Shown here piece after piece: positions 1 to 53,265 of a stretch of DNA of 53,265 nucleotides. Position numbers and translations under genes: made by a program. The notes under the pieces are model-generated. The model had not been told where the DNA came from and searched no databases. It worked only from the letters and a program-made list of their open reading frames with translations. This DNA comes from a virus: positions 1 through 53,265 of the IMG/VR virus record IMGVR_UViG_3300042374_000254, one strand, 5' to 3'. Every line of letters begins with the position of its first letter. Within the stretch, counting starts at the first letter, position 1.

Positions 1-3000
1 ATCTCTGGCAAAATCAGCTCTATTATAAGTAGTATTCTTTTCAGTAATACCTCCAAAATCAATATTACCAAGTCGAGCTTGATCTTCTATGCGCCTATTC
101 ATTACGGCGGCTCTTTCTTCTTTAAAGAATGTGTTGCTATAAGCTGAATCGTAGAATCTCTTTACTTCTTCATTAGTCTTTTTTAAGCGTTCGGTTATTT
201 TTTCTCTCTCATCAGCTATTTGCATTTCTAATAACAATTGATCAGCAAGATCTTTGTCGCCTTCTCCATAAATTCTATTAATCTCTTCTATCTTTTTATT
301 CTTTTGAATTTGAATGTTTTCTTGCGTTTTAGCTAAAGCTTTTTCAGCATCAATTAAGCTTTGAGGCTTTATAGGCGTGATTGAAGAGGTATTTTTATTC
401 GAAGCATTAAATTCATAAAATCTAAAACCGGAAGCAGCGGCAGGAGCATTAGTCTTATTAGAAATATTAAGGGCGGTAGATGTTTGAGATTGATAAAGCT
501 TGGCCAAAATAGAGTTTAAATTCTCAAGAGGTATATTTATCTTAGAAGCCAACCTTTCTCTACCCGTCTGTTCAGCTTGACTAAAAGGCCCAGTATCATT
601 TGCGCCTAATGGTAAACCTGAGCCACTAGGGCTATAGCCTCCAAAAAGAATATCTGGATTTACCATTTGTGACTTTATCTCTGTCAAAGCTTTTTCTCTT
701 TCAATAACCGAAGCAATTGGTAATAAATTCCTAATCTCTTTTTCTAATTCTACTCTATTTTGAGTGGCAACTATTTCTTTTAATGCTGCGCTTAGTGAAG
801 AATTCAATGCATCTAATTTTGCGCCTACTTGTTGAGTAGTTATTCTTTCGAAATTTGCATTAATATCAGGAGCTTGTTTGGCTAAAATCTCTGTTTGAGT
901 TTTTGCTAATTCATTTGCATACTTACTTTCTTGAGCTAATAAATCAAAATAAGTACCAATATTCTCCAGCTTTAACTGAGAGGTTACTTGGTCGATTGCT
1001 ATACTTACCGCATCTTCATTTAACTTATTAAAAGCTTCATCTAAAGCTCCACCAGCTTGAATACCTGTTCCTGTTTGAGATATTAAACTAATGTTCGTTA
1101 GTTTTCTAAGTCTTTCATTTTCTTTTCTAATTTGTCCTGCCCTTGCAGATATAGAAGCATTTTCTAAAGGAGCTAATTCTGCGCCGACTCCTCCACCTCT
1201 AATTCCATATTGATTAGAAAGAGTATCTAGTAATTTAAAGAAACCTGATCCTGTTTCTATTGGATTTCCAACCCTAACATTTTGCCCTAAGCTAGAAGTC
1301 AATTCAGTTAATTTATCAAACAAATCAGAAACTCCAACTTGACCAGTGCTTCCTAAAGATGCTGCGCCACCAGCTAAAGAAATCTTTTCGTTTAACTGTA
1401 AAGATCTTCTTTGATAATCAGAATTTATCTTTTGAATAGCTAAATCAAATTTTCCTTGCTCAGTAATTTTAGTTAATTCATTTAGAACTCCTTCAAAAGT
1501 ATTTTGTAGCTCTCCTGCGATTAATTCAGCTTCTGGTTTTTTGAAAAGACCTGTCTCAGAAATTCCTTGAATTAGTTTATTTTTTACTTCTTCTATATTG
1601 CCGCCAGAACTTAATTCCTTTAGAGAAGTCGAGATAAGAGGCGAAATACCTTGTATATTTTTATTGAAAGTATTTAATTCTTTTGTGATATCATCTGGGC
1701 CTTTTGATGTATCTGTTATTGCTGGCAAAGCTTTTGATCTTATATCTTCGGCCTTCTTTGTAATAACATCTGTTAAAGAAGACAAACCTTTATCTAAAGC
1801 ATTTCTTACTTCAGAATTTTGCTTATTTTGTATTTCAGTAATTGCTAAATTAGCTTCTTGTTCTGCCCTTCCTCTTTCGCTCATAAAAGGAGAAGCCAAA
1901 CTTAAAGCACCTCTTACTCTTGCAGTAGCTAATTGCACAGAGCCTTCTGCCTGTATCTTATTTAAATCTCTAAGAGTAGATGCTCTATTTTTCTCAGCTT
2001 CAATCTGAGAAGAAAGAGATAGATTTAAACTTTCATAAGCTTGATTTAAATCTTTTATTGTCTCTGCATTTTTTCTTGCTATTTCAATATTTTGTTTCTG
2101 AACTGCCAAAAGGTTATCTGAAGCTTGCTTTGAACTAAAAATACCTTTTCCAAATTCGTCAATTGCATCAAATAAAGCATTTACGTTTTCAGGACTAATT
2201 TTCTTAGAAACCTCTTCGAATTTAGCAGCTAACTCTGGTCCGAAAATTCCTTTAGCCTCTAATTGAGATCTTATTCCTTTTAAAGCTTGCTCATTAATGA
2301 CTGTTTGAGTCACCATCCTTGGGGCTGATTCTAAGTCTATGCTTTCGGGGCTACTAGTGTAATCTACATAGTTACTAGTTTTAAAAACTTGGCTTCTTAG
2401 ACCGCTAACAAAACTTCCGAATTCTCCTGCGCCACCCTTAAAGCCAGAGAGAATATTTTGAGGGTTTACAGATTGAGTAAATAATCTAGACAACTGCTCT
2501 TGATCAGATTTCTTCAAAGTACTTCCAGCAAAAAAGCCCGTCTTATCATTTACTAACTGAGTAATTGCCAATTGTCTTTCTAAATTCTTTTGAGAATCTG
2601 CCATTTCTTTATTAACCTTAGCAATCGCTTCAGATACCTTGCCAATATCTGTTCCTGCGGCCAAAATCTTAGCTCTGAATTCTTCTGGAATTGAAGCAAG
2701 AGAATCAGTAATGCTTGTTTGGAATTTTAATAAAGCTTGAGGTTGAGTTTTAGGATCATTCAAAGCGTTTTGCAAATTCTCTAAAGAAGTTGCATAGGTT
2801 TGCGATGCTCCAGAAAATTTAGAAGAAGACTCCTTAACTCTATCCAAACTTGTAGAAATATCAAAAATAGCTTGTTCAGCTTTTGAATCTACTATTTTTT
2901 TAGAAGCAACTCCAATTCCAACCAAAGCACCAGCAGCAAGACCAATTGGCCCAAATGCAGCACCTAAACCCGCATATTGACCGACATCTGCAATACCTGA

Positions 3001-6000
3001 AAGCGCCGCTCTACCTGTTTTATTTGATTCTGGAACAAATTGTTCTGCAATATTAGCTACCCCTGCAATTGCTAATCCAGCACCAGTACCAGAAGTCCTA
3101 ATCAAGGAATTTAATCTCCCTCCCTCTCTTAAACTTAAAGGATTAAGATAACCTGCTGACGCAATTCTTTGCTCTCTGGAAGCTCTTGAAGCTATAGCTC
3201 TTTGTTCTTCTACTCTGGCTCTTATGCTTTCAAATTCTGCAATTTGTTTTGGATTGGCAAATCTTCCTCCAGTAGTTCTAAGCCTTCCAGTAACATTTAA
3301 ATCAGCATCTATATTAGAGAAACTAAACTTCGATTGAGCCTCTTTTCTTAGTTTCTTAATAGAGTTTGCGCTTTCAGCAACCTCAGTTCTCTTGTTCTTT
3401 ATTAGGTTTTGACTTTGAGCATTTATCTCTTTAAAGCTTCCAGCTAAAGATTTTAATTGCCCTCCTAAAGCTATAAGTGAAAATGTTACCATTGAAATAT
3501 CAAACTTATCAGCAAAATTAGGAATAAAACCCTCTGCCATCCCTTTAGTTTGAGGATTAACTCCAGCTTTCCTTGCCAAAGAAATTCCATTTTCTAGAGT
3601 CCCTTCGGTTGTGTTATAAACTCCTAGGCCAATTGGATTAAATGATGATTTTAATTGACCACTTTGTCCTACTCTAATTTGAGAAGCAGAATAACCTGCC
3701 GCCATTTCGTTATTTATTGCATTTGATAAAGCATTAAAATTAGGAATAAAGCCAAGAGCCTTTTTGCTACCGGGAGCAATACTTTTAACGATTTCTGTGA
3801 CTTTAGCTCCAGAAGCTTTTAGTTTAGAAGCTTCGGCTGCGATATCTACTGAACCAGCTTTTGCTCTTGCCTCATCTTCAAATATTTTAATAAATCCTCC
3901 AAATTCAGATTCAATCTTTTTTACAAAACTAGCTTCACTATAGTCATCGTATCTGAGTTTGTAGTCTCCTAATGGACTAGTAAATCCGGGAAATAAATCA
4001 CGAAGTTTAGCAATATTTTCTCCTCTTCTAATGTCAAAATCTCCTCTAGCTTGACCTTGTGGCTCTCTAACATAATCTCTTGAAAGATTAACTCCAGCTT
4101 CAAATATTTTTCCTGCAAATTGTGCTGCTGGATTTTGAACGGCATTAAGATATTTTTTTCTTGATTCTTCAGTAGCCTTTTGTCCTCCGGGTAAACTATT
4201 GGCAAATTCACTTAATAATTGATTAGCGAAAGAATCAGATCTTGATCTTAAATCTACTTGAGAATTTTGCAAAGCTTCTTTGCTAAGATTAACAACTTTA
4301 AAAGCAATAGGAACATTTCCAGCACCTCTTCCTCTTTGTACTATTTTCCCAGACATTTCTGGGCTTTCTAAAGTTAACATGTCTGCCTGAGCCATATATG
4401 GAGGCAGTTGAGTGACCTGTCTTCCTACTTCTCTTTCTAAAGCAGCTTGTTTTGGTAACCAGTCTGGTTTTTTAGAAATTCTTCTAATTTCTTCAATAGG
4501 AACTCCGCTATCATAAGCTCCATTTAAAGTAGCATTAGTCCATTTACCGCCAAGAGTACCATCTGGATTTAATACAGCAGTTTTATATTGACCTCTTGCT
4601 TGACCAGCAGTAAGCCACTGTTCAACTGTAGGAGCAAAGTTAGGTACATAACCAGTAGCCATATAAGGATTAATTCCTGTTTGACTCATTGAGCGAGAAG
4701 CTAATGAAGAAGCTGCTTTTGAACCTGCTGGAGGGAGAATAAATGGCTGACTAAATCCGGGAACATATTTTACTGTTTCGGCAGTATTCATTATTCCACC
4801 AATAGAAGCAGGAGCATTAACTACATTACCAGCGACATAACCACCTTTAGTAGCAGTCATGATTTCTGACATTCTATCTTGAGGAGGAATATAGCCTCCA
4901 GCAGATCTTCTAGTTACTGATCCTGAACGAGAAACACCCAATCCTCCTGTAATCAAAGATTTGGAAATAGAAGTAGAAGAAACAGCTATTTGTTGAGACA
5001 AAGCAGATTGCTCAACCAGTATTTGTTTAATTTCTTTTTCTACTTGAAGACGAGTTTTTGAACCGGCAATAATCGCAGATATTAGATCAGGATTGCGAGA
5101 TAATATTTGAGATACTTCTCCTTGTACAACGGCTTGTTGTTGAGCTACAGTATTTAATCCTAATAAGTTTTTAGCAGCATCTCCAGTAAACTTACCAAAG
5201 TTAGCAAAAAGCTTTCCTAATACTGAAGCTCCAATTATCAAACCGGGGCCAGTAATAAAATTAGTAATACCAGTTAAAATTCCTGTTCCAATTTTAGCTC
5301 CAACGCTCTCTGAGTCTTTTTCATTAATAGAAGATAGCTCTTCATTTATATATCCCAATATTTTTCTAATACCGGGAGCAACGCTTACAGATCCTACTTT
5401 AGTTGCAAATTGGGTTACATTAGCAGTGGTTTCGCTTAGAAGAGCAGATAAACTTTCATTTAAAGCTTTATTTTTTACGATAGCTTCATCAACGGCTCTT
5501 GAAGAAGCATTTGTCGCACCTGCAAATATAGAGTTTTCTTTAGAAAGATCCGCCAAAGAAGCTTTTAAAATGTTAATCTGATAAACGCCACCAACTAATT
5601 CAGCGACTTGAGATTTAACAACTGGACTCAAGCCTTGGAAAGATTGAGCTAAATTTTCAATAACTTTTATTGCTGGAAGTGCATTACCAGAGATATCGGT
5701 TACAGTAACTCCAAAATCTCTTAAATCATTAATAACTTGAGGTCTCTCTATTCTTGTGAAAATTGTTTTTAAAGCGTTACCGATAACAGCACCACCACGG
5801 GCAGTTGTCTGTTGAACAGCGGTAACAATACCTAGTAGTTCATCGAAGCTAACTCCTGCCTCGCTTGCAGAAGAACCTACACGTTGAATAGCTTCAGAAA
5901 GGTCTCTTGAACTAACAGCAAATCTAGCGTCAACAGCAGCTAATTTATTAACAACTTCAGTAGTTGTAAGAGCTTCTTTTGTAAAAGAGTTTACAGCGGA

Positions 6001-6531
6001 AGTCAAGGCTTCAGTACTAGAAACGACATCAAGACCAGATAGACGAGTAAGAATTAGAGCGTCTCTTGTTCTTTTTAAAGTCTCTTGCAAACCCAAGCCC
6101 TGTCTTGAGAATTCCGTAGCGGCAGTTGCTACGTCTTTAAAGGAAGAGCCTGTTTGTTTCGCTACAACGAATAACTGATCACCAAACTGCTTAATTCCTT
6201 TACTAGAAGTGTTTAGAACAATATTTATATCTGTCAGCGATTTTTCTACCTCAATAGTAGAGTTTACTAATGCGCTAAAAGCCTTCTGTACGTTATAAAT
6301 AATGCCAGCAGAAGCACCGAATGCGACTACACGGGCATTGGAAGCTTCTAATGACTTTTGGAACTCGTTAGCTAGACCAGTAATTTTGCCAAGCGGTTGA
6401 GAGAAATTTCTCGTATTTAGGTTAAGAGCGCTTTTGCTCTGGATACGAGTTAACGCTGCCAACACATCTTTTTCAAGCTGGGCAGAGTTAAACGTCGCTG
6501 AAATGGGAATATTTCCTGCTGATGTAGCCAT
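1..6531 (-). CDS. Tail tape measure protein (partial, C-terminus beyond left edge)
   Basis: The tape measure sets tail length and is threaded through the tail tube. The reading frame starts with ATG at 6531 and stays open for 2177 codons to position 1, so the stop lies outside the window. Residues about 70-310 read like the TP901-type tape-measure core, including a stretch around residues 245-260 (RGGAVIGNALKTIFTRIERP). Two glycine-rich hydrophobic stretches, at about 407-444 and 1173-1213, could be membrane-active. Most of the rest is Ala/Gln/Lys-rich helix with coiled-coil character. Three copies of a G-[FY]-[IV]-P-N-F motif occur at residues 627, 927 and 1001, and the first two bracket a distinct about 300-residue segment. 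Two tail-chaperone-like genes lie just upstream, the usual position. A GTGTAA-type motif at 6543-6559 and an AAGGA 5 nt from ATG support this start. Function is confident; the embedded segment is not identified. Confidence 0.9.
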   Translation of the reverse strand, partial: MATSAGNIPISATFNSAQLEKDVLAALTRIQSKSALNLNTRNFSQPLGKITGLANEFQKSLEASNARVVAFGASAGIIYNVQKAFSALVNSTIEVEKSLTDINIVLNTSSKGIKQFGDQLFVVAKQTGSSFKDVATAATEFSRQGLGLQETLKRTRDALILTRLSGLDVVSSTEALTSAVNSFTKEALTTTEVVNKLAAVDARFAVSSRDLSEAIQRVGSSASEAGVSFDELLGIVTAVQQTTARGGAVIGNALKTIFTRIERPQVINDLRDFGVTVTDISGNALPAIKVIENLAQSFQGLSPVVKSQVAELVGGVYQINILKASLADLSKENSIFAGATNASSRAVDEAIVKNKALNESLSALLSETTANVTQFATKVGSVSVAPGIRKILGYINEELSSINEKDSESVGAKIGTGILTGITNFITGPGLIIGASVLGKLFANFGKFTGDAAKNLLGLNTVAQQQAVVQGEVSQILSRNPDLISAIIAGSKTRLQVEKEIKQILVEQSALSQQIAVSSTSISKSLITGGLGVSRSGSVTRRSAGGYIPPQDRMSEIMTATKGGYVAGNVVNAPASIGGIMNTAETVKYVPGFSQPFILPPAGSKAASSLASRSMSQTGINPYMATGYVPNFAPTVEQWLTAGQARGQYKTAVLNPDGTLGGKWTNATLNGAYDSGVPIEEIRRISKKPDWLPKQAALEREVGRQVTQLPPYMAQADMLTLESPEMSGKIVQRGRGAGNVPIAFKVVNLSKEALQNSQVDLRSRSDSFANQLLSEFANSLPGGQKATEESRKKYLNAVQNPAAQFAGKIFEAGVNLSRDYVREPQGQARGDFDIRRGENIAKLRDLFPGFTSPLGDYKLRYDDYSEASFVKKIESEFGGFIKIFEDEARAKAGSVDIAAEASKLKASGAKVTEIVKSIAPGSKKALGFIPNFNALSNAINNEMAAGYSASQIRVGQSGQLKSSFNPIGLGVYNTTEGTLENGISLARKAGVNPQTKGMAEGFIPNFADKFDISMVTFSLIALGGQLKSLAGSFKEINAQSQNLIKNKRTEVAESANSIKKLRKEAQSKFSFSNIDADLNVTGRLRTTGGRFANPKQIAEFESIRARVEEQRAIASRASREQRIASAGYLNPLSLREGGRLNSLIRTSGTGAGLAIAGVANIAEQFVPESNKTGRAALSGIADVGQYAGLGAAFGPIGLAAGALVGIGVASKKIVDSKAEQAIFDISTSLDRVKESSSKFSGASQTYATSLENLQNALNDPKTQPQALLKFQTSITDSLASIPEEFRAKILAAGTDIGKVSEAIAKVNKEMADSQKNLERQLAITQLVNDKTGFFAGSTLKKSDQEQLSRLFTQSVNPQNILSGFKGGAGEFGSFVSGLRSQVFKTSNYVDYTSSPESIDLESAPRMVTQTVINEQALKGIRSQLEAKGIFGPELAAKFEEVSKKISPENVNALFDAIDEFGKGIFSSKQASDNLLAVQKQNIEIARKNAETIKDLNQAYESLNLSLSSQIEAEKNRASTLRDLNKIQAEGSVQLATARVRGALSLASPFMSERGRAEQEANLAITEIQNKQNSEVRNALDKGLSSLTDVITKKAEDIRSKALPAITDTSKGPDDITKELNTFNKNIQGISPLISTSLKELSSGGNIEEVKNKLIQGISETGLFKKPEAELIAGELQNTFEGVLNELTKITEQGKFDLAIQKINSDYQRRSLQLNEKISLAGGAASLGSTGQVGVSDLFDKLTELTSSLGQNVRVGNPIETGSGFFKLLDTLSNQYGIRGGGVGAELAPLENASISARAGQIRKENERLRKLTNISLISQTGTGIQAGGALDEAFNKLNEDAVSIAIDQVTSQLKLENIGTYFDLLAQESKYANELAKTQTEILAKQAPDINANFERITTQQVGAKLDALNSSLSAALKEIVATQNRVELEKEIRNLLPIASVIEREKALTEIKSQMVNPDILFGGYSPSGSGLPLGANDTGPFSQAEQTGRERLASKINIPLENLNSILAKLYQSQTSTALNISNKTNAPAAASGFRFYEFNASNKNTSSITPIKPQSLIDAEKALAKTQENIQIQKNKKIEEINRIYGEGDKDLADQLLLEMQIADEREKITERLKKTNEEVKRFYDSAYSNTFFKEERAAVMNRRIEDQARLGNIDFGGITEKNTTYNRADFARD

Positions 6532-6542
6532 ATGTCCTTAAA

Positions 6543-6559
6543 CCTAAGAATAATTACAC
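6543..6559 (-). promoter_or_regulatory. GTGTAA...TTAGG motif before tape measure
   Basis: Minus-strand GTGTAATTATTCTTAGG sits in the 28-nt gap before the tape-measure start. It matches the recurrent motif found upstream of about twelve genes here. It could be a phage promoter -10 region or an initiation-related element. Confidence 0.4.
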
Positions 6560-7576
6560 TTAAACGCCGTGTAATTTAATTAAATCTTCAAAGCTTAATG
6601 AACCACCTTTTTTCTTCGCCGCTTCATCTAAAGAGATGCTTCCAGTGTTGTCCTGCTTTAATTTCTTTAGGTCTTCCTTAGTGGCTCCCATCACAGAAAC
6701 GGCTTGGACAGCGGTTTCTTTGCCTGAAGCCGCATTTTTATCTTCATGAAGCTTTTCAAGATTGCTACTAGACTCATACCAATCAATAATCTTATCTACA
6801 TCATTATTGTACTCATCAGGATGCTTGACACTAGACTTGCTCATTAAGTCTTTGAAGTATCTAGCATAACCAAATAACTCAACCTGATAAAATGTTAGGT
6901 GAGTAACTGGTTTACCATAAAAAAAGTAAGGGTTATCGTCAGCTAAATAGAAATAATTAAGAAAAAATCCACTAACACCAATTCTTTTGATATTATGATT
7001 ATTAAATTTTTGGGCGCATTTAGAATATCCAGCAACTAAATTAAATAATTCATTTTGATCTACATCTTCAAACTCCTCTACAGTAAAAGCACGTTTTTCG
7101 CATTTATCATCAGAATAAACTGAGTAATAAACATAAAACTCATTCATTCTCTTAGAACAGTATGTTTCACAAGTATTCTCTAACAGCTCATTCTTTTTAT
7201 GTTCTAAAAGGCGGATCTCTTCAGAGATTTCTTTCATCTGCTTATCAACGCTGTCAAGGTCTCTAGTCAAGTATAGTTTGCGACGAGTTTTTGTTAAATT
7301 AGCAAGAGTTAATTTGTTATTTTCTATCTTTTTATCGTCTTTTTCGCTGTAAATATTTTCTTTAATTAGTTCTTTTATCTTTTCTTCGTTCGTCGGAATG
7401 CCCTGAGATTTGGCTTTATTATAATAATAATTTTCTTGAATTTCTATTGTTCCTGCGTCTTTTGGAGACAAGTGTTTCATATAGTAAGTTTTGCCGTTTA
7501 AGGTAAATGCAGAAGAGCCTACTATTATTTCCCAATAGAGAGACTTTAAATTTTTATTGAATGCTTCTATGTCCAT
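6560..7576 (-). CDS. Tail-assembly-chaperone-like protein, second of a related pair
   Basis: I do not recognise a named family for all 338 residues. The position directly upstream of the tape measure is where tail assembly chaperones lie, and that is the basis of the call. Residues about 80-135 form a charged coiled coil ending in LEHKKNELLENTCET (124-138). The neighbouring gene product (7629..8369) has LEMQKESLFDNTAET in the equivalent place (147-161), followed in both by an aromatic segment, so the two look like diverged paralogues. The C-terminal 70 residues are Lys/Ala/Gly-rich and probably flexible. Its ATG lies only 5 nt after a terminator hairpin with a T-run (7582-7607) and has no clear Shine-Dalgarno, so expression depends on read-through or RNA processing. 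It could instead be another tail structural protein. Confidence 0.55.
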   Translation of the reverse strand: MDIEAFNKNLKSLYWEIIVGSSAFTLNGKTYYMKHLSPKDAGTIEIQENYYYNKAKSQGIPTNEEKIKELIKENIYSEKDDKKIENNKLTLANLTKTRRKLYLTRDLDSVDKQMKEISEEIRLLEHKKNELLENTCETYCSKRMNEFYVYYSVYSDDKCEKRAFTVEEFEDVDQNELFNLVAGYSKCAQKFNNHNIKRIGVSGFFLNYFYLADDNPYFFYGKPVTHLTFYQVELFGYARYFKDLMSKSSVKHPDEYNNDVDKIIDWYESSSNLEKLHEDKNAASGKETAVQAVSVMGATKEDLKKLKQDNTGSISLDEAAKKKGGSLSFEDLIKLHGV

Positions 7577-7581
7577 ATACT

Positions 7582-7607
7582 AAAAAGCCCCCGCTTTCGC
7601 AGGGGCT
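7582..7607 (-). terminator. Rho-independent terminator or attenuator between the two chaperone-like genes
   Basis: On the minus strand, AGCCCCTGC-GAAA-GCGGGGGCT forms a GC-rich stem with one bulge and is followed by a T-run. It lies after the stop of the 7629..8369 gene and just before the ATG at 7576, so it should lower expression of the second gene of the pair. Confidence 0.8.
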
Positions 7608-7628
7608 AGGATTAATTTTTGCAAGAAA

Positions 7629-8369
7629 TCAGAAAATCTTTTGCTCTAGTTTTAGTAAATCGAAGTCTTCTCTAGTATTTGCTCTTCCAACATACCAGAA
7701 GCTAATAAAATAAATAAAAGCGTTAGCTGCTTTAGTTAAATGAGGGTCTTCCGATTCAAAAATTTCGTCATACCTGTTCATTCGGGCTTCATAATCTCCT
7801 TCGCCAAAGAATGGCAGTTTCTCCCCGTTTTTCTCATAGTATGACAAAAATAATATCCACCAAGTAATTACCTTATTACGCGCCCTCGTCTCTGCGGTAT
7901 TATCAAACAAGGATTCTTTTTGCATCTCTAATTCAGTTAGAGAGCTTTTAATTACAGTAATTTTGGTTTCTAGTTCTTCCTTCTTAGTTACAAAATATTC
8001 TGGCCGATCTTTCTCCTCTAAAGCGACAAGTCTTTGTAGCTCATTTTGAGTATCATATAGATCCTTATAGGCATCTGCCTCTGCGCTCTTAGTCTTGTCT
8101 GCTAAGATTCCGCCGTCATCAACATATCTCTTATTTAGGAGTGTACGAGTAAGCAGTCCAGCTTTAACGCCTTCAGAGAGCTTAACTCCATAAAATAACT
8201 CAGCTTCATCAAATAAAGCTCTTGTTGGCTTCTTGATAAAATAATTATGAGGGATTTGAGTTACTACATCTTTGGTAATCGTAACCTTTTGTCCAGCTTC
8301 ATTTACAGACTCTTCTGTTTCTTTTACAATACCCTCTTTATTTACTGCAAATTCGTATATTGTTTTCAT
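7629..8369 (-). CDS. Tail-assembly-chaperone-like protein, first of a related pair
   Basis: This 246-residue protein sits between the tail-tube gene and the tape measure, the normal site of tail assembly chaperones. Residues about 43-87 contain a motif-rich segment (FIKKPTRALFDEAELFYGVKLSE) of a kind I recall from other large phages, though I cannot verify this. A coiled coil follows at 100-155, then LEMQKESLFDNTAET at 147-161, which parallels the next gene product. Tryptophan- and tyrosine-rich helices fill the C-terminus. Its start codon overlaps the stop of the small upstream gene (8369..8587), so the two are probably translationally coupled. No -1 frameshift joining it to the next gene is apparent, because a terminator and 52 nt separate them. 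The role is inferred from position. Confidence 0.55.
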   Translation of the reverse strand: MKTIYEFAVNKEGIVKETEESVNEAGQKVTITKDVVTQIPHNYFIKKPTRALFDEAELFYGVKLSEGVKAGLLTRTLLNKRYVDDGGILADKTKSAEADAYKDLYDTQNELQRLVALEEKDRPEYFVTKKEELETKITVIKSSLTELEMQKESLFDNTAETRARNKVITWWILFLSYYEKNGEKLPFFGEGDYEARMNRYDEIFESEDPHLTKAANAFIYFISFWYVGRANTREDFDLLKLEQKIF

Positions 8370-8587
8370 TATAAATCTATATTGTTTAGCTCTTCTTCAA
8401 ACTGTCTAATAGCATCATTACCAGAATCAAGAACTTTTTTTCTTAATCTTTGGTACTTATCTTCAGATATATTATAACCATCTTCTTTTAAATCTTCAAG
8501 TAAGATTAAAAAGTTTTTATATAGATTAATAACTTTGCGCCGATTTTGAAAGAGGATGAACTCTTTCATTTTTATATCCATAGCCAT
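8369..8587 (-). CDS. Small hypothetical protein between tail tube and chaperone-like genes
   Basis: An unrecognised small, charged and probably all-helical protein of about 72 residues. I prefer the ATG at 8587 (MAMDIKMKEF) because AAAGG lies 5 nt upstream. The frame stays open further 5' to 8629, but only with a GTG start inside the TGTGTGTAAAG promoter-like motif. The C-terminus holds a basic/acidic alternating stretch with hydrophobic heptads. The stop overlaps the ATG of the following gene at 8369. Such short ORFs beside tail chaperones are often chaperones or completion proteins themselves, but nothing in this sequence proves that. Confidence 0.55.
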   Translation of the reverse strand: MAMDIKMKEFILFQNRRKVINLYKNFLILLEDLKEDGYNISEDKYQRLRKKVLDSGNDAIRQFEEELNNIDL

Positions 8588-8608
8588 AATACCTTTGAAA
8601 TGCCTTTG

Positions 8609-8627
8609 CCTAATAATCTTTACACAC
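8609..8627 (-). promoter_or_regulatory. GTGTGTAA...TTAGG motif downstream of a terminator
   Basis: Minus-strand GTGTGTAAAGATTATTAGG begins a few bases after the T-run of the terminator at 8635-8665 and precedes the small gene at 8587. This terminator-then-motif order recurs at 12738 and 34649, suggesting restart of transcription. Confidence 0.45.
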
Positions 8628-8634
8628 ACAAAAA

Positions 8635-8665
8635 CAAAAAAGCCCCAGTTTTTAGGCTGGGGCTT
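8635..8665 (-). terminator. Rho-independent terminator after tail-tube-like gene
   Basis: The minus strand reads AAGCCCCAG, an 8-nt loop, CTGGGGCTT, then a T-rich tail. It lies 21 nt after the stop of the 8686..9870 gene. A strong terminator fits an abundant structural transcript. Confidence 0.88.
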
Positions 8666-8685
8666 TGAAGTTGATATTTATTTAA

Positions 8686-9870
8686 TTAGTGGAGAGGCAA
8701 GGTCTCAAGCATGAATAGTCCTCTATCATTTTGTTGAGGAGAACCGACTTGAGTAGAGAAGTTTAATGTAACTTGCTTGTTGGCTCCGATTGAAGAAGAG
8801 AAGTCTTGTGAATCCAAGTTAAGTCTCTTTAGAACGTAACCAACTCCTTCGCTGGCGATTAAATCTGTATTAGCGACAGCAGGAGCAGCGAGAGTAATAA
8901 CTGCATCATAAATACCGTCTGTATTTACTAAATCAACCAAGTTACCAGTAGTAAGATCTTGCACTAAAGCTGTAACAGAAAGGGTTACAGTAACTGGGAA
9001 ATCAATTTCTCTTGAATAAGCATATCTGCTTCCGATCTTTTGCAATGGAGTTCTGTTTAGACCCATTGAGATGGAGAAGTTTTGAATAGCGGCAGAGGTA
9101 GTTAAATCTGTACCACCATAAGACTGACCTTGAGTCTTTGTTAAAGAGAAAGAAATATCTCCGTGTCTGAGAGCAGCGACTTTTCCAAGAGCGTTTTCGC
9201 CATTTGGATTACCAGTAGCTTGAGGAAGAACGAAATTTCCTCCAGCAATATTTCCAGCAGCAGTAACACCGGGAGCAGCACCTGAATTTCCATTGCTGAA
9301 ATTCATATTTAAGCATTCCAAGCTAACAGAAGTAGTTGGGAAATCTCCTACGGCAGCATTAATTGAATAATTAGTTAAGAAGCCATTGCCTAGTCCAATA
9401 GTGCTTCCAACTGAGTTATTTGCAGTTGTATCACTAGCAAAAGAAGAAGCGTCATTTCCTTCACTAACAGTTCTAATGAAATAGTTCTTTGTATTAACAA
9501 ATCCACTAGTAAGAATTCCAGATAAACAAGATTGAGTAGCAGCGGCACTAGTTATATTGACAATACCAGTGATTCCTGCATCGATAACTGAAAAACCAAG
9601 ATTTTTTTCATTAGCCATGTCTGTTAGCAAGTAAGTAAAATCAACTCCTACAGTAGGCTGTTCTAGAATAATACGATCAATAGCGGCTAGATTGCCGAAT
9701 TGGTTAACGTCTCTTCTTGTAATATTGAAATTATAATTACAAGATTGAACGCGAGAAAACTGGTTAATATATAAAGCCCCAGTTTGTGGTGGCGTAGAAG
9801 CAGATACATCAACAGTATCTTTTGTATTGAATAGAGCTTCTGATTGGTAAATTACACGATTTCTTGGCAT
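8686..9870 (-). CDS. Tail tube-like protein (paralogue of the 40925..42199 product)
   Basis: This 394-residue, beta-rich, Ser/Thr/Gly/Asn-rich protein has no signal peptide or membrane segment. It precedes the chaperone-like genes and tape measure, the usual place of the major tail tube subunit, and has its own strong terminator and an upstream GTGTAA-like motif. It aligns with the 40925..42199 product over its whole length. Both start with NRVIY, share an N-terminal segment (here NQFGNLAAIDRIILEQPTVG), an IQ[NS]F[SN][IF]S motif followed by a PL-K-G-YAY-REI-like segment, a SSIGAN motif and a GLFM near the C-terminus. Two diverged tube-like proteins in one genome is unusual. One may form the tube and the other a connector, cap or minor ring. 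The general assignment is inferred from position and fold character. Confidence 0.68.
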   Translation of the reverse strand: MPRNRVIYQSEALFNTKDTVDVSASTPPQTGALYINQFSRVQSCNYNFNITRRDVNQFGNLAAIDRIILEQPTVGVDFTYLLTDMANEKNLGFSVIDAGITGIVNITSAAATQSCLSGILTSGFVNTKNYFIRTVSEGNDASSFASDTTANNSVGSTIGLGNGFLTNYSINAAVGDFPTTSVSLECLNMNFSNGNSGAAPGVTAAGNIAGGNFVLPQATGNPNGENALGKVAALRHGDISFSLTKTQGQSYGGTDLTTSAAIQNFSISMGLNRTPLQKIGSRYAYSREIDFPVTVTLSVTALVQDLTTGNLVDLVNTDGIYDAVITLAAPAVANTDLIASEGVGYVLKRLNLDSQDFSSSIGANKQVTLNFSTQVGSPQQNDRGLFMLETLPLH

Positions 9871-9890
9871 ATTTTTAATCCTTTAAATTT

Positions 9891-9906
9891 CTTTTTATTA
9901 TTACAT
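9891..9906 (-). promoter_or_regulatory. ATGTAATAATAAAAAG motif upstream of tail-tube-like gene
   Basis: A variant of the recurrent GTGTAA motif located 20 nt upstream of the ATG at 9870, in an 80-nt intergenic gap. The AAAGGATT nearer to the start is a plausible weak ribosome binding site. Confidence 0.38.
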
Positions 9907-9950
9907 TTTTTATTGTATTTTGAGAAATTATTATATTCCTCGCCATATTT

Positions 9951-10799
9951 TTATGTTTGTCTTGGCTCTCTGAATTTAACTAACTCAAAATCAATCAGCC
10001 CATAATAAGAACCGGGATTGATGTTATTCTCCCTGTCTCTTACACCCGCGACCTTTGATACGGAAACTCTATCTATCATGCAGTAGTCTTTGCCGCTTGT
10101 AATCTTATTATAATTAAAAACTACCCCACTCTTAAAGCTGCCTAAAACATTAAATGGATTGTATGTTGGATCAATTAGAGGAACATTATCATAATTTCTA
10201 TCTCTAAATAATGAACAAACCGCATCTAATGTATATTGTGAATCAGCAATAACAATAGCTCTAAAGTCTACTCTCGTTTCGTCTGTGCCTCCAAAAGCCC
10301 AAGGATCGTTTGTGCTTCCATTGTTTTTAATGAAAATTACAGGATAAGTTATTGTATTTTCTTTTAAAGAATCTTTCAAAGATCCAGCAGGGGTTTTGTT
10401 TCTTCTAACATATTGAGTTTCGAATAACAATACCTCTTCTGGCTGAGATGTCATTAACACGTTAAATTCTTTAACTGAATAAGTTCCAGAAACGCTAAGA
10501 GATCCAGAACTTAAATAAATCTGGCCTTCTGAATAATTTATACCGCTTAGAGGGCTTTGACCTAAATTATAATTCGTGCCATTTATGCTAACCCCTGTCA
10601 TTACTGTCGCTCCAGCAATTGAAGAATCATAAACCAATCCTTTGTAAGGTCCGTTATAAGCATAGAAACCATTCACATAAGAAGAATTGGCAGGAAATGT
10701 AGTAGTTACGTTATAGTAAGCCTCACCCTTGGATAACAGAGTGTGATCAAACCACATTAAAAACGATGAAGATATTTGGTTGTCAAATTGCGGTTTCAT
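9951..10799 (-). CDS. Tail completion or minor tail protein, unrecognised family
   Basis: The 282-residue product is beta-rich with many Tyr, Asn, Ser and Gly residues and no membrane segment. It begins MKPQFDNQISSSFLMWFDHT, and its centre and C-terminus carry aromatic strands (FRAIVIADSQYTLDAVCSLFRDR). Its start overlaps the stop of the 10799..11410 gene, so it belongs to a tightly packed series (12347 to 9951) of small proteins between the Ig/fibre genes and the tail-tube-like gene. In phages of this layout such genes encode head-tail connector, neck and tail-terminator proteins. The assignment to a virion protein is inferred from position; I do not recognise the sequence. Confidence 0.5.
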   Translation of the reverse strand: MKPQFDNQISSSFLMWFDHTLLSKGEAYYNVTTTFPANSSYVNGFYAYNGPYKGLVYDSSIAGATVMTGVSINGTNYNLGQSPLSGINYSEGQIYLSSGSLSVSGTYSVKEFNVLMTSQPEEVLLFETQYVRRNKTPAGSLKDSLKENTITYPVIFIKNNGSTNDPWAFGGTDETRVDFRAIVIADSQYTLDAVCSLFRDRNYDNVPLIDPTYNPFNVLGSFKSGVVFNYNKITSGKDYCMIDRVSVSKVAGVRDRENNINPGSYYGLIDFELVKFREPRQT

Positions 10800-11410
10800 T
10801 ATTTAAGTTTATCCTTTAGATTTTTTAGTATTGTACTTAAGTATTTTACAGTAGAGAAAGAGCCTGATCTAACTTTGTCATCTGACTGAATACCGCCTCC
10901 AGATCGGCTAGGTTCAGGAGATTTGAATTTTCCAGACAAGTAATATCCCAATCCAGAAATACCTCTTTCAATTCCTCTAACCCAGCTTCTTCCTGTTTCC
11001 CAAGGCAATGGAGTTTTTTGCTCTATTGATTTTAAAGTAGGAACTGAAACAGAGAATTCGAATTGAACGCCTGTTTCTATTGTTTTTGTTTTTGGAATTC
11101 TATTTAATAATATTTCTTCTTCTAAAATTTGTCTTACCTCTTGTGTAGGCTTAGAATCTTGATCGAATCCAATAAATGTAAATAAATTAGAGTCAGGTTT
11201 AGTTCCGGGCAATGTTTTTGACACGTTCTTTCCTTCAACTCCCATTTCTAATTCGACAGTAACTGGATGCTGATCAAATTCTTTTAGTGTTTGGCCTTTA
11301 ATTTTTTGAAATTCTTTTTCAGCTCTTTGATAAGCTAAATTTTGAACATCTTTACTGAAAAGAAGTTTTTTAACTTCTCTATTTAAAACTGCTTTATTTA
11401 TTGTGGCCAT
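10799..11410 (-). CDS. Putative neck or tail-completion protein
   Basis: The product has 203 residues: a basic, helical N-terminus (about 1-50), a mixed segment, then a Gly/Ser/Lys-rich C-terminal part with WETGRSWVRGIERGISGLGYYL at about 137-158. The length and helix-then-basic-tail profile resemble HK97 gp10-like or neck proteins, but there is no diagnostic motif. ATG overlaps the stop of the 11410..11850 gene and its own stop overlaps the next start, so the three are probably translationally coupled. I infer a structural role at the head-tail joint from the position alone. Confidence 0.45.
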   Translation of the reverse strand: MATINKAVLNREVKKLLFSKDVQNLAYQRAEKEFQKIKGQTLKEFDQHPVTVELEMGVEGKNVSKTLPGTKPDSNLFTFIGFDQDSKPTQEVRQILEEEILLNRIPKTKTIETGVQFEFSVSVPTLKSIEQKTPLPWETGRSWVRGIERGISGLGYYLSGKFKSPEPSRSGGGIQSDDKVRSGSFSTVKYLSTILKNLKDKLK

Positions 11411-11850
11411 TACATTATTTCCTTCATCATGTACTCATAATAAGGTTCATCAATGTATCTTTTAACTACAAAACCATATTGCACATTCCAAGATTTATTG
11501 TCAAAAGTTATTCTTTCTGTTTTGCCATTTTCAATGTAATCTTTAGCCTCTAAACGGACTCTTATTCTTGCAGTAGTATTAGGATTTTTAATCTCAGAAT
11601 TTAAAGATACAATATCTTCATCTGGGCTACCATAAAATATTCTAGCTTTGTAAACTCCAGAGACTGGTGTATAAGTTACACTATCAGGCAATTGATCTGT
11701 AGGATAACCAAATACAGGAGTTTCATTAACAGAAGTTATATTTTTAATAGGCTCTTTGTAAACGACAATATCCCTAGACAATGTATCAAAAAGATCATTG
11801 TAATTTGATCCAAAGCTAAGTCTTTGTGCGTCTGTTAGTAAAGATGCCAT
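11410..11850 (-). CDS. Putative head-tail connector or stopper protein
   Basis: The 146-residue product combines an N-terminal helix with a beta-rich remainder (IRVRLEAKDYIENGKTERIT, then WNVQYGFVVKRYID). This size, and its place in a coupled set just before a tail completion candidate and a tail-tube-like protein, match head-closure or stopper proteins. The gene starts 2 nt after the stop of the 11853..12347 gene. I do not recognise a named family, and a tail component is equally possible. Confidence 0.45.
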   Translation of the reverse strand: MASLLTDAQRLSFGSNYNDLFDTLSRDIVVYKEPIKNITSVNETPVFGYPTDQLPDSVTYTPVSGVYKARIFYGSPDEDIVSLNSEIKNPNTTARIRVRLEAKDYIENGKTERITFDNKSWNVQYGFVVKRYIDEPYYEYMMKEIM

Positions 11851-11852
11851 AA

Positions 11853-12347
11853 TTAGATTCTATTAAATGGTCTGATTGAATAATACTTATCGGTAATATA
11901 AGATCCAGCCACAGTATCGTCGCCAGCAACTTGCAAAGGACCAACGTCGTTGATATTATAATCATTAATCATCATAGTTAATTCATTAAGCATATTTTTC
12001 TTAGCTTCTAAGTATATTTTGCTGGTTTCATTTTTATTAATCCTACGGACAGTTCCACCGCCGTCTGTAACTTCCAACAAACTATCTCCATTTATTGCAT
12101 TTAAAGTTTGCTTGACTTTTAAGTCATAGAAATAACATTCGTAGATTTTTTTATAAATAGACTTCTCTGTTTCGCCCAAATTAGGCACAAGCTCCAAAGT
12201 ATTGTCATCAATAACAATATCTTTGTTCAGCTTATTATTAAGAATACCTATATTGCTCCTAAGCCAATAACTAATAGCTGGTACTGATAGATCACTTGGT
12301 TGACCTAATTCGAAATATATTTCTTGAGCCATGTCTACAATTTTCAT
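11853..12347 (-). CDS. Putative head-tail adaptor protein
   Basis: The 164-residue product is mainly helical in its first 130 residues, starting MKIVDMAQEIYFELGQPSDL, with a WLRSNIGILN segment and a YKKIYECYFYDLKVKQ helix. This is the character of small helical adaptors that dock under the portal (gp6- or gp15-like). A glycine-rich loop (TDGGGTVRR) and an Asn/Asp-rich C-terminus follow. It is the first of four tightly packed genes running to 9951. The fit to an adaptor is based on size, helicity and position. Confidence 0.5.
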   Translation of the reverse strand: MKIVDMAQEIYFELGQPSDLSVPAISYWLRSNIGILNNKLNKDIVIDDNTLELVPNLGETEKSIYKKIYECYFYDLKVKQTLNAINGDSLLEVTDGGGTVRRINKNETSKIYLEAKKNMLNELTMMINDYNINDVGPLQVAGDDTVAGSYITDKYYSIRPFNRI

Positions 12348-12348
12348 A

Positions 12349-12729
12349 TTAGTATGTTATTTCTGGATTAATTATAAAATAACCGCCTTCAATAGTACGA
12401 GCATAATCTTCTCCCGAGAAAACTTGAACATCGTATAGTAAGTAACTGCAAGGTAAAGCCGCCATTCCTGTTCTGCCAATGCTGATATCGATATATCCAC
12501 TAACAAAGCTTTCTCCTGCGGCTCCTGATATGATTTGTGGTTTTAAGTTTAATAAAATACCAGAATTGGGCACATATACATCGTCATTTGTATATCCTGC
12601 CCCATAACTTGCCCTTACATAGCCAGAAGCCGTGAAGCCTGATAAGTTTATAACAACTCCATCAGAGTCACGGGCAACAAGTCTCTTATAAAAAGAGTTT
12701 CCTTGTGTACCTGTTAAATTCATACACAT
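12349..12729 (-). CDS. Small beta-sandwich virion protein (Ig-like)
   Basis: The product is about 124-126 residues and strongly beta-patterned: a leading segment with SFYKRLVARDSDGVVINLSG, then alternating strands ending in GGYFIINPEITY. This resembles the Ig-like baseplate or fibre-attachment domains that open many phage tail proteins; I cannot name a family. Two ATGs are available, 12729 (MCMNLTG) and 12723 (MNLTG). The upstream one lies inside the TGTGTAATAATGTG motif, so if that motif is a promoter the second ATG is more likely. The gene stops 1 nt before the adaptor gene begins. Its neighbour on the other side is an Ig-domain protein, which agrees with a surface or attachment role. Confidence 0.5.
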   Translation of the reverse strand: MCMNLTGTQGNSFYKRLVARDSDGVVINLSGFTASGYVRASYGAGYTNDDVYVPNSGILLNLKPQIISGAAGESFVSGYIDISIGRTGMAALPCSYLLYDVQVFSGEDYARTIEGGYFIINPEITY

Positions 12730-12738
12730 TATTACACA
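12725..12738 (-). promoter_or_regulatory. TGTGTAATAATGTG motif fused to terminator T-run
   Basis: On the minus strand the seven-T tail of the terminator at 12738-12760 runs directly into TGTGTAATAATGTG and then the start codons at 12729 and 12723. It is the tightest terminator-promoter junction in the window. Confidence 0.42.
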
Positions 12739-12760
12739 AAAAAAGCCCCTTTCGGGGCTT
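12738..12760 (-). terminator. Rho-independent terminator after Ig-domain gene
   Basis: Minus strand AAGCCCC-GAAA-GGGGCTT is followed by a run of T. It lies 20 nt past the stop of the 12781..13608 gene. Confidence 0.85.
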
Positions 12761-12780
12761 GAGAAGAGATATTTTAAAAA

Positions 12781-13608
12781 TTAAGCATTATCTCCAGTTG
12801 GAACTGGTGGAGGAGGAGGTGGAGGAGTTGGCTCATTTACAGTTACGATAGCAAGATCACTCTTTACAGATCCAGCAACATTGCTAACTGTTACAGAGTA
12901 ATTTCCAGAATCAGAGATTTGAGCATTCGTAATTTCAAAAGCACTTCCAGTGGCAGCTAGAATAATCTCACCATTTTTATCCCATTGGAAAGCAAATGGC
13001 TGATCTCCCATAACTCCCACGTTCAAGTAGCCAACCCCACTGACCATCAAGTCAAGATTTTGAGGCTGAGATGTAATTACTGGAGCTTGGAATAAATTCA
13101 ATGAAGCGTTAGAGCTAGTAATTGAACCTGCTGGATTGTTGATCTTAACATTATAAGAACCCAAATCTCCAGTTCCAACAGTTGGTATAGAATAAATTGA
13201 AGAAGTCGCTCCTTCGACATCTGATCCATTTTTAACCCATTGATAACTTAATGGAGAATCACCGCTTGCCACTACGGAAAATTCAGCAGCTTGTCCATCT
13301 AGAACTTTTTGATCTACTGGTTGAGAAGTAATAAATGGAGCAATAGCTTGAGTGTATCCTAAATTTTCTAATACCACATTCTTTACATAATCATAATCGG
13401 CTGTAGCAGTTTGCTCAGGTGGCCAGTCTTGCCAGTCGTCTCCTGCAAGATTAGTAAAAGTTTTATCTAAAACTAGACCTGCTGGATTTTTCATTACAAC
13501 TGAAAATCTTATTCCTTCATGAGGATCAAATGCATTAAAATCAACACAAAGTTCTGTCACATTTGCGCCAGATGGCTTTGGATAAACGGGGATAAATATT
13601 GTATTCAT
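12781..13608 (-). CDS. Virion protein with two Ig-like domains
   Basis: The 275-residue product has an N-terminal beta domain (about 1-85), then two I-set-type immunoglobulin-like domains. The first, about 90-172, contains ITSQPVDQKVLDGQAAEFSV, YQWVKNG and LGSYNVKINNPAGS. The second, about 176-258, contains ITSQPQNLDL, FQWDKNG and SGNYSVTVSNVAGS. The paired W and Y-x-V motifs are diagnostic. The protein ends in a run of prolines, probably a flexible tail. Ig-like domains on phage particles are thought to bind carbohydrate or cell surfaces weakly and often sit on capsids (Hoc) or tails. Here the gene lies between three LamG genes and the connector genes, so a fibre-associated position is more likely than capsid, but this is inference. 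It has its own terminator and a GTGTAA motif 30 nt upstream. Confidence 0.82.
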   Translation of the reverse strand: MNTIFIPVYPKPSGANVTELCVDFNAFDPHEGIRFSVVMKNPAGLVLDKTFTNLAGDDWQDWPPEQTATADYDYVKNVVLENLGYTQAIAPFITSQPVDQKVLDGQAAEFSVVASGDSPLSYQWVKNGSDVEGATSSIYSIPTVGTGDLGSYNVKINNPAGSITSSNASLNLFQAPVITSQPQNLDLMVSGVGYLNVGVMGDQPFAFQWDKNGEIILAATGSAFEITNAQISDSGNYSVTVSNVAGSVKSDLAIVTVNEPTPPPPPPPVPTGDNA

Positions 13609-13638
13609 TTTCTTATTTTAATCTAAAATTAAGTTATT

Positions 13639-13654
13639 CTAATATTTTTTACAC
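13639..13654 (-). promoter_or_regulatory. GTGTAAAAAATATTAG motif upstream of Ig-domain gene
   Basis: An instance of the recurrent motif in the 47-nt gap upstream of the ATG at 13608. Confidence 0.42.
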
Positions 13655-13655
13655 T

Positions 13656-15743
13656 TTATAATCCGAATCTTCCTTTTGTAGCGTTGTAATTTTGCAAAAC
13701 TTCAGCAGCAGATAATGTTCTAGTGTAAATTCTTGCTGTTGCTATTTTTCCATTCCATACAGAAGTCCCTCCATCATATCTTGAACCAATACTTACATTT
13801 GTTGTGTTATCATTAACCGCACTTGTTGGATTTACAGTAGTACTTGATAGAAGAGAGCCATTTACATATATTTTTATTGTAGAAGATCCCGCTACCCTTT
13901 CGTGAGTGCCTATTATATGATACCAAGTATTCAAGGAGAAAGAATAAGTAGCGTCTGTGTATGGACCTCCGCCAGCTCCAACGTCCATATAAACTTTAGA
14001 GTTCGCCGAATTGACTAATAAACAATACTCTTCTTGGGAATCTGATATTCCTTTCCCTATAATACCACCATAGTAACTCATAGCAGAACTAATGAATACC
14101 CATCCTTCTAAAGACAAATTAGAAGTATTTTTAATAGAAGCGGCGCTTGGTATTGATACATAATCATTGCTGCCATCAAATACTATATTTCCACCTGCAT
14201 CAGAGTTATAAGTCGGACCATTTGTTAATGTTCCACTATTGCTATTTCCACTAACATCGTACCAAGTTGTTCCAGCCCCCGCATAACTATATGGATTACC
14301 TGCATCAAGTTCCATAACTAATCCAAATCTAACAATATTATTATCAAATCTAGCTTTGAATGCTTGATAATTTGAAGCAACTTCACTATCACTTAATCGT
14401 CTACCGTACATTCTTAATAAATGATATTCATGTTGTCCAGCCCAAATATATCCTTGAGTTGTCGGATTTCCTTGATATGCGGCTCCAATATTTATTTGAC
14501 TATAAGATACTGGTGAAGTTGTAGCGGCTACAGTAGTAGGTCCAGAAAGTAAAACACCATTTATATAAAGACGCAATACATCTCCAGTTCTAGTAGCAGT
14601 AATGTATATTATTTTATCTATATAACTTGAAATACTAACGCTTATACCCACAGTACTAGACTGAGTATTCCAATATTCATAAATAATTGTATTCTGATAC
14701 ACACGCAATCCACTATGTCGTCCTGTCCATATAACTATGGATTGCCCATCTTGTGTCGTAAGAGTATTGTCATAGCTATAAACGCTTCTGAATCCTTTTG
14801 CGTTAAATGCAACTTCTATTGTGTGGTCTGAATATAATAAATTTAAAATATTACTCGTTAAATTTTGACCTCCGTAAGAACTAACCGCAAAAGGACTAGT
14901 GGTATTAAAATTAGAAACAAATGTTTTAGCATTATATCTTGGATTTGCACCATTAAAAACAAAATCAAAACCATTACCACTCAAATCAAATACACATCTA
15001 TCTGTATTAAAAATACCCCATTTTTGACCAAGATATGTGTGAACTAATCTTCTTTCTGTGGTTGTTAGAACTCTATTGAAAACAATAATTTCTGCTGCTT
15101 CACAAGCACTTGGTTCTCCACTTTGATAATTAATTCCCAGTCCTTTCGGCCCTGCTGAAGCTGCGGTGCTTCCAGTAGCCAATGCGGTTCCATTGCTATA
15201 AAAATTTGCTAAATCTGTTGAAGACCCGCTCCAATCTCCCATATACATTCTCCAAACAGTATCTGCTGGATCTGTTGCGCCATATACCCATCCTTCAGCA
15301 TAATATTTATTAAATTGCGATCCCCAATGACCTAATAACCAATTATTATAATAAGCAGTTAAAACTCTATTCGTGTTTAATGAAGACGATGTGTATCTAC
15401 TAACAACAAAAACTGTATTAGCTGAAGTTTCCATAGTAAAAGATAAACTTCCTATGGTTTGTGAAGTCGTAAATGTTAATACTTTTCTAGAATTTAAAGA
15501 AGAGCTTCTTGTTGGTCCAGCAGATATTGGAACCATATGATAATTAAATCCACTCTTATCTCTCCATTGACTTACAGTTGTACCTGAACTATAACTAAAT
15601 GTAGTATCATCAGATGCGTCCATCCACATAACCAATCCGCCTTTGACTGGCAAATCTGTTGTTGGATATGATTTATTTTGTGATGCGTCTAAACACATCA
15701 CTAAACTATCTGTTACTATTTTTGGAGAATATATTTTCGACAT
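13656..15743 (-). CDS. Multi-LamG receptor-binding/tail protein
   Basis: The 695-residue product has three concanavalin A-like (LamG/pentraxin) units. The first, about 35-240, opens with GGLVMWMDASDDTTF and VSQWRDKSG. A second lies about 300-460. The third, about 475-695, has NDYVSIPS, LSLEGWVFIS, NTWYHIIGTHE and the terminal segment ARIYTRTLSAAEVLQNYNAT. LamG units in phage tails are generally carbohydrate-binding adhesion modules. The protein is the last of three consecutive LamG genes that share an N-terminal signature (x-SLVMCLDAS/SGLILNLDAG) and the C-terminal signature ending in FGL. The gene follows 3 nt after the 15747..16937 gene, in one operon. A receptor-binding or side-fibre function is a family-level inference. 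Confidence 0.8.
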   Translation of the reverse strand: MSKIYSPKIVTDSLVMCLDASQNKSYPTTDLPVKGGLVMWMDASDDTTFSYSSGTTVSQWRDKSGFNYHMVPISAGPTRSSSLNSRKVLTFTTSQTIGSLSFTMETSANTVFVVSRYTSSSLNTNRVLTAYYNNWLLGHWGSQFNKYYAEGWVYGATDPADTVWRMYMGDWSGSSTDLANFYSNGTALATGSTAASAGPKGLGINYQSGEPSACEAAEIIVFNRVLTTTERRLVHTYLGQKWGIFNTDRCVFDLSGNGFDFVFNGANPRYNAKTFVSNFNTTSPFAVSSYGGQNLTSNILNLLYSDHTIEVAFNAKGFRSVYSYDNTLTTQDGQSIVIWTGRHSGLRVYQNTIIYEYWNTQSSTVGISVSISSYIDKIIYITATRTGDVLRLYINGVLLSGPTTVAATTSPVSYSQINIGAAYQGNPTTQGYIWAGQHEYHLLRMYGRRLSDSEVASNYQAFKARFDNNIVRFGLVMELDAGNPYSYAGAGTTWYDVSGNSNSGTLTNGPTYNSDAGGNIVFDGSNDYVSIPSAASIKNTSNLSLEGWVFISSAMSYYGGIIGKGISDSQEEYCLLVNSANSKVYMDVGAGGGPYTDATYSFSLNTWYHIIGTHERVAGSSTIKIYVNGSLLSSTTVNPTSAVNDNTTNVSIGSRYDGGTSVWNGKIATARIYTRTLSAAEVLQNYNATKGRFGL

Positions 15744-15746
15744 ATT

Positions 15747-16937
15747 TTATAGTCCGAATTTTGTTTTTGCTGCTTCGTAATTTTGTGATATTTCTGTTTG
15801 ACTCAAAGCTCTATTATACATTCTAAACATTGCTATTTTACCAACCCACTTTTCAGTGTTGGTTGCTGGATTTATTCCTATTCTCGGATCTGCCGTAGCT
15901 AATGATAGTGTTGAACTATTATTAGTTGTTGATGCTACTGTGTTTATATAAACTACATATTGATTAGATGCATTTCTAATTCCAACCACATGATACCAAT
16001 TGCCTATCAAAAGGCTTGCTGTATTTGTGGTTGTAACTCTTGTAGATCCATTAAAATCTGTTAATTGAAATCCAGTTCCACTAGCATAAACTAATCCGAT
16101 AAACCCAGATACATTTGAAGATTGTGAACAATAAATTATATTATTAGTAGTAGAAGAAGACAAATTGACCCAAGCTTCGATAGTAAATGTTCCAGTTCCA
16201 AACGCAAGACCACTAGTTGGCAAAGCTATATAATTAGTATCAAATAAAATATTTCCTTTATTAGAAACATTAGATGTAGGGCCATTTGTAAGAGTTCCAT
16301 TGTTTGTATTTCCACTTAAATCGTACCAAAGTCCAATATTGCTTGTTGCACTGAAAGTGTTATTTCCAGTATCTATATTTGTCAATTCTACTTTTGGATT
16401 TCTATAATAAATTGTACCAGCGTCAGCTAGTCTTGTCGCTCCGCAAGCGCCGGGATATAAATACATGTTTAAGTTTCCACTTGTGCTTATTGGCCCAACT
16501 GTAAAACTTCTACGTTGCCAAACATTTTGTAATGTATTTGCTATTCCAATAGATCCATTTGCGACTCCTTCAAAGTTAGCAAGATAATCTGTGCTTGGAT
16601 AATTTGTAGCTCCAGTAACTAAATAATCAAAACTAAAAGTAGCATAACTTCCTGCAATTACTGGCGCAGAATTTCCGTGATAATGACATCCATTTACTCC
16701 CAAAGTATAACTGTATACTACATCATTGGGTCTTACAGTATAGCCACCAATCACAGTTCCAGCCGCGACTCTTTGGAAAGTGCCAGTACCATTAATAGGA
16801 AAAGTAACATTTTCTGTTATTAAACCAGAACCTAAAGATTGAAATCTATTTGTGGAATAACTTTTTTTATTTCCAGCATCTAGATTCAATATTAGTCCAC
16901 TCCTAACTATTTGCGGCCCATTATTTACTGTACTCAT
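15747..16937 (-). CDS. LamG-domain tail/fibre protein
   Basis: The 396-residue product starts with the shared signature IVRSGLILNLDAGNKKSY (10-27). Residues about 38-185 form a beta-rich, CBM-like jelly-roll segment, and 195-396 form a LamG domain with GTFTIEAWVNLSSS, NWYHVVGIRNA, a YNRALSQTEISQNYEAAK terminal segment and a final FGL. It is the shortest of the three adjacent LamG genes, and 3 nt separate it from the neighbours on each side. The three may be alternative or hetero-oligomeric adhesins. Binding of host surface glycans is inferred from domain type. Confidence 0.78.
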   Translation of the reverse strand: MSTVNNGPQIVRSGLILNLDAGNKKSYSTNRFQSLGSGLITENVTFPINGTGTFQRVAAGTVIGGYTVRPNDVVYSYTLGVNGCHYHGNSAPVIAGSYATFSFDYLVTGATNYPSTDYLANFEGVANGSIGIANTLQNVWQRRSFTVGPISTSGNLNMYLYPGACGATRLADAGTIYYRNPKVELTNIDTGNNTFSATSNIGLWYDLSGNTNNGTLTNGPTSNVSNKGNILFDTNYIALPTSGLAFGTGTFTIEAWVNLSSSTTNNIIYCSQSSNVSGFIGLVYASGTGFQLTDFNGSTRVTTTNTASLLIGNWYHVVGIRNASNQYVVYINTVASTTNNSSTLSLATADPRIGINPATNTEKWVGKIAMFRMYNRALSQTEISQNYEAAKTKFGL

Positions 16938-16940
16938 ATT

Positions 16941-18692
16941 TTAGACACCATAAGTTTTGCGTGTTGCGTTGAAATTTTGTTGTATTTCTGCCACAGTCAA
17001 AGCTCTACTATAGGCTCTTGCAGTTGAAACGATTGCATTACTAGCATAATCTATACTCGCTGCACCAATATAATATGCAGATGTGTATTGTCTTAATTGC
17101 TTTGTTAATGTAGCGCTACTTTGTATGATACCATTAATATATAAATATCTCATTGAAGCTTCTACGTCTGCGACATATACGACATGATACCATGTATTTA
17201 ATGCTCCTGTGTATGTCATTCCTGTGTTCGTTGAATCGTTATACCATGTAATTATTCCAATAATATTATTACTTGCTTTATAATGCATTATACCTTCATG
17301 ATATCCTGAACGACCGAAAAGATAACCATCATATGCTCCCGGCGGAGTTCCTAATAATTTTATCCAGCATTCATATGTGTGAGTATTATTACTTAAAGAA
17401 TCTAAAGTAGAATTAGATACAGGAGTGATATATGGTCCTGCCGTATTTCCATTAAAATAAAATCCGCCACTATCAAACAAAACATTAGCGCCGTTTAAAT
17501 CAATATTATAGTTATTTCCGCTTATATCCAATAAACCTCCGCCGTTTGCAGCAGTATTTGCAGAACTAGTTCTACTTGTTAGAGTAAAATCTGTAGGAAA
17601 TGATTTTGCTTCTAATTGAACATTTGCAATTTCAATCCAAGTACCATTAGACCCTGCGTGAGTTAAATATGGATACTGAGTACTTCCCGCATGAGTAAAT
17701 TTAGCGCTATATTTATACCACCCAGTAGCAGCATCAATAGAATAAGATTTTATAGTTCCTAAATTTTGATGATTTATATTTAGCGTTGTCGTGATATTTG
17801 ATCTTGCCCAAAATGAAATTGTATAGACTACTCCATTTATAAGAGTATTCCAATTAGAGCTAAAAAAATCCATAGCGCCAGCCGCTGCCCTTGTTACTCT
17901 TAGAGGTATTGCGCTATAAGATGTACTTCCAGAAGAATAAATCACTGTTGAAGACTGAGTAACATAAGAATTTCCTGTTCCACTCCAAGATCCAAAAGTC
18001 CACCCATTCTGCGTTCCTCCAGAATCTGTTCCAGATATAGCAGAAGCAAAGTTTGCATTGTTCGTTATATTTGTGGTATTCTCTGGTCTTGCACTTAATT
18101 CATTTGCCATAGAAGCAAATGCCTTTGCATAAGAACCAGAATTAATCATTATATCTCTTATCCAAAATGGCTCACCGGGGTATATAGCAGATGATCCACT
18201 TGTCGTTCCATTCACTACTCTTACCATTTGGATTTGAACATAATTATAACCAGTACAAGTAAAATTTTCTCTTTTAATTGTTTGCCAAGTACCAGTGCCT
18301 GTTACACTTGCCGCAAATTCTTCTCCTTGTGGATAAATTCTAAATCCAAAAGTAAAAATAGAATCTTTTGGCAATAAAACTTTTGCAGAGAAGCTATAAA
18401 CACCGGGAGGTTGAAATCCACCATTGCCAGCTATAATACCGCAAGACGCCCAAAAACCGGGCGAAAACTGATATCCTCCTGCCAATGGAACTACTTTAAG
18501 AGCAGTATATCCAGTACTTGTATCTTTTGTTATTGTTGATACCCAATAAGAAGAAGCACTTTCGCAATTAGCAGTCACTACCCCAGCATAATTTGTAGCA
18601 GCTTCTCCTCTAAAGCTTTTCAAAAATTCACGGTTATAATATAACTGTAAATCTTTCTTTACTACTCCTCTGTTGCCGTGCTGAATGGACAT
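16941..18692 (-). CDS. LamG-domain tail/fibre protein with CBM-like modules
   Basis: The 583-residue product has two N-terminal beta-jelly-roll segments of carbohydrate-binding-module type. One is at about 30-190 (with FSAKVLLPKDSIFTFGFRIY and WQTIKRENFTCTG), the other at about 200-370 (TISFWARSNITTTLNI, WYKYSAKFTHAGS). A LamG domain follows at about 380-583 (THTYECWIKLLGTPP, NTWYHVVYVADVEA, RAYSRALTVAEIQQNFNAT). It is the first of the three LamG genes in transcription order. The combination suggests an adhesion protein binding several glycans. The assignment to a tail appendage is from domain content and neighbourhood, with no catalytic residues of a depolymerase seen. Confidence 0.78.
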   Translation of the reverse strand: MSIQHGNRGVVKKDLQLYYNREFLKSFRGEAATNYAGVVTANCESASSYWVSTITKDTSTGYTALKVVPLAGGYQFSPGFWASCGIIAGNGGFQPPGVYSFSAKVLLPKDSIFTFGFRIYPQGEEFAASVTGTGTWQTIKRENFTCTGYNYVQIQMVRVVNGTTSGSSAIYPGEPFWIRDIMINSGSYAKAFASMANELSARPENTTNITNNANFASAISGTDSGGTQNGWTFGSWSGTGNSYVTQSSTVIYSSGSTSYSAIPLRVTRAAAGAMDFFSSNWNTLINGVVYTISFWARSNITTTLNINHQNLGTIKSYSIDAATGWYKYSAKFTHAGSTQYPYLTHAGSNGTWIEIANVQLEAKSFPTDFTLTSRTSSANTAANGGGLLDISGNNYNIDLNGANVLFDSGGFYFNGNTAGPYITPVSNSTLDSLSNNTHTYECWIKLLGTPPGAYDGYLFGRSGYHEGIMHYKASNNIIGIITWYNDSTNTGMTYTGALNTWYHVVYVADVEASMRYLYINGIIQSSATLTKQLRQYTSAYYIGAASIDYASNAIVSTARAYSRALTVAEIQQNFNATRKTYGV

Positions 18693-18709
18693 ACTAAGTT
18701 ATTATACTT

Positions 18710-18985
18710 TTAATTTGAAGGTAAGAATACTTTTCCTACGATTGAATTATTTGAAGCTTTAAATTTTTGAATTGTATCATTTATTTGAGATTTTAATCTG
18801 TCAAATGCTAATTGACATATCTCTTCTTCGGATAACCCATTCGTTTCAGAAAACATTAAAACGCTTTCATAATTAACATGTTTCCCAAAAGATAAATCAG
18901 TGATTAAAAATCCTATCACAATAGAATTAGGGTTTGGCACTGGGCATAACTCGTATTTGTATATTTTGTATTCAATTTCTTGCAT
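18710..18985 (-). CDS. Small fibre-associated protein, possible assembly factor
   Basis: The 91-residue product (MQEIEYKIYKYELCPVPNPN...) has a beta N-terminal half and a helical C-terminal half with LSEEEICQLAFDRLKSQIND. It lies alone between the long fibre gene (6 nt upstream) and the first LamG gene. Small ORFs in such places are often fibre-assembly chaperones, and proteins with this beginning occur beside fibre genes in other phages as far as I recall. The evidence is positional only. Confidence 0.5.
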   Translation of the reverse strand: MQEIEYKIYKYELCPVPNPNSIVIGFLITDLSFGKHVNYESVLMFSETNGLSEEEICQLAFDRLKSQINDTIQKFKASNNSIVGKVFLPSN

Positions 18986-18991
18986 AAAATT

Positions 18992-21900
18992 TTATTTGAA
19001 TAATGGTATGTAAACTGTATCTGCGGGACTAAGCGCCCCAGTCTGTATTGGCATCCATCCAACGAAAGTTTTACCAGCAGTACCTCCTGCGGCTCCTGCA
19101 AGCATAGCAGATTCTACTCTCAGGACTGGATTAAGACCATCACCTTTAATATGAAGCCTTGCGGCGACGGGAGAAGCCCCAATTCCCACATTTCCATCAT
19201 AATTAAAATTAACAGTATTTATCCACGCATTTGAAGAGTTGTAAGCCCAAAGAGCTAAATTTGTACCTGCGGCATTTGGTTGAAAATTGTAAGCTCTACT
19301 ATTCGCTGCGTTTGCTAAATATAATGTAGAAGAGATTGAATCAGAGCCATTTTTTAGGACTCTCGCTCCAAGGTCTGCACCTCCTACTGTTAAAGTATTT
19401 GTAACTACAAAGCTGCCATCTGTTTTAAGTTGACTTGTTGACGATCTATAAATATTAGCCGCAGAATCTGCTCCAAAAGTTATACCACTTGCAGCCGATG
19501 TTGAACCGGCACCGCCAACACCTAAGATTGTAGCTGAATTCGACAAGCCTATTCCAACGGTTCCTGCAAAGAATCTATTTCCGGGTTGATAAACTTTTAT
19601 AACTTTCCATCCAGAAATACGACAAGCCCTTGTTCCAGTTCCTGCTGTGTAATTAAATAAAGCTAGAGGAGTCCAATATTTAGTACCTGCTTTAAATTGA
19701 CCAATTGTATTCGAAAATCCACCAATATATCCAGTTACTTTAATCCAGCTAGTACCGGGATTATAATTACTCATTACCCAATAACCATAAGAACCGGGAT
19801 TGCCTCCTAAGTTGCCAAAATTTTGATCTAAGTCTTGACTTCCCATGTAGTGGCCTTGAGCCGTTCCTACATTTTGTATCCAGCACTCCATGTAGAAAAC
19901 ATCATTAGTATCTACTGGAATATATGGGAAACCAGAACCATATGGTCCCCCAACATCAACTGAACCATTAATATAAATACAATAACCACCGGGAGCATCA
20001 GCCACTGCCTCCCAAGTGACATTAGAATTGTTAAAATATCTTTGAAGTTCAACTTGACTCCAAGTAGGATCTATTTCAAAGACGGTTTCTCCTGCGGCAT
20101 AATGTCCAACTGGATAAAGCTCAGTATTGTCAACCCTAGTATTTGTTCTTAAAATTCCCCCTCTAACATCTAATTTTTCAAATGGACTTGTAGTGGCTAT
20201 TCCAACATTTCCATTGCTTGCATCAATACGCATTCTTTCAGTTGAGCCACTAGCATAGAATCTTAAATGAGCCGCAGTAGCGCCGTTACTATTATAATTA
20301 ACATACATTCCATCCGTATTAACGGTAGATTCATTTCTAATAACTCTTATATTAGCGTATATATCATTAGCATTAGATGACGTATTTAATACTGAGACTG
20401 CTCCAAACCTTAGAATATTTGCAGAAGCAATACTCATGTCTCCACCAGAAACAACCAATCGATAAGCAGGATTTGTAATTCCAATACCTACATTGCCTAA
20501 GTTATCAATTCTTACTCTTTCTGTATGCTCAAGATCAAATGCAGAAGTATGCAATGCAATACCAACTTTTCTATTATAACCAGCACCACCAGCAACATCT
20601 TCTTCTGAAACAGCATATATAGCAGCAGTTTTTGAATTAGTATTTGGACTATCAATACTACCATTTAATTTAATACCCCATTTTGCATTATTATTTGAAT
20701 TAGAAGCTGGAACAGCATTAAATGGAGCAGTTAATATTAAGAAATCATTAACCCTACCAGCATTCATGTATGCATTAGCAGATGCAGTATCTAATTGTAT
20801 TCTAGAACCTGTAGGAGTAGTTTCTACAACATGTAATTTACTTGTAGGAGTAGATATATTTATACCAAAATTTCCACCATTCTTTAATGTAACTTGTTGA
20901 GATCCAGATCCTGCTGCGCCGAGTATTACATCTCCACCATTTGTATGTAGACGAACATCATTTGTTCCAGCCGCTCTTCTTATTCCATGAGATTGATTGC
21001 CTAAGAAAAATCCTCCTTCTACGGAATTGCTATTTACATCAGACACAACAAAGCCTCTAACATCTAATTTTTGAGAAGGCGTTGATGCTCCAATTCCTAC
21101 ATCTCCAGCAGTAGTGATATTAAATCTATTTGCAACACCATTAGCATGAAATGCGAAACCTCCATTGCTACTATACAAATTCATCGAATCTGCGCCACCC
21201 CAACTTGTACTGCTTCTATTTTTAAAGAACTGAGCATTACCATTGCTAGTGGTCCAAACTATATTTGTAAATAATGTATTATTAGTACTACCTAAAATTA
21301 ATCCAAATGCAGTTTGATTATTATAAAACCTAACTGCGTCTTGATTTGTGCCATATACATCTAATTTATATTGAGGATCTGTACTACCTATGCCAACATT
21401 ACCAGCACTAGTTATGCGCATCTTTTCTGTTGGCAAAGTGTTTGTAGCATTAGTTGCAAATACCAAAGATTGACAATTATCACCTGCGCCTCCTAAGTCT
21501 ATTCTTCCTCCAATGTAAGAATAAGCATTTGAATTAGTTGTTGTGTTAGTGAACGCAAGCACAGAAGCAGTATTAAAAACATTAGATCCAGCGGTGCTGC
21601 GCATCCTTGTAATTATATTAACTGCGGCATTTGTTCCAGCCCCAACAATATCTAATTCGTATTCAGGATTATTTGTTCCTAATCCTATCTTATTGTTAGC
21701 CAAAACAAAATCATTCGCACCATACTGACCCATTACAATTCTGTCATCTGCGAATACTTCAAGCACAGGCAAACCTGCGCTATTATTTACAGACATTAAT
21801 GAATCAGACAAGTCATCAACAACTGAGAAAAGTATTCCATTTGTACCATCTGCTCTAAGAACAGTTTCGCCAGCTACTGAAGAAACCACATGAAGCTTGC

Positions 21901-24900
21901 CGCTCGGAACATTTGTTCCTATTCCAACATAACCTCCTTGATTGAATCTAATTGCTGATAACCAAGCATTTCCTGCGACATTTCCTACATTAATATCAAT
22001 AGGATTAGTAAAAGCATTAGAGTATAGATTACTATTAAATTGAATATAATCTAAAGACCTTATGCGCCCAGCCGCTAAAAATCCACCATCTGTTCTAATA
22101 GAAGCACTTGAATCTCTATAAAGATTTGCAGAAGCATCTCCACCAAATGTTAGACCACTCGCAGCAGTTGTAGAACCAGCGTTACCAACAGACAATAAAG
22201 TAGTGGGTGTATTAGTTCCTATACCAACTAAACCAGCAGCAGTAATACGAATTCTTTCAGCGCCATTAGTTCCAATAGGCATGACGTTTGCTGCATTTAG
22301 CACCAAATTACCACCCATTCTTATTTGAGTGTTTGCGCTTGGGCCTTGGATCGTACTCTCGTCTTGAGACAAGAGAATCGCAGCTACACCAGCAGCGTTA
22401 CTTTGTACAATTTGTAATCTAGCTGTAGGATTAGTAATTCCTACACCTACATAACCCACAGCATCAATAACCATCCTTGTTACTCCGCTTGTGCCAAGTG
22501 AAAGAGGCTGACCGAGTATTGTTTGTAATTTAACTTGATAGTTGGTTCCATCTCTTACAGTAGAAAACTCTCCTAAAGCAGTTCCCAATTCGCTCAATCT
22601 AAAACTTACTTTATTAGCAGCAGAAACTCCATTGCTTGCGATATTCGCTAGTATATTTTCGCCGCTATTTAAGTTAACTTGCAGTTTGTCTCCGGGATTA
22701 CTTGTACCAATACCTACGTTTCTGGTGCTATTGATTACCATTGCTGGAGAAGCGGTAGGAATTCCAACGTCAATACCCGCTACATTATTACTAGTAGCTG
22801 TCCAAAACCACAACTCTCCTCCATGCCAGTTAGCGTCAACTACTTGAGAACGTCTTCTACCGGCAATTACAGCAGTAGCTTGAGAGTAGTTTGATGAATT
22901 TGACTTGCTTCCAAATACTAATGCAGGAGAAAATGTATCATTTGTATTTGAATCATTGTGAAGAATGATTCCAAGTTGTTTTGGCTGAGTAGTAGCGGTA
23001 TTATCAGAGTAGCTTACAACCAATGCTCTGGTCATAGAGTTACCTTGCAATTCTCCGGGATTAAAATTTAAATATCTAGCATTTGGAATTGTTACATCTC
23101 CATTAACATGGAGCGCAAATTTAGGAGCAGTATTTGAAATACCAATATTAGCACCTGAACCTACATATAAATCAATACCTCCTATTGGATTCGTAAAGGA
23201 AATATTATTGGTTCCAATTCTCATCGCTGGACCATTATGTGTTCCAACTAGCCAAGTACTTCCTAATGAATTAAATAAAGCAGAACCTCCTAATACAGAA
23301 GCATTATTCCATCCTCCCGCAGTTGTATATGGCACATAGCTTAAACTATTTGCAGCATCACCTGCCATTAGTGATTTATTATTATTTGCTGTTGCTCCTC
23401 CATATACTTGCAATGTCGCACCGGGATTATTTGTGCCTATGCCAACGTTTCCTATATTATTAATCCTTAATCTTTCAACACCGCTGGTATAAAATCTTGT
23501 ATTACCATGTGTAAAACTAGCATTGTTTTTTGTTAATTGTCCTATTTCTAGAGACCCACCAGCTACACCAACAGTACCGGGAGTATAAGCTATTCCTACT
23601 TGACTATCCCAATCCCAATCTTTACTTATTAATATTGTGCTTGTGGCATTATTTCCCATCATCCACAAATTACCATCATTGTATCCTAATAAATCAAACC
23701 CATTGTATCTTACGCGTTCATTTCCTTGCGTTAATTTAGCAACTACAGCATTAGATGTTCCAGCAGCTATTTCAAGTTTATAACTAGGATTTGTTAATCC
23801 AATACCAACATTTCCACCGCTTGCAATATAAACAGTATTACCTCCTATATTATCAGTAAACTGAATACCATTTGCTCTACCATATAATTGACCAGCAAAA
23901 GTATTAGTTCCACCATTAAACAAGGCAAATCCATAACCATTAGCAGGTCCAATTTGCCCAACTCCAGTAACTCTTAAAGCTCCAGCTACTTCTAATTTTA
24001 CAACTGGACCTGTAGTGCCAATACCCACATTTCCATTTTCATTTGTATATATTTGTTTTGTATTTGCGGAAGTTGCAATTTGATAAGTATAAGGCTGACT
24101 CCACGAACTTGATGATAAAACAAACTCATTAGGTGATGGACCGTTTACTGTTACAACAATATTATTAGCGTAACCAGTACCATAACCACCATTTATAGCG
24201 CCATTAGTTTTTAAAACTAAAGATGGCGTTCCATATTGACTAGTGCTAGAATTAGATAATGCTAAAAGAGTAACGTCATCATTACTGCAATTATAAGTGG
24301 CGCATTCTAAAAGTTTTACATTAATCCATGTTTCATTTGGTCGATAAGAAAGATGGCAACTAGCCAAAAATGTTCCTGCCCAAACGAGGTTTCCACCATT
24401 TACTGAAACTTGTATCAACTGACTAGAATAAGAAGCATTTCCTAATACTACTGTATATTGACCCCAGTTAGCATTAGTTGATTTAGAAAGAGAAGAATAA
24501 TAAGCAGAATTAGAATTATAAATTAATCCTGCGACGTTAAGAGATCCATCTGTTTTAATGGTATCTTCGGCAGCGCGATAAAGGTTTGCTTGAGGATCTG
24601 CTCCGAAAGTTATTCCACTTGCTGCGGTTGTTGAACCTGCGCCACCAACTCCAATAAGACTATCAGGACTTAACAATCCTACTCCTAAGCGACCAGCGGC
24701 AGTAAGGATCATTTTAAATGTTTGATTTGGTCTAAAGAACAAATCATTATTACCAATTGTATCAATAAATCCTTGACCATCCCATCTGATTATTTCTCCA
24801 CCAGAAATTCTAATACTTCCAGCAACATGGAGTCTATCAGAAGGATTTCTTATTCCTATACCAATGTTCCCACCAAGGGGATTTAATAATAATGGCCTTG

Positions 24901-26812
24901 CAGTGCTGCTAAGAGTTCTTACTTGTTGCCATATACCATAAGGAGAAGTATCATCTGATCCAAATGCTATCTGACCATTTTCACTACGAATAATTGCAGC
25001 AGCGGGTTTATTCCAAGTTAAAGAAGGAGGATATAAAACAGTATCTAAGACATGAAGCCTTCCGCTTGGATCATTAGTATTTATTCCTAATCTTGCTTGG
25101 TCAGTTAAAATCATTAATGTCGCAGAATCAGCAGCATTTTGCCAAAATATTGATCCACTAACATTAGTATTATAGAAAAAAGTATTGGCTGAAGCGGTTG
25201 CAAACCAAGGCTTGAGGACTCCACCGGGAGTTCTAGTATAAGCACCATAAGAGTTATTTATACCAGCAATTATTGCACCATTTACATCTAATTTTTGAGA
25301 AGGAGTCGTTACTCCCATTCCAATATTACCATTGCTAATAATAGACATAGCAACTGTGCTATTATTAACAAGAAAATGCATAGGATCTGATGTGACCTGT
25401 CTAACATAAGCACCAGAACCAGCAAGAGAAGAACCTTCGTAATATCCTAAAAGCAAACCATAACCACCATTTCTATTCGCAGCAAACCATTTTTCTGTTC
25501 CCGGTCCAGTTGAACTTATTTGTATAGGTACATTACCATCAGACAATGATCCATTGCCTACAGAAAGGAGAGCTAATGGATTCGTTGTCCCTATTCCAAT
25601 TTTACCATCATATTGAAAGTATGCAATTGTAGCTGCATCAGAAGAATTTTTTATTGATAAAGCAGACAAAGTGGCATCATGCATTCCAAAACTCATGTTA
25701 TATGATGAACCTCTATTGAATCTAATTCTAGATGCAGAGCTATATAAATCCAATAGTGCAGCAGGATTTGTTGTTCCTATTCCTATATTTCCATCAGAAC
25801 CAATTACCATTTGCGGTGAAGCTTCAGGAGTTCCACCGCCATCAACTTTAGTATAAAAATATAATTTACCACCAGCAATTGTGCCATTAGTTCCACCTTG
25901 AATAGCCTTAATAGCAGCTATTTGTAAATGTGCATCTGTTTGTCCTCTTGCTCTTGTAAAATAAATGCCACCTACTCCAGAGCCGTCTCCTGAATTATTT
26001 GAGATTAGATTTATATCTGCTTCATTTGTTTCAGAATATAAGTCTAAAAATTTAGCACTAGGATTTGGTCTAAAATAAGTAGCATTGCTATTTATTAAAG
26101 ATCCCGGATTACTTATTCCAATGCCAAGATCACCAGCAGCATCAATTCTGACTAACTCTGTATTGAATCGTGTAAATATATGTGCAGCAGAAGCTGCGGC
26201 AGTATTACCTGCATCTACCCTGTAAGTCATTACAGAGTTATTGTTTGATATACTATTAGTATATAATGCGTCATCTATAATTGTTATCGTAGTCGCGGCA
26301 GATCCAGAGACGAGCATGGAACCAGAGACATGCAGTTTAGATGCGGGATTTGTTACTCCTAGACCCACATCACCAGCAGCAGTTATACGCGCAACTTCAA
26401 CAGGACTTGTAGCATTAGTTAAAAACCTAATTCCATCGCGTGATTGAGAAGCTATTTCTAAACCCAAATAAGCTGTGGCACTCGTCCTCGCAAGACGTAT
26501 GTAAGCGGAAGCATTAGCAGTGCTATTATTTAATTGAAAATTATAACCGCAATAACCCACATTTGAAGTCGCATCTCCAGATACGTTGTATCCAAAAGCA
26601 TTTGTATTTGTGCTAATCGTCCCTAAATTTAAATCAAATGGATAATTTGGACCAGTAGTCCCTACGCCAAAATAACCCGCAGGAGTAATGTAAAGTCTAT
26701 TAGCATTATTTGTCTTCAATGACATTGCTTGGCTATCAGATGTCCTGATAACTAGCGTTCCTGCTGTTGAATTTACATCGTTTGACGCTGGTGTAATTAC
26801 GATATCGCCCAT
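18992..26812 (-). CDS. Giant tail fibre protein 1, NVGIGTTNP repeats
   Basis: This 2606-residue protein consists mostly of beta-repeat modules punctuated by NVGIG-T-NP-(x3)-KL-V signatures at intervals of roughly 60-120 residues, typical of trimeric beta-helical phage fibres. Two segments break the pattern: about 768-925 (a beta module with WINVKLLECATYNCSNDD) and about 2228-2414, a CBM-like jelly-roll (VFYMECWIQNVG, WIKVTGYIGGF, RISGWKVIKVY). Three copies of a 40-residue module around GSTSAASGITFGAD lie at nt 24550-24670, 22090-22210 and 19400-19520. The C-terminus has no S74 chaperone and ends with IQTGALSPADTVYIPLFK. It follows 4 nt after the second giant fibre gene, so the two are one transcript. 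Host-recognition or adhesion is inferred from the architecture. Confidence 0.85.
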   Translation of the reverse strand: MGDIVITPASNDVNSTAGTLVIRTSDSQAMSLKTNNANRLYITPAGYFGVGTTGPNYPFDLNLGTISTNTNAFGYNVSGDATSNVGYCGYNFQLNNSTANASAYIRLARTSATAYLGLEIASQSRDGIRFLTNATSPVEVARITAAGDVGLGVTNPASKLHVSGSMLVSGSAATTITIIDDALYTNSISNNNSVMTYRVDAGNTAAASAAHIFTRFNTELVRIDAAGDLGIGISNPGSLINSNATYFRPNPSAKFLDLYSETNEADINLISNNSGDGSGVGGIYFTRARGQTDAHLQIAAIKAIQGGTNGTIAGGKLYFYTKVDGGGTPEASPQMVIGSDGNIGIGTTNPAALLDLYSSASRIRFNRGSSYNMSFGMHDATLSALSIKNSSDAATIAYFQYDGKIGIGTTNPLALLSVGNGSLSDGNVPIQISSTGPGTEKWFAANRNGGYGLLLGYYEGSSLAGSGAYVRQVTSDPMHFLVNNSTVAMSIISNGNIGMGVTTPSQKLDVNGAIIAGINNSYGAYTRTPGGVLKPWFATASANTFFYNTNVSGSIFWQNAADSATLMILTDQARLGINTNDPSGRLHVLDTVLYPPSLTWNKPAAAIIRSENGQIAFGSDDTSPYGIWQQVRTLSSTARPLLLNPLGGNIGIGIRNPSDRLHVAGSIRISGGEIIRWDGQGFIDTIGNNDLFFRPNQTFKMILTAAGRLGVGLLSPDSLIGVGGAGSTTAASGITFGADPQANLYRAAEDTIKTDGSLNVAGLIYNSNSAYYSSLSKSTNANWGQYTVVLGNASYSSQLIQVSVNGGNLVWAGTFLASCHLSYRPNETWINVKLLECATYNCSNDDVTLLALSNSSTSQYGTPSLVLKTNGAINGGYGTGYANNIVVTVNGPSPNEFVLSSSSWSQPYTYQIATSANTKQIYTNENGNVGIGTTGPVVKLEVAGALRVTGVGQIGPANGYGFALFNGGTNTFAGQLYGRANGIQFTDNIGGNTVYIASGGNVGIGLTNPSYKLEIAAGTSNAVVAKLTQGNERVRYNGFDLLGYNDGNLWMMGNNATSTILISKDWDWDSQVGIAYTPGTVGVAGGSLEIGQLTKNNASFTHGNTRFYTSGVERLRINNIGNVGIGTNNPGATLQVYGGATANNNKSLMAGDAANSLSYVPYTTAGGWNNASVLGGSALFNSLGSTWLVGTHNGPAMRIGTNNISFTNPIGGIDLYVGSGANIGISNTAPKFALHVNGDVTIPNARYLNFNPGELQGNSMTRALVVSYSDNTATTQPKQLGIILHNDSNTNDTFSPALVFGSKSNSSNYSQATAVIAGRRRSQVVDANWHGGELWFWTATSNNVAGIDVGIPTASPAMVINSTRNVGIGTSNPGDKLQVNLNSGENILANIASNGVSAANKVSFRLSELGTALGEFSTVRDGTNYQVKLQTILGQPLSLGTSGVTRMVIDAVGYVGVGITNPTARLQIVQSNAAGVAAILLSQDESTIQGPSANTQIRMGGNLVLNAANVMPIGTNGAERIRITAAGLVGIGTNTPTTLLSVGNAGSTTAASGLTFGGDASANLYRDSSASIRTDGGFLAAGRIRSLDYIQFNSNLYSNAFTNPIDINVGNVAGNAWLSAIRFNQGGYVGIGTNVPSGKLHVVSSVAGETVLRADGTNGILFSVVDDLSDSLMSVNNSAGLPVLEVFADDRIVMGQYGANDFVLANNKIGLGTNNPEYELDIVGAGTNAAVNIITRMRSTAGSNVFNTASVLAFTNTTTNSNAYSYIGGRIDLGGAGDNCQSLVFATNATNTLPTEKMRITSAGNVGIGSTDPQYKLDVYGTNQDAVRFYNNQTAFGLILGSTNNTLFTNIVWTTSNGNAQFFKNRSSTSWGGADSMNLYSSNGGFAFHANGVANRFNITTAGDVGIGASTPSQKLDVRGFVVSDVNSNSVEGGFFLGNQSHGIRRAAGTNDVRLHTNGGDVILGAAGSGSQQVTLKNGGNFGINISTPTSKLHVVETTPTGSRIQLDTASANAYMNAGRVNDFLILTAPFNAVPASNSNNNAKWGIKLNGSIDSPNTNSKTAAIYAVSEEDVAGGAGYNRKVGIALHTSAFDLEHTERVRIDNLGNVGIGITNPAYRLVVSGGDMSIASANILRFGAVSVLNTSSNANDIYANIRVIRNESTVNTDGMYVNYNSNGATAAHLRFYASGSTERMRIDASNGNVGIATTSPFEKLDVRGGILRTNTRVDNTELYPVGHYAAGETVFEIDPTWSQVELQRYFNNSNVTWEAVADAPGGYCIYINGSVDVGGPYGSGFPYIPVDTNDVFYMECWIQNVGTAQGHYMGSQDLDQNFGNLGGNPGSYGYWVMSNYNPGTSWIKVTGYIGGFSNTIGQFKAGTKYWTPLALFNYTAGTGTRACRISGWKVIKVYQPGNRFFAGTVGIGLSNSATILGVGGAGSTSAASGITFGADSAANIYRSSTSQLKTDGSFVVTNTLTVGGADLGARVLKNGSDSISSTLYLANAANSRAYNFQPNAAGTNLALWAYNSSNAWINTVNFNYDGNVGIGASPVAARLHIKGDGLNPVLRVESAMLAGAAGGTAGKTFVGWMPIQTGALSPADTVYIPLFK

Positions 26813-26816
26813 ATTT

Positions 26817-29800
26817 TTATTCCATATCCCTTTCGATTACAAGTTTAGAAACATCCTTACGTTCTGCAAAAATTGTATAGTAATAATTATATATATTATC
26901 ATCACTATCTGTATAAATGTACACTTTGTTGTGCCCTATTTGATCTACACTATAGTTTCTTATTTTCCCGTCTTTACGCTTTCCTACTGCTGTTAAATTA
27001 ACAGTAATAGAATCATCATGAACCAAACCTGACCAATAATGAGGTAGATCTATTTCATTGTTATTGTTTTGACCTCTGTAATAAACGCCATTTTCTGGAC
27101 CTTCTAGAGAGGCATAGGTTAGTCTCTTGCCAGAAACCGTTGGGTGAACTATATCGAAGCTCTTTGTTGTAGCAGCGAAGCTGCCATTAACTTGTAATTT
27201 ATAAGAAGTACTTGTAATGCCTATTCCAATTGTTCCATTGGAGGCTATTCTCATTGCTTCTGTGTTTCCGACTCCAACCCCAAAAGCCATTCCATAAAGC
27301 GAGCCGCTTGGGTTAAATTCAATGTAAGCTTGATTTGTTACATCTGTACGCTTTTGAATCTTCGTGCTGGCAGTTGTCCAGTCTCCTCCTGTTGCAAAAC
27401 GTGTTTCTACAAAATTAATTTGTGAAACGTTTCCATTATTGACAGCATAAGTAAATCCAGTAATAGTAGATCCAGCAGGAATGCCGGGTAATAATCCTGC
27501 ATTTATATTTAAGGTAGTAACAGTAACAGTATTAGTACTGAAATTACCATTGACTACTAAACTGCCATCTGTCTTTAATGTGTCTGTTGCGCTTCTATAA
27601 AGATTAGCTTCACTATCTCCGCCAAATCTTATTCCTTCTGTATTTGATGTAGCCCCTGCTGAACTTACATCTAACAGTCCAGAAATATAAGCGGTTCCAA
27701 TTACTACTAATTTTTTATCAGGATTAGTCGTACCTATACCGACATTTCCATTTGCTGCGATGTAGAGACTTTCATTAGAAGTGTTTGTTCTAAGATACAT
27801 GGCAGCGTTTGCTGCTAGTATTAGATTTCCATTACTAGTTGATTTTGTTAATATTGAAAATGAACCACCCGTTCTACCGCCAACTATTTGAGCAGATCCA
27901 ATCGTACCAATTTGGACCTCATCTCCATTAGAGCCAGTAACATGAAGTTTAGCAGAAGGATTAGTTAATCCAATTCCTACATTTCCATTTGGGAAAACTG
28001 CTCTATTATTTGCTCCGCCTCCATCAGCATAAATTCCAAAAAACTCTGTAGCACTTGCACTATTATTAGCTACTGCAATTGTAAATGGATGAGTCGCATC
28101 ATATATAGAAGAAATGTTTGCGAAGTAAGCTCCGGGACCACTTGCAGTTTGGAGCCTTAATTGAGTTCCATTTGAATGGATTGTTAAAACTCCAGTTGGA
28201 GCGATAGTGCCAATACCAACATTACCATCATTAGCTATTCTTACTTTTTCAGATGATGCAATTGAAAATGTAATCGCTGGAGATACTGCCCCTGCATAAT
28301 CTGTATTTAATCCTACAGTATTACTGCTTTCATTAGCATATATAGCTAATGCTGGATTAATTGTAGCTCCAATTCTTCTAAAATATCCAATAGTACCATC
28401 AGATGTTTTTTGTACATCTAATTTATAACTTGGAGCCGTTGTTCCAATACCAACATTACCACCATTTGGATTTAATAGTAATGGATAACCTAAAGATAAA
28501 TCTACACGACTTGTAGATTGTAACCAATTTCCATTTCCGCCGTTGCCGCCAATATCTAATACTAAATTGGAATCACTATTTCTTAGTCTTAAGTTGACTC
28601 CTGTTGCAGTTGTACCTGCTGCGATTGGGAAGCTTCCAATTGGTCCTACAACGTCTAGTGCAACGACTGGTGAAGTAGTTCCAATTCCTATACCATTAGA
28701 GTTTAATGAAATAGTTCCTTTAGTTACAAATCCATAAGTAAGGTCTAATCTATTACCAGCATAATAAATTAATCTAGCATTAGAATCTCCTCCAACAGAA
28801 TTTGTAAAGTCAATATAAGCTCCATTTGCTCCTAGTAATTGTAATTGAGCATAAGCGTCTGCGTAATTAAAGCCCATTGAACCTACTTTATTTAATCCAT
28901 ATCTGCTTCCAGAAGAAGAATTATCTGAAACTACAAAAGGCCAGTTAGTATCAGAAGTTGAAGCATTTATTCCTAGTGAACCATTTACATCTAGTTTAAA
29001 TGAAGGATTAGTGTTGCCAATTCCAACTTTATTATTAACAAGAACAAAATCGCCGCTTCCATATTGCCCTGCGACAACTCTATCGTCAGCGAATACTTCA
29101 AAAACTGGAAGACCAGCAGAATTATTAACCGACATCAAAGAGTCACTTAAATCATCAGTGACTGAGAAAAGAGTACCATTAGTTCCATCTGCTCTTAAAA
29201 CGGTTTCTCCAGCGACAGAAGAAACTACATGAAGCTTTCCGGTTGGTTGTGTTGTACCTATTCCTACATAAGAGCCTCTTCCAATGTACAGAGCGGTTTC
29301 CCAAGCATTTTGAGCTACATTCCCAACAAATACACTCAAAGTTCCATAAGGTGCCCCTCCATAAATTTCACCAAGAGCAGTTTGTAAATACGAAGCAGCA
29401 TATATATAAGAAGAAGACGACAAAGAAGCAGCAGTAAAAGCGGCATCTGTTTTAAGAAGATCTTCAGAAGCGCGATATAAATTTACTTGAGCATCGCCTC
29501 CAAAAGTTAACCCACTTGCTGCTGATGTTGAACCGACACCACCAACTGATAAAAGAGTTGTTGGAATATTCGTACCTATTCCTAATTTACCATCAGATGT
29601 AATTCTTACTCTTTCTGTTTGTTGAGTATGAAATGTTGTATGATTCCAACTGCTTAAAATCATTCCGTCAATTACAGAATCATATTTTAGATACTGAGAA
29701 GAAATATCATTAGCCCAACTAATAGCAGATCCACTTCCAGCAGCCATATAAATACTGCCGCTGACATTTAATTTTAATGGAGTAACATTTGTACCAATTC

Positions 29801-32800
29801 CAACATTTCCGTCAGCCTGAATTCTGACTCTTTCGTTAGCGGTAGAAACAGATTCAGTACCAGCAGTGTTATTTGTATAAAATGTTAAAGCTCCTCTTCC
29901 GTAGTTATTAGTTCTTACAAAACCAACTGAACCTTTGACTCCATATACAGTAGATTCTCCTGCTGCAAAACCGATGCCTACTATGTCGCCTTGATTAGGC
30001 GTACCCATATTAGTTAATTGAAGTTGATTAAATATTTGAGAAGTGCCATTTCCAGAATATATATGTAATGCAGATACAGGATTCGTAGTTCCTATGCCAA
30101 CATTACCATTGGAAGAAATGCGGAAGCGTTCTGAACCATTTGTTATTAATCCAAGATAATTTGAACCAGCACTTAAAGTAGTAACGCTGCCTAATAACGC
30201 TAGAACAGATGTCGTGCTGTATGCCAAATACGTTCCATTTGCTTGATTTAATCTTAAATAAGGCGCAGTAGTGTCTCCATAAATATATCCACCATCTGTT
30301 AGCTTTATGTTTCCACTAACTTCTAATTTTTGTGCGGGATTTGTTGTTCCTATACCAACATTGCCATCGTAATTTATTCTTACAGCTTCTTGTAATTCCG
30401 GCGTTCTACTTTGTTTGGCAGTGTAAAATCCCAAACCAGCATAGGCTCCATTAGAAAATTCTGATATACTTGCTATTTTACCAGCTACAATACCGCTAAT
30501 AGAAAGATCTCTTTGTGCAAATTCCAATGCAGAATTAATTTCTCCAACAGCAAGAACATTTACTTTTCCGCCATTTATACGAATAGTACCCGCTGTTTCG
30601 GATGCGCCCAAAACTTCAAAATTTACAGCAGGATTTGTAGTGCCTATTCCGACACCTGTGCCGTTGTCATAAATACTACCTGTAACCAATTGTTTAGTGC
30701 CGCTCCAGCGAGGGACGTAGTTGGATACTCCGACTCCAGAAAGGAAAGTGTTACCTGCGTAACCGCTCAGAGAGTTAATCTTCGTATCAAGGACCGAACC
30801 AGTTGCAGCTAGGTTAAGGATCGTCGCAAAGTTCGCGTTGGAATAACCGCTCAGAGAGTTGATCTTAGAATCAAGGGTTGAACCTGTGGTAGCGAGATTT
30901 CCGCTTAAAGAAGTAATAGTTGGAGAAATAATTCCAACAGAAGCAATTAAATGACCAGTAGAAGAAGTAGAGACAGGAATAACAGAGCTATAGTTTTGAT
31001 TTCCTAAAGATCTAATTTTATTTACTCTTAATGCACCAGCAGAGATAGCTTGATTTGCTACAAAAGAAAATCTAAAATATCTTGAAATACCACCCGCCTG
31101 AATTGAATTAGCAACACTTAAAGCAATTGTTCCCCTTGTATTATTAGTAGGGAAATTTTGTTCTGTTATGCAATTGGTCCAATTTACTAAGTCATTACTA
31201 TTTTCAACATTTAATTTGAATCCCCACCAGTTTTGACTCCAATCAGTATTTAAAAGTATAAAATTTGGTCTTCTGTAATAATCTGCTAAATCTACAACGA
31301 ACCTTTTTCCAGAAATTCCAACAGAATATTCTGAAGAAGTTACTACATCTAAATAAGATGTCGCATTACCATCCAATAAATTACGATATGACAAAGGTGC
31401 TGGATCTGCATACCAGTTATCACCAGAAAAATACTGACCGCTAAGAGTAGTTTTAAATCTTAATGGATCATTGACACCAATAGCATTAGATAGTGCATCT
31501 ATTAATTCTAAATTGGATTGTGGAGCAAAAGCTGTGTTTGCGGTATACCCTAAATAAGCACTACCCGTATTCGAAGGATAAGCTAAATCTTCACCAACAA
31601 TTATATAATCAGAAAATCTAGCGTTTCCACCGGAAACATCTAGCTTAACTGCGGGATTTGATAATCCTATTCCAACATTTCCATTACTTTTTAATATAAA
31701 ATTAGAAGTAGTATTTCTATAAAATTCTACAACATCGTTTGAACCATCATCTTGTTGAACATAAAATGCAGTACCAGCAGTATTATTTTGAACTCTAGCT
31801 CTACCTCTTACGTCTAAAGCAGTAAGTGGGCCAGTTGTGCCTATACCAACATTACCAGCAAAAGTTCCATTTGAAGTGACTACTAAAGAACCATCTGTTT
31901 TAATTGTGTCTTCAGCGGATCTATATAAATTTGCCTGAGCGTCTCCTCCAAAAGTTAATCCGCTTGCTGCTGAAGTTGATCCAAGTCCACCAAGAGAAAG
32001 AAGTGTTTGTGGATTTATAGTTCCAATTCCAACTTTGCCATCAGCCTTAAATACAGATATACCACTAGCACCAGCAGAAAGAACAATAGAATTAGGATTA
32101 GCTGAAAGTAAAATCAAATCATCAGAAAGACCTCCGGTGACAGCAGATGCCAACCCGATGCTGGCTTCTGGAGTTTGTGCTTTATAAAATTCAATTTGAG
32201 AACCAGCATTATTTCCTGTACTCCCTACTAATCTGACTGTAGCAATGCTTGATACTGTACCGCTATTTATTATATGTAATTTTACGGTAGGATTAGTTGT
32301 TCCTATTCCAACATTTCCACCATTTGCTACAGTAACAGCATTAGCGTTAGTGGTTCTATTGAAAATAGCAAATCCATTTGTGCCATCTGCACCAGCGGAC
32401 CATAAATTACTTGTACTGCTTTGGAAATCCATCCAAGTACCAGCAGTTGATCCAGAAATAAATACCAATTGGTTGTCGCTTGAAGTGATATGAAGTTTTC
32501 TAAGTGGATTAGTTGTGCCGATACCAACATTACCATTTGTATCTATTGTTAAACGTTGCGTATTTGATGTATAAAAATAAAGATTATCAGCGGAATAACT
32601 TATTATACCGGCACTATTAGTGCTATTTGAAAATTTTATAGCAGCAAAAGCAGCAGAAGATGCAATATGTAATTTTTGTTCTGGAGCAGTTGTTCCTATA
32701 CCAATATTACCATTATGGTAAATACGCATTCTTTCAGCATAAGTTTGGTCATTGAGTTGATTTGTATAAAATGCTAAACTTGTGCCTCTATTGTAACCCA

Positions 32801-34616
32801 AAGTATCTTCGCTGACAGCATAAATTGCTGAAGTTTTCCCTAAGCTATTTGAAAGAGAATCGACCGCTCCAATAAATTTAATACCCCATTTTGCTCCAAT
32901 ATTAGAAGTTGTCGCTGAATTAACGCCATAAGGAGCATTTAAAATTAATAAATCATTTGTAGAACCCGAATTCATCAAAGCACTTTCAGAAGAAGTACCT
33001 AATTGAATTCTTGTTCCTGTTGCAGTAGTTTCTACTACATGTAATTTAGAAGTAGGCGAAGTCGTATTTATGCCTACGTCACCACTAGGATCAATATAAA
33101 CGGCATTAGTTAGACCATTTGTTTGAAAGTATAAATCTGAACCACCTAATATTAAACTTTGATAAGAGCTAGATAAAGTATTATCTACGCCCTGTATATA
33201 AGTGCCAGCAGAGTTGAGATTAAATCTTACTCCTTTAGTTGCACCTGCCACAGAAAAAGCATATGTACTATCAGGACTTACAACATGTAATCTACCATTT
33301 GGAGTAACTGTACCTATTCCTACATTTCCTCCAGAAGTTATACTCATTAAAGTACTTCTTCCGCCACCACCAACAGAAGTCTGAGTACTAAAATATAAAC
33401 TTTGACCACTTGCCCAATCAAAATAATTTATTCCATTATTTCTAAACAAAGAAAGTCTAGAGTTATTTCCTTCGCTAATTAATTCTCCGCTTGCTCTTAC
33501 TGATCCAATTACATCTAATTTATAACCGGGGTTACCTATTCCAATTCCTGCGTTTCCACTAACTAATAAATTTGAGGTTATATTGGTAGTGCCATTTATT
33601 TTTGAATCACCAAATACTTCAAAAGTATCAGAAGACTGAGAGTGCGCTCCAAATCTTACTAGATTTATGTATTGATTAGCAGTGCCTCCCGCTTGTTGTA
33701 AGTATAAAGGAATATTTGAGGAGCGATCTACTTTTATGAATCTATGTCTATATTGACCATTTGTATATGTATTATGATCGAAAACTAAACCAAAAACTCC
33801 AGTAGCATTTGGATATGAGTTTGTATCGGGAATTCCTGATTGGGCGGTAAATCCCATATTTCTTAAATGCAATTGACCCGATGGAGTAGTTATGCCTATT
33901 CCAACATAGCCGCCATTTGGATTTAATAAAAGTGGATAAGTTGCAGATAAACTAGTTTCATCAGTTGATTGTATCCATCCACCTAAACCTCCTCCTCTGA
34001 TACCAAAATCTATTACTGCATTATCCGTGGTATTACTAATTCTAAATATACCGCTTTGAGTTGTGCCTACAGAAGCAGGATTACCAACGGTTCCATCAAC
34101 TTGAAATTTTTGAACTGGGTTAATGCCAATACCTAAACTACCATCTATTTTTAAAGCCCCCGCTGCTGATCTGTATAAATTTGCAGTAGAATCTCCACCA
34201 AAAGTCAAGCCACTTGCCGCAGAAGTAGAACCTGCACCACCAACAGACAAAAGGGTTGTTGGACTAATAGTACCTATTCCAACATTTGTACCATTATCAT
34301 ATATACTTCCAGTAATTAATAACTTGCTCCCATTCCAACGAGGAACATAATTAGTAATACCATTTCCTGATAGGAAAGTATCATTCGCATATCCACTTAA
34401 AGAATTAATTCTATTATTTAATAACGTTCCAGTAGCAGCAATCTGCCCACTTAAAGCAGCAAGATCAGCATTACTTGAATCTGCTTGCCACATTACGCCA
34501 GACGACGTAGCTGTTAGGACTTGGCCATTAGCTCCTATACTATTCGAACGGTCAAATATAAAACCAGATATCTGAACGCCCGTAGCGAATAATTCATCTA
34601 TAGCAAATTGCGCCAT
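26817..34616 (-). CDS. Giant tail fibre protein 2 with LEGPE-type C-terminal domain
   Basis: This 2599-residue product is made of the same NVGIGTTNP modules. An N-terminal unit (about 39-119) with NYVPRWNGSKLLITGSIYDN reappears at about 1239-1330, as if two fibres were fused. Residues about 1046-1206 look like an F5/8-type (discoidin) carbohydrate-binding domain (FVVDLADYYRRPNFI, WWGFKLNVENS, RYFRFSFV). Four copies of the GSTSAASGLTFGGD module occur. The C-terminal about 120 residues hold FDIVHPTVSGKRLTYASLEG and VYYRGQ, a domain I know from T4-like and cyanophage fibres. This is not the S74 self-cleaving chaperone, as its catalytic pattern is missing. It starts 32 nt after a terminator with a fused GTGTAA motif, so it heads the fibre operon. 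Confidence 0.86.
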   Translation of the reverse strand: MAQFAIDELFATGVQISGFIFDRSNSIGANGQVLTATSSGVMWQADSSNADLAALSGQIAATGTLLNNRINSLSGYANDTFLSGNGITNYVPRWNGSKLLITGSIYDNGTNVGIGTISPTTLLSVGGAGSTSAASGLTFGGDSTANLYRSAAGALKIDGSLGIGINPVQKFQVDGTVGNPASVGTTQSGIFRISNTTDNAVIDFGIRGGGLGGWIQSTDETSLSATYPLLLNPNGGYVGIGITTPSGQLHLRNMGFTAQSGIPDTNSYPNATGVFGLVFDHNTYTNGQYRHRFIKVDRSSNIPLYLQQAGGTANQYINLVRFGAHSQSSDTFEVFGDSKINGTTNITSNLLVSGNAGIGIGNPGYKLDVIGSVRASGELISEGNNSRLSLFRNNGINYFDWASGQSLYFSTQTSVGGGGRSTLMSITSGGNVGIGTVTPNGRLHVVSPDSTYAFSVAGATKGVRFNLNSAGTYIQGVDNTLSSSYQSLILGGSDLYFQTNGLTNAVYIDPSGDVGINTTSPTSKLHVVETTATGTRIQLGTSSESALMNSGSTNDLLILNAPYGVNSATTSNIGAKWGIKFIGAVDSLSNSLGKTSAIYAVSEDTLGYNRGTSLAFYTNQLNDQTYAERMRIYHNGNIGIGTTAPEQKLHIASSAAFAAIKFSNSTNSAGIISYSADNLYFYTSNTQRLTIDTNGNVGIGTTNPLRKLHITSSDNQLVFISGSTAGTWMDFQSSTSNLWSAGADGTNGFAIFNRTTNANAVTVANGGNVGIGTTNPTVKLHIINSGTVSSIATVRLVGSTGNNAGSQIEFYKAQTPEASIGLASAVTGGLSDDLILLSANPNSIVLSAGASGISVFKADGKVGIGTINPQTLLSLGGLGSTSAASGLTFGGDAQANLYRSAEDTIKTDGSLVVTSNGTFAGNVGIGTTGPLTALDVRGRARVQNNTAGTAFYVQQDDGSNDVVEFYRNTTSNFILKSNGNVGIGLSNPAVKLDVSGGNARFSDYIIVGEDLAYPSNTGSAYLGYTANTAFAPQSNLELIDALSNAIGVNDPLRFKTTLSGQYFSGDNWYADPAPLSYRNLLDGNATSYLDVVTSSEYSVGISGKRFVVDLADYYRRPNFILLNTDWSQNWWGFKLNVENSNDLVNWTNCITEQNFPTNNTRGTIALSVANSIQAGGISRYFRFSFVANQAISAGALRVNKIRSLGNQNYSSVIPVSTSSTGHLIASVGIISPTITSLSGNLATTGSTLDSKINSLSGYSNANFATILNLAATGSVLDTKINSLSGYAGNTFLSGVGVSNYVPRWSGTKQLVTGSIYDNGTGVGIGTTNPAVNFEVLGASETAGTIRINGGKVNVLAVGEINSALEFAQRDLSISGIVAGKIASISEFSNGAYAGLGFYTAKQSRTPELQEAVRINYDGNVGIGTTNPAQKLEVSGNIKLTDGGYIYGDTTAPYLRLNQANGTYLAYSTTSVLALLGSVTTLSAGSNYLGLITNGSERFRISSNGNVGIGTTNPVSALHIYSGNGTSQIFNQLQLTNMGTPNQGDIVGIGFAAGESTVYGVKGSVGFVRTNNYGRGALTFYTNNTAGTESVSTANERVRIQADGNVGIGTNVTPLKLNVSGSIYMAAGSGSAISWANDISSQYLKYDSVIDGMILSSWNHTTFHTQQTERVRITSDGKLGIGTNIPTTLLSVGGVGSTSAASGLTFGGDAQVNLYRASEDLLKTDAAFTAASLSSSSYIYAASYLQTALGEIYGGAPYGTLSVFVGNVAQNAWETALYIGRGSYVGIGTTQPTGKLHVVSSVAGETVLRADGTNGTLFSVTDDLSDSLMSVNNSAGLPVFEVFADDRVVAGQYGSGDFVLVNNKVGIGNTNPSFKLDVNGSLGINASTSDTNWPFVVSDNSSSGSRYGLNKVGSMGFNYADAYAQLQLLGANGAYIDFTNSVGGDSNARLIYYAGNRLDLTYGFVTKGTISLNSNGIGIGTTSPVVALDVVGPIGSFPIAAGTTATGVNLRLRNSDSNLVLDIGGNGGNGNWLQSTSRVDLSLGYPLLLNPNGGNVGIGTTAPSYKLDVQKTSDGTIGYFRRIGATINPALAIYANESSNTVGLNTDYAGAVSPAITFSIASSEKVRIANDGNVGIGTIAPTGVLTIHSNGTQLRLQTASGPGAYFANISSIYDATHPFTIAVANNSASATEFFGIYADGGGANNRAVFPNGNVGIGLTNPSAKLHVTGSNGDEVQIGTIGSAQIVGGRTGGSFSILTKSTSNGNLILAANAAMYLRTNTSNESLYIAANGNVGIGTTNPDKKLVVIGTAYISGLLDVSSAGATSNTEGIRFGGDSEANLYRSATDTLKTDGSLVVNGNFSTNTVTVTTLNINAGLLPGIPAGSTITGFTYAVNNGNVSQINFVETRFATGGDWTTASTKIQKRTDVTNQAYIEFNPSGSLYGMAFGVGVGNTEAMRIASNGTIGIGITSTSYKLQVNGSFAATTKSFDIVHPTVSGKRLTYASLEGPENGVYYRGQNNNNEIDLPHYWSGLVHDDSITVNLTAVGKRKDGKIRNYSVDQIGHNKVYIYTDSDDNIYNYYYTIFAERKDVSKLVIERDME

Positions 34617-34630
34617 TTTAAAACCTTATA

Positions 34631-34648
34631 CCTTATTATTATTTACAC
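34631..34648 (-). promoter_or_regulatory. GTGTAAATAATAATAAGG motif before fibre operon
   Basis: The terminator T-run at 34649-34653 is followed at once by this motif on the minus strand, then by the fibre ATG 14 nt later. It also contains a TAAATAAT core close to the T4 late promoter. Confidence 0.48.
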
Positions 34649-34689
34649 AAAAAAATCTTTAGCCCCCTAAAAATCGAGAGCTAAAGATT
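34649..34689 (-). terminator. Rho-independent terminator before fibre operon
   Basis: Minus strand AATCTTTAG and CTAAAGATT form a 9-bp perfect stem around an 18-nt loop, followed by a T-run. It lies 27 nt after the stop of the 34717..34941 gene. Confidence 0.8.
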
Positions 34690-34716
34690 GCGTTTCTAAT
34701 ATTTTGATCTAATATT

Positions 34717-34941
34717 TTAGACCTGCATCTTTGGGAATGGAGGGATTTCTGGACCCTTTGCCCCATTAATTGCGGCTTGAAGAGCAGCGGTACACTTATC
34801 AAGATATACATGCTCATCATAACTCAATCTGCTTTGACGAGCTAGACCTACAAAAGTGTTTAGCGCAACTTGTGCAGTAGGATCTGGCAAGTCTTTGACG
34901 GATGGAGGTTGCTGTGGTTGCTGTTGATTAGTCTGTTCCAT
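34717..34941 (-). CDS. Small hypothetical protein in capsid region
   Basis: The 74-residue product starts with a Gln/Pro-rich stretch (MEQTNQQQPQQPPSVKDLPD) and continues with a helical segment (VALNTFVGLARQSRLSYDEHVYLDKCTAALQAA). I do not recognise it. It is separated by 9 nt from the SAP-like gene and followed by a terminator, so it is the end of that short transcript. A small virion or assembly protein is possible. Confidence 0.5.
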   Translation of the reverse strand: MEQTNQQQPQQPPSVKDLPDPTAQVALNTFVGLARQSRLSYDEHVYLDKCTAALQAAINGAKGPEIPPFPKMQV

Positions 34942-34950
34942 ATATTTGTA

Positions 34951-35307
34951 TTATCTTCCTTCGGCTAAAATTCGCTTTGCAATATCAGAAACACTAGTAT
35001 CAGTAACTCTTTTATTTGTAGATACTTTTAAATAAGAGTTATTGTGTCTGCGAAATTCATTCAATAATCGTTCTCTCAACATCTTCATGTTATCAATGGG
35101 AATGAGATTCATTTTGAGAGCATGATTTTGAAGATCGCTTTTAGTCATTGCGTTTAGCTGACTCCAATATTCGTCTTCATTAAAAGTACCATACTTATCT
35201 GATCCAGAGTCGCCAAGAATCTGATCAAGAGTTTGATACTCCTTTTCTTCGATCTTGGCATGAGTCTGACTTAGCTCTTCTAAATTTTGCTTCTTCTTTT
35301 TAGCCAT
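34951..35307 (-). CDS. SAP-like domain protein
   Basis: The 118-residue product begins with a lysine-rich tail (MAKKKKQ), an acidic segment, then YWSQLNAMTKSDLQNHALKM followed by a loop and MLRERLLNEFRRH at about 47-90. The helix-turn-helix pattern with a conserved L-x-x-M-T-K-x-D-L-x-x-H-A core resembles a SAP-type DNA-binding motif as seen in T4-like phage proteins. A nucleic-acid-binding role near the capsid is plausible, but the domain match is by eye. It lies downstream of the capsid gene's terminator and probably uses its own promoter (the AT-rich run just upstream has GTTTATATACATTAG). Confidence 0.58.
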   Translation of the reverse strand: MAKKKKQNLEELSQTHAKIEEKEYQTLDQILGDSGSDKYGTFNEDEYWSQLNAMTKSDLQNHALKMNLIPIDNMKMLRERLLNEFRRHNNSYLKVSTNKRVTDTSVSDIAKRILAEGR

Positions 35308-35342
35308 ACCATATACTAATGTATATAAACAAAAATATAAAA

Positions 35343-35373
35343 TAAAAAACCCCGGAGGGTTGCCTCCGGGGTT
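35343..35373 (-). terminator. Strong rho-independent terminator after major capsid gene
   Basis: Minus strand AACCCCGGAGG and CCTCCGGGGTT form a perfect 11-bp stem around a short loop, followed by a T-rich run. It lies about 20 nt after the stop of the capsid gene, as expected for the most abundant transcript. Confidence 0.92.
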
Positions 35374-35392
35374 AAAACTAAAGAAGTTTTAA

Positions 35393-36538
35393 TTAGTTGG
35401 TGATAACGCCACCGATTGCGCGAGCGTCAACACAAATGCGACCTTCCTCTAGGAAGCCATAGAAACCAGTCTTCTCTGCGCGAGAGATAAATTGGTCATC
35501 AGGGAGAACAGTGAGTTGACCACCGCTCTCAGCGTTAGTAGCGACAGGGCGAATGAAGGCATCGCGGCTCAAGTCAAGACCGATTGAGAGGTCATGAGAA
35601 GCAGTGGCGAAGGTAATAGCATTTGCTCCATTGATGTCAGGATAAGTGGTTACGTCAAATGAATCAAATAGAGTGTTATACTTTTGGTTCTTACCGAGTT
35701 CGACTAGTTCGATAATGTTAATACCGAACAAGCTCTCCATTCCGCCACCTCTATAAATCTCAGTGCGGACATCTTCAGACAATTGAGTTTGAGTAGTAGA
35801 AGAAGTTCCGAAAAGAGGATTAAATGAGAAAGCGCGGATCTTAGCCTTGATTTCAGGGCTAATGAAGAGATCAGTCAATCCGCGAGCAGAAGCATCAGAA
35901 GGAGTGCCGCCAGCGAATGAAACATTAATTCTCTTAAAGCGGAGAATCAAGTCGTTCAAGCAGCCCATATCAAAAGCTCTTGCACCACCAGTTGGAGCGA
36001 TAAGATGCTTCAAAGCTCCAGAGGTTGAATAAGGAATTGAGCGACCATTCAAGGTAGCAGCAGCACCGAGAGCCTTTAGAATAACAGCCCACGCATTGCG
36101 CTCTTGCTTAACAAGAACCTCTTGAGCCATACGATCCAAAGCTCCGCTAACTACGTCAAGACGAGCTTTGCGAGCATACTTCTTGTTGAAAGAAACGGCA
36201 GAGTCAAGACGATAAGTAGCGATCTTCAACTCTTGAACTGGTTGATCCATGTAGTTAGTGGGTAGACCACCAGCGACATTTTGTGACCAAACGGAAACTA
36301 GACCAGCAGCCTCATTGTAATAAAGGTCAAGAGGATAAGAAGGACTATCATCCTCATTAAACTCCATATCTCTATAGATCATACCGGCAGTACCAGCTTG
36401 AGCGAGTACCTTTTGGATAACTGGTCCAACGAAAGCGGCCAAAGCTTCCATAGCTTCAGCGGACTCAACAACATTGCGAGAACCAACCTTTTTGATTAGC
36501 TCTACTTGTTCTGGCGTATTTTTTAATTTAAGTCTCAT
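35393..36538 (-). CDS. Major capsid protein (HK97 fold)
   Basis: The 381-residue product has the N-arm/E-loop/P-domain profile of HK97-fold capsid proteins: a long helical start (residues 1-45), the DMEFNEDDSPSYPLDLYYNE segment, an AVSFNKKYARKARLDVVSGA helix at about 115-140, and a spine-helix-like LVKQERNAWAVILKALG. The gene uses more GC-rich codons than its neighbours, as expected for the most expressed protein. It follows 37 nt after the cement candidate and precedes a strong terminator. The start lacks a Shine-Dalgarno and has only AT-rich sequence upstream. Self-assembly into the head shell, with the protease-scaffold gene upstream, completes the canonical head operon. Confidence 0.85.
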   Translation of the reverse strand: MRLKLKNTPEQVELIKKVGSRNVVESAEAMEALAAFVGPVIQKVLAQAGTAGMIYRDMEFNEDDSPSYPLDLYYNEAAGLVSVWSQNVAGGLPTNYMDQPVQELKIATYRLDSAVSFNKKYARKARLDVVSGALDRMAQEVLVKQERNAWAVILKALGAAATLNGRSIPYSTSGALKHLIAPTGGARAFDMGCLNDLILRFKRINVSFAGGTPSDASARGLTDLFISPEIKAKIRAFSFNPLFGTSSTTQTQLSEDVRTEIYRGGGMESLFGINIIELVELGKNQKYNTLFDSFDVTTYPDINGANAITFATASHDLSIGLDLSRDAFIRPVATNAESGGQLTVLPDDQFISRAEKTGFYGFLEEGRICVDARAIGGVITN

Positions 36539-36575
36539 ATTATTTAGTTAATTAGTTAGTTGTTATTATTGCTTA

Positions 36576-37145
36576 TTATAGGTCGAGGTTCAATAATGCA
36601 TAACCATCATCATCAGCAGAACCTAAATAAGTTCCAACTTTAGCACCACCGCTACCACCATAAATAGTAGCATTGGTTTCCAATTCACCATTAGCGTTAA
36701 TGAAAGCAGAGTTACCAGCAGTAGCTCCAGTTGCATAAGCCAAGATGACGCCACGCTTGAGAACTGGTACGGTTTGTCCAGAGACAACGGCACTCAATTC
36801 AGCAGCTTTGCGAGGGTTATAGATTAGTTTCTCGCCGTTTTCGTCTGTTTCACGAACGTCATTGAGAAGAAGTCCGACAACCTTACCCAAGTCGCCAGTA
36901 CCAGCAGTGGTAACGCGAGCAGTGGTAGAATAACGATCAGAAACTACGTTGCTGTAAGAAGCTCCAACAGCAGTAGCTGATGTAATATTTAGAGCATCAT
37001 CGGTATTTTTCCAACCGGCTCCAAGAACTTTAACGAAAGTTCCTTTGTTTACAGTTTCGAGATCGAAAGCGAACATGTTGATAACTTCATGCTCACCATA
37101 ACCACGAAATGGTTTAATTAATCTTTTAGTAGATGAATATGGCAT
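36576..37145 (-). CDS. Capsid decoration (cement) protein candidate
   Basis: The 189-residue product is a beta-rich, Ala/Gly/Thr/Val-rich protein with an initial PYSSTKRLIKPFRGYGEHEV segment, then alternating strands (VKVLGAGW, GKVVGLLLNDVRE, VPVLKRGVILAYATG). This profile and its place between the protease-scaffold and the major capsid gene match head-decoration or stabilising proteins. The codon usage is GC-richer than surrounding genes, suggesting high expression. An AGGAAAACACT upstream of ATG 37145 is a reasonable Shine-Dalgarno. Confidence is moderate because no family-diagnostic motif is visible. Confidence 0.65.
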   Translation of the reverse strand: MPYSSTKRLIKPFRGYGEHEVINMFAFDLETVNKGTFVKVLGAGWKNTDDALNITSATAVGASYSNVVSDRYSTTARVTTAGTGDLGKVVGLLLNDVRETDENGEKLIYNPRKAAELSAVVSGQTVPVLKRGVILAYATGATAGNSAFINANGELETNATIYGGSGGAKVGTYLGSADDDGYALLNLDL

Positions 37146-37176
37146 AGTGTTTTCCTATTATATATTTATTGTTTGT

Positions 37177-37827
37177 TTATTTTGTAATAACGAAGCCTTC
37201 GTCATTAAAAGCTGATTGATATTTTTGCTTAATTGTCTTTGATGGAGCAACAACGCCAGCAGTGATCTTGTCAGCTTGCTGAGTTCCATTGCTGATAGCA
37301 TCATCAACGACAGTAGCATTTTCGGTAGAAGCAACAACTTGGTTATCCTCTGTAGCCATTGTCTCTTTTTTCTCTTGTTTTGGCATCTTAGAAGCTTTAT
37401 AAGCCTTGTTCTTCTCCTTCATTAGAACGCCCATTTTCTTTTTGTAGGCGGCGAAAGAATCCTCATCCAAATCTCTGATATCGTTAGCAATTACTTCTCT
37501 ATCTTCTGAATCAAGATCGAACTCCTCATCAAGTCCAGCCATTCTGGAAGAAAATAGTTCTTGCTTCTCCTTAGAAGCTTTTTCTTGTTGTAGGGTTTCT
37601 AAAGATTGCTTGAGAGCCTCAAGCTCCTTCTTTAGGTTTTCAGAATCGGCAGAGAGACTAGTATACTTCTCTTCAGCGTCCTTGATTGCGTCTTCTTTAG
37701 CTTTCTTTTCAGCAGCAAATTTCTCAGAGGCTTCCTTGAGTTGCTCTCCGATAAAATCTCTGATGGAAGAAGCGGTTGCTTCTTTAAGCAAGTCATCAGT
37801 AATTTGCGATACTTCAGATATTTTCAT
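37177..37827 (-). CDS. Possible nested scaffold product from internal start
   Basis: The internal ATG at 37827 (residue 274 of the fusion) opens a 216-residue scaffold beginning MKISEVSQIT. GAAAGAAAG lies just upstream and could act as a weak ribosome binding site. Nested scaffolds of this type are known in lambda (Nu3 within C). This is a proposal, since the sequence alone does not prove internal initiation. Confidence 0.4.
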   Translation of the reverse strand: MKISEVSQITDDLLKEATASSIRDFIGEQLKEASEKFAAEKKAKEDAIKDAEEKYTSLSADSENLKKELEALKQSLETLQQEKASKEKQELFSSRMAGLDEEFDLDSEDREVIANDIRDLDEDSFAAYKKKMGVLMKEKNKAYKASKMPKQEKKETMATEDNQVVASTENATVVDDAISNGTQQADKITAGVVAPSKTIKQKYQSAFNDEGFVITK

Positions 37828-38646
37828 ATTCTTTCTTTCGATAATTACATTAGATTCTAAGGTTTGTGAAATTTCTTCTGCTTTTTGCTGCACTATTTCT
37901 TCTGATTCTGGTTTTTTGACACTAACGCCGACAACATCAGCAGCAGGATTTGCAGTTAAACCAATTCCGAGGGGAAGTACTCTTCCTTTAATTTTACGGT
38001 AAACAGATTGATTTTCGCTTAGTCTTCCACTACCACCGTATCCAGTTAATTTACCTTTAATCTTCTCAATCTCTTCTTTGTTGGAAATGATAGAAGCATT
38101 TTCAATATTCTTCTCGCCTCCTTCTAAAACAGCTATTTCAAAGTCATTAAATCCCAACTCCCAAGAAGCACTAACCTTCATGTAATTATTGGACGTAGGA
38201 TCGTTTGACTCTTCTATTGTATTTGCGAGATCTTTATTTACTATTTTCCAAATGACACCGCCAAGAGTAACATTATATGGTTCTTTTTTATCTTTTACTT
38301 GCTCTTCTGTAAGAGGCAAATCAGTTCCAAACTCAGAAAATCCTGCTGATAAAATAACGCCAACTATATTTGAGCGATTATGTTCAATGTTAATTGGCTT
38401 ATTTATAAAATTTTTATATACTTCAGTAGCGATAGAAGAATCAATTACGTCTCCATTTTTATTAACACGATTTACAACGCAAGCATTAAAAGCAATAGGC
38501 AAAAGGTCCATATTAGACTCAGCATTAACTTCAGGAATGAAATTCCCTACATCAACTAAGCTGGCTAATGATAGATATTTATCTTTTTCCTCAGATACTA
38601 AAGGTCTTATTGAGGAACTAAATGTTGTTAAAAAATCAAAATTCAT
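37177..38646 (-). CDS. Prohead protease fused to scaffold
   Basis: The 489-residue product has an assemblin-type protease in the first about 210 residues: NKPINIEHNRSNIVGVILS with candidate catalytic H89, and MKVSASWELG with S159 or S161. Residues about 274-489 form a scaffold: the helical segment MKISEVSQITDDLLKEATAS, a long Glu/Lys coiled coil at about 295-370, and an acidic hinge. Proteolysis of the scaffold during head maturation is the known role in such systems. An internal ATG at 37827 could also make a scaffold-only product from the same mRNA. The gene lies directly upstream of the cement and capsid genes. Family and role are clear; exact catalytic residues are read by eye. Confidence 0.85.
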   Translation of the reverse strand: MNFDFLTTFSSSIRPLVSEEKDKYLSLASLVDVGNFIPEVNAESNMDLLPIAFNACVVNRVNKNGDVIDSSIATEVYKNFINKPINIEHNRSNIVGVILSAGFSEFGTDLPLTEEQVKDKKEPYNVTLGGVIWKIVNKDLANTIEESNDPTSNNYMKVSASWELGFNDFEIAVLEGGEKNIENASIISNKEEIEKIKGKLTGYGGSGRLSENQSVYRKIKGRVLPLGIGLTANPAADVVGVSVKKPESEEIVQQKAEEISQTLESNVIIERKNMKISEVSQITDDLLKEATASSIRDFIGEQLKEASEKFAAEKKAKEDAIKDAEEKYTSLSADSENLKKELEALKQSLETLQQEKASKEKQELFSSRMAGLDEEFDLDSEDREVIANDIRDLDEDSFAAYKKKMGVLMKEKNKAYKASKMPKQEKKETMATEDNQVVASTENATVVDDAISNGTQQADKITAGVVAPSKTIKQKYQSAFNDEGFVITK

Positions 38647-38648
38647 AT

Positions 38649-38951
38649 TTATTCTAGGAAATAATTAATACTGCCGATTGAATTTGCAGGAGAAATAGCG
38701 ACACCTGAAAAATCAGGAACATCTATTGGAACTGAAAGATTGCAATTACCTTGAGCAATATAAGCCAAAACGCTTCCGGTCGCAGTTGCGCTTGCGTTCA
38801 TTAATGTAATAGCATTATTAGTAGCTGTAATATCAGTAATAAAAATTCTTGAATTTCCACTATTAGGAGGTTGAATTACTACACCAGAAGTAGTAAAATT
38901 AACGGTAATACCATTTACCGCAGCTACTCCATTTTGAATAAAAGATTTCAT
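38649..38951 (-). CDS. Small beta-rich virion protein, hypothetical
   Basis: The 100-residue product is Asn/Ser/Thr/Ile-rich with strand-like stretches (GITVNFTTSGVVIQPPNSG, RIFITDITATNNAITLMNAS) and no Cys cluster or membrane segment. It ends 2 nt before the protease-scaffold gene and starts right after the DUF5856-like gene. The composition resembles small head or tail proteins. I do not recognise it. Confidence 0.5.
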   Translation of the reverse strand: MKSFIQNGVAAVNGITVNFTTSGVVIQPPNSGNSRIFITDITATNNAITLMNASATATGSVLAYIAQGNCNLSVPIDVPDFSGVAISPANSIGSINYFLE

Positions 38952-39317
38952 TTATTTTAAAGTTATAAGATATTTAGTTTTATTAACACTTCCTAAAATT
39001 TCATCTCTAATATTTAAAAGGTCAGTGTCCTTGGCGGGATCTAACTGAGAAGGCAAATCAGAACTAAGAAAAGAAATGAAATTATTCATAGACTCTAATG
39101 GGCTAATAGATTTATAATTTTGAAGAGTTAGTACAAATGAATCTTTAGCTACAATACGACCATATTTACCCATAAAAACCTCAACAAATTCATCAATGTG
39201 ACCAGAAAGACTATCGTACAACTCTCCAAAACTCTCATGCTCTGAATAGCCATAAGTTTGCCAATGAAAAATTTTGACTTGATTTTGAAATTCTAGCATT
39301 GCGGATAAGATATTCAT
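38952..39317 (-). CDS. DUF5856-like ferritin-like small protein
   Basis: The 121-residue product opens with a helical motif at about 10-50, QVKIFHWQTYGYSEHESFG followed by LYDSLSGHIDEFVEVFMG and KYGRIV. I recall this combination from DUF5856, a family in phages and large eukaryotic viruses. H19, W20, H27, D34, H38, D40 and E44 give a Dps/ferritin-like pattern (HW...H...D..E), so a metal or ferritin-like helical fold is possible; enzyme activity is unknown. It is in the block between the portal and the protease. A GTGTAC-type motif lies just upstream. Confidence 0.65.
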   Translation of the reverse strand: MNILSAMLEFQNQVKIFHWQTYGYSEHESFGELYDSLSGHIDEFVEVFMGKYGRIVAKDSFVLTLQNYKSISPLESMNNFISFLSSDLPSQLDPAKDTDLLNIRDEILGSVNKTKYLITLK

Positions 39318-39320
39318 ATT

Positions 39321-39337
39321 CTTTAATATTTGTACAC
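39321..39337 (-). promoter_or_regulatory. GTGTACAAATATTAAAG motif
   Basis: A variant of the recurrent motif in the 23-nt gap upstream of ATG 39317. Confidence 0.38.
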
Positions 39338-39340
39338 TTT

Positions 39341-40306
39341 TTAACCTATTTGAATTAACTGGTCTTGTGTTTTAGTAAGGAGATCGCCTTTTTTATATGT
39401 TGGCCCTTCATTTGTGACTTCATAAGAAATCACTTTGCCCATGCGATCAGGTAGTTCTTTTATTTCTTTAATAATTCCTTCGCTGCCAAAATGATAACAG
39501 GCTCTATTAATGTTTCTTACCATTTTGCCAACCATAAACATTGGAGTCATATAGTTAGCTTCTGTTAGTTCTGGGCCTTCTCCAGCGTCTTCAGACTCAT
39601 CTTCGGATTCATCTTCGGATTCGTTTTCAGATTCAGCGCCATCTTGTTTTAAAAAACCCCCTTTTGGATAAACTAAGTAAGTGTGGATAGCGTTTATATT
39701 ATGTTCAGTTATAGCGATTTTATTTATGATCCAAGGCTCTGAAATTTCTAAAGCAATCTCTGGATCTGTTTGAATCTTTACAATTAAATCTTGTAGTTTA
39801 TCTACGCAAAGAGAGAATTGACCGACAGCCATTTCCGCAGCATCTTGGCTATGATACATCATCTCTTCGACATCATCTTCAATGGGAATATCGTCAGCCT
39901 TAGAAAGATCTGGATAAATATTTAATAAATCTTCTTGATTCCAAAGAGTCTTTCCATCCCAATTATCTTGATAAACTTCAATTGAAGCATTGGTATAGTC
40001 TGTTACTGACTTCTTGGCTTCCCACATCTTACAAGACCAATAATTAGCTTTCCATTTTGGACCGGGATTTTTATCGCAACCATGTCTAGCTCTATAGCTC
40101 TTTCTGCGAGCAGGTTGGTCTCGCTTAATAGTCATATTTGGATCACCAAAATTAACTTTAACGACATTTCCTTTTTCGTTTTTTACATAAACAGAGAACT
40201 TCTTTGGGCCTTTAGGAGTTCTAAAAGGTTTGTTGAGAGTCTTCTTCTCTTTGTCTGCGGCGACAATCTTAAATGAGATATCTATTTCTAGTTCTTTGTT
40301 TTTCAT
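39341..40306 (-). CDS. Conserved phage protein with RHxC...YWSCKMW motif
   Basis: The 321-residue product has an N-terminal domain with VYVKNEKGNVVKVNFGDPNM, then ARHGCDKNPGPKWKANYWSC and KMW (about 72-95). I recall this motif from a family of unknown function (possibly DUF5872) in phages and giant viruses; this needs a profile check. The central part is helical, and an acidic low-complexity stretch (SENESEDESEDESED) at about 226-245 links to a C-terminal small beta domain (VGKMVRNINRACYHF, YEVTNEGPTYKKGDLL) that reads like an SH3/KOW barrel. The 1-nt spacing to the 40308 gene suggests co-translation. Function unknown; virion association is plausible by position. Confidence 0.6.
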   Translation of the reverse strand: MKNKELEIDISFKIVAADKEKKTLNKPFRTPKGPKKFSVYVKNEKGNVVKVNFGDPNMTIKRDQPARRKSYRARHGCDKNPGPKWKANYWSCKMWEAKKSVTDYTNASIEVYQDNWDGKTLWNQEDLLNIYPDLSKADDIPIEDDVEEMMYHSQDAAEMAVGQFSLCVDKLQDLIVKIQTDPEIALEISEPWIINKIAITEHNINAIHTYLVYPKGGFLKQDGAESENESEDESEDESEDAGEGPELTEANYMTPMFMVGKMVRNINRACYHFGSEGIIKEIKELPDRMGKVISYEVTNEGPTYKKGDLLTKTQDQLIQIG

Positions 40307-40307
40307 A

Positions 40308-40877
40308 TTAAATATATTCCAACCAGTTTGCTTTTTCTTGTTCTGTGTCTAAGTATAAATCATTCTCATCTTCAAAATCATAATCAAGATTATAATCTTG
40401 AATATCAGTATCTGCTTGAGAAAAATCACTATCATTTGGCTCCCAAGAATCAGAGATATCAATCTCTGAAGCTCTAGCTACATCGCTATCAGCTTTGCGA
40501 TAAGAATCTTTAACTGGTTTACCAGCCATCATTCTTAGGAATGTATTCACACGGGCCATTGCCCATTGTCCTCTAGTTTTTCCGGGTCTATGGCTTGAAC
40601 TAAAAGCACCGGCACCTCTACGATAAACTTTTTTTAATTGAGAAAGGGAGACTTTTTTAGAGTACTTGCTGTTATGCTCTTTAACTTTAGCTTTTAAAGC
40701 TTCTACTACTTTAGCAGAAAACTCTATTGCCTTATCGCTTTTTGTCCCTGCGCTACCGGCAGGATTTTTGCTAGAACCTTTGCGCCTTTCAGAGGGTTTC
40801 GAAGGGGTCTGAGCAGAGCTTTTAGGCCCAGACCTCTTTGATTCTAAAATTTCAATTTCTAAACCCTGTAGATTCAT
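40308..40877 (-). CDS. DUF6321-like conserved protein
   Basis: The 189-residue product has a basic N-terminal domain with KPSERRKGSSKNPAGSAGTK at about 26-45, a helix with VVEALKAKVKEHNSKYSKKV, and the block YRRGAGAFSSSHRPGKTRGQ followed by WAMARVNTFL at about 85-115. I recall this as DUF6321, found in phages and in large eukaryotic viruses; the match is by memory. The C-terminal about 60 residues are strongly acidic (Asp/Glu). It is probably nucleic-acid-associated or capsid-internal, but no experimental function is known to me. The TATAAATA-containing motif 10 nt upstream of the ATG may be its promoter. Confidence 0.62.
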   Translation of the reverse strand: MNLQGLEIEILESKRSGPKSSAQTPSKPSERRKGSSKNPAGSAGTKSDKAIEFSAKVVEALKAKVKEHNSKYSKKVSLSQLKKVYRRGAGAFSSSHRPGKTRGQWAMARVNTFLRMMAGKPVKDSYRKADSDVARASEIDISDSWEPNDSDFSQADTDIQDYNLDYDFEDENDLYLDTEQEKANWLEYI

Positions 40878-40886
40878 ATTTTGTAG

Positions 40887-40902
40887 CTTATTATTTATAC
40901 AC
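40887..40902 (-). promoter_or_regulatory. T4-late-like GTGTATAAATAATAAG motif
   Basis: The minus strand contains TATAAATA, identical to the T4 late promoter core, inside the recurrent GTGTA-type motif. It precedes the 40877 start by 9 nt. A gp55-like sigma factor is encoded at 47995-48687. Confidence 0.5.
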
Positions 40903-40924
40903 TAAAATTTAACGATTAAGGAAA

Positions 40925-42199
40925 TTATAATGGACCATTGGTATTAAAATTCGTGTAGCTTAATCCTTTCAATAGTCCGCTCATAAACAAACCATTAGAA
41001 TGAGGGTAAGAATTTAAATCCATATCACAATAAAAACTAAAATCTAAAACAGCATTTGCGCCGATTGAAGAGTCATAAGATAAGTCTTTGAATTTTGCGC
41101 CTCTGATATCATATCTAATAATCGTATCAGAACTCTTATTCATCTTAATAACAATATCGTATTTAGAATTGGATCTTATATCTGATAATAAATCTCCTGA
41201 ATAGTTTAAATTCCTATAAATAGTAGAAAAAGATCCTTCAACAGTAATTGGAGTGTTTATTTGTCTATCTACGGGATAGACATAGCCTAATGTTTTTAAA
41301 GGTTCTCTTTCTAGCGGAACACTAAAGTTGAAACTTTGTATTGCGGCGTCTTGAACTATTCTATTAGACTTAGTTTTAGAAACAGAATTTATGTCATATA
41401 TATCAATAACAATCTCACCGGGAAGCAAAACAGAAATAGCATTTCCAGTTTCTTCTACTAATGAATTGTAGTTTGGAATGTTGAAACGAACTCCAGTATT
41501 TAGTGAGCCGCTCTTTGGATTTAAATAAGGAGATACTGCGTTTATTCCAGAAGAATAATACATTACATTATCAGCCGTATAATTAACGGTAGCTTTAGGA
41601 AAATCATTTACTTGAGCCTGAACTCCATAAGAAGTTATGTAGCAATTACCAAAAGCCAAGACTGGAAACCCAGAAATATTGTTTCCTATTGCGTCTGTAT
41701 TATTTGGAGTGATAGTTAAGAATAAATTGCGCTGGTCTCTGTATTTAAATGGATACTTGAATGTATTGTTAGTGGCTTGAGTCAAGTCTGTATTAAAAGC
41801 GTAACTTTGATCTCCAAAAGAAAATCCAGAAAGGATATTGCCACTAGGATAAACTTGACCGCCATCAAATTGATCTAAGTTTGGAGGCCCAAGATCAACA
41901 TAGAAACCCATGCGAGCTTCATTTCTTAAATCTTTTATGTTATAATTAAAACTAATACTGACATCAGGAGGAGTTAAGATATAATCATAAATTGCAGAAG
42001 CATTTCCAATCTCTGAGAATCTTAATGGCTGAGTATTGATTTGATAGCTGAATTGATTTATTCTTTTAAGAGGCTGAATTAAATTATAAACTCCAGTATT
42101 GAATAAGTTACCATTTGGATCAGAAAAAAAGTAGCCACTCGCTGGAGCAGGTCCAACGAATAGCAATTCGTTATTATATATTACTCTATTTGTAGCCAT
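40925..42199 (-). CDS. Tail tube-like protein (paralogue of the 8686..9870 product)
   Basis: The 424-residue product begins MATNRVIYNNELLF and aligns with the 8686..9870 protein throughout: an N-terminal RINQFSYQINTQPLRFSEIG segment, IQSFNFSVPLEREPLKTLG, a YPVDRQINTPITVEGSFS strand, SSIGAN and GLFMSG at the end. Both lack membrane segments and cysteine clusters. Its place directly after the portal gene, far from the tape measure, differs from the other copy. It could form a neck ring, tail terminator or second tube species. The start overlaps the portal stop at 42199. The paralogy is directly visible in the sequence; the exact role is inference. Confidence 0.68.
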   Translation of the reverse strand: MATNRVIYNNELLFVGPAPASGYFFSDPNGNLFNTGVYNLIQPLKRINQFSYQINTQPLRFSEIGNASAIYDYILTPPDVSISFNYNIKDLRNEARMGFYVDLGPPNLDQFDGGQVYPSGNILSGFSFGDQSYAFNTDLTQATNNTFKYPFKYRDQRNLFLTITPNNTDAIGNNISGFPVLAFGNCYITSYGVQAQVNDFPKATVNYTADNVMYYSSGINAVSPYLNPKSGSLNTGVRFNIPNYNSLVEETGNAISVLLPGEIVIDIYDINSVSKTKSNRIVQDAAIQSFNFSVPLEREPLKTLGYVYPVDRQINTPITVEGSFSTIYRNLNYSGDLLSDIRSNSKYDIVIKMNKSSDTIIRYDIRGAKFKDLSYDSSIGANAVLDFSFYCDMDLNSYPHSNGLFMSGLLKGLSYTNFNTNGPL

Positions 42200-44085
42200 T
42201 ATATTTTGCTATGGTAAAGCAAACTAGCCATGTAAGAATCGACTTGATGCTCACAAGCTATTTCGTGAATTTCTTCAATTCTTTGTGGATTTTTGTCAAC
42301 AGGAGTTTCGATATACTCACTTATTTTAGAAGCCCAATTAGACTTGTCTTCATTAGCGACAATAATCTTAGTAATATCAAGAGCGACTTCTTTTTGTTTA
42401 TCGTTTAGTTTTTTAAGCTTGTGTTTTTTCTTTAGAGAATTTTCTACTTCTTCTCCTAGTTTGTTTGTAGCTTCTACAATGTTTTTTAATTTCATAACAC
42501 TGTAATTAGCCTTGGAAGAGGTGCCAATTGGTTTAACGTTTTTGGTAGTTTGTTTAATTCCAGTGGTTCCTCCGGGTCTACCTGCTTCTACTTTAGGACC
42601 ACCAATTAGAGGCTGATAAAATCCTTTGTCTTTTAAATCAACAAATGATGTTTGAGATTGCACAGACTCATCTGGCGTTGGCAGAACGCCTGTTTCAATT
42701 GCTTTGAGACCTTCTTCTGGAGTAAGAACGCCAAGCTCAATAAGACGAGTATAAATTCTATTAAGATTTTGATCTGTCTTAAGATCCATATCTTCAAAGA
42801 AAGGAGTGGGAAATACTTTAAATCCGATCTCTTTAGAAATTCTCTTAACTTCAGGAAGTAGAAAGTCAGTTACGAAAGCTTGTCTAGCCTGTAGTAATTT
42901 TTGACTCAATAAGGAAATCTTTGCACTAGTATTTGCAAACTTTTCATTTCCTGTTAGAATATTATTTAATCCGATATTGATATCCTTATCAATTACTTCA
43001 TACTTTTTAGGGTCAAGAATGTCAGCAATTTGAGGAATAACAAACTCCGCTTTTGTTGTATAATCTGCAATTAAAACTCTGCCAATCGATTGATTAGCGA
43101 AGAGATTCTGCATCGTTTTTAAGTTTTCTTGGTTAACGCCACCCTTATCAGGTTCAGCACCCATCGTTACAAGCAAGATGACTTGCTGGATCGTCCTTGT
43201 AAGAGCCATATCCATACGGCGCATTTCAATTTTCGCACTAATGTCTTCAAGAACTGGGAAACCCATTGGTACAGCAAAAGGTTCATAGTCTTGCTTCTTG
43301 TAAAATACAGCATAAAACTTCTTAGTATCTAAATGTAAGAGAACCGCTGTAGCTTTTCCTTTTAAAACTTGCTCTTTTACTAATGGATCAAGAGAGTCTA
43401 ATATTTCTTTGTCTTCTTCTGTTCTTGGATTTCTAATTTGCTCAAGTTCGTAATCAGTCAATACTTTATAGTACTGTCCTCTATTGAAAGAAAGGTTGCC
43501 ATTTACTTGAACATCTGCTGGATTAATAATTATATATCTAGCAGGTAAAGAAACTTTTGCCGCCAAAGCTTCAGATCCAAAAACTTGGCTAATTTTAGAG
43601 ATATCTTCTTCTCTTATGTTAGTGTCGTATCTGTAAATAAAAACATTTCCAGAACGATAATACTCTCTAAAGAATTTATCTTGCAGAGCCGTAATATTTA
43701 TCTTGTTAAATAAAGCTTGAAAGAAATCTCTTGCGCTTTTATTGCCGCCTTTAAGATGTATATTGCCACAAGACAATTCTGACATTAGATCAATTGTGTT
43801 TCTAAAAAGGCCAAAATTATAATAAGCTTTTTGGCATAAGATTACAGTATCTCTTACGTCAATATTGGACTTATTATAATTATACCCAGTGGCATAATTA
43901 AATGGCACCATTCCATCATCAATATTGCGAAAACGATCCGTTCTCTCAATCGTTGATGCGGCATTTCTACGGCTTCTTGTCTCGGTAACTCTGCTTGCTA
44001 CGCCGCCATGAGCAGGAGTAGAGCCTTCTACCATCATTGGAGCGAAAGAAGATTCCTCAAATTTTTCTTTTTTAACCTTTGCCAT
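42199..44085 (-). CDS. Portal protein
   Basis: The 628-residue product comes directly after the large terminase gene and before head genes. It has the portal order: N-terminal wing helices, a stem-like helix with MRRMDMALTRTIQQVILLVT, a GLNNILTGNEKFANTSAKIS crown segment and the LGVLTPEEGLKAIETGVLP motif typical of portal C-terminal parts. The last about 120 residues are Lys-rich helical, longer than in small phages. The portal makes the dodecameric channel at the head vertex for DNA entry. A GTGTAA motif lies 3 nt upstream of the ATG. The assignment is strong from position and motif order. Confidence 0.88.
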   Translation of the reverse strand: MAKVKKEKFEESSFAPMMVEGSTPAHGGVASRVTETRSRRNAASTIERTDRFRNIDDGMVPFNYATGYNYNKSNIDVRDTVILCQKAYYNFGLFRNTIDLMSELSCGNIHLKGGNKSARDFFQALFNKINITALQDKFFREYYRSGNVFIYRYDTNIREEDISKISQVFGSEALAAKVSLPARYIIINPADVQVNGNLSFNRGQYYKVLTDYELEQIRNPRTEEDKEILDSLDPLVKEQVLKGKATAVLLHLDTKKFYAVFYKKQDYEPFAVPMGFPVLEDISAKIEMRRMDMALTRTIQQVILLVTMGAEPDKGGVNQENLKTMQNLFANQSIGRVLIADYTTKAEFVIPQIADILDPKKYEVIDKDINIGLNNILTGNEKFANTSAKISLLSQKLLQARQAFVTDFLLPEVKRISKEIGFKVFPTPFFEDMDLKTDQNLNRIYTRLIELGVLTPEEGLKAIETGVLPTPDESVQSQTSFVDLKDKGFYQPLIGGPKVEAGRPGGTTGIKQTTKNVKPIGTSSKANYSVMKLKNIVEATNKLGEEVENSLKKKHKLKKLNDKQKEVALDITKIIVANEDKSNWASKISEYIETPVDKNPQRIEEIHEIACEHQVDSYMASLLYHSKI

Positions 44086-44088
44086 AAG

Positions 44089-44106
44089 CCTAATAATTAA
44101 TTACAC
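44089..44106 (-). promoter_or_regulatory. GTGTAATTAATTATTAGG motif before portal gene
   Basis: A full match to the recurrent motif, 3 nt upstream of the portal ATG and just after the terminase stop. Confidence 0.45.
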
Positions 44107-44109
44107 ATT

Positions 44110-45951
44110 TTAAATTAAAATTGGTGTAAATCCCGCAGCTACTATTTTATTTTCAGTAGTCATGATATCATTATAGCATTTAGAACCCCATTTCGCTAAC
44201 ATTAAAGCCGTGTAATTATCTTTTCTTGCTCTATTAGGGGAATTGGAGCGTTTTAAGTGTTGAGGCAAATCGAAATTAACAGATCCACGACTACTAGTAG
44301 TAAATTCTACAAGTGAGCATTGCTTTTTAGTGTTGTAAACTAATAAATCTTGATGCTCTATAAGGTCTAGCTTATTCCAATCTTTAATGTCTTCTATAAA
44401 TATAAGGTCTTCAGGTATTCTCTTGTTTATTTCTTCATTAAAGAAAGATTCATTGGCTACAGTTTTGGATGCGAACCAAATTTTCTTATAGTCAATAGCT
44501 GCTTGCAGATTTTCGTTACCTCTTCGAATAAATGTAGTTGTAAATACCTGAGTTACTGCTATTTGTTTATTTTCTAAGTTGTATTGACTCTTGGCTTTCT
44601 GAACCATCTTTGTATATTCAATTCCCTCAAGATCAGAATCGAAGTTAATAAACTTTATCTTCTCAGATTCCGAGTTTACATATTGAGATTCATTATAAGT
44701 GTCAAAGAAAATATCGGCACCGGCATTATCGCAAATGATATAAACAATATTAAAGCTAGTCATTAAGTAATGAAAGTATTTAATATGACTATTTAAGCTT
44801 CCAAGACCCGCGTATGCATGAACAAGAACATCATTCTTATTTTCTCGGTCTATTTCTAAAATTGCCATTGCAAAATAGTCAGCATTTGGACTGTCGCTCA
44901 TGTTAGGGTCCATTGCTAAGATATATTGCTTGCCAGAATCTCCTCTGATTTGAGAATGCGGCCTTTCTTCAAACTTAAGAGTACATTCTTCCATCTTCTT
45001 CATGCTGAAATAAGAATCGCTACCGTCAGTAAACTGAGCGCAGTATTCTCTCAAGAAAGAAGCATGAGAAGAGCCACCGTTTTGAGCTTCTTCTGTAATA
45101 GAAGAGTCAATCATCTCTGGTGGCAAAGATTCATAGCTTAATTGTGATACAAAGTAAGTCGCACTTGTTGGTTCTTTAGAATAAATGTTGTCACACCATT
45201 CTTTATAAGTTTTATAAAGGTTTTCAAAAGTATAAGAAGCAGAGGAAAGGGCAATCATCTTGGAAGTATTTTTAAATTCCATGCGGTCAGCTTCTGTCAT
45301 TGCGCCTTGGCGAATTAATTCATCTTCTTGTTCACGAATGCTAATACGTTCTTTAATGTCTTGAGGGACAATCAAGAATGGCATTAATACATTTTTAATT
45401 ATGTCTTCTGGCAACAATAAAAACTCGTCTAGTACAAGAACATTAGCACGGAAACCACGAATCTTTTCGCCACTTAGAGGAATAGCTTTAATAGAGCCTT
45501 CGTTTATTGACCAATCATATTCGTCATTGCGTTTTGATTTTGCACCAAATGCTTGCATCAATAAGTCTGCACCTTTAGACTCAGTAATTTTTTCTATTGA
45601 ATTAAAAATGCTTCTTGCTGTTCTGAATGTAGGACCAGCAATTAGAATTTTACTCTTAGGCTCAAAGATACATTGTAAAAAACAAAATACCGCAGCAGAG
45701 AAAGATTTGGATGCACCACGACCCCATACGTTCATGCAGAAATTGCGGTTCAACATTCCTTTGATTACGATCTCTTGATAAGGCCATAATTTTATACCAG
45801 AAATTAGCTCTGTAGTTATGCCTATATTTGAACGCAAAAATTTAGCCAAAGTTATTTTGGCTTCTTTGTCTTCAAGAGTGTCTTTTAATTTAGAATATTC
45901 ATCATTTAAGTTAGGAATTATTCTATTATACTTTTCTGGGGTATACCACAT
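44110..45951 (-). CDS. terL: Large terminase subunit (TerL)
   Basis: The 613-residue product has an N-terminal ATPase with Walker A GRGASKS (77-83), a K-rich linker, and Walker B VLVLDE (171-176) followed by FLLLPED. A C-terminal RNase H-like nuclease has D348 in AMDPN and D408 in IICDNAG, with the third acidic residue probably in the HQDLLVYN region near 540. TerL packages DNA through the portal and cuts it. The gene lies one base after the ERCC4-nuclease gene and right before the portal gene. Length fits the family (about 500-620). The function is unambiguous. Confidence 0.95.
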   Translation of the reverse strand: MWYTPEKYNRIIPNLNDEYSKLKDTLEDKEAKITLAKFLRSNIGITTELISGIKLWPYQEIVIKGMLNRNFCMNVWGRGASKSFSAAVFCFLQCIFEPKSKILIAGPTFRTARSIFNSIEKITESKGADLLMQAFGAKSKRNDEYDWSINEGSIKAIPLSGEKIRGFRANVLVLDEFLLLPEDIIKNVLMPFLIVPQDIKERISIREQEDELIRQGAMTEADRMEFKNTSKMIALSSASYTFENLYKTYKEWCDNIYSKEPTSATYFVSQLSYESLPPEMIDSSITEEAQNGGSSHASFLREYCAQFTDGSDSYFSMKKMEECTLKFEERPHSQIRGDSGKQYILAMDPNMSDSPNADYFAMAILEIDRENKNDVLVHAYAGLGSLNSHIKYFHYLMTSFNIVYIICDNAGADIFFDTYNESQYVNSESEKIKFINFDSDLEGIEYTKMVQKAKSQYNLENKQIAVTQVFTTTFIRRGNENLQAAIDYKKIWFASKTVANESFFNEEINKRIPEDLIFIEDIKDWNKLDLIEHQDLLVYNTKKQCSLVEFTTSSRGSVNFDLPQHLKRSNSPNRARKDNYTALMLAKWGSKCYNDIMTTENKIVAAGFTPILI

Positions 45952-45952
45952 A

Positions 45953-46891
45953 TTATAACATCTTTAGATCGTAGCAAAGTTGTAGATCGTATTTAAAAAA
46001 GTTCTCATCAGTTGAGAACATCTTCTCAATAATTCTGACAGATTCCTTGCGTCCCTTTGCAAATAGGAATTGAACGTGTGGATATTTTTGTATTAGCTCT
46101 CTAACGTTGTGAAAAATGAACTCAGGATTTACCTTCGTTGCTTTCTTATACACATGAGGTAAATAGTTAAATGAGAGTGTATTGTTTAAGCTTTCCTCAA
46201 CGATAATAACCATGTTAGCTTTTGCTTCGCTGGCTTTTTCAATCTCTCGACAGAATCTTTCATACCCAGCACTCAAAGTTCCTATAAAATCAGAGATAGA
46301 CTTTCTCTCAAAGTAAAGTTTGCCATCATAACTTGGATGGCTAAATCCATAATCACCAAATTTAAGAGTGCGAACTTCAGAAGCCATATTAAATATAAAT
46401 GGTTTCTGTTCGCGGGTATCGATATAAATTATTGAGTCTTTGGTTTGTAGCTTGGGAAGATTCTCCAAGCTCTTTGGATATACATATTTATTTTTAAATC
46501 CAATTTCTTCAGCGAGTTTATAGTAGTCACCAAAAATTTCTTGCAAATAAATAACACTTGGACTTAAAACGCTCCTTAACTCAACTTGAGAAGGAGTATA
46601 TTCTAGATTTTTCTTTTCTTTGCGTTTAACTAAAAAGTTTCTACAGTACTCTTGCTGTTTCTCTAGAGACTGAGCTTTGAGCCAGTTTTTAAGATTGTTT
46701 TTATTGTTAAAGTCAGTAGAGAAATACTGTTCTTTATTTTTATAATTGATAATAGAATTATCGAAGAGATCATAGCGAGGCAATTGCTGTTGATAATATT
46801 CAATTACTCTTATTTTATGAGCTTTGAGATGGCGATTAAAATCTACATCAGCTTCATAAACTTTTTGACATATTTTGCAGGTCTCAGCCAT
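45953..46891 (-). CDS. C2H2-finger plus ERCC4/XPF-type nuclease
   Basis: The 312-residue product has an N-terminal C2H2 zinc finger (C5-x2-C8-x12-H21-x3-H25), then a helical linker, then an ERCC4-type nuclease core: D158-T-R-E161-Q, GDY (179-181), ERKSISD (195-201), matching the XPF motif GD-x(n)-ERK-x3-D. Nucleases of this fold cut branched DNA. Its position directly before the terminase, with the terminase ATG one base from its stop, suggests a role in resolving replicated or branched concatemers before packaging (the job of T4 endonuclease VII), though this is inference. It overlaps the upstream gene by 8 nt, so the three are translationally coupled. Confidence 0.82.
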   Translation of the reverse strand: MAETCKICQKVYEADVDFNRHLKAHKIRVIEYYQQQLPRYDLFDNSIINYKNKEQYFSTDFNNKNNLKNWLKAQSLEKQQEYCRNFLVKRKEKKNLEYTPSQVELRSVLSPSVIYLQEIFGDYYKLAEEIGFKNKYVYPKSLENLPKLQTKDSIIYIDTREQKPFIFNMASEVRTLKFGDYGFSHPSYDGKLYFERKSISDFIGTLSAGYERFCREIEKASEAKANMVIIVEESLNNTLSFNYLPHVYKKATKVNPEFIFHNVRELIQKYPHVQFLFAKGRKESVRIIEKMFSTDENFFKYDLQLCYDLKML

Positions 46892-48002
46892 TTAGCACCT
46901 CGTCTTCTGAAATTCCCAAGATACGACATTTGATTTCGTCCATTGTAGAAAGCCTGTCGATCTCGTTTTTAACCATCGCTTTTCTTCTTTCGGCAAGCTT
47001 TAGTAGTTGAGCGCGGGACTCTTCTTCTTTCCACATCTGAACAAGATTAAGAATGCTGGCGTTTTCTTTTATTTGCTTGCTAAGGCGATCACTGCGCTTT
47101 ACTTTGAGGTCATTTAGAAGCTTTTGTTGGCGAATAGTAGATTGATTATACTCATCTCTTGCTCCGCTAATTGCTTCAATAAGACCCATTGGAATTTTGC
47201 CGCCACCATCTACTTCTACATCAATCTGATCTTGTAAAGTTTGAATTGTTTCTTGAATATTAGCCGAGATTACTACTTCAGTAGCCAATACAATATATTG
47301 GTCTACTTCTTCTTGAGTGAGATCTGGCTTATCAAACGTATAACGGACAAATGAGCTTTCAAATAATTCACGATCAATGTTAGAAGTATAACTATTTATC
47401 TGATGCAAGAAACGATAAGTGTGCATGTAGCCAATAATAGCATTAATAGCAGCTTTCTGGCGTGAAGTTACTTTATCTTTATCAATACCTTCGTGAACAT
47501 ATTTATTTATGCGAAACAACATCCGCTCAAATGTCTTTGGCGGCATATATTCAGAGTCAGAAAGGCTCTCTACTTCTCTCTGAGAAACTGGACCTGCTTG
47601 AATTACTTTCTGGTCAAGTGTTTTAATGAAATCAATAACAGTACGAGTCTCTTGACTGAGACTAGTAAGATTTTGATTATTAAAAATACTCTTAGTGATC
47701 TCAAGTGCGCCCATTGAACCAGCATTATTAGCAATAAATTCTCTTTGGTCTGGAGATAGTTCAATTTTATCTTTTGCTAAGTATTCGTATGAAGCTCTTG
47801 CTTTAATTTGTCTTGTTGACAAGAACTCTTTGACTTTTTTACCGTGCCAACTTCTACCGTCTGCGCCATCAACGTTAGGAAAAGCAAGCCTGACAAGTTC
47901 AAGCAAAGAAGGAGGATTAGTAGGGCGATTGTTCCACTCATTTAAAATCGCCAATCTCTGTTGATCATTAAGTTCTTGAGGCTGGTTTCCATTTTCAGAC
48001 AT
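46884..48002 (-). CDS. Unknown protein beside terminase, possible small terminase
   Basis: The 372-residue product is predominantly helical. It starts with an acidic/Asn-rich segment and LNEWNNRPTNPPSLLELVRL at about 24-43, a helix-turn-helix-like DNA-binding candidate, followed by GRSWHGKKVKEFLSTRQI. A second HTH-like segment appears at about 78-110 (LSPDQREFIANNAGSMGALE). The C-terminus is a coiled coil. A helical DNA-binding protein two genes upstream of TerL is where a small terminase would be; this is only a possibility. The start overlaps the sigma-factor stop by 8 nt. I recognise no named family. Confidence 0.5.
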   Translation of the reverse strand: MSENGNQPQELNDQQRLAILNEWNNRPTNPPSLLELVRLAFPNVDGADGRSWHGKKVKEFLSTRQIKARASYEYLAKDKIELSPDQREFIANNAGSMGALEITKSIFNNQNLTSLSQETRTVIDFIKTLDQKVIQAGPVSQREVESLSDSEYMPPKTFERMLFRINKYVHEGIDKDKVTSRQKAAINAIIGYMHTYRFLHQINSYTSNIDRELFESSFVRYTFDKPDLTQEEVDQYIVLATEVVISANIQETIQTLQDQIDVEVDGGGKIPMGLIEAISGARDEYNQSTIRQQKLLNDLKVKRSDRLSKQIKENASILNLVQMWKEEESRAQLLKLAERRKAMVKNEIDRLSTMDEIKCRILGISEDEVLNG

Positions 48003-48687
48003 AAATTTCTACTTCTCCATTTACAATGCACTTCTTAGCTTTGACTATAATGGAACGTTTAAGATTCTTTATTTGCTTGTAACCGGGGGAACGATTTTTT
48101 TCAGTAGTCTTAAAACCCAATACTTTTGCCACTTCTTCTTCTCTTTTATTTCTTAGACAAAGCATCTCGTAAACAACCCACTCTGCTGGCTTTAATACTT
48201 TCTTTAGTGCTGACGATAAACTCTGAGTGCTTCTCAAAAGGTCAAAGCCTTCGTTTGTCATGTCATGAACTTCTTTAATATGATTTTCGAGAGGAAGAGT
48301 TACCTTTGTATTGAAAGCGTCTTTTTTATTATTCTCCCAATGAGCATATAAGGGGCATTTCTTGCACTGTTCACCATATATTGAACAAGAGTCATCCCAT
48401 TCTGCCGCCGCACACTTCAAACAAGGTCTAGCATAATTGCCATAGTTGTTTCTTATGATGTTCTTTATTTGATTAGAAATGATAATGTTTAGCCAAGGAG
48501 CAAGAGGCTTCTTTGGATCATATAAAGTCCATTTTTTGTAAATATGAATCCTTAGTATCTGCTCAACGTCCTCGAAATCAATCCAAGACAATGCAGCAAG
48601 GTTCCACTTGTTCTTGCGTTTGCGAATTTCTTCGTCTATTATAGCAATGTTCTTTTCAAATGATTCTTTTTGGACTTTATGAGCCAT
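47995..48687 (-). CDS. Phage RNA polymerase sigma factor, T4 gp55-like, with zinc insertion
   Basis: The 230-residue product has a sigma region 2-like segment at about 34-80 with FEDVEQILRIHIYKKW, YDPKKPLAPWLNIII and SNQIKNIIRNN, the core/-10 recognition helix. Cysteines at C89, C92, C101, C108 and C111 suggest a zinc-binding insertion between regions 2 and 4. Residues about 155-215 form a region 4-like helix-turn-helix (LKPAEWVVYEMLCLRNKREE). This is like T4-type late sigma factor gp55. It would redirect host RNA polymerase to phage late promoters, and the recurrent GTGTAA motif is a natural target. The neighbouring zinc-ribbon gene ends 1 nt upstream of it and may be a partner. Confidence 0.75.
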   Translation of the reverse strand: MAHKVQKESFEKNIAIIDEEIRKRKNKWNLAALSWIDFEDVEQILRIHIYKKWTLYDPKKPLAPWLNIIISNQIKNIIRNNYGNYARPCLKCAAAEWDDSCSIYGEQCKKCPLYAHWENNKKDAFNTKVTLPLENHIKEVHDMTNEGFDLLRSTQSLSSALKKVLKPAEWVVYEMLCLRNKREEEVAKVLGFKTTEKNRSPGYKQIKNLKRSIIVKAKKCIVNGEVEIYV

Positions 48688-48688
48688 T

Positions 48689-49090
48689 TTATTTTTGCCT
48701 TAATGTACCGGCTTCTTGTTTAAATATTTTCATCATCTCTTTGCTAGAGATGCTTTGCCCTGTTCTCTCTACGCCTTGAAGAAATTGATCTGGAACAGTT
48801 CCAGCAATCTTAGAAAGAGATTCTTTTCTTGGCGCATCAAATTCAATATCAACATCTAGTCCTCCTGTTAACTCAGGAATAGGAGTTGACTCTTGCTCCT
48901 CTTCGCCTTCATCATCGTCTTGCTCATCGTACTCTTCCTGAGCGCGGACTTTATTTTCTTTTACCTTTTTATCTTGTGGTTTTTCTACGACAACGCCATA
49001 GAATGGATTAGCGCAAGCGGAACAAAATTTTGGTTTTGCTTGCGTGTATAAATTAGGACTTCCACATTTGGAGCAGTAAATTTTTTGCAT
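48689..49090 (-). CDS. Zinc-ribbon acidic protein next to sigma factor
   Basis: The 133-residue product has an N-terminal zinc ribbon (C6-x2-C9 and C22-x2-C25), then a long acidic segment (EEYDEQDDDEGEEEQES) and a C-terminal helical part. Zinc ribbon plus acidic tail occurs in transcription-associated factors, but the sequence has no further signature. Its coupling to the sigma factor gene (1-nt gap) and its own upstream TATAAT box at the divergent start with the 49149 plus-strand gene suggest a role in phage transcription; this is inference. Confidence 0.6.
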   Translation of the reverse strand: MQKIYCSKCGSPNLYTQAKPKFCSACANPFYGVVVEKPQDKKVKENKVRAQEEYDEQDDDEGEEEQESTPIPELTGGLDVDIEFDAPRKESLSKIAGTVPDQFLQGVERTGQSISSKEMMKIFKQEAGTLRQK

Positions 49091-49132
49091 AATTCATTAA
49101 TTTATTATAGTTTAGTAACAGTAAAAAAGCAA

Positions 49133-49147
49133 GTGTAATTGTAATAG
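49133..49147 (+). promoter_or_regulatory. GTGTAATTGTAATAG motif, plus strand
   Basis: A plus-strand copy of the recurrent motif immediately before ATG 49149 (1 nt). The start context AGAATGAAG is shared with the other plus-strand gene at 50178. Confidence 0.38.
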
Positions 49148-49148
49148 A

Positions 49149-49424
49149 ATGAAGTATTCGTTTAAAAATTACGAAAAAGTTGAGTATTTCATCAATTGGG
49201 TTAAACCTCCTAGAGGGTGCTATGGCATATGCGACTCTCCAGAGATGGAAAACCCAAAGATTAAAATTGACCCAACTCTAACCAAGCAAAAAACGATCAA
49301 TATTCTAATACATGAAGTATTACACGCATTCTTCTGGCATGAGTCCGAAACAAAAGTGACTAAATGCGCTAATACTTTATCAAGACTTATTCATCAAAGG
49401 ATGAAGCAAAAGTTTAATGAATAA
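49149..49424 (+). CDS. Small zinc-metallopeptidase-like protein (HExxH)
   Basis: The 91-residue product is one of two real plus-strand genes here. It carries a central KIKIDPTLTKQKTINILIHE and VLHAFFWHES, giving HEVLH with a helical context, the zincin zinc-binding motif. I recall phage proteins of this kind with an IDP-L...IHE-LHA-W pattern. Substrate unknown; it could be an ImmA/IrrE-like or anti-host peptidase, or an inactive remnant, as it is very short. It runs opposite to the surrounding minus-strand block and its 3' end overlaps the PhoH gene's 3' end by 11 nt. Confidence 0.72.
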   Translation: MKYSFKNYEKVEYFINWVKPPRGCYGICDSPEMENPKIKIDPTLTKQKTINILIHEVLHAFFWHESETKVTKCANTLSRLIHQRMKQKFNE

Positions 49425-50136
49425 TTGATTTATATTTAGTAATCTTATCAACGATAAAGCGAGTAATTCCACTTCTCATAATATCTTCTGGTCCAAGTTT
49501 AAAATATTGAATACCATGATCTTTGCTATCTTGATCTTGGAAGATATCACAAAATTCTTTAAAGCCAGACTTCTTGCCTAAGTCATTTTGCATGATGGTA
49601 TCACCGCAAATAAACAGTTTGCTAAACTTGCCCATACGGGTAGCAGCAGTTACAAGAGAATCGAACATCATGTTCTGACCTTCATCCAAAATAACGGAAT
49701 TAACATTGAAGGTATAGCCGCGAAGTAGAGAAACAGGATATGTTTTAATCCTTTCTTGCTTATTTAGTAATTCGATGCTGGACTTATTTAGTAATTCTTC
49801 CAGCTTATCAAATAGAGGTACATTATAGAAGAAGGTTTTTTCGTCTAGATCGCCAGTTAAGAAGCCAGTTTGACCATCTGTGCTTTGAATTAGAGATCGG
49901 ATATATACAATATCGGATATCTTTTTAGCTTTTAGTAGCTCTAATGAGCAATAAACGCTCAATAGCGTTTTAGCTGTGCCGGGAAGCCCATCAAGAATAA
50001 TAATATTAGTGCTTTTGTCTAAAGCAGCAGCAATAATTTCCTCTTGTTTTGGGGTCCATTTTAATTTACGAATTTCGAAATCGTCTTTTACCTTGTCTTT
50101 TTGCGCGACATGTGGGGAATTATCTTTTTTTGACAT
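49414..50136 (-). CDS. phoH: PhoH-like ATPase
   Basis: The 240-residue product has Walker A GLPGTAKT at 50-57, a YIRSLIQSTDGQTGFLTGD segment at 78-96 (the PhoH signature with GFL-GD), and Walker B with VILDEGQN (148-155). The C-terminal FICGDTIMQNDL segment is the sensor-type strand. PhoH is common in phages, including T4-like ones; its cellular task remains uncertain, and RNA-linked roles have been suggested. It is transcribed toward the packaging operon. The upstream gap to the divergent 50178 gene holds two back-to-back GTGTAA-like motifs sharing an ACATGT centre. Confidence 0.88.
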   Translation of the reverse strand: MSKKDNSPHVAQKDKVKDDFEIRKLKWTPKQEEIIAAALDKSTNIIILDGLPGTAKTLLSVYCSLELLKAKKISDIVYIRSLIQSTDGQTGFLTGDLDEKTFFYNVPLFDKLEELLNKSSIELLNKQERIKTYPVSLLRGYTFNVNSVILDEGQNMMFDSLVTAATRMGKFSKLFICGDTIMQNDLGKKSGFKEFCDIFQDQDSKDHGIQYFKLGPEDIMRSGITRFIVDKITKYKSIIH

Positions 50137-50145
50137 TTTAATTAG

Positions 50146-50165
50146 CCTTATTATTTTAATTACAT
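50146..50165 (-). promoter_or_regulatory. Divergent GTGTAA-type motif before PhoH-like gene
   Basis: Minus strand ATGTAATTAAAATAATAAGG, 9 nt upstream of ATG 50136. The ACATGT at its distal edge is also the start of the plus-strand sequence ACATGTATTATATAG leading into the 50178 gene, so both directions use the same centre. Confidence 0.4.
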
Positions 50166-50177
50166 GTATTATATAGA

Positions 50178-50519
50178 ATGAAGAATAAATTAAATGTTAC
50201 AGTTGTAAACCCTAAGACTTGCAGAAAGAAGATTTGCTGTGAGGGTTGCGAACTGTCATATAGTAAACAAGATTATTTATTATTCTTCACTGTGCGTAAA
50301 CTTGTTTATTTTAATATGCTTGCAGAAGACGGTAAACAAATAAAGATTTGCGATTCGTGTTTAGTATCTCTCGCGTCCATGACTTGTGCGAAATATGATT
50401 TACCATATATTAGTATTATAATTAAAGGAGAGGAAAATACAAAACAAATAAATATAGAATATAGTAAAGACCCCGAATTTGAGCAAGAATTAATTAAAAT
50501 TTTTAAGAAGATTAAGTAA
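50178..50519 (+). CDS. Small CxxC protein, plus strand, unknown
   Basis: The 113-residue product has C15, C20, C21, C24 near the N-terminus and C58, C61 in KICDSCLVSLASM, suggesting one zinc-binding site made from two halves. It is otherwise mixed alpha/beta with a basic C-terminus (KIFKKIK). I recognise no family. Its start context (AGAATGAAG) matches the 49149 gene, and its 3' end overlaps the HNH gene's 3' end by 30 nt, an opposed arrangement. Confidence 0.6.
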   Translation: MKNKLNVTVVNPKTCRKKICCEGCELSYSKQDYLLFFTVRKLVYFNMLAEDGKQIKICDSCLVSLASMTCAKYDLPYISIIIKGEENTKQINIEYSKDPEFEQELIKIFKKIK

Positions 50520-51005
50520 TTTATCTTGTTTTTCGGGGGTCATATCTTCTGGCGGCGAATTTTGTATTATATATTCCAGCATCTTAACGGCGGAATGGTA
50601 ATTATTTCTATTCTTTAGGGAGTTGCCCTCATAGGATACTATTTTAACGTTACCTTTTATGTATCCTTTATTTGGATCTACTCTATCCAATGATGCTGAT
50701 CTCCTGTGGTCGATGCCTGATTTGTATAGGATTTCGTGGCCTAAAATGGGGCAGGTATTATTTTTAATGTTTATTAAATCCCCCAGCGTAAGGTTGAATT
50801 CCAGATTTTTCTTTTTTGAACGCTTTTTTGCTTTACTTAAGATGACTTTTTTGAGATAAACTATCTCGCCTCCATCAACGTTTCCCATCTTTTCTTTAAT
50901 TTTATTGTATTCTTGGGAGTAGCAACAAGTATTGCACTTGCCTTTTATTCTATTGAACTCTGTATCTTCTTTGTCAACCCCACAGACAGAACATTTGATT
51001 AACAT
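50490..51005 (-). CDS. HNH endonuclease (free-standing)
   Basis: The 171-residue product has an N-terminal zinc-ribbon-like pair (C5-x2-C8 and C24-x2-C27), a central basic helix (KKRSKKKNLEF), then an HNH-type core: C84-PILG, DHRRSASLDRVD (93-110) and KGYIKGNVKIVSYEGN with N at 118 and 127. This belongs to the phage HNH type with a SLDR-D-KGY-GNV pattern, often mobile (homing-like). It is the outermost gene before the intergenic region with direct repeats. The HNH core is clear; a homing role is inferred from the type. Confidence 0.8.
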   Translation of the reverse strand: MLIKCSVCGVDKEDTEFNRIKGKCNTCCYSQEYNKIKEKMGNVDGGEIVYLKKVILSKAKKRSKKKNLEFNLTLGDLINIKNNTCPILGHEILYKSGIDHRRSASLDRVDPNKGYIKGNVKIVSYEGNSLKNRNNYHSAVKMLEYIIQNSPPEDMTPEKQDKLLNLLKNFN

Positions 51006-51022
51006 TAGATATATCTACACAA
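51003..51022 (-). promoter_or_regulatory. TGTGTAGATATATCTAATG region at HNH start
   Basis: A variant of the GTGTA motif reading straight into the HNH ATG at 51005. The inner TAGATATATCTA is a perfect 12-bp palindrome, which could be an operator. Confidence 0.35.
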
Positions 51023-51352
51023 GCTATATCTAAAAAAGGTATTTTTCAGGGGAGGCTCCGGGGATTTTTTGACCTTGCAAAGTTTTTGGGTCTGGCTTTT
51101 GGTCTTATTTTTTGAGAAATAGGGGGGTCTTATATGGAGATATATATATTATTACATAGAGATAGTAAGTATTTATTAAATTAAGGGCAGAATAGATAGA
51201 CTTCTTTAATTGGTATATTAATAAAAGAAGGTTTTATAGATTAAGGGCAGAATGATTTTCATCCCCCCTCCCCCCACTTTCAGAAAAGAGGTCGAGGATC
51301 TTTTCAAAATTAGGGGGGTCTGTCAAGGGCAATCTTTGGCAATCTTGACAAG
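51006..51352. other. Non-coding stretch with direct repeats
   Basis: No credible gene is seen. The 13-bp repeat TTAAGGGCAGAAT occurs at 51181-51193 and exactly 60 bp later at 51241-51253. A second direct repeat, TAGGGGGGTCT, occurs at about 51120-51130 and 51311-51321. There is a GAAAAGA/TCTTTTC inverted repeat at 51283-51305 and a TGTCAAG/CTTGACA one at about 51321-51350. The stretch lies between the HNH gene and the GC-rich island. Confidence 0.6.
51181..51253. repeat. Direct repeat TTAAGGGCAGAAT, 60-bp period
   Basis: Two identical 13-bp copies begin at 51181 and 51241. The spacing of exactly 60 bp could be an iteron-like or a regulatory arrangement; two copies are too few to decide. Confidence 0.6.
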
Positions 51353-51378
51353 AAAAAGCCCCCTCTTTCGAGGGGGTT
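51353..51378 (-). terminator. Rho-independent terminator after the 51399 gene
   Basis: Minus strand AACCCCCTC-GAAA-GAGGGGGCTT stem followed by TTTTTC. It lies 20 nt after the stop of the island gene. Confidence 0.85.
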
Positions 51379-51398
51379 GTGCTTGACTTTCGTTTGAA

Positions 51399-51839
51399 TC
51401 AGTCGGCCAGATTGGCGACGTTTTCCAACGCGAAGCAAAGGAACTGCGGTTCCCCCTTGTCGGGGCTATAGTCGCGAATGGTGGCGAGTTCCTCGGGGGT
51501 CGCTTCGCGGCCATCCACAAGGTAACGGGTGACCCGCTTGGCGGACGTAGGAACGGCGGCCAGATACAAGGCCCCGCTTTCCTTGTGCATGACCAACCCA
51601 TCCTTGACCCAAGTGAACCACGGGGCCTTGCCAGCGGGGGCCTCGCCTGTGCGGGCCTCTAAAACGTTGGAGTATGTCTCAGGCCCCGCCACGGTGACCG
51701 TGATGCGGTGGTCGCGGGTCACGCGACCCAAGAGCGGGTTCAGGGGAACGCCAGCGCGGCCCCCCTTGTTCATTTTGTGTTCGCCAGTCAAGAGGATGGT
51801 GGCGAGGCGACCGGCGCGGATGGTGGTGGTGTCAATCAT
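51399..51839 (-). CDS. GC-rich gene, phage-family protein with NPL-GRVT motif
   Basis: The 146-residue product has an N-terminal helical start, then NKGGRAGVPLNPLLGRVTRD (24-43), a central KAPWFTWVKDGLVMHK segment and a C-terminal part with AVPTSAKRVTRYLVDGREAT, PEELATI and FALENVANLAD. I recall this signature (xNPL-GRVT and DG-PAT-EE) as a conserved unnamed phage family. The C-terminal half matches the partial gene at 53105..53265 at roughly 40% identity (PTS, YL-DGR, EELET/ATI, ENVxN). The codon usage is strongly GC-rich, unlike the rest of the window. Function unknown; compact enough to be a beta-rich regulatory or small-molecule-binding protein. ATG 51839 is preceded by the shared leader. 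Confidence 0.72.
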   Translation of the reverse strand: MIDTTTIRAGRLATILLTGEHKMNKGGRAGVPLNPLLGRVTRDHRITVTVAGPETYSNVLEARTGEAPAGKAPWFTWVKDGLVMHKESGALYLAAVPTSAKRVTRYLVDGREATPEELATIRDYSPDKGEPQFLCFALENVANLAD

Positions 51840-51860
51840 GATGCGTTGCTTTCTTAAAAC

Positions 51861-51914
51861 GTCGCCGTGATTGGCGACAAGGAAAGACTCTCACGGGTCG
51901 CTTCCGTTGTCACC
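51861..51914 (-). promoter_or_regulatory. Conserved 5' leader, copy A
   Basis: Minus strand begins GGTGACAA, continues with CCGTGAGAGTCTTT and ends with the hairpin GTCGCC-AATCAC-GGCGAC, 21 nt before ATG 51839. It matches copy B at 52387-52441 over about 55 nt. Confidence 0.6.
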
Positions 51915-52008
51915 TAGAAAGTGAAAGAAAAGTGAAAAACCTTTCAGGGTCATGCATAGGGTCCGAAGCGCGTCAAGCCAAAAAGTGGAAAAAGATTGTC
52001 AAGGAAAA

Positions 52009-52047
52009 AGAGTTGCAAGAATCGGGGACTCCGTTTTCTGCAACTCT
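52009..52047. repeat. AGAGTTGC hairpin repeat, copy A
   Basis: AGAGTTGCA and TGCAACTCT flank a 21-nt loop containing GGGGACTCC, giving a 9-bp stem. Copy B lies at 52557-52595. No T-run follows, so it is not an obvious terminator. Confidence 0.6.
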
Positions 52048-52062
52048 CCTTTGGAAAGAGAC

Positions 52063-52101
52063 TTGGCACGGTCCCTGCTGTCCTAGCAAGAGCCGTGCCA
52101 G
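52063..52101. promoter_or_regulatory. TTGGCAC palindrome with sigma-54-like arms, copy A
   Basis: The plus arm is TTGGCACGGTCCCTGCT (52063-52079), the minus arm is CTGGCACGGCTCTTGCT (52085-52101). The minus arm matches TGGCAC-N5-TTGCT, the spacing of RpoN -24/-12 promoters, and faces the 51399 gene. It could alternatively be a palindromic operator or a recombination site. Confidence 0.5.
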
Positions 52102-52113
52102 TCTAGCCTTGGG

Positions 52114-52371
52114 TCACTCTGCGAAAAGATCGGCCTTGGCGCGAGAGTGAGCCATGATGGCATGAGTCTTGCTCACATCCGTGGGGATGAAGGAAAGGCG
52201 GTAGGTCATGAGGTTCAGAGCGTCCTTGATTTCCTGCAACTGCCGCTTTCGACTAGCGACCAAGGAAGTCCTGTCTTCAAGGAACACGATGTCGGTTTCC
52301 AAGGCGACCATTCCGCCAATCAAGGCGGCGCGGACTTTGGTGGCTTGCTCTGCGGTGATGATGTTTTCCAT
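52114..52371 (-). CDS. GC-rich gene, small helical protein
   Basis: I prefer ATG 52371 (MENIITAEQATKVRAALIGG), giving 85 residues; the frame is open upstream but then runs through the conserved leader, which is aligned at the RNA level and not in frame with copy A. The product is nearly all helical with an acidic patch and LVASRKRQLQEIKDALNLM. The general pattern and size resemble the AT-rich neighbour at 52839..53036, but identity is too low to call homologous. The function is unknown. It lies 10 nt from the palindrome A, upstream of the 51399 gene. Confidence 0.6.
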   Translation of the reverse strand: MENIITAEQATKVRAALIGGMVALETDIVFLEDRTSLVASRKRQLQEIKDALNLMTYRLSFIPTDVSKTHAIMAHSRAKADLFAE

Positions 52372-52386
52372 GTTGTGTTTTATAGT

Positions 52387-52441
52387 GTCGCCGTCATTGA
52401 CGACGGGAAGACTTTCGCACGGATGCATTTTGATTGTCACC
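52387..52441 (-). promoter_or_regulatory. Conserved 5' leader, copy B
   Basis: Minus strand begins GGTGACAA, continues CATCCGTGCGAAAGTCTT and ends in GTCGTC-AATGA-CGGCGAC, 15 nt before ATG 52371. The hairpin keeps base pairing by compensating change (GTCGCC to GTCGTC, with a G-U pair), which argues for an RNA structure. Confidence 0.6.
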
Positions 52442-52481
52442 AACTTTCTCAAAGAATCTTTGAGTACCCAATCGAAAGCCC

Positions 52482-52498
52482 AGCACGTTTCATGCCAA
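52482..52498 (-). promoter_or_regulatory. Sigma-54-like half-site before gene B
   Basis: Minus strand TTGGCATGAAACGTGCT with the GG and GC dinucleotides at the RpoN spacing. It faces gene B, ATG 52371 lies about 110 nt downstream. Confidence 0.42.
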
Positions 52499-52505
52499 GT
52501 CTAGG

Positions 52506-52543
52506 TTGGCATGCTCTTTGCTCCCCAGCATAGACTATGCCAA
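52506..52543. promoter_or_regulatory. TTGGCAT palindrome B1 with sigma-54-like arms
   Basis: The plus arm is TTGGCATGCTCTTTGCT (52506-52522), the minus arm TTGGCATAGTCTATGCT (52527-52543), separated by CCCC. The plus arm matches TGGCAT-N5-TTGCT exactly in spacing. Confidence 0.5.
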
Positions 52544-52556
52544 GTCCGCACTCCAG

Positions 52557-52595
52557 AGAGTTGCGAGAGTTGGGGTCTCCTTTTCTTGCAACTCT
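52557..52595. repeat. AGAGTTGC hairpin repeat, copy B
   Basis: AGAGTTGC pairs with GCAACTCT around a GGGGTCTCC-containing loop. About 80% of the positions match copy A at 52009-52047. Confidence 0.6.
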
Positions 52596-52606
52596 CGGTT
52601 TTCCGG

Positions 52607-52644
52607 TTGGCATGGCACTTGCTCCCCAGCACGAATCGTGCCAA
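52607..52644. promoter_or_regulatory. TTGGCAY palindrome B2 with sigma-54-like arms
   Basis: Plus arm TTGGCATGGCACTTGCT (52607-52623) and minus arm TTGGCACGATTCGTGCT (52628-52644) around CCCC. The plus arm fits the -24/-12 consensus closely. Confidence 0.52.
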
Positions 52645-52649
52645 GTCGG

Positions 52650-52666
52650 TTGGCATGGAACTTGCT
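52650..52666 (+). promoter_or_regulatory. Sigma-54-like half-site at island right edge
   Basis: Plus strand TTGGCATGGAACTTGCT, the eighth half-site, without a partner arm. It faces away from island genes toward the AT-rich flank; it may be a remnant of a third palindrome cut off at the island boundary. Confidence 0.42.
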
Positions 52667-52729
52667 TCCCCTTATACTACTATAAGCCATTTCTCACTAA
52701 TGTTAGTGATAAATCCTTATATATATACA

Positions 52730-52757
52730 AAAAATCCCCTGTACTAGTACAGAGGAT
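52730..52757 (-). terminator. Rho-independent terminator after the 52839 gene
   Basis: Minus strand ATCC(T)CTGTAC-TA-GTACAG(GG)GAT stem with small bulges, followed by TTTTTT. It lies about 82 nt after the stop at 52839. Confidence 0.72.
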
Positions 52758-52838
52758 CTGAGGGTATTTGATATTTATCTATTTAATGTTTAATGTTAGA
52801 GAAACAACCAAATAGGAATATCGCAATCAATAGTATAA

Positions 52839-53036
52839 TCATAGCTCGTCCCTATTGTATTTGTATTGCAATTTGGATAGGGCTTCTGTTATGTGTTGCT
52901 TCTTTTCGCTCCAAATAGAATGATCTGTTTTAATACTCTGACATGATTGTATTAGTTTATCGCATTCTTGTATAGCTTGCTCTAGTGCTATCTGCAAATG
53001 AACCATTTCAATATGAGTAAGAGAAGTGTCAGACAT
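52839..53036 (-). CDS. Small AT-rich helical protein
   Basis: The 65-residue product (MSDTSLTHIEMVHLQIALEQ...) is a probable helical hairpin ending in a basic/acidic tail (YKYNRDEL). It lies between the terminator at 52730 and the partial gene at 53105. Its composition is AT-rich like the rest of the phage. Its pattern, a helix, a polar bend, then K-Q-I-EAL, resembles the GC-rich gene at 52114..52371, so the two could be distant relatives in an exchanged gene pair. I recognise no family. Confidence 0.55.
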   Translation of the reverse strand: MSDTSLTHIEMVHLQIALEQAIQECDKLIQSCQSIKTDHSIWSEKKQHITEALSKLQYKYNRDEL

Positions 53037-53104
53037 AGTGTTTATATATAAGGGTTTTAGTATTAAATGCGCGTTTATAGTATTCGCGCCCCACTGTTTA
53101 TCAA

Positions 53105-53265
53105 TTAGCCTTCTACGTTTACGACATTTTCAATTGCAATAGTGAGAAACTCGGCTGGCTCACTAGCTGGCTTGTACTTATACAAGGTTTCTAGTTCTTC
53201 TTCTGTCATAGGGCGACCGTCTAATAAATATTCAATCTTACCAACATTGCTAGTAGGAATACCAG
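53105..53265 (-). CDS. Partial homologue of the 51399 gene (5' end beyond right edge)
   Basis: The reading frame is open from the right edge to TAA at 53105-53107. It encodes the C-terminal 52 residues of a protein related to the island gene at 51399..51839: (A/G)(V/I)PTS, then Y-L-DGR, T-EEL-T, and a FLxxAxENVxN ending. About 22 of 52 positions are identical. The AT-rich composition shows it is native to this genome, in contrast to the GC-rich island copy. The start lies outside the window. Function unknown. Confidence 0.75.
   Translation of the reverse strand, partial: GIPTSNVGKIEYLLDGRPMTEEELETLYKYKPASEPAEFLTIAIENVVNVEG

Follow-up and report, generated by a model that had tools for sequence, protein, structure and literature searches.

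What protein would recognise a short bipartite sequence that is repeated within 600 bp beside two small genes of a freshwater phage? The locus lies in IMG/VR record IMGVR_UViG_3300042374_000254, of which positions 1–53,265 were analysed as a single stretch of 53,265 nucleotides, referred to here as the window. Pfam and PHROGs searches identified TerL-like, PhoH and sigma-70-like genes in the window, marking it as phage DNA. Its GC content is ≈35%, rising to 50–65% in a 1.3 kb island at about 51,390–52,670. A preliminary description had reported eight half-sites of the form TTGGCAY-N6-TGCT in this island and had proposed that they match the geometry of sigma-54 promoters. Sigma-54 is the one bacterial polymerase factor known to bind its promoters tightly, yet remain silent until acted upon by an ATP-driven activator; nitrogen and envelope stress, motility and pili are under its control.

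All eight half-sites were present at 52063–52666, seven of them exact and one, on the minus strand at 52085, starting with CTGGCA, a variant that is allowed for sigma-54. The count was incomplete, since a ninth site with one mismatch had been overlooked; it sits within island gene 2, in the orientation opposite to the gene (Table 1). No other exact copy occurs elsewhere in the 53,265-base record, and the backwards pattern, used as a control, gave no matches. With up to one mismatch allowed, the window contained 13 matches against 2.0 expected, nine of them within the 600 bp, and none of 100 dinucleotide shuffles of the window reached 13, a comparison that the preliminary description had suggested. 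The first hexamer of the site at 52650..52666, with TATACT 17 bases further on, is also a sigma-70-like match. A reading of TTGGCA as a sigma-70 -35 element, with a -10 element at 16–17 bases, showed no evident enrichment.

The copies are organized into two blocks in which neighbours are 21–24 bp apart. The larger block has six strictly alternating copies (minus-plus-minus, the inverted repeat at 52556–52596, plus-minus-plus) and is symmetric about the repeat, while the second block consists of the two copies at 52063–52101. The three palindromes described earlier were found as tail-to-tail pairs with centres of 5, 4 and 4 bases. As had also been noted, the island genes are each faced by one minus-strand arm (52085 and 52482); half of the copies point away from any gene.

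Table 1. Features of the GC-rich island (window coordinates) and the activator gene of another phage contig. Scores are from the E. coli matrix described in the text.
Feature	Sequence	Position	Strand	Score	Remarks
Island gene 1		51399..51839	-		146 aa; phage-specific family; relatives in 9 array-bearing contigs
Short palindrome	GTCGCCGTGATTGGCGAC	51861..51878			Immediately upstream of gene 1
Inverted repeat	AGAGTTGC...GCAACTCT	52009..52048			Lies between gene 1 and the 52063/52085 pair
Putative sigma-54-type site (-24/-12)	TTGGCACGGTCCCTGCT	52063..52079	+	18.3	Exact; points away from genes
Putative sigma-54-type site	CTGGCACGGCTCTTGCT	52085..52101	-	21.5	Faces gene 51839–51399
Island gene 2		52114..52371	-		85 aa from ATG 52371; open reading frame
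Putative ninth site	ATGGCATGAGTCTTGCT	52157..52173	+	18.8	One mismatch
Near-copy of gene-1 palindrome	GTCGCCGTCATTGACGAC	52387..52404			Immediately upstream of gene 2; kept in orthologues
Putative sigma-54-type site	TTGGCATGAAACGTGCT	52482..52498	-	16.0	Exact; faces gene 52371–52114
Putative sigma-54-type site	TTGGCATGCTCTTTGCT	52506..52522	+	19.1	Exact
Putative sigma-54-type site	TTGGCATAGTCTATGCT	52527..52543	-	14.9	Exact
Inverted repeat, same element as 52009	AGAGTTGC...GCAACTCT	52556..52596			Centre of six-site array
Putative sigma-54-type site	TTGGCATGGCACTTGCT	52607..52623	+	18.7	Exact
Putative sigma-54-type site	TTGGCACGATTCGTGCT	52628..52644	-	17.6	Exact
Putative sigma-54-type site	TTGGCATGGAACTTGCT	52650..52666	+	18.9	Exact
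NtrC-type activator gene		L261/G047, 35828–36772			Profile match; GAFTGA loop in translation

The window is contained at 100% in a longer IMG/VR record (G003; 79,412 bp), and arrays plus gene of the same layout are found at the same place in IMG/VR records from other samples, showing that the array is not an assembly artefact. The product of island gene 1 had no Pfam or PHROGs match, and a structure search returned only uncharacterised phage proteins; Pfam and PHROGs searches with the product of gene 2 gave no matches. Sigma-70 promoter prediction gave no good candidate for either gene. Directly to the right of the GC-rich 146-aa gene is an AT-rich paralogue (53105–53265; 54% identical), complete in G003 at 17707–18144, which suggests that a divergent copy was imported. 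The AGAGTTGC/GCAACTCT inverted repeat, with ≈22 bases between its arms and the centre GGGG(T/A)NCCC, occurs in 12 copies at 8.3–19.2 kb in G003, each preceding an early gene cassette. In related phages it is swapped for other dyads in the same place, either GATAGTTTTC..GAAAACTATC or GTAAGTC..GACTTAC. Elsewhere in the window, two neighbouring giant ORFs of ≈2,600 aa each (18992–34616), with internal repeats common to both, probably encode tail fibre or surface proteins.

The identity of the motif was assessed with a position-specific scoring matrix (PSSM) built, independently of the window, from 50 intergenic sites that sigma-54 binds in E. coli ChIP data, as tabulated in PMC4591121; the presence of sigma-54 in the phage host was assumed. 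Over the whole window, seven positions reached or exceeded the E. coli median of 16.6, all of them in 52063–52666, and the reversed window had no such position. The nine sites were all among the top 11 of ≈106,000 scored positions, and the minus-strand site at 52085 had the highest score in the window (21.5, compared to 21.3 for the top-scoring E. coli site). When applied to 11 other array-bearing phage sequences (≈770 kb), the matrix marked mostly the arrays, and reversed controls gave nothing; a comparison Caulobacter phage had one match versus three in its control. The median score was 18.0 for phage sites and 16.6 for E. coli sites.

The spacing was equally constrained. Across phages, TTGGCA-N7-TGC was found at 238 sites, whereas any other spacing gave at most 12 and the reversed control one. 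A core-only search for TGGCA-N7-TGC yielded 281 sites versus one in the control, in a set that leaves out the pairs by which the loci were retrieved. Retrieval was biased to TTGGCA and TGCT ends, a bias on which the tests of the free positions and with the matrix were meant not to depend. In the 281 sites, position 1 was T/C in 82%, position 7 C/T in 98%, position 8 A/G in 96%, position 13 T in 57% and position 17 A/T in 94%; the E. coli ChIP sites have C/T in 90% at position 7 and A/G in 88% at position 8. T at positions 1 and 17 was more dominant in the phage sites than in E. coli, as in the Geobacter RpoN consensus, TTGGCACGGTTTTTGCT, which agrees with the phage motif, as does the published consensus mrNrYTGGCACG-N4-TTGCWNNw (PMC2725144). 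The motif agrees with a sigma-54 site in having TGGC at -24, TGC at -12, an invariant spacing, and the degenerate positions Y, R, T and W. In the orthologous arrays of the window, L034 and L035, positions 2–6 and 14–16 had changed in 0 of 128 cases and the degenerate positions 1, 7, 8, 13 and 17 in 13 of 80, compared to 22% for non-site columns, although these three are kin and the substitutions are not independent counts. Each copy is near the consensus, and the copies as a set are under selection, with conservation at the bases critical for sigma-54.

Searches for the motif beyond the window, also proposed in the preliminary description, recovered palindromic or tandem arrays in well over 100 IMG/VR stretches with GC contents of 29–63%, all in records with metagenome names. 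Inverted or everted pairs were present in 25, 30 and 64 stretches (overlapping sets); for direct pairs the number was at least 120. Among the carriers are a T4-like 203-kb phage (with Gp20 and Gp23), the window's own lineage and a phage whose terminase resembles that of Caulobacter phages. A count over 30 long records gave 127 exact sites, compared to none in the controls; such counts across loci lack phylogenetic independence. The motif is therefore not a family quirk, but common to unrelated phages, in many of which the elements recur singly, in inverted pairs or in tandem beside early or accessory genes. Searches for relatives of the window, by TerL and otherwise, retrieved distant isolates only, and the array is absent from the related Caulobacter phage RW. 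In bacteria, exact inverted pairs were found in only four stretches of 84,980 genomes, and a 2.3 Mb Mariprofundus MAG had 10 sites in total. Two contigs of this MAG (L044, 61–102; L046, 91–132) both start near one sigma-54-like inverted pair whose centre is 8 bp long; the pair may be a repeated element at which the assembly was interrupted. The densest array seen was in L199 (contig 3300049489_000321; 147.5 kb), with ≈24 sigma-54-like sites in 770 bp (5660–6445), arranged in blocks of alternating orientation with differing spacers.

Unpaired single sites in phages retain the GG-to-GC spacing, while the palindrome is dispensable, the opposite of the outcome (palindromes kept, this spacing lost) that the preliminary description had named as evidence against its sigma-54 interpretation. 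This bears on two explanations in which pairing is central. Hairpin or cruciform elements, in RNA or DNA, would fit the inverted pairs with their short centres, but unpaired sites are conserved as well. Moreover, in tail-to-tail pairs with a gap of 4, the arms were identical at positions 7, 9 and 10 in 10, 4 and 6 cases, respectively, compared to 17.2, 11.7 and 11.0 expected from shuffling. That the arms are less alike in their spacers than by chance points to half-site recognition and argues against hairpins, and we consider such elements highly improbable. The preliminary description had also raised recombination sites of exchangeable cassettes, and the cassettes of phages G012 and G022, with repeated arrays between them, have that appearance. 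Single and tandem sites are common, however, the flanks are variable, and conservation at the base level tracks sigma-54 rather than the symmetry of strand exchange, so that recombination or cassette exchange has hardly any likelihood left. The behaviour of the motif likewise speaks against an integron or attC-like site.

Two phages with sites encode an activator of their own. In G047, a 53 kb phage contig retrieved via its sites, a 314-aa protein carries a Sigma54_activat domain (PF00158; E = 1.7e-53) with a GAFTGA loop, and its nearest solved structures are NtrC and FleQ. Beyond PF00158, Pfam returned nothing for this protein, a DNA-binding domain included. The G047 sites follow the local gene direction or fall in a divergent region at 48.5–49.8 kb. 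A second phage (L267/G061) was retrieved solely by its activator, which has 50% identity to the G047 protein and a GAYTGS loop; it turned out to have four exact sites, and 14 with up to one mismatch versus one in the control. In both phages, a site is located on the 3' side of the activator gene. In the window's lineage, and likewise in most carriers in the available sequence, no gene with an AAA+ activator domain or GAFTGA loop was found. A phage-encoded sigma-54 was rejected, as the Sigma54_DBD domain was absent from every carrier searched (0/26 and 0/30 array-carrying records, many of them fragments). A weakly predicted sigma-54-like protein has been described in Pectobacterium phage Q19 (PMC7693777).

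The setting of the sites differs between phages. Orthologous single sites in G005, G008 and G020 precede a start codon by ≈33 bp, and the intervening stretch is rich in purines; an ordinary sigma-54 promoter has this layout. In most G012 and G022 cassettes, which are paralogous and thus do not represent many independent events, a forward site lies 41–42 bp upstream of a sigma-70-like -35 hexamer and a reverse site at 75–76, and four T4-like early promoters in G016 have a forward site 46–48 bp upstream. (G016 also has a repeated early-promoter block at 186–202 kb, TTCTTGCAATTACCAGAAAT, with an ATG close behind; some of these blocks have a sigma-54-like site ≈46 bp upstream.) Such sites in G012, G022 and G016 appear operator-like and would count against docking of sigma-54. 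They are consistent with a bipartite 17-bp look-alike, an operator or activator site at which another host or phage protein binds in cooperative pairs and controls sigma-70 early promoters. The fixed dyad gaps and 21–24 bp periodicity would also fit, and E. coli sigma-54 sites are not known in such arrays. This explanation does not account for the position-by-position agreement with sigma-54, degenerate positions included, or for the activators linked to sites in two phages, and a search for a regulator gene common to the array neighbourhoods of unrelated phages found none. We consider it rather improbable. An operator for a dimeric repressor, an alternative raised in the preliminary description, retains some probability as well.

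Taken together, the E. coli matrix hits, fixed spacing, degenerate positions, conservation among orthologues and activator-bearing phages make a strong case, based on sequence comparison, that the motif is very probably a sigma-54 element; it is unlikely, though conceivable, that the site of another protein would share all these features by chance. The sigma-54 part of the earlier interpretation is thus strongly supported, while the firing of these copies as promoters stays presumptive. We infer binding from the motif, and promoter use from position and the two activator-bearing phages. Docking of host sigma-54 (RpoN) polymerase on the array, with the gene-facing copies as activator-dependent promoters, is the explanation that we favour, at about even odds. 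The single sites ahead of start codons in G005, G008 and G020, and the lack of a good sigma-70 candidate for either island gene, also speak for it; the stronger preference for T at positions 1 and 17 compared to E. coli sites, and the search of the window's lineage that found no activator domain, speak against it. In such a scheme, the nine half-sites would act as -24/-12 elements that dock the host polymerase onto phage DNA, where in the infected cell it would be held as a transcription-silent closed complex. The copies at 52085 and 52482 would be the activator-dependent promoters of the two island genes. In the window's lineage, they would be switched on by an enhancer-binding protein of the host; the two other phages bring their own activator. 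The tight packing, together with the half of the copies that face away, argues against every copy being a promoter. Since neighbours 21–24 bp apart could not be occupied at once, the extra inverted copies may instead keep the region occupied, leading to more capture and probably to exclusion of other polymerases.

The same packing and indifference to orientation make a sponge the main, and a serious, rival to docking. Here, the arrays would bind sigma-54, alone or as holoenzyme, but yield no transcripts, and replicating phage DNA would titrate the factor and shut down the host regulon. Sites are densely packed irrespective of orientation, up to the ≈24 that L199 fits into 770 bp; same-strand copies have a spacing peak at 26–29 bp and a second at 36–37 bp, one helical turn more; the phage sites are closer to consensus than those of E. 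coli (the medians given above); and binding of sigma-54 needs no activator and can take place even in the absence of core polymerase (PMC2725144). Titration would, on the other hand, require neither the restriction of sites to upstream regions of early genes nor dyad gaps fixed at 4–5 and 7, and two site-bearing phages have their own activator. We therefore regard a pure sponge as unlikely, although less so than the look-alike operator. The data suggest that many phages recruit or trap host sigma-54. A broader proposal, in which dedicated capture arrays sequester or park host sigma-54 polymerase for takeover and some phages add a minimal activator, is put forward tentatively, as somewhat less probable than the docking of polymerase at the window's array.

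Use of sigma-54 by phages as a repeated genome feature is seemingly undescribed in the open-access papers covered here. If true, it would represent a new layer of phage–host transcription control, offer a clue for host prediction, since the hosts must have rpoN, and provide researchers with compact activators and with naturally occurring arrays of high affinity.

Several known systems resemble these arrays. The stoperators of mycobacteriophage L5 and the SAS/ESAS of cluster K are likewise short asymmetric elements repeated in phage intergenic regions, but they have other sequences and are phage-specific, whereas the sigma-54-like motif is common to unrelated phages. The G047 and G061 proteins share the AAA+ domain (PF00158) and the GAFTGA or GAYTGS loop with enhancer-binding proteins of the NtrC/PspF type, but are short. 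RpoN -24/-12 promoters (YTGGCACG-N4-TTGCW) have the same core, spacing and degenerate positions as the phage sites, which equal or exceed the E. coli ChIP sites in score; the phage sites differ in being predicted, in lying in inverted, everted or tandem arrays 21–28 bp apart, and, in the window's lineage, in having no enhancer site or activator identified. A search of the open-access literature, outside which most subscription journals lie, found no earlier report of sigma-54 arrays in phages. A further parallel is with the intragenic or silent sigma-54 sites of E. coli, which are near-consensus and bind polymerase without transcribing, and for which decoy roles have been proposed (PMC4591121). 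These are mostly single and chromosomal, while those of the phages form arrays. Thus, the sigma-54 element itself is already known, but its dense arrays in phages seem to be new.
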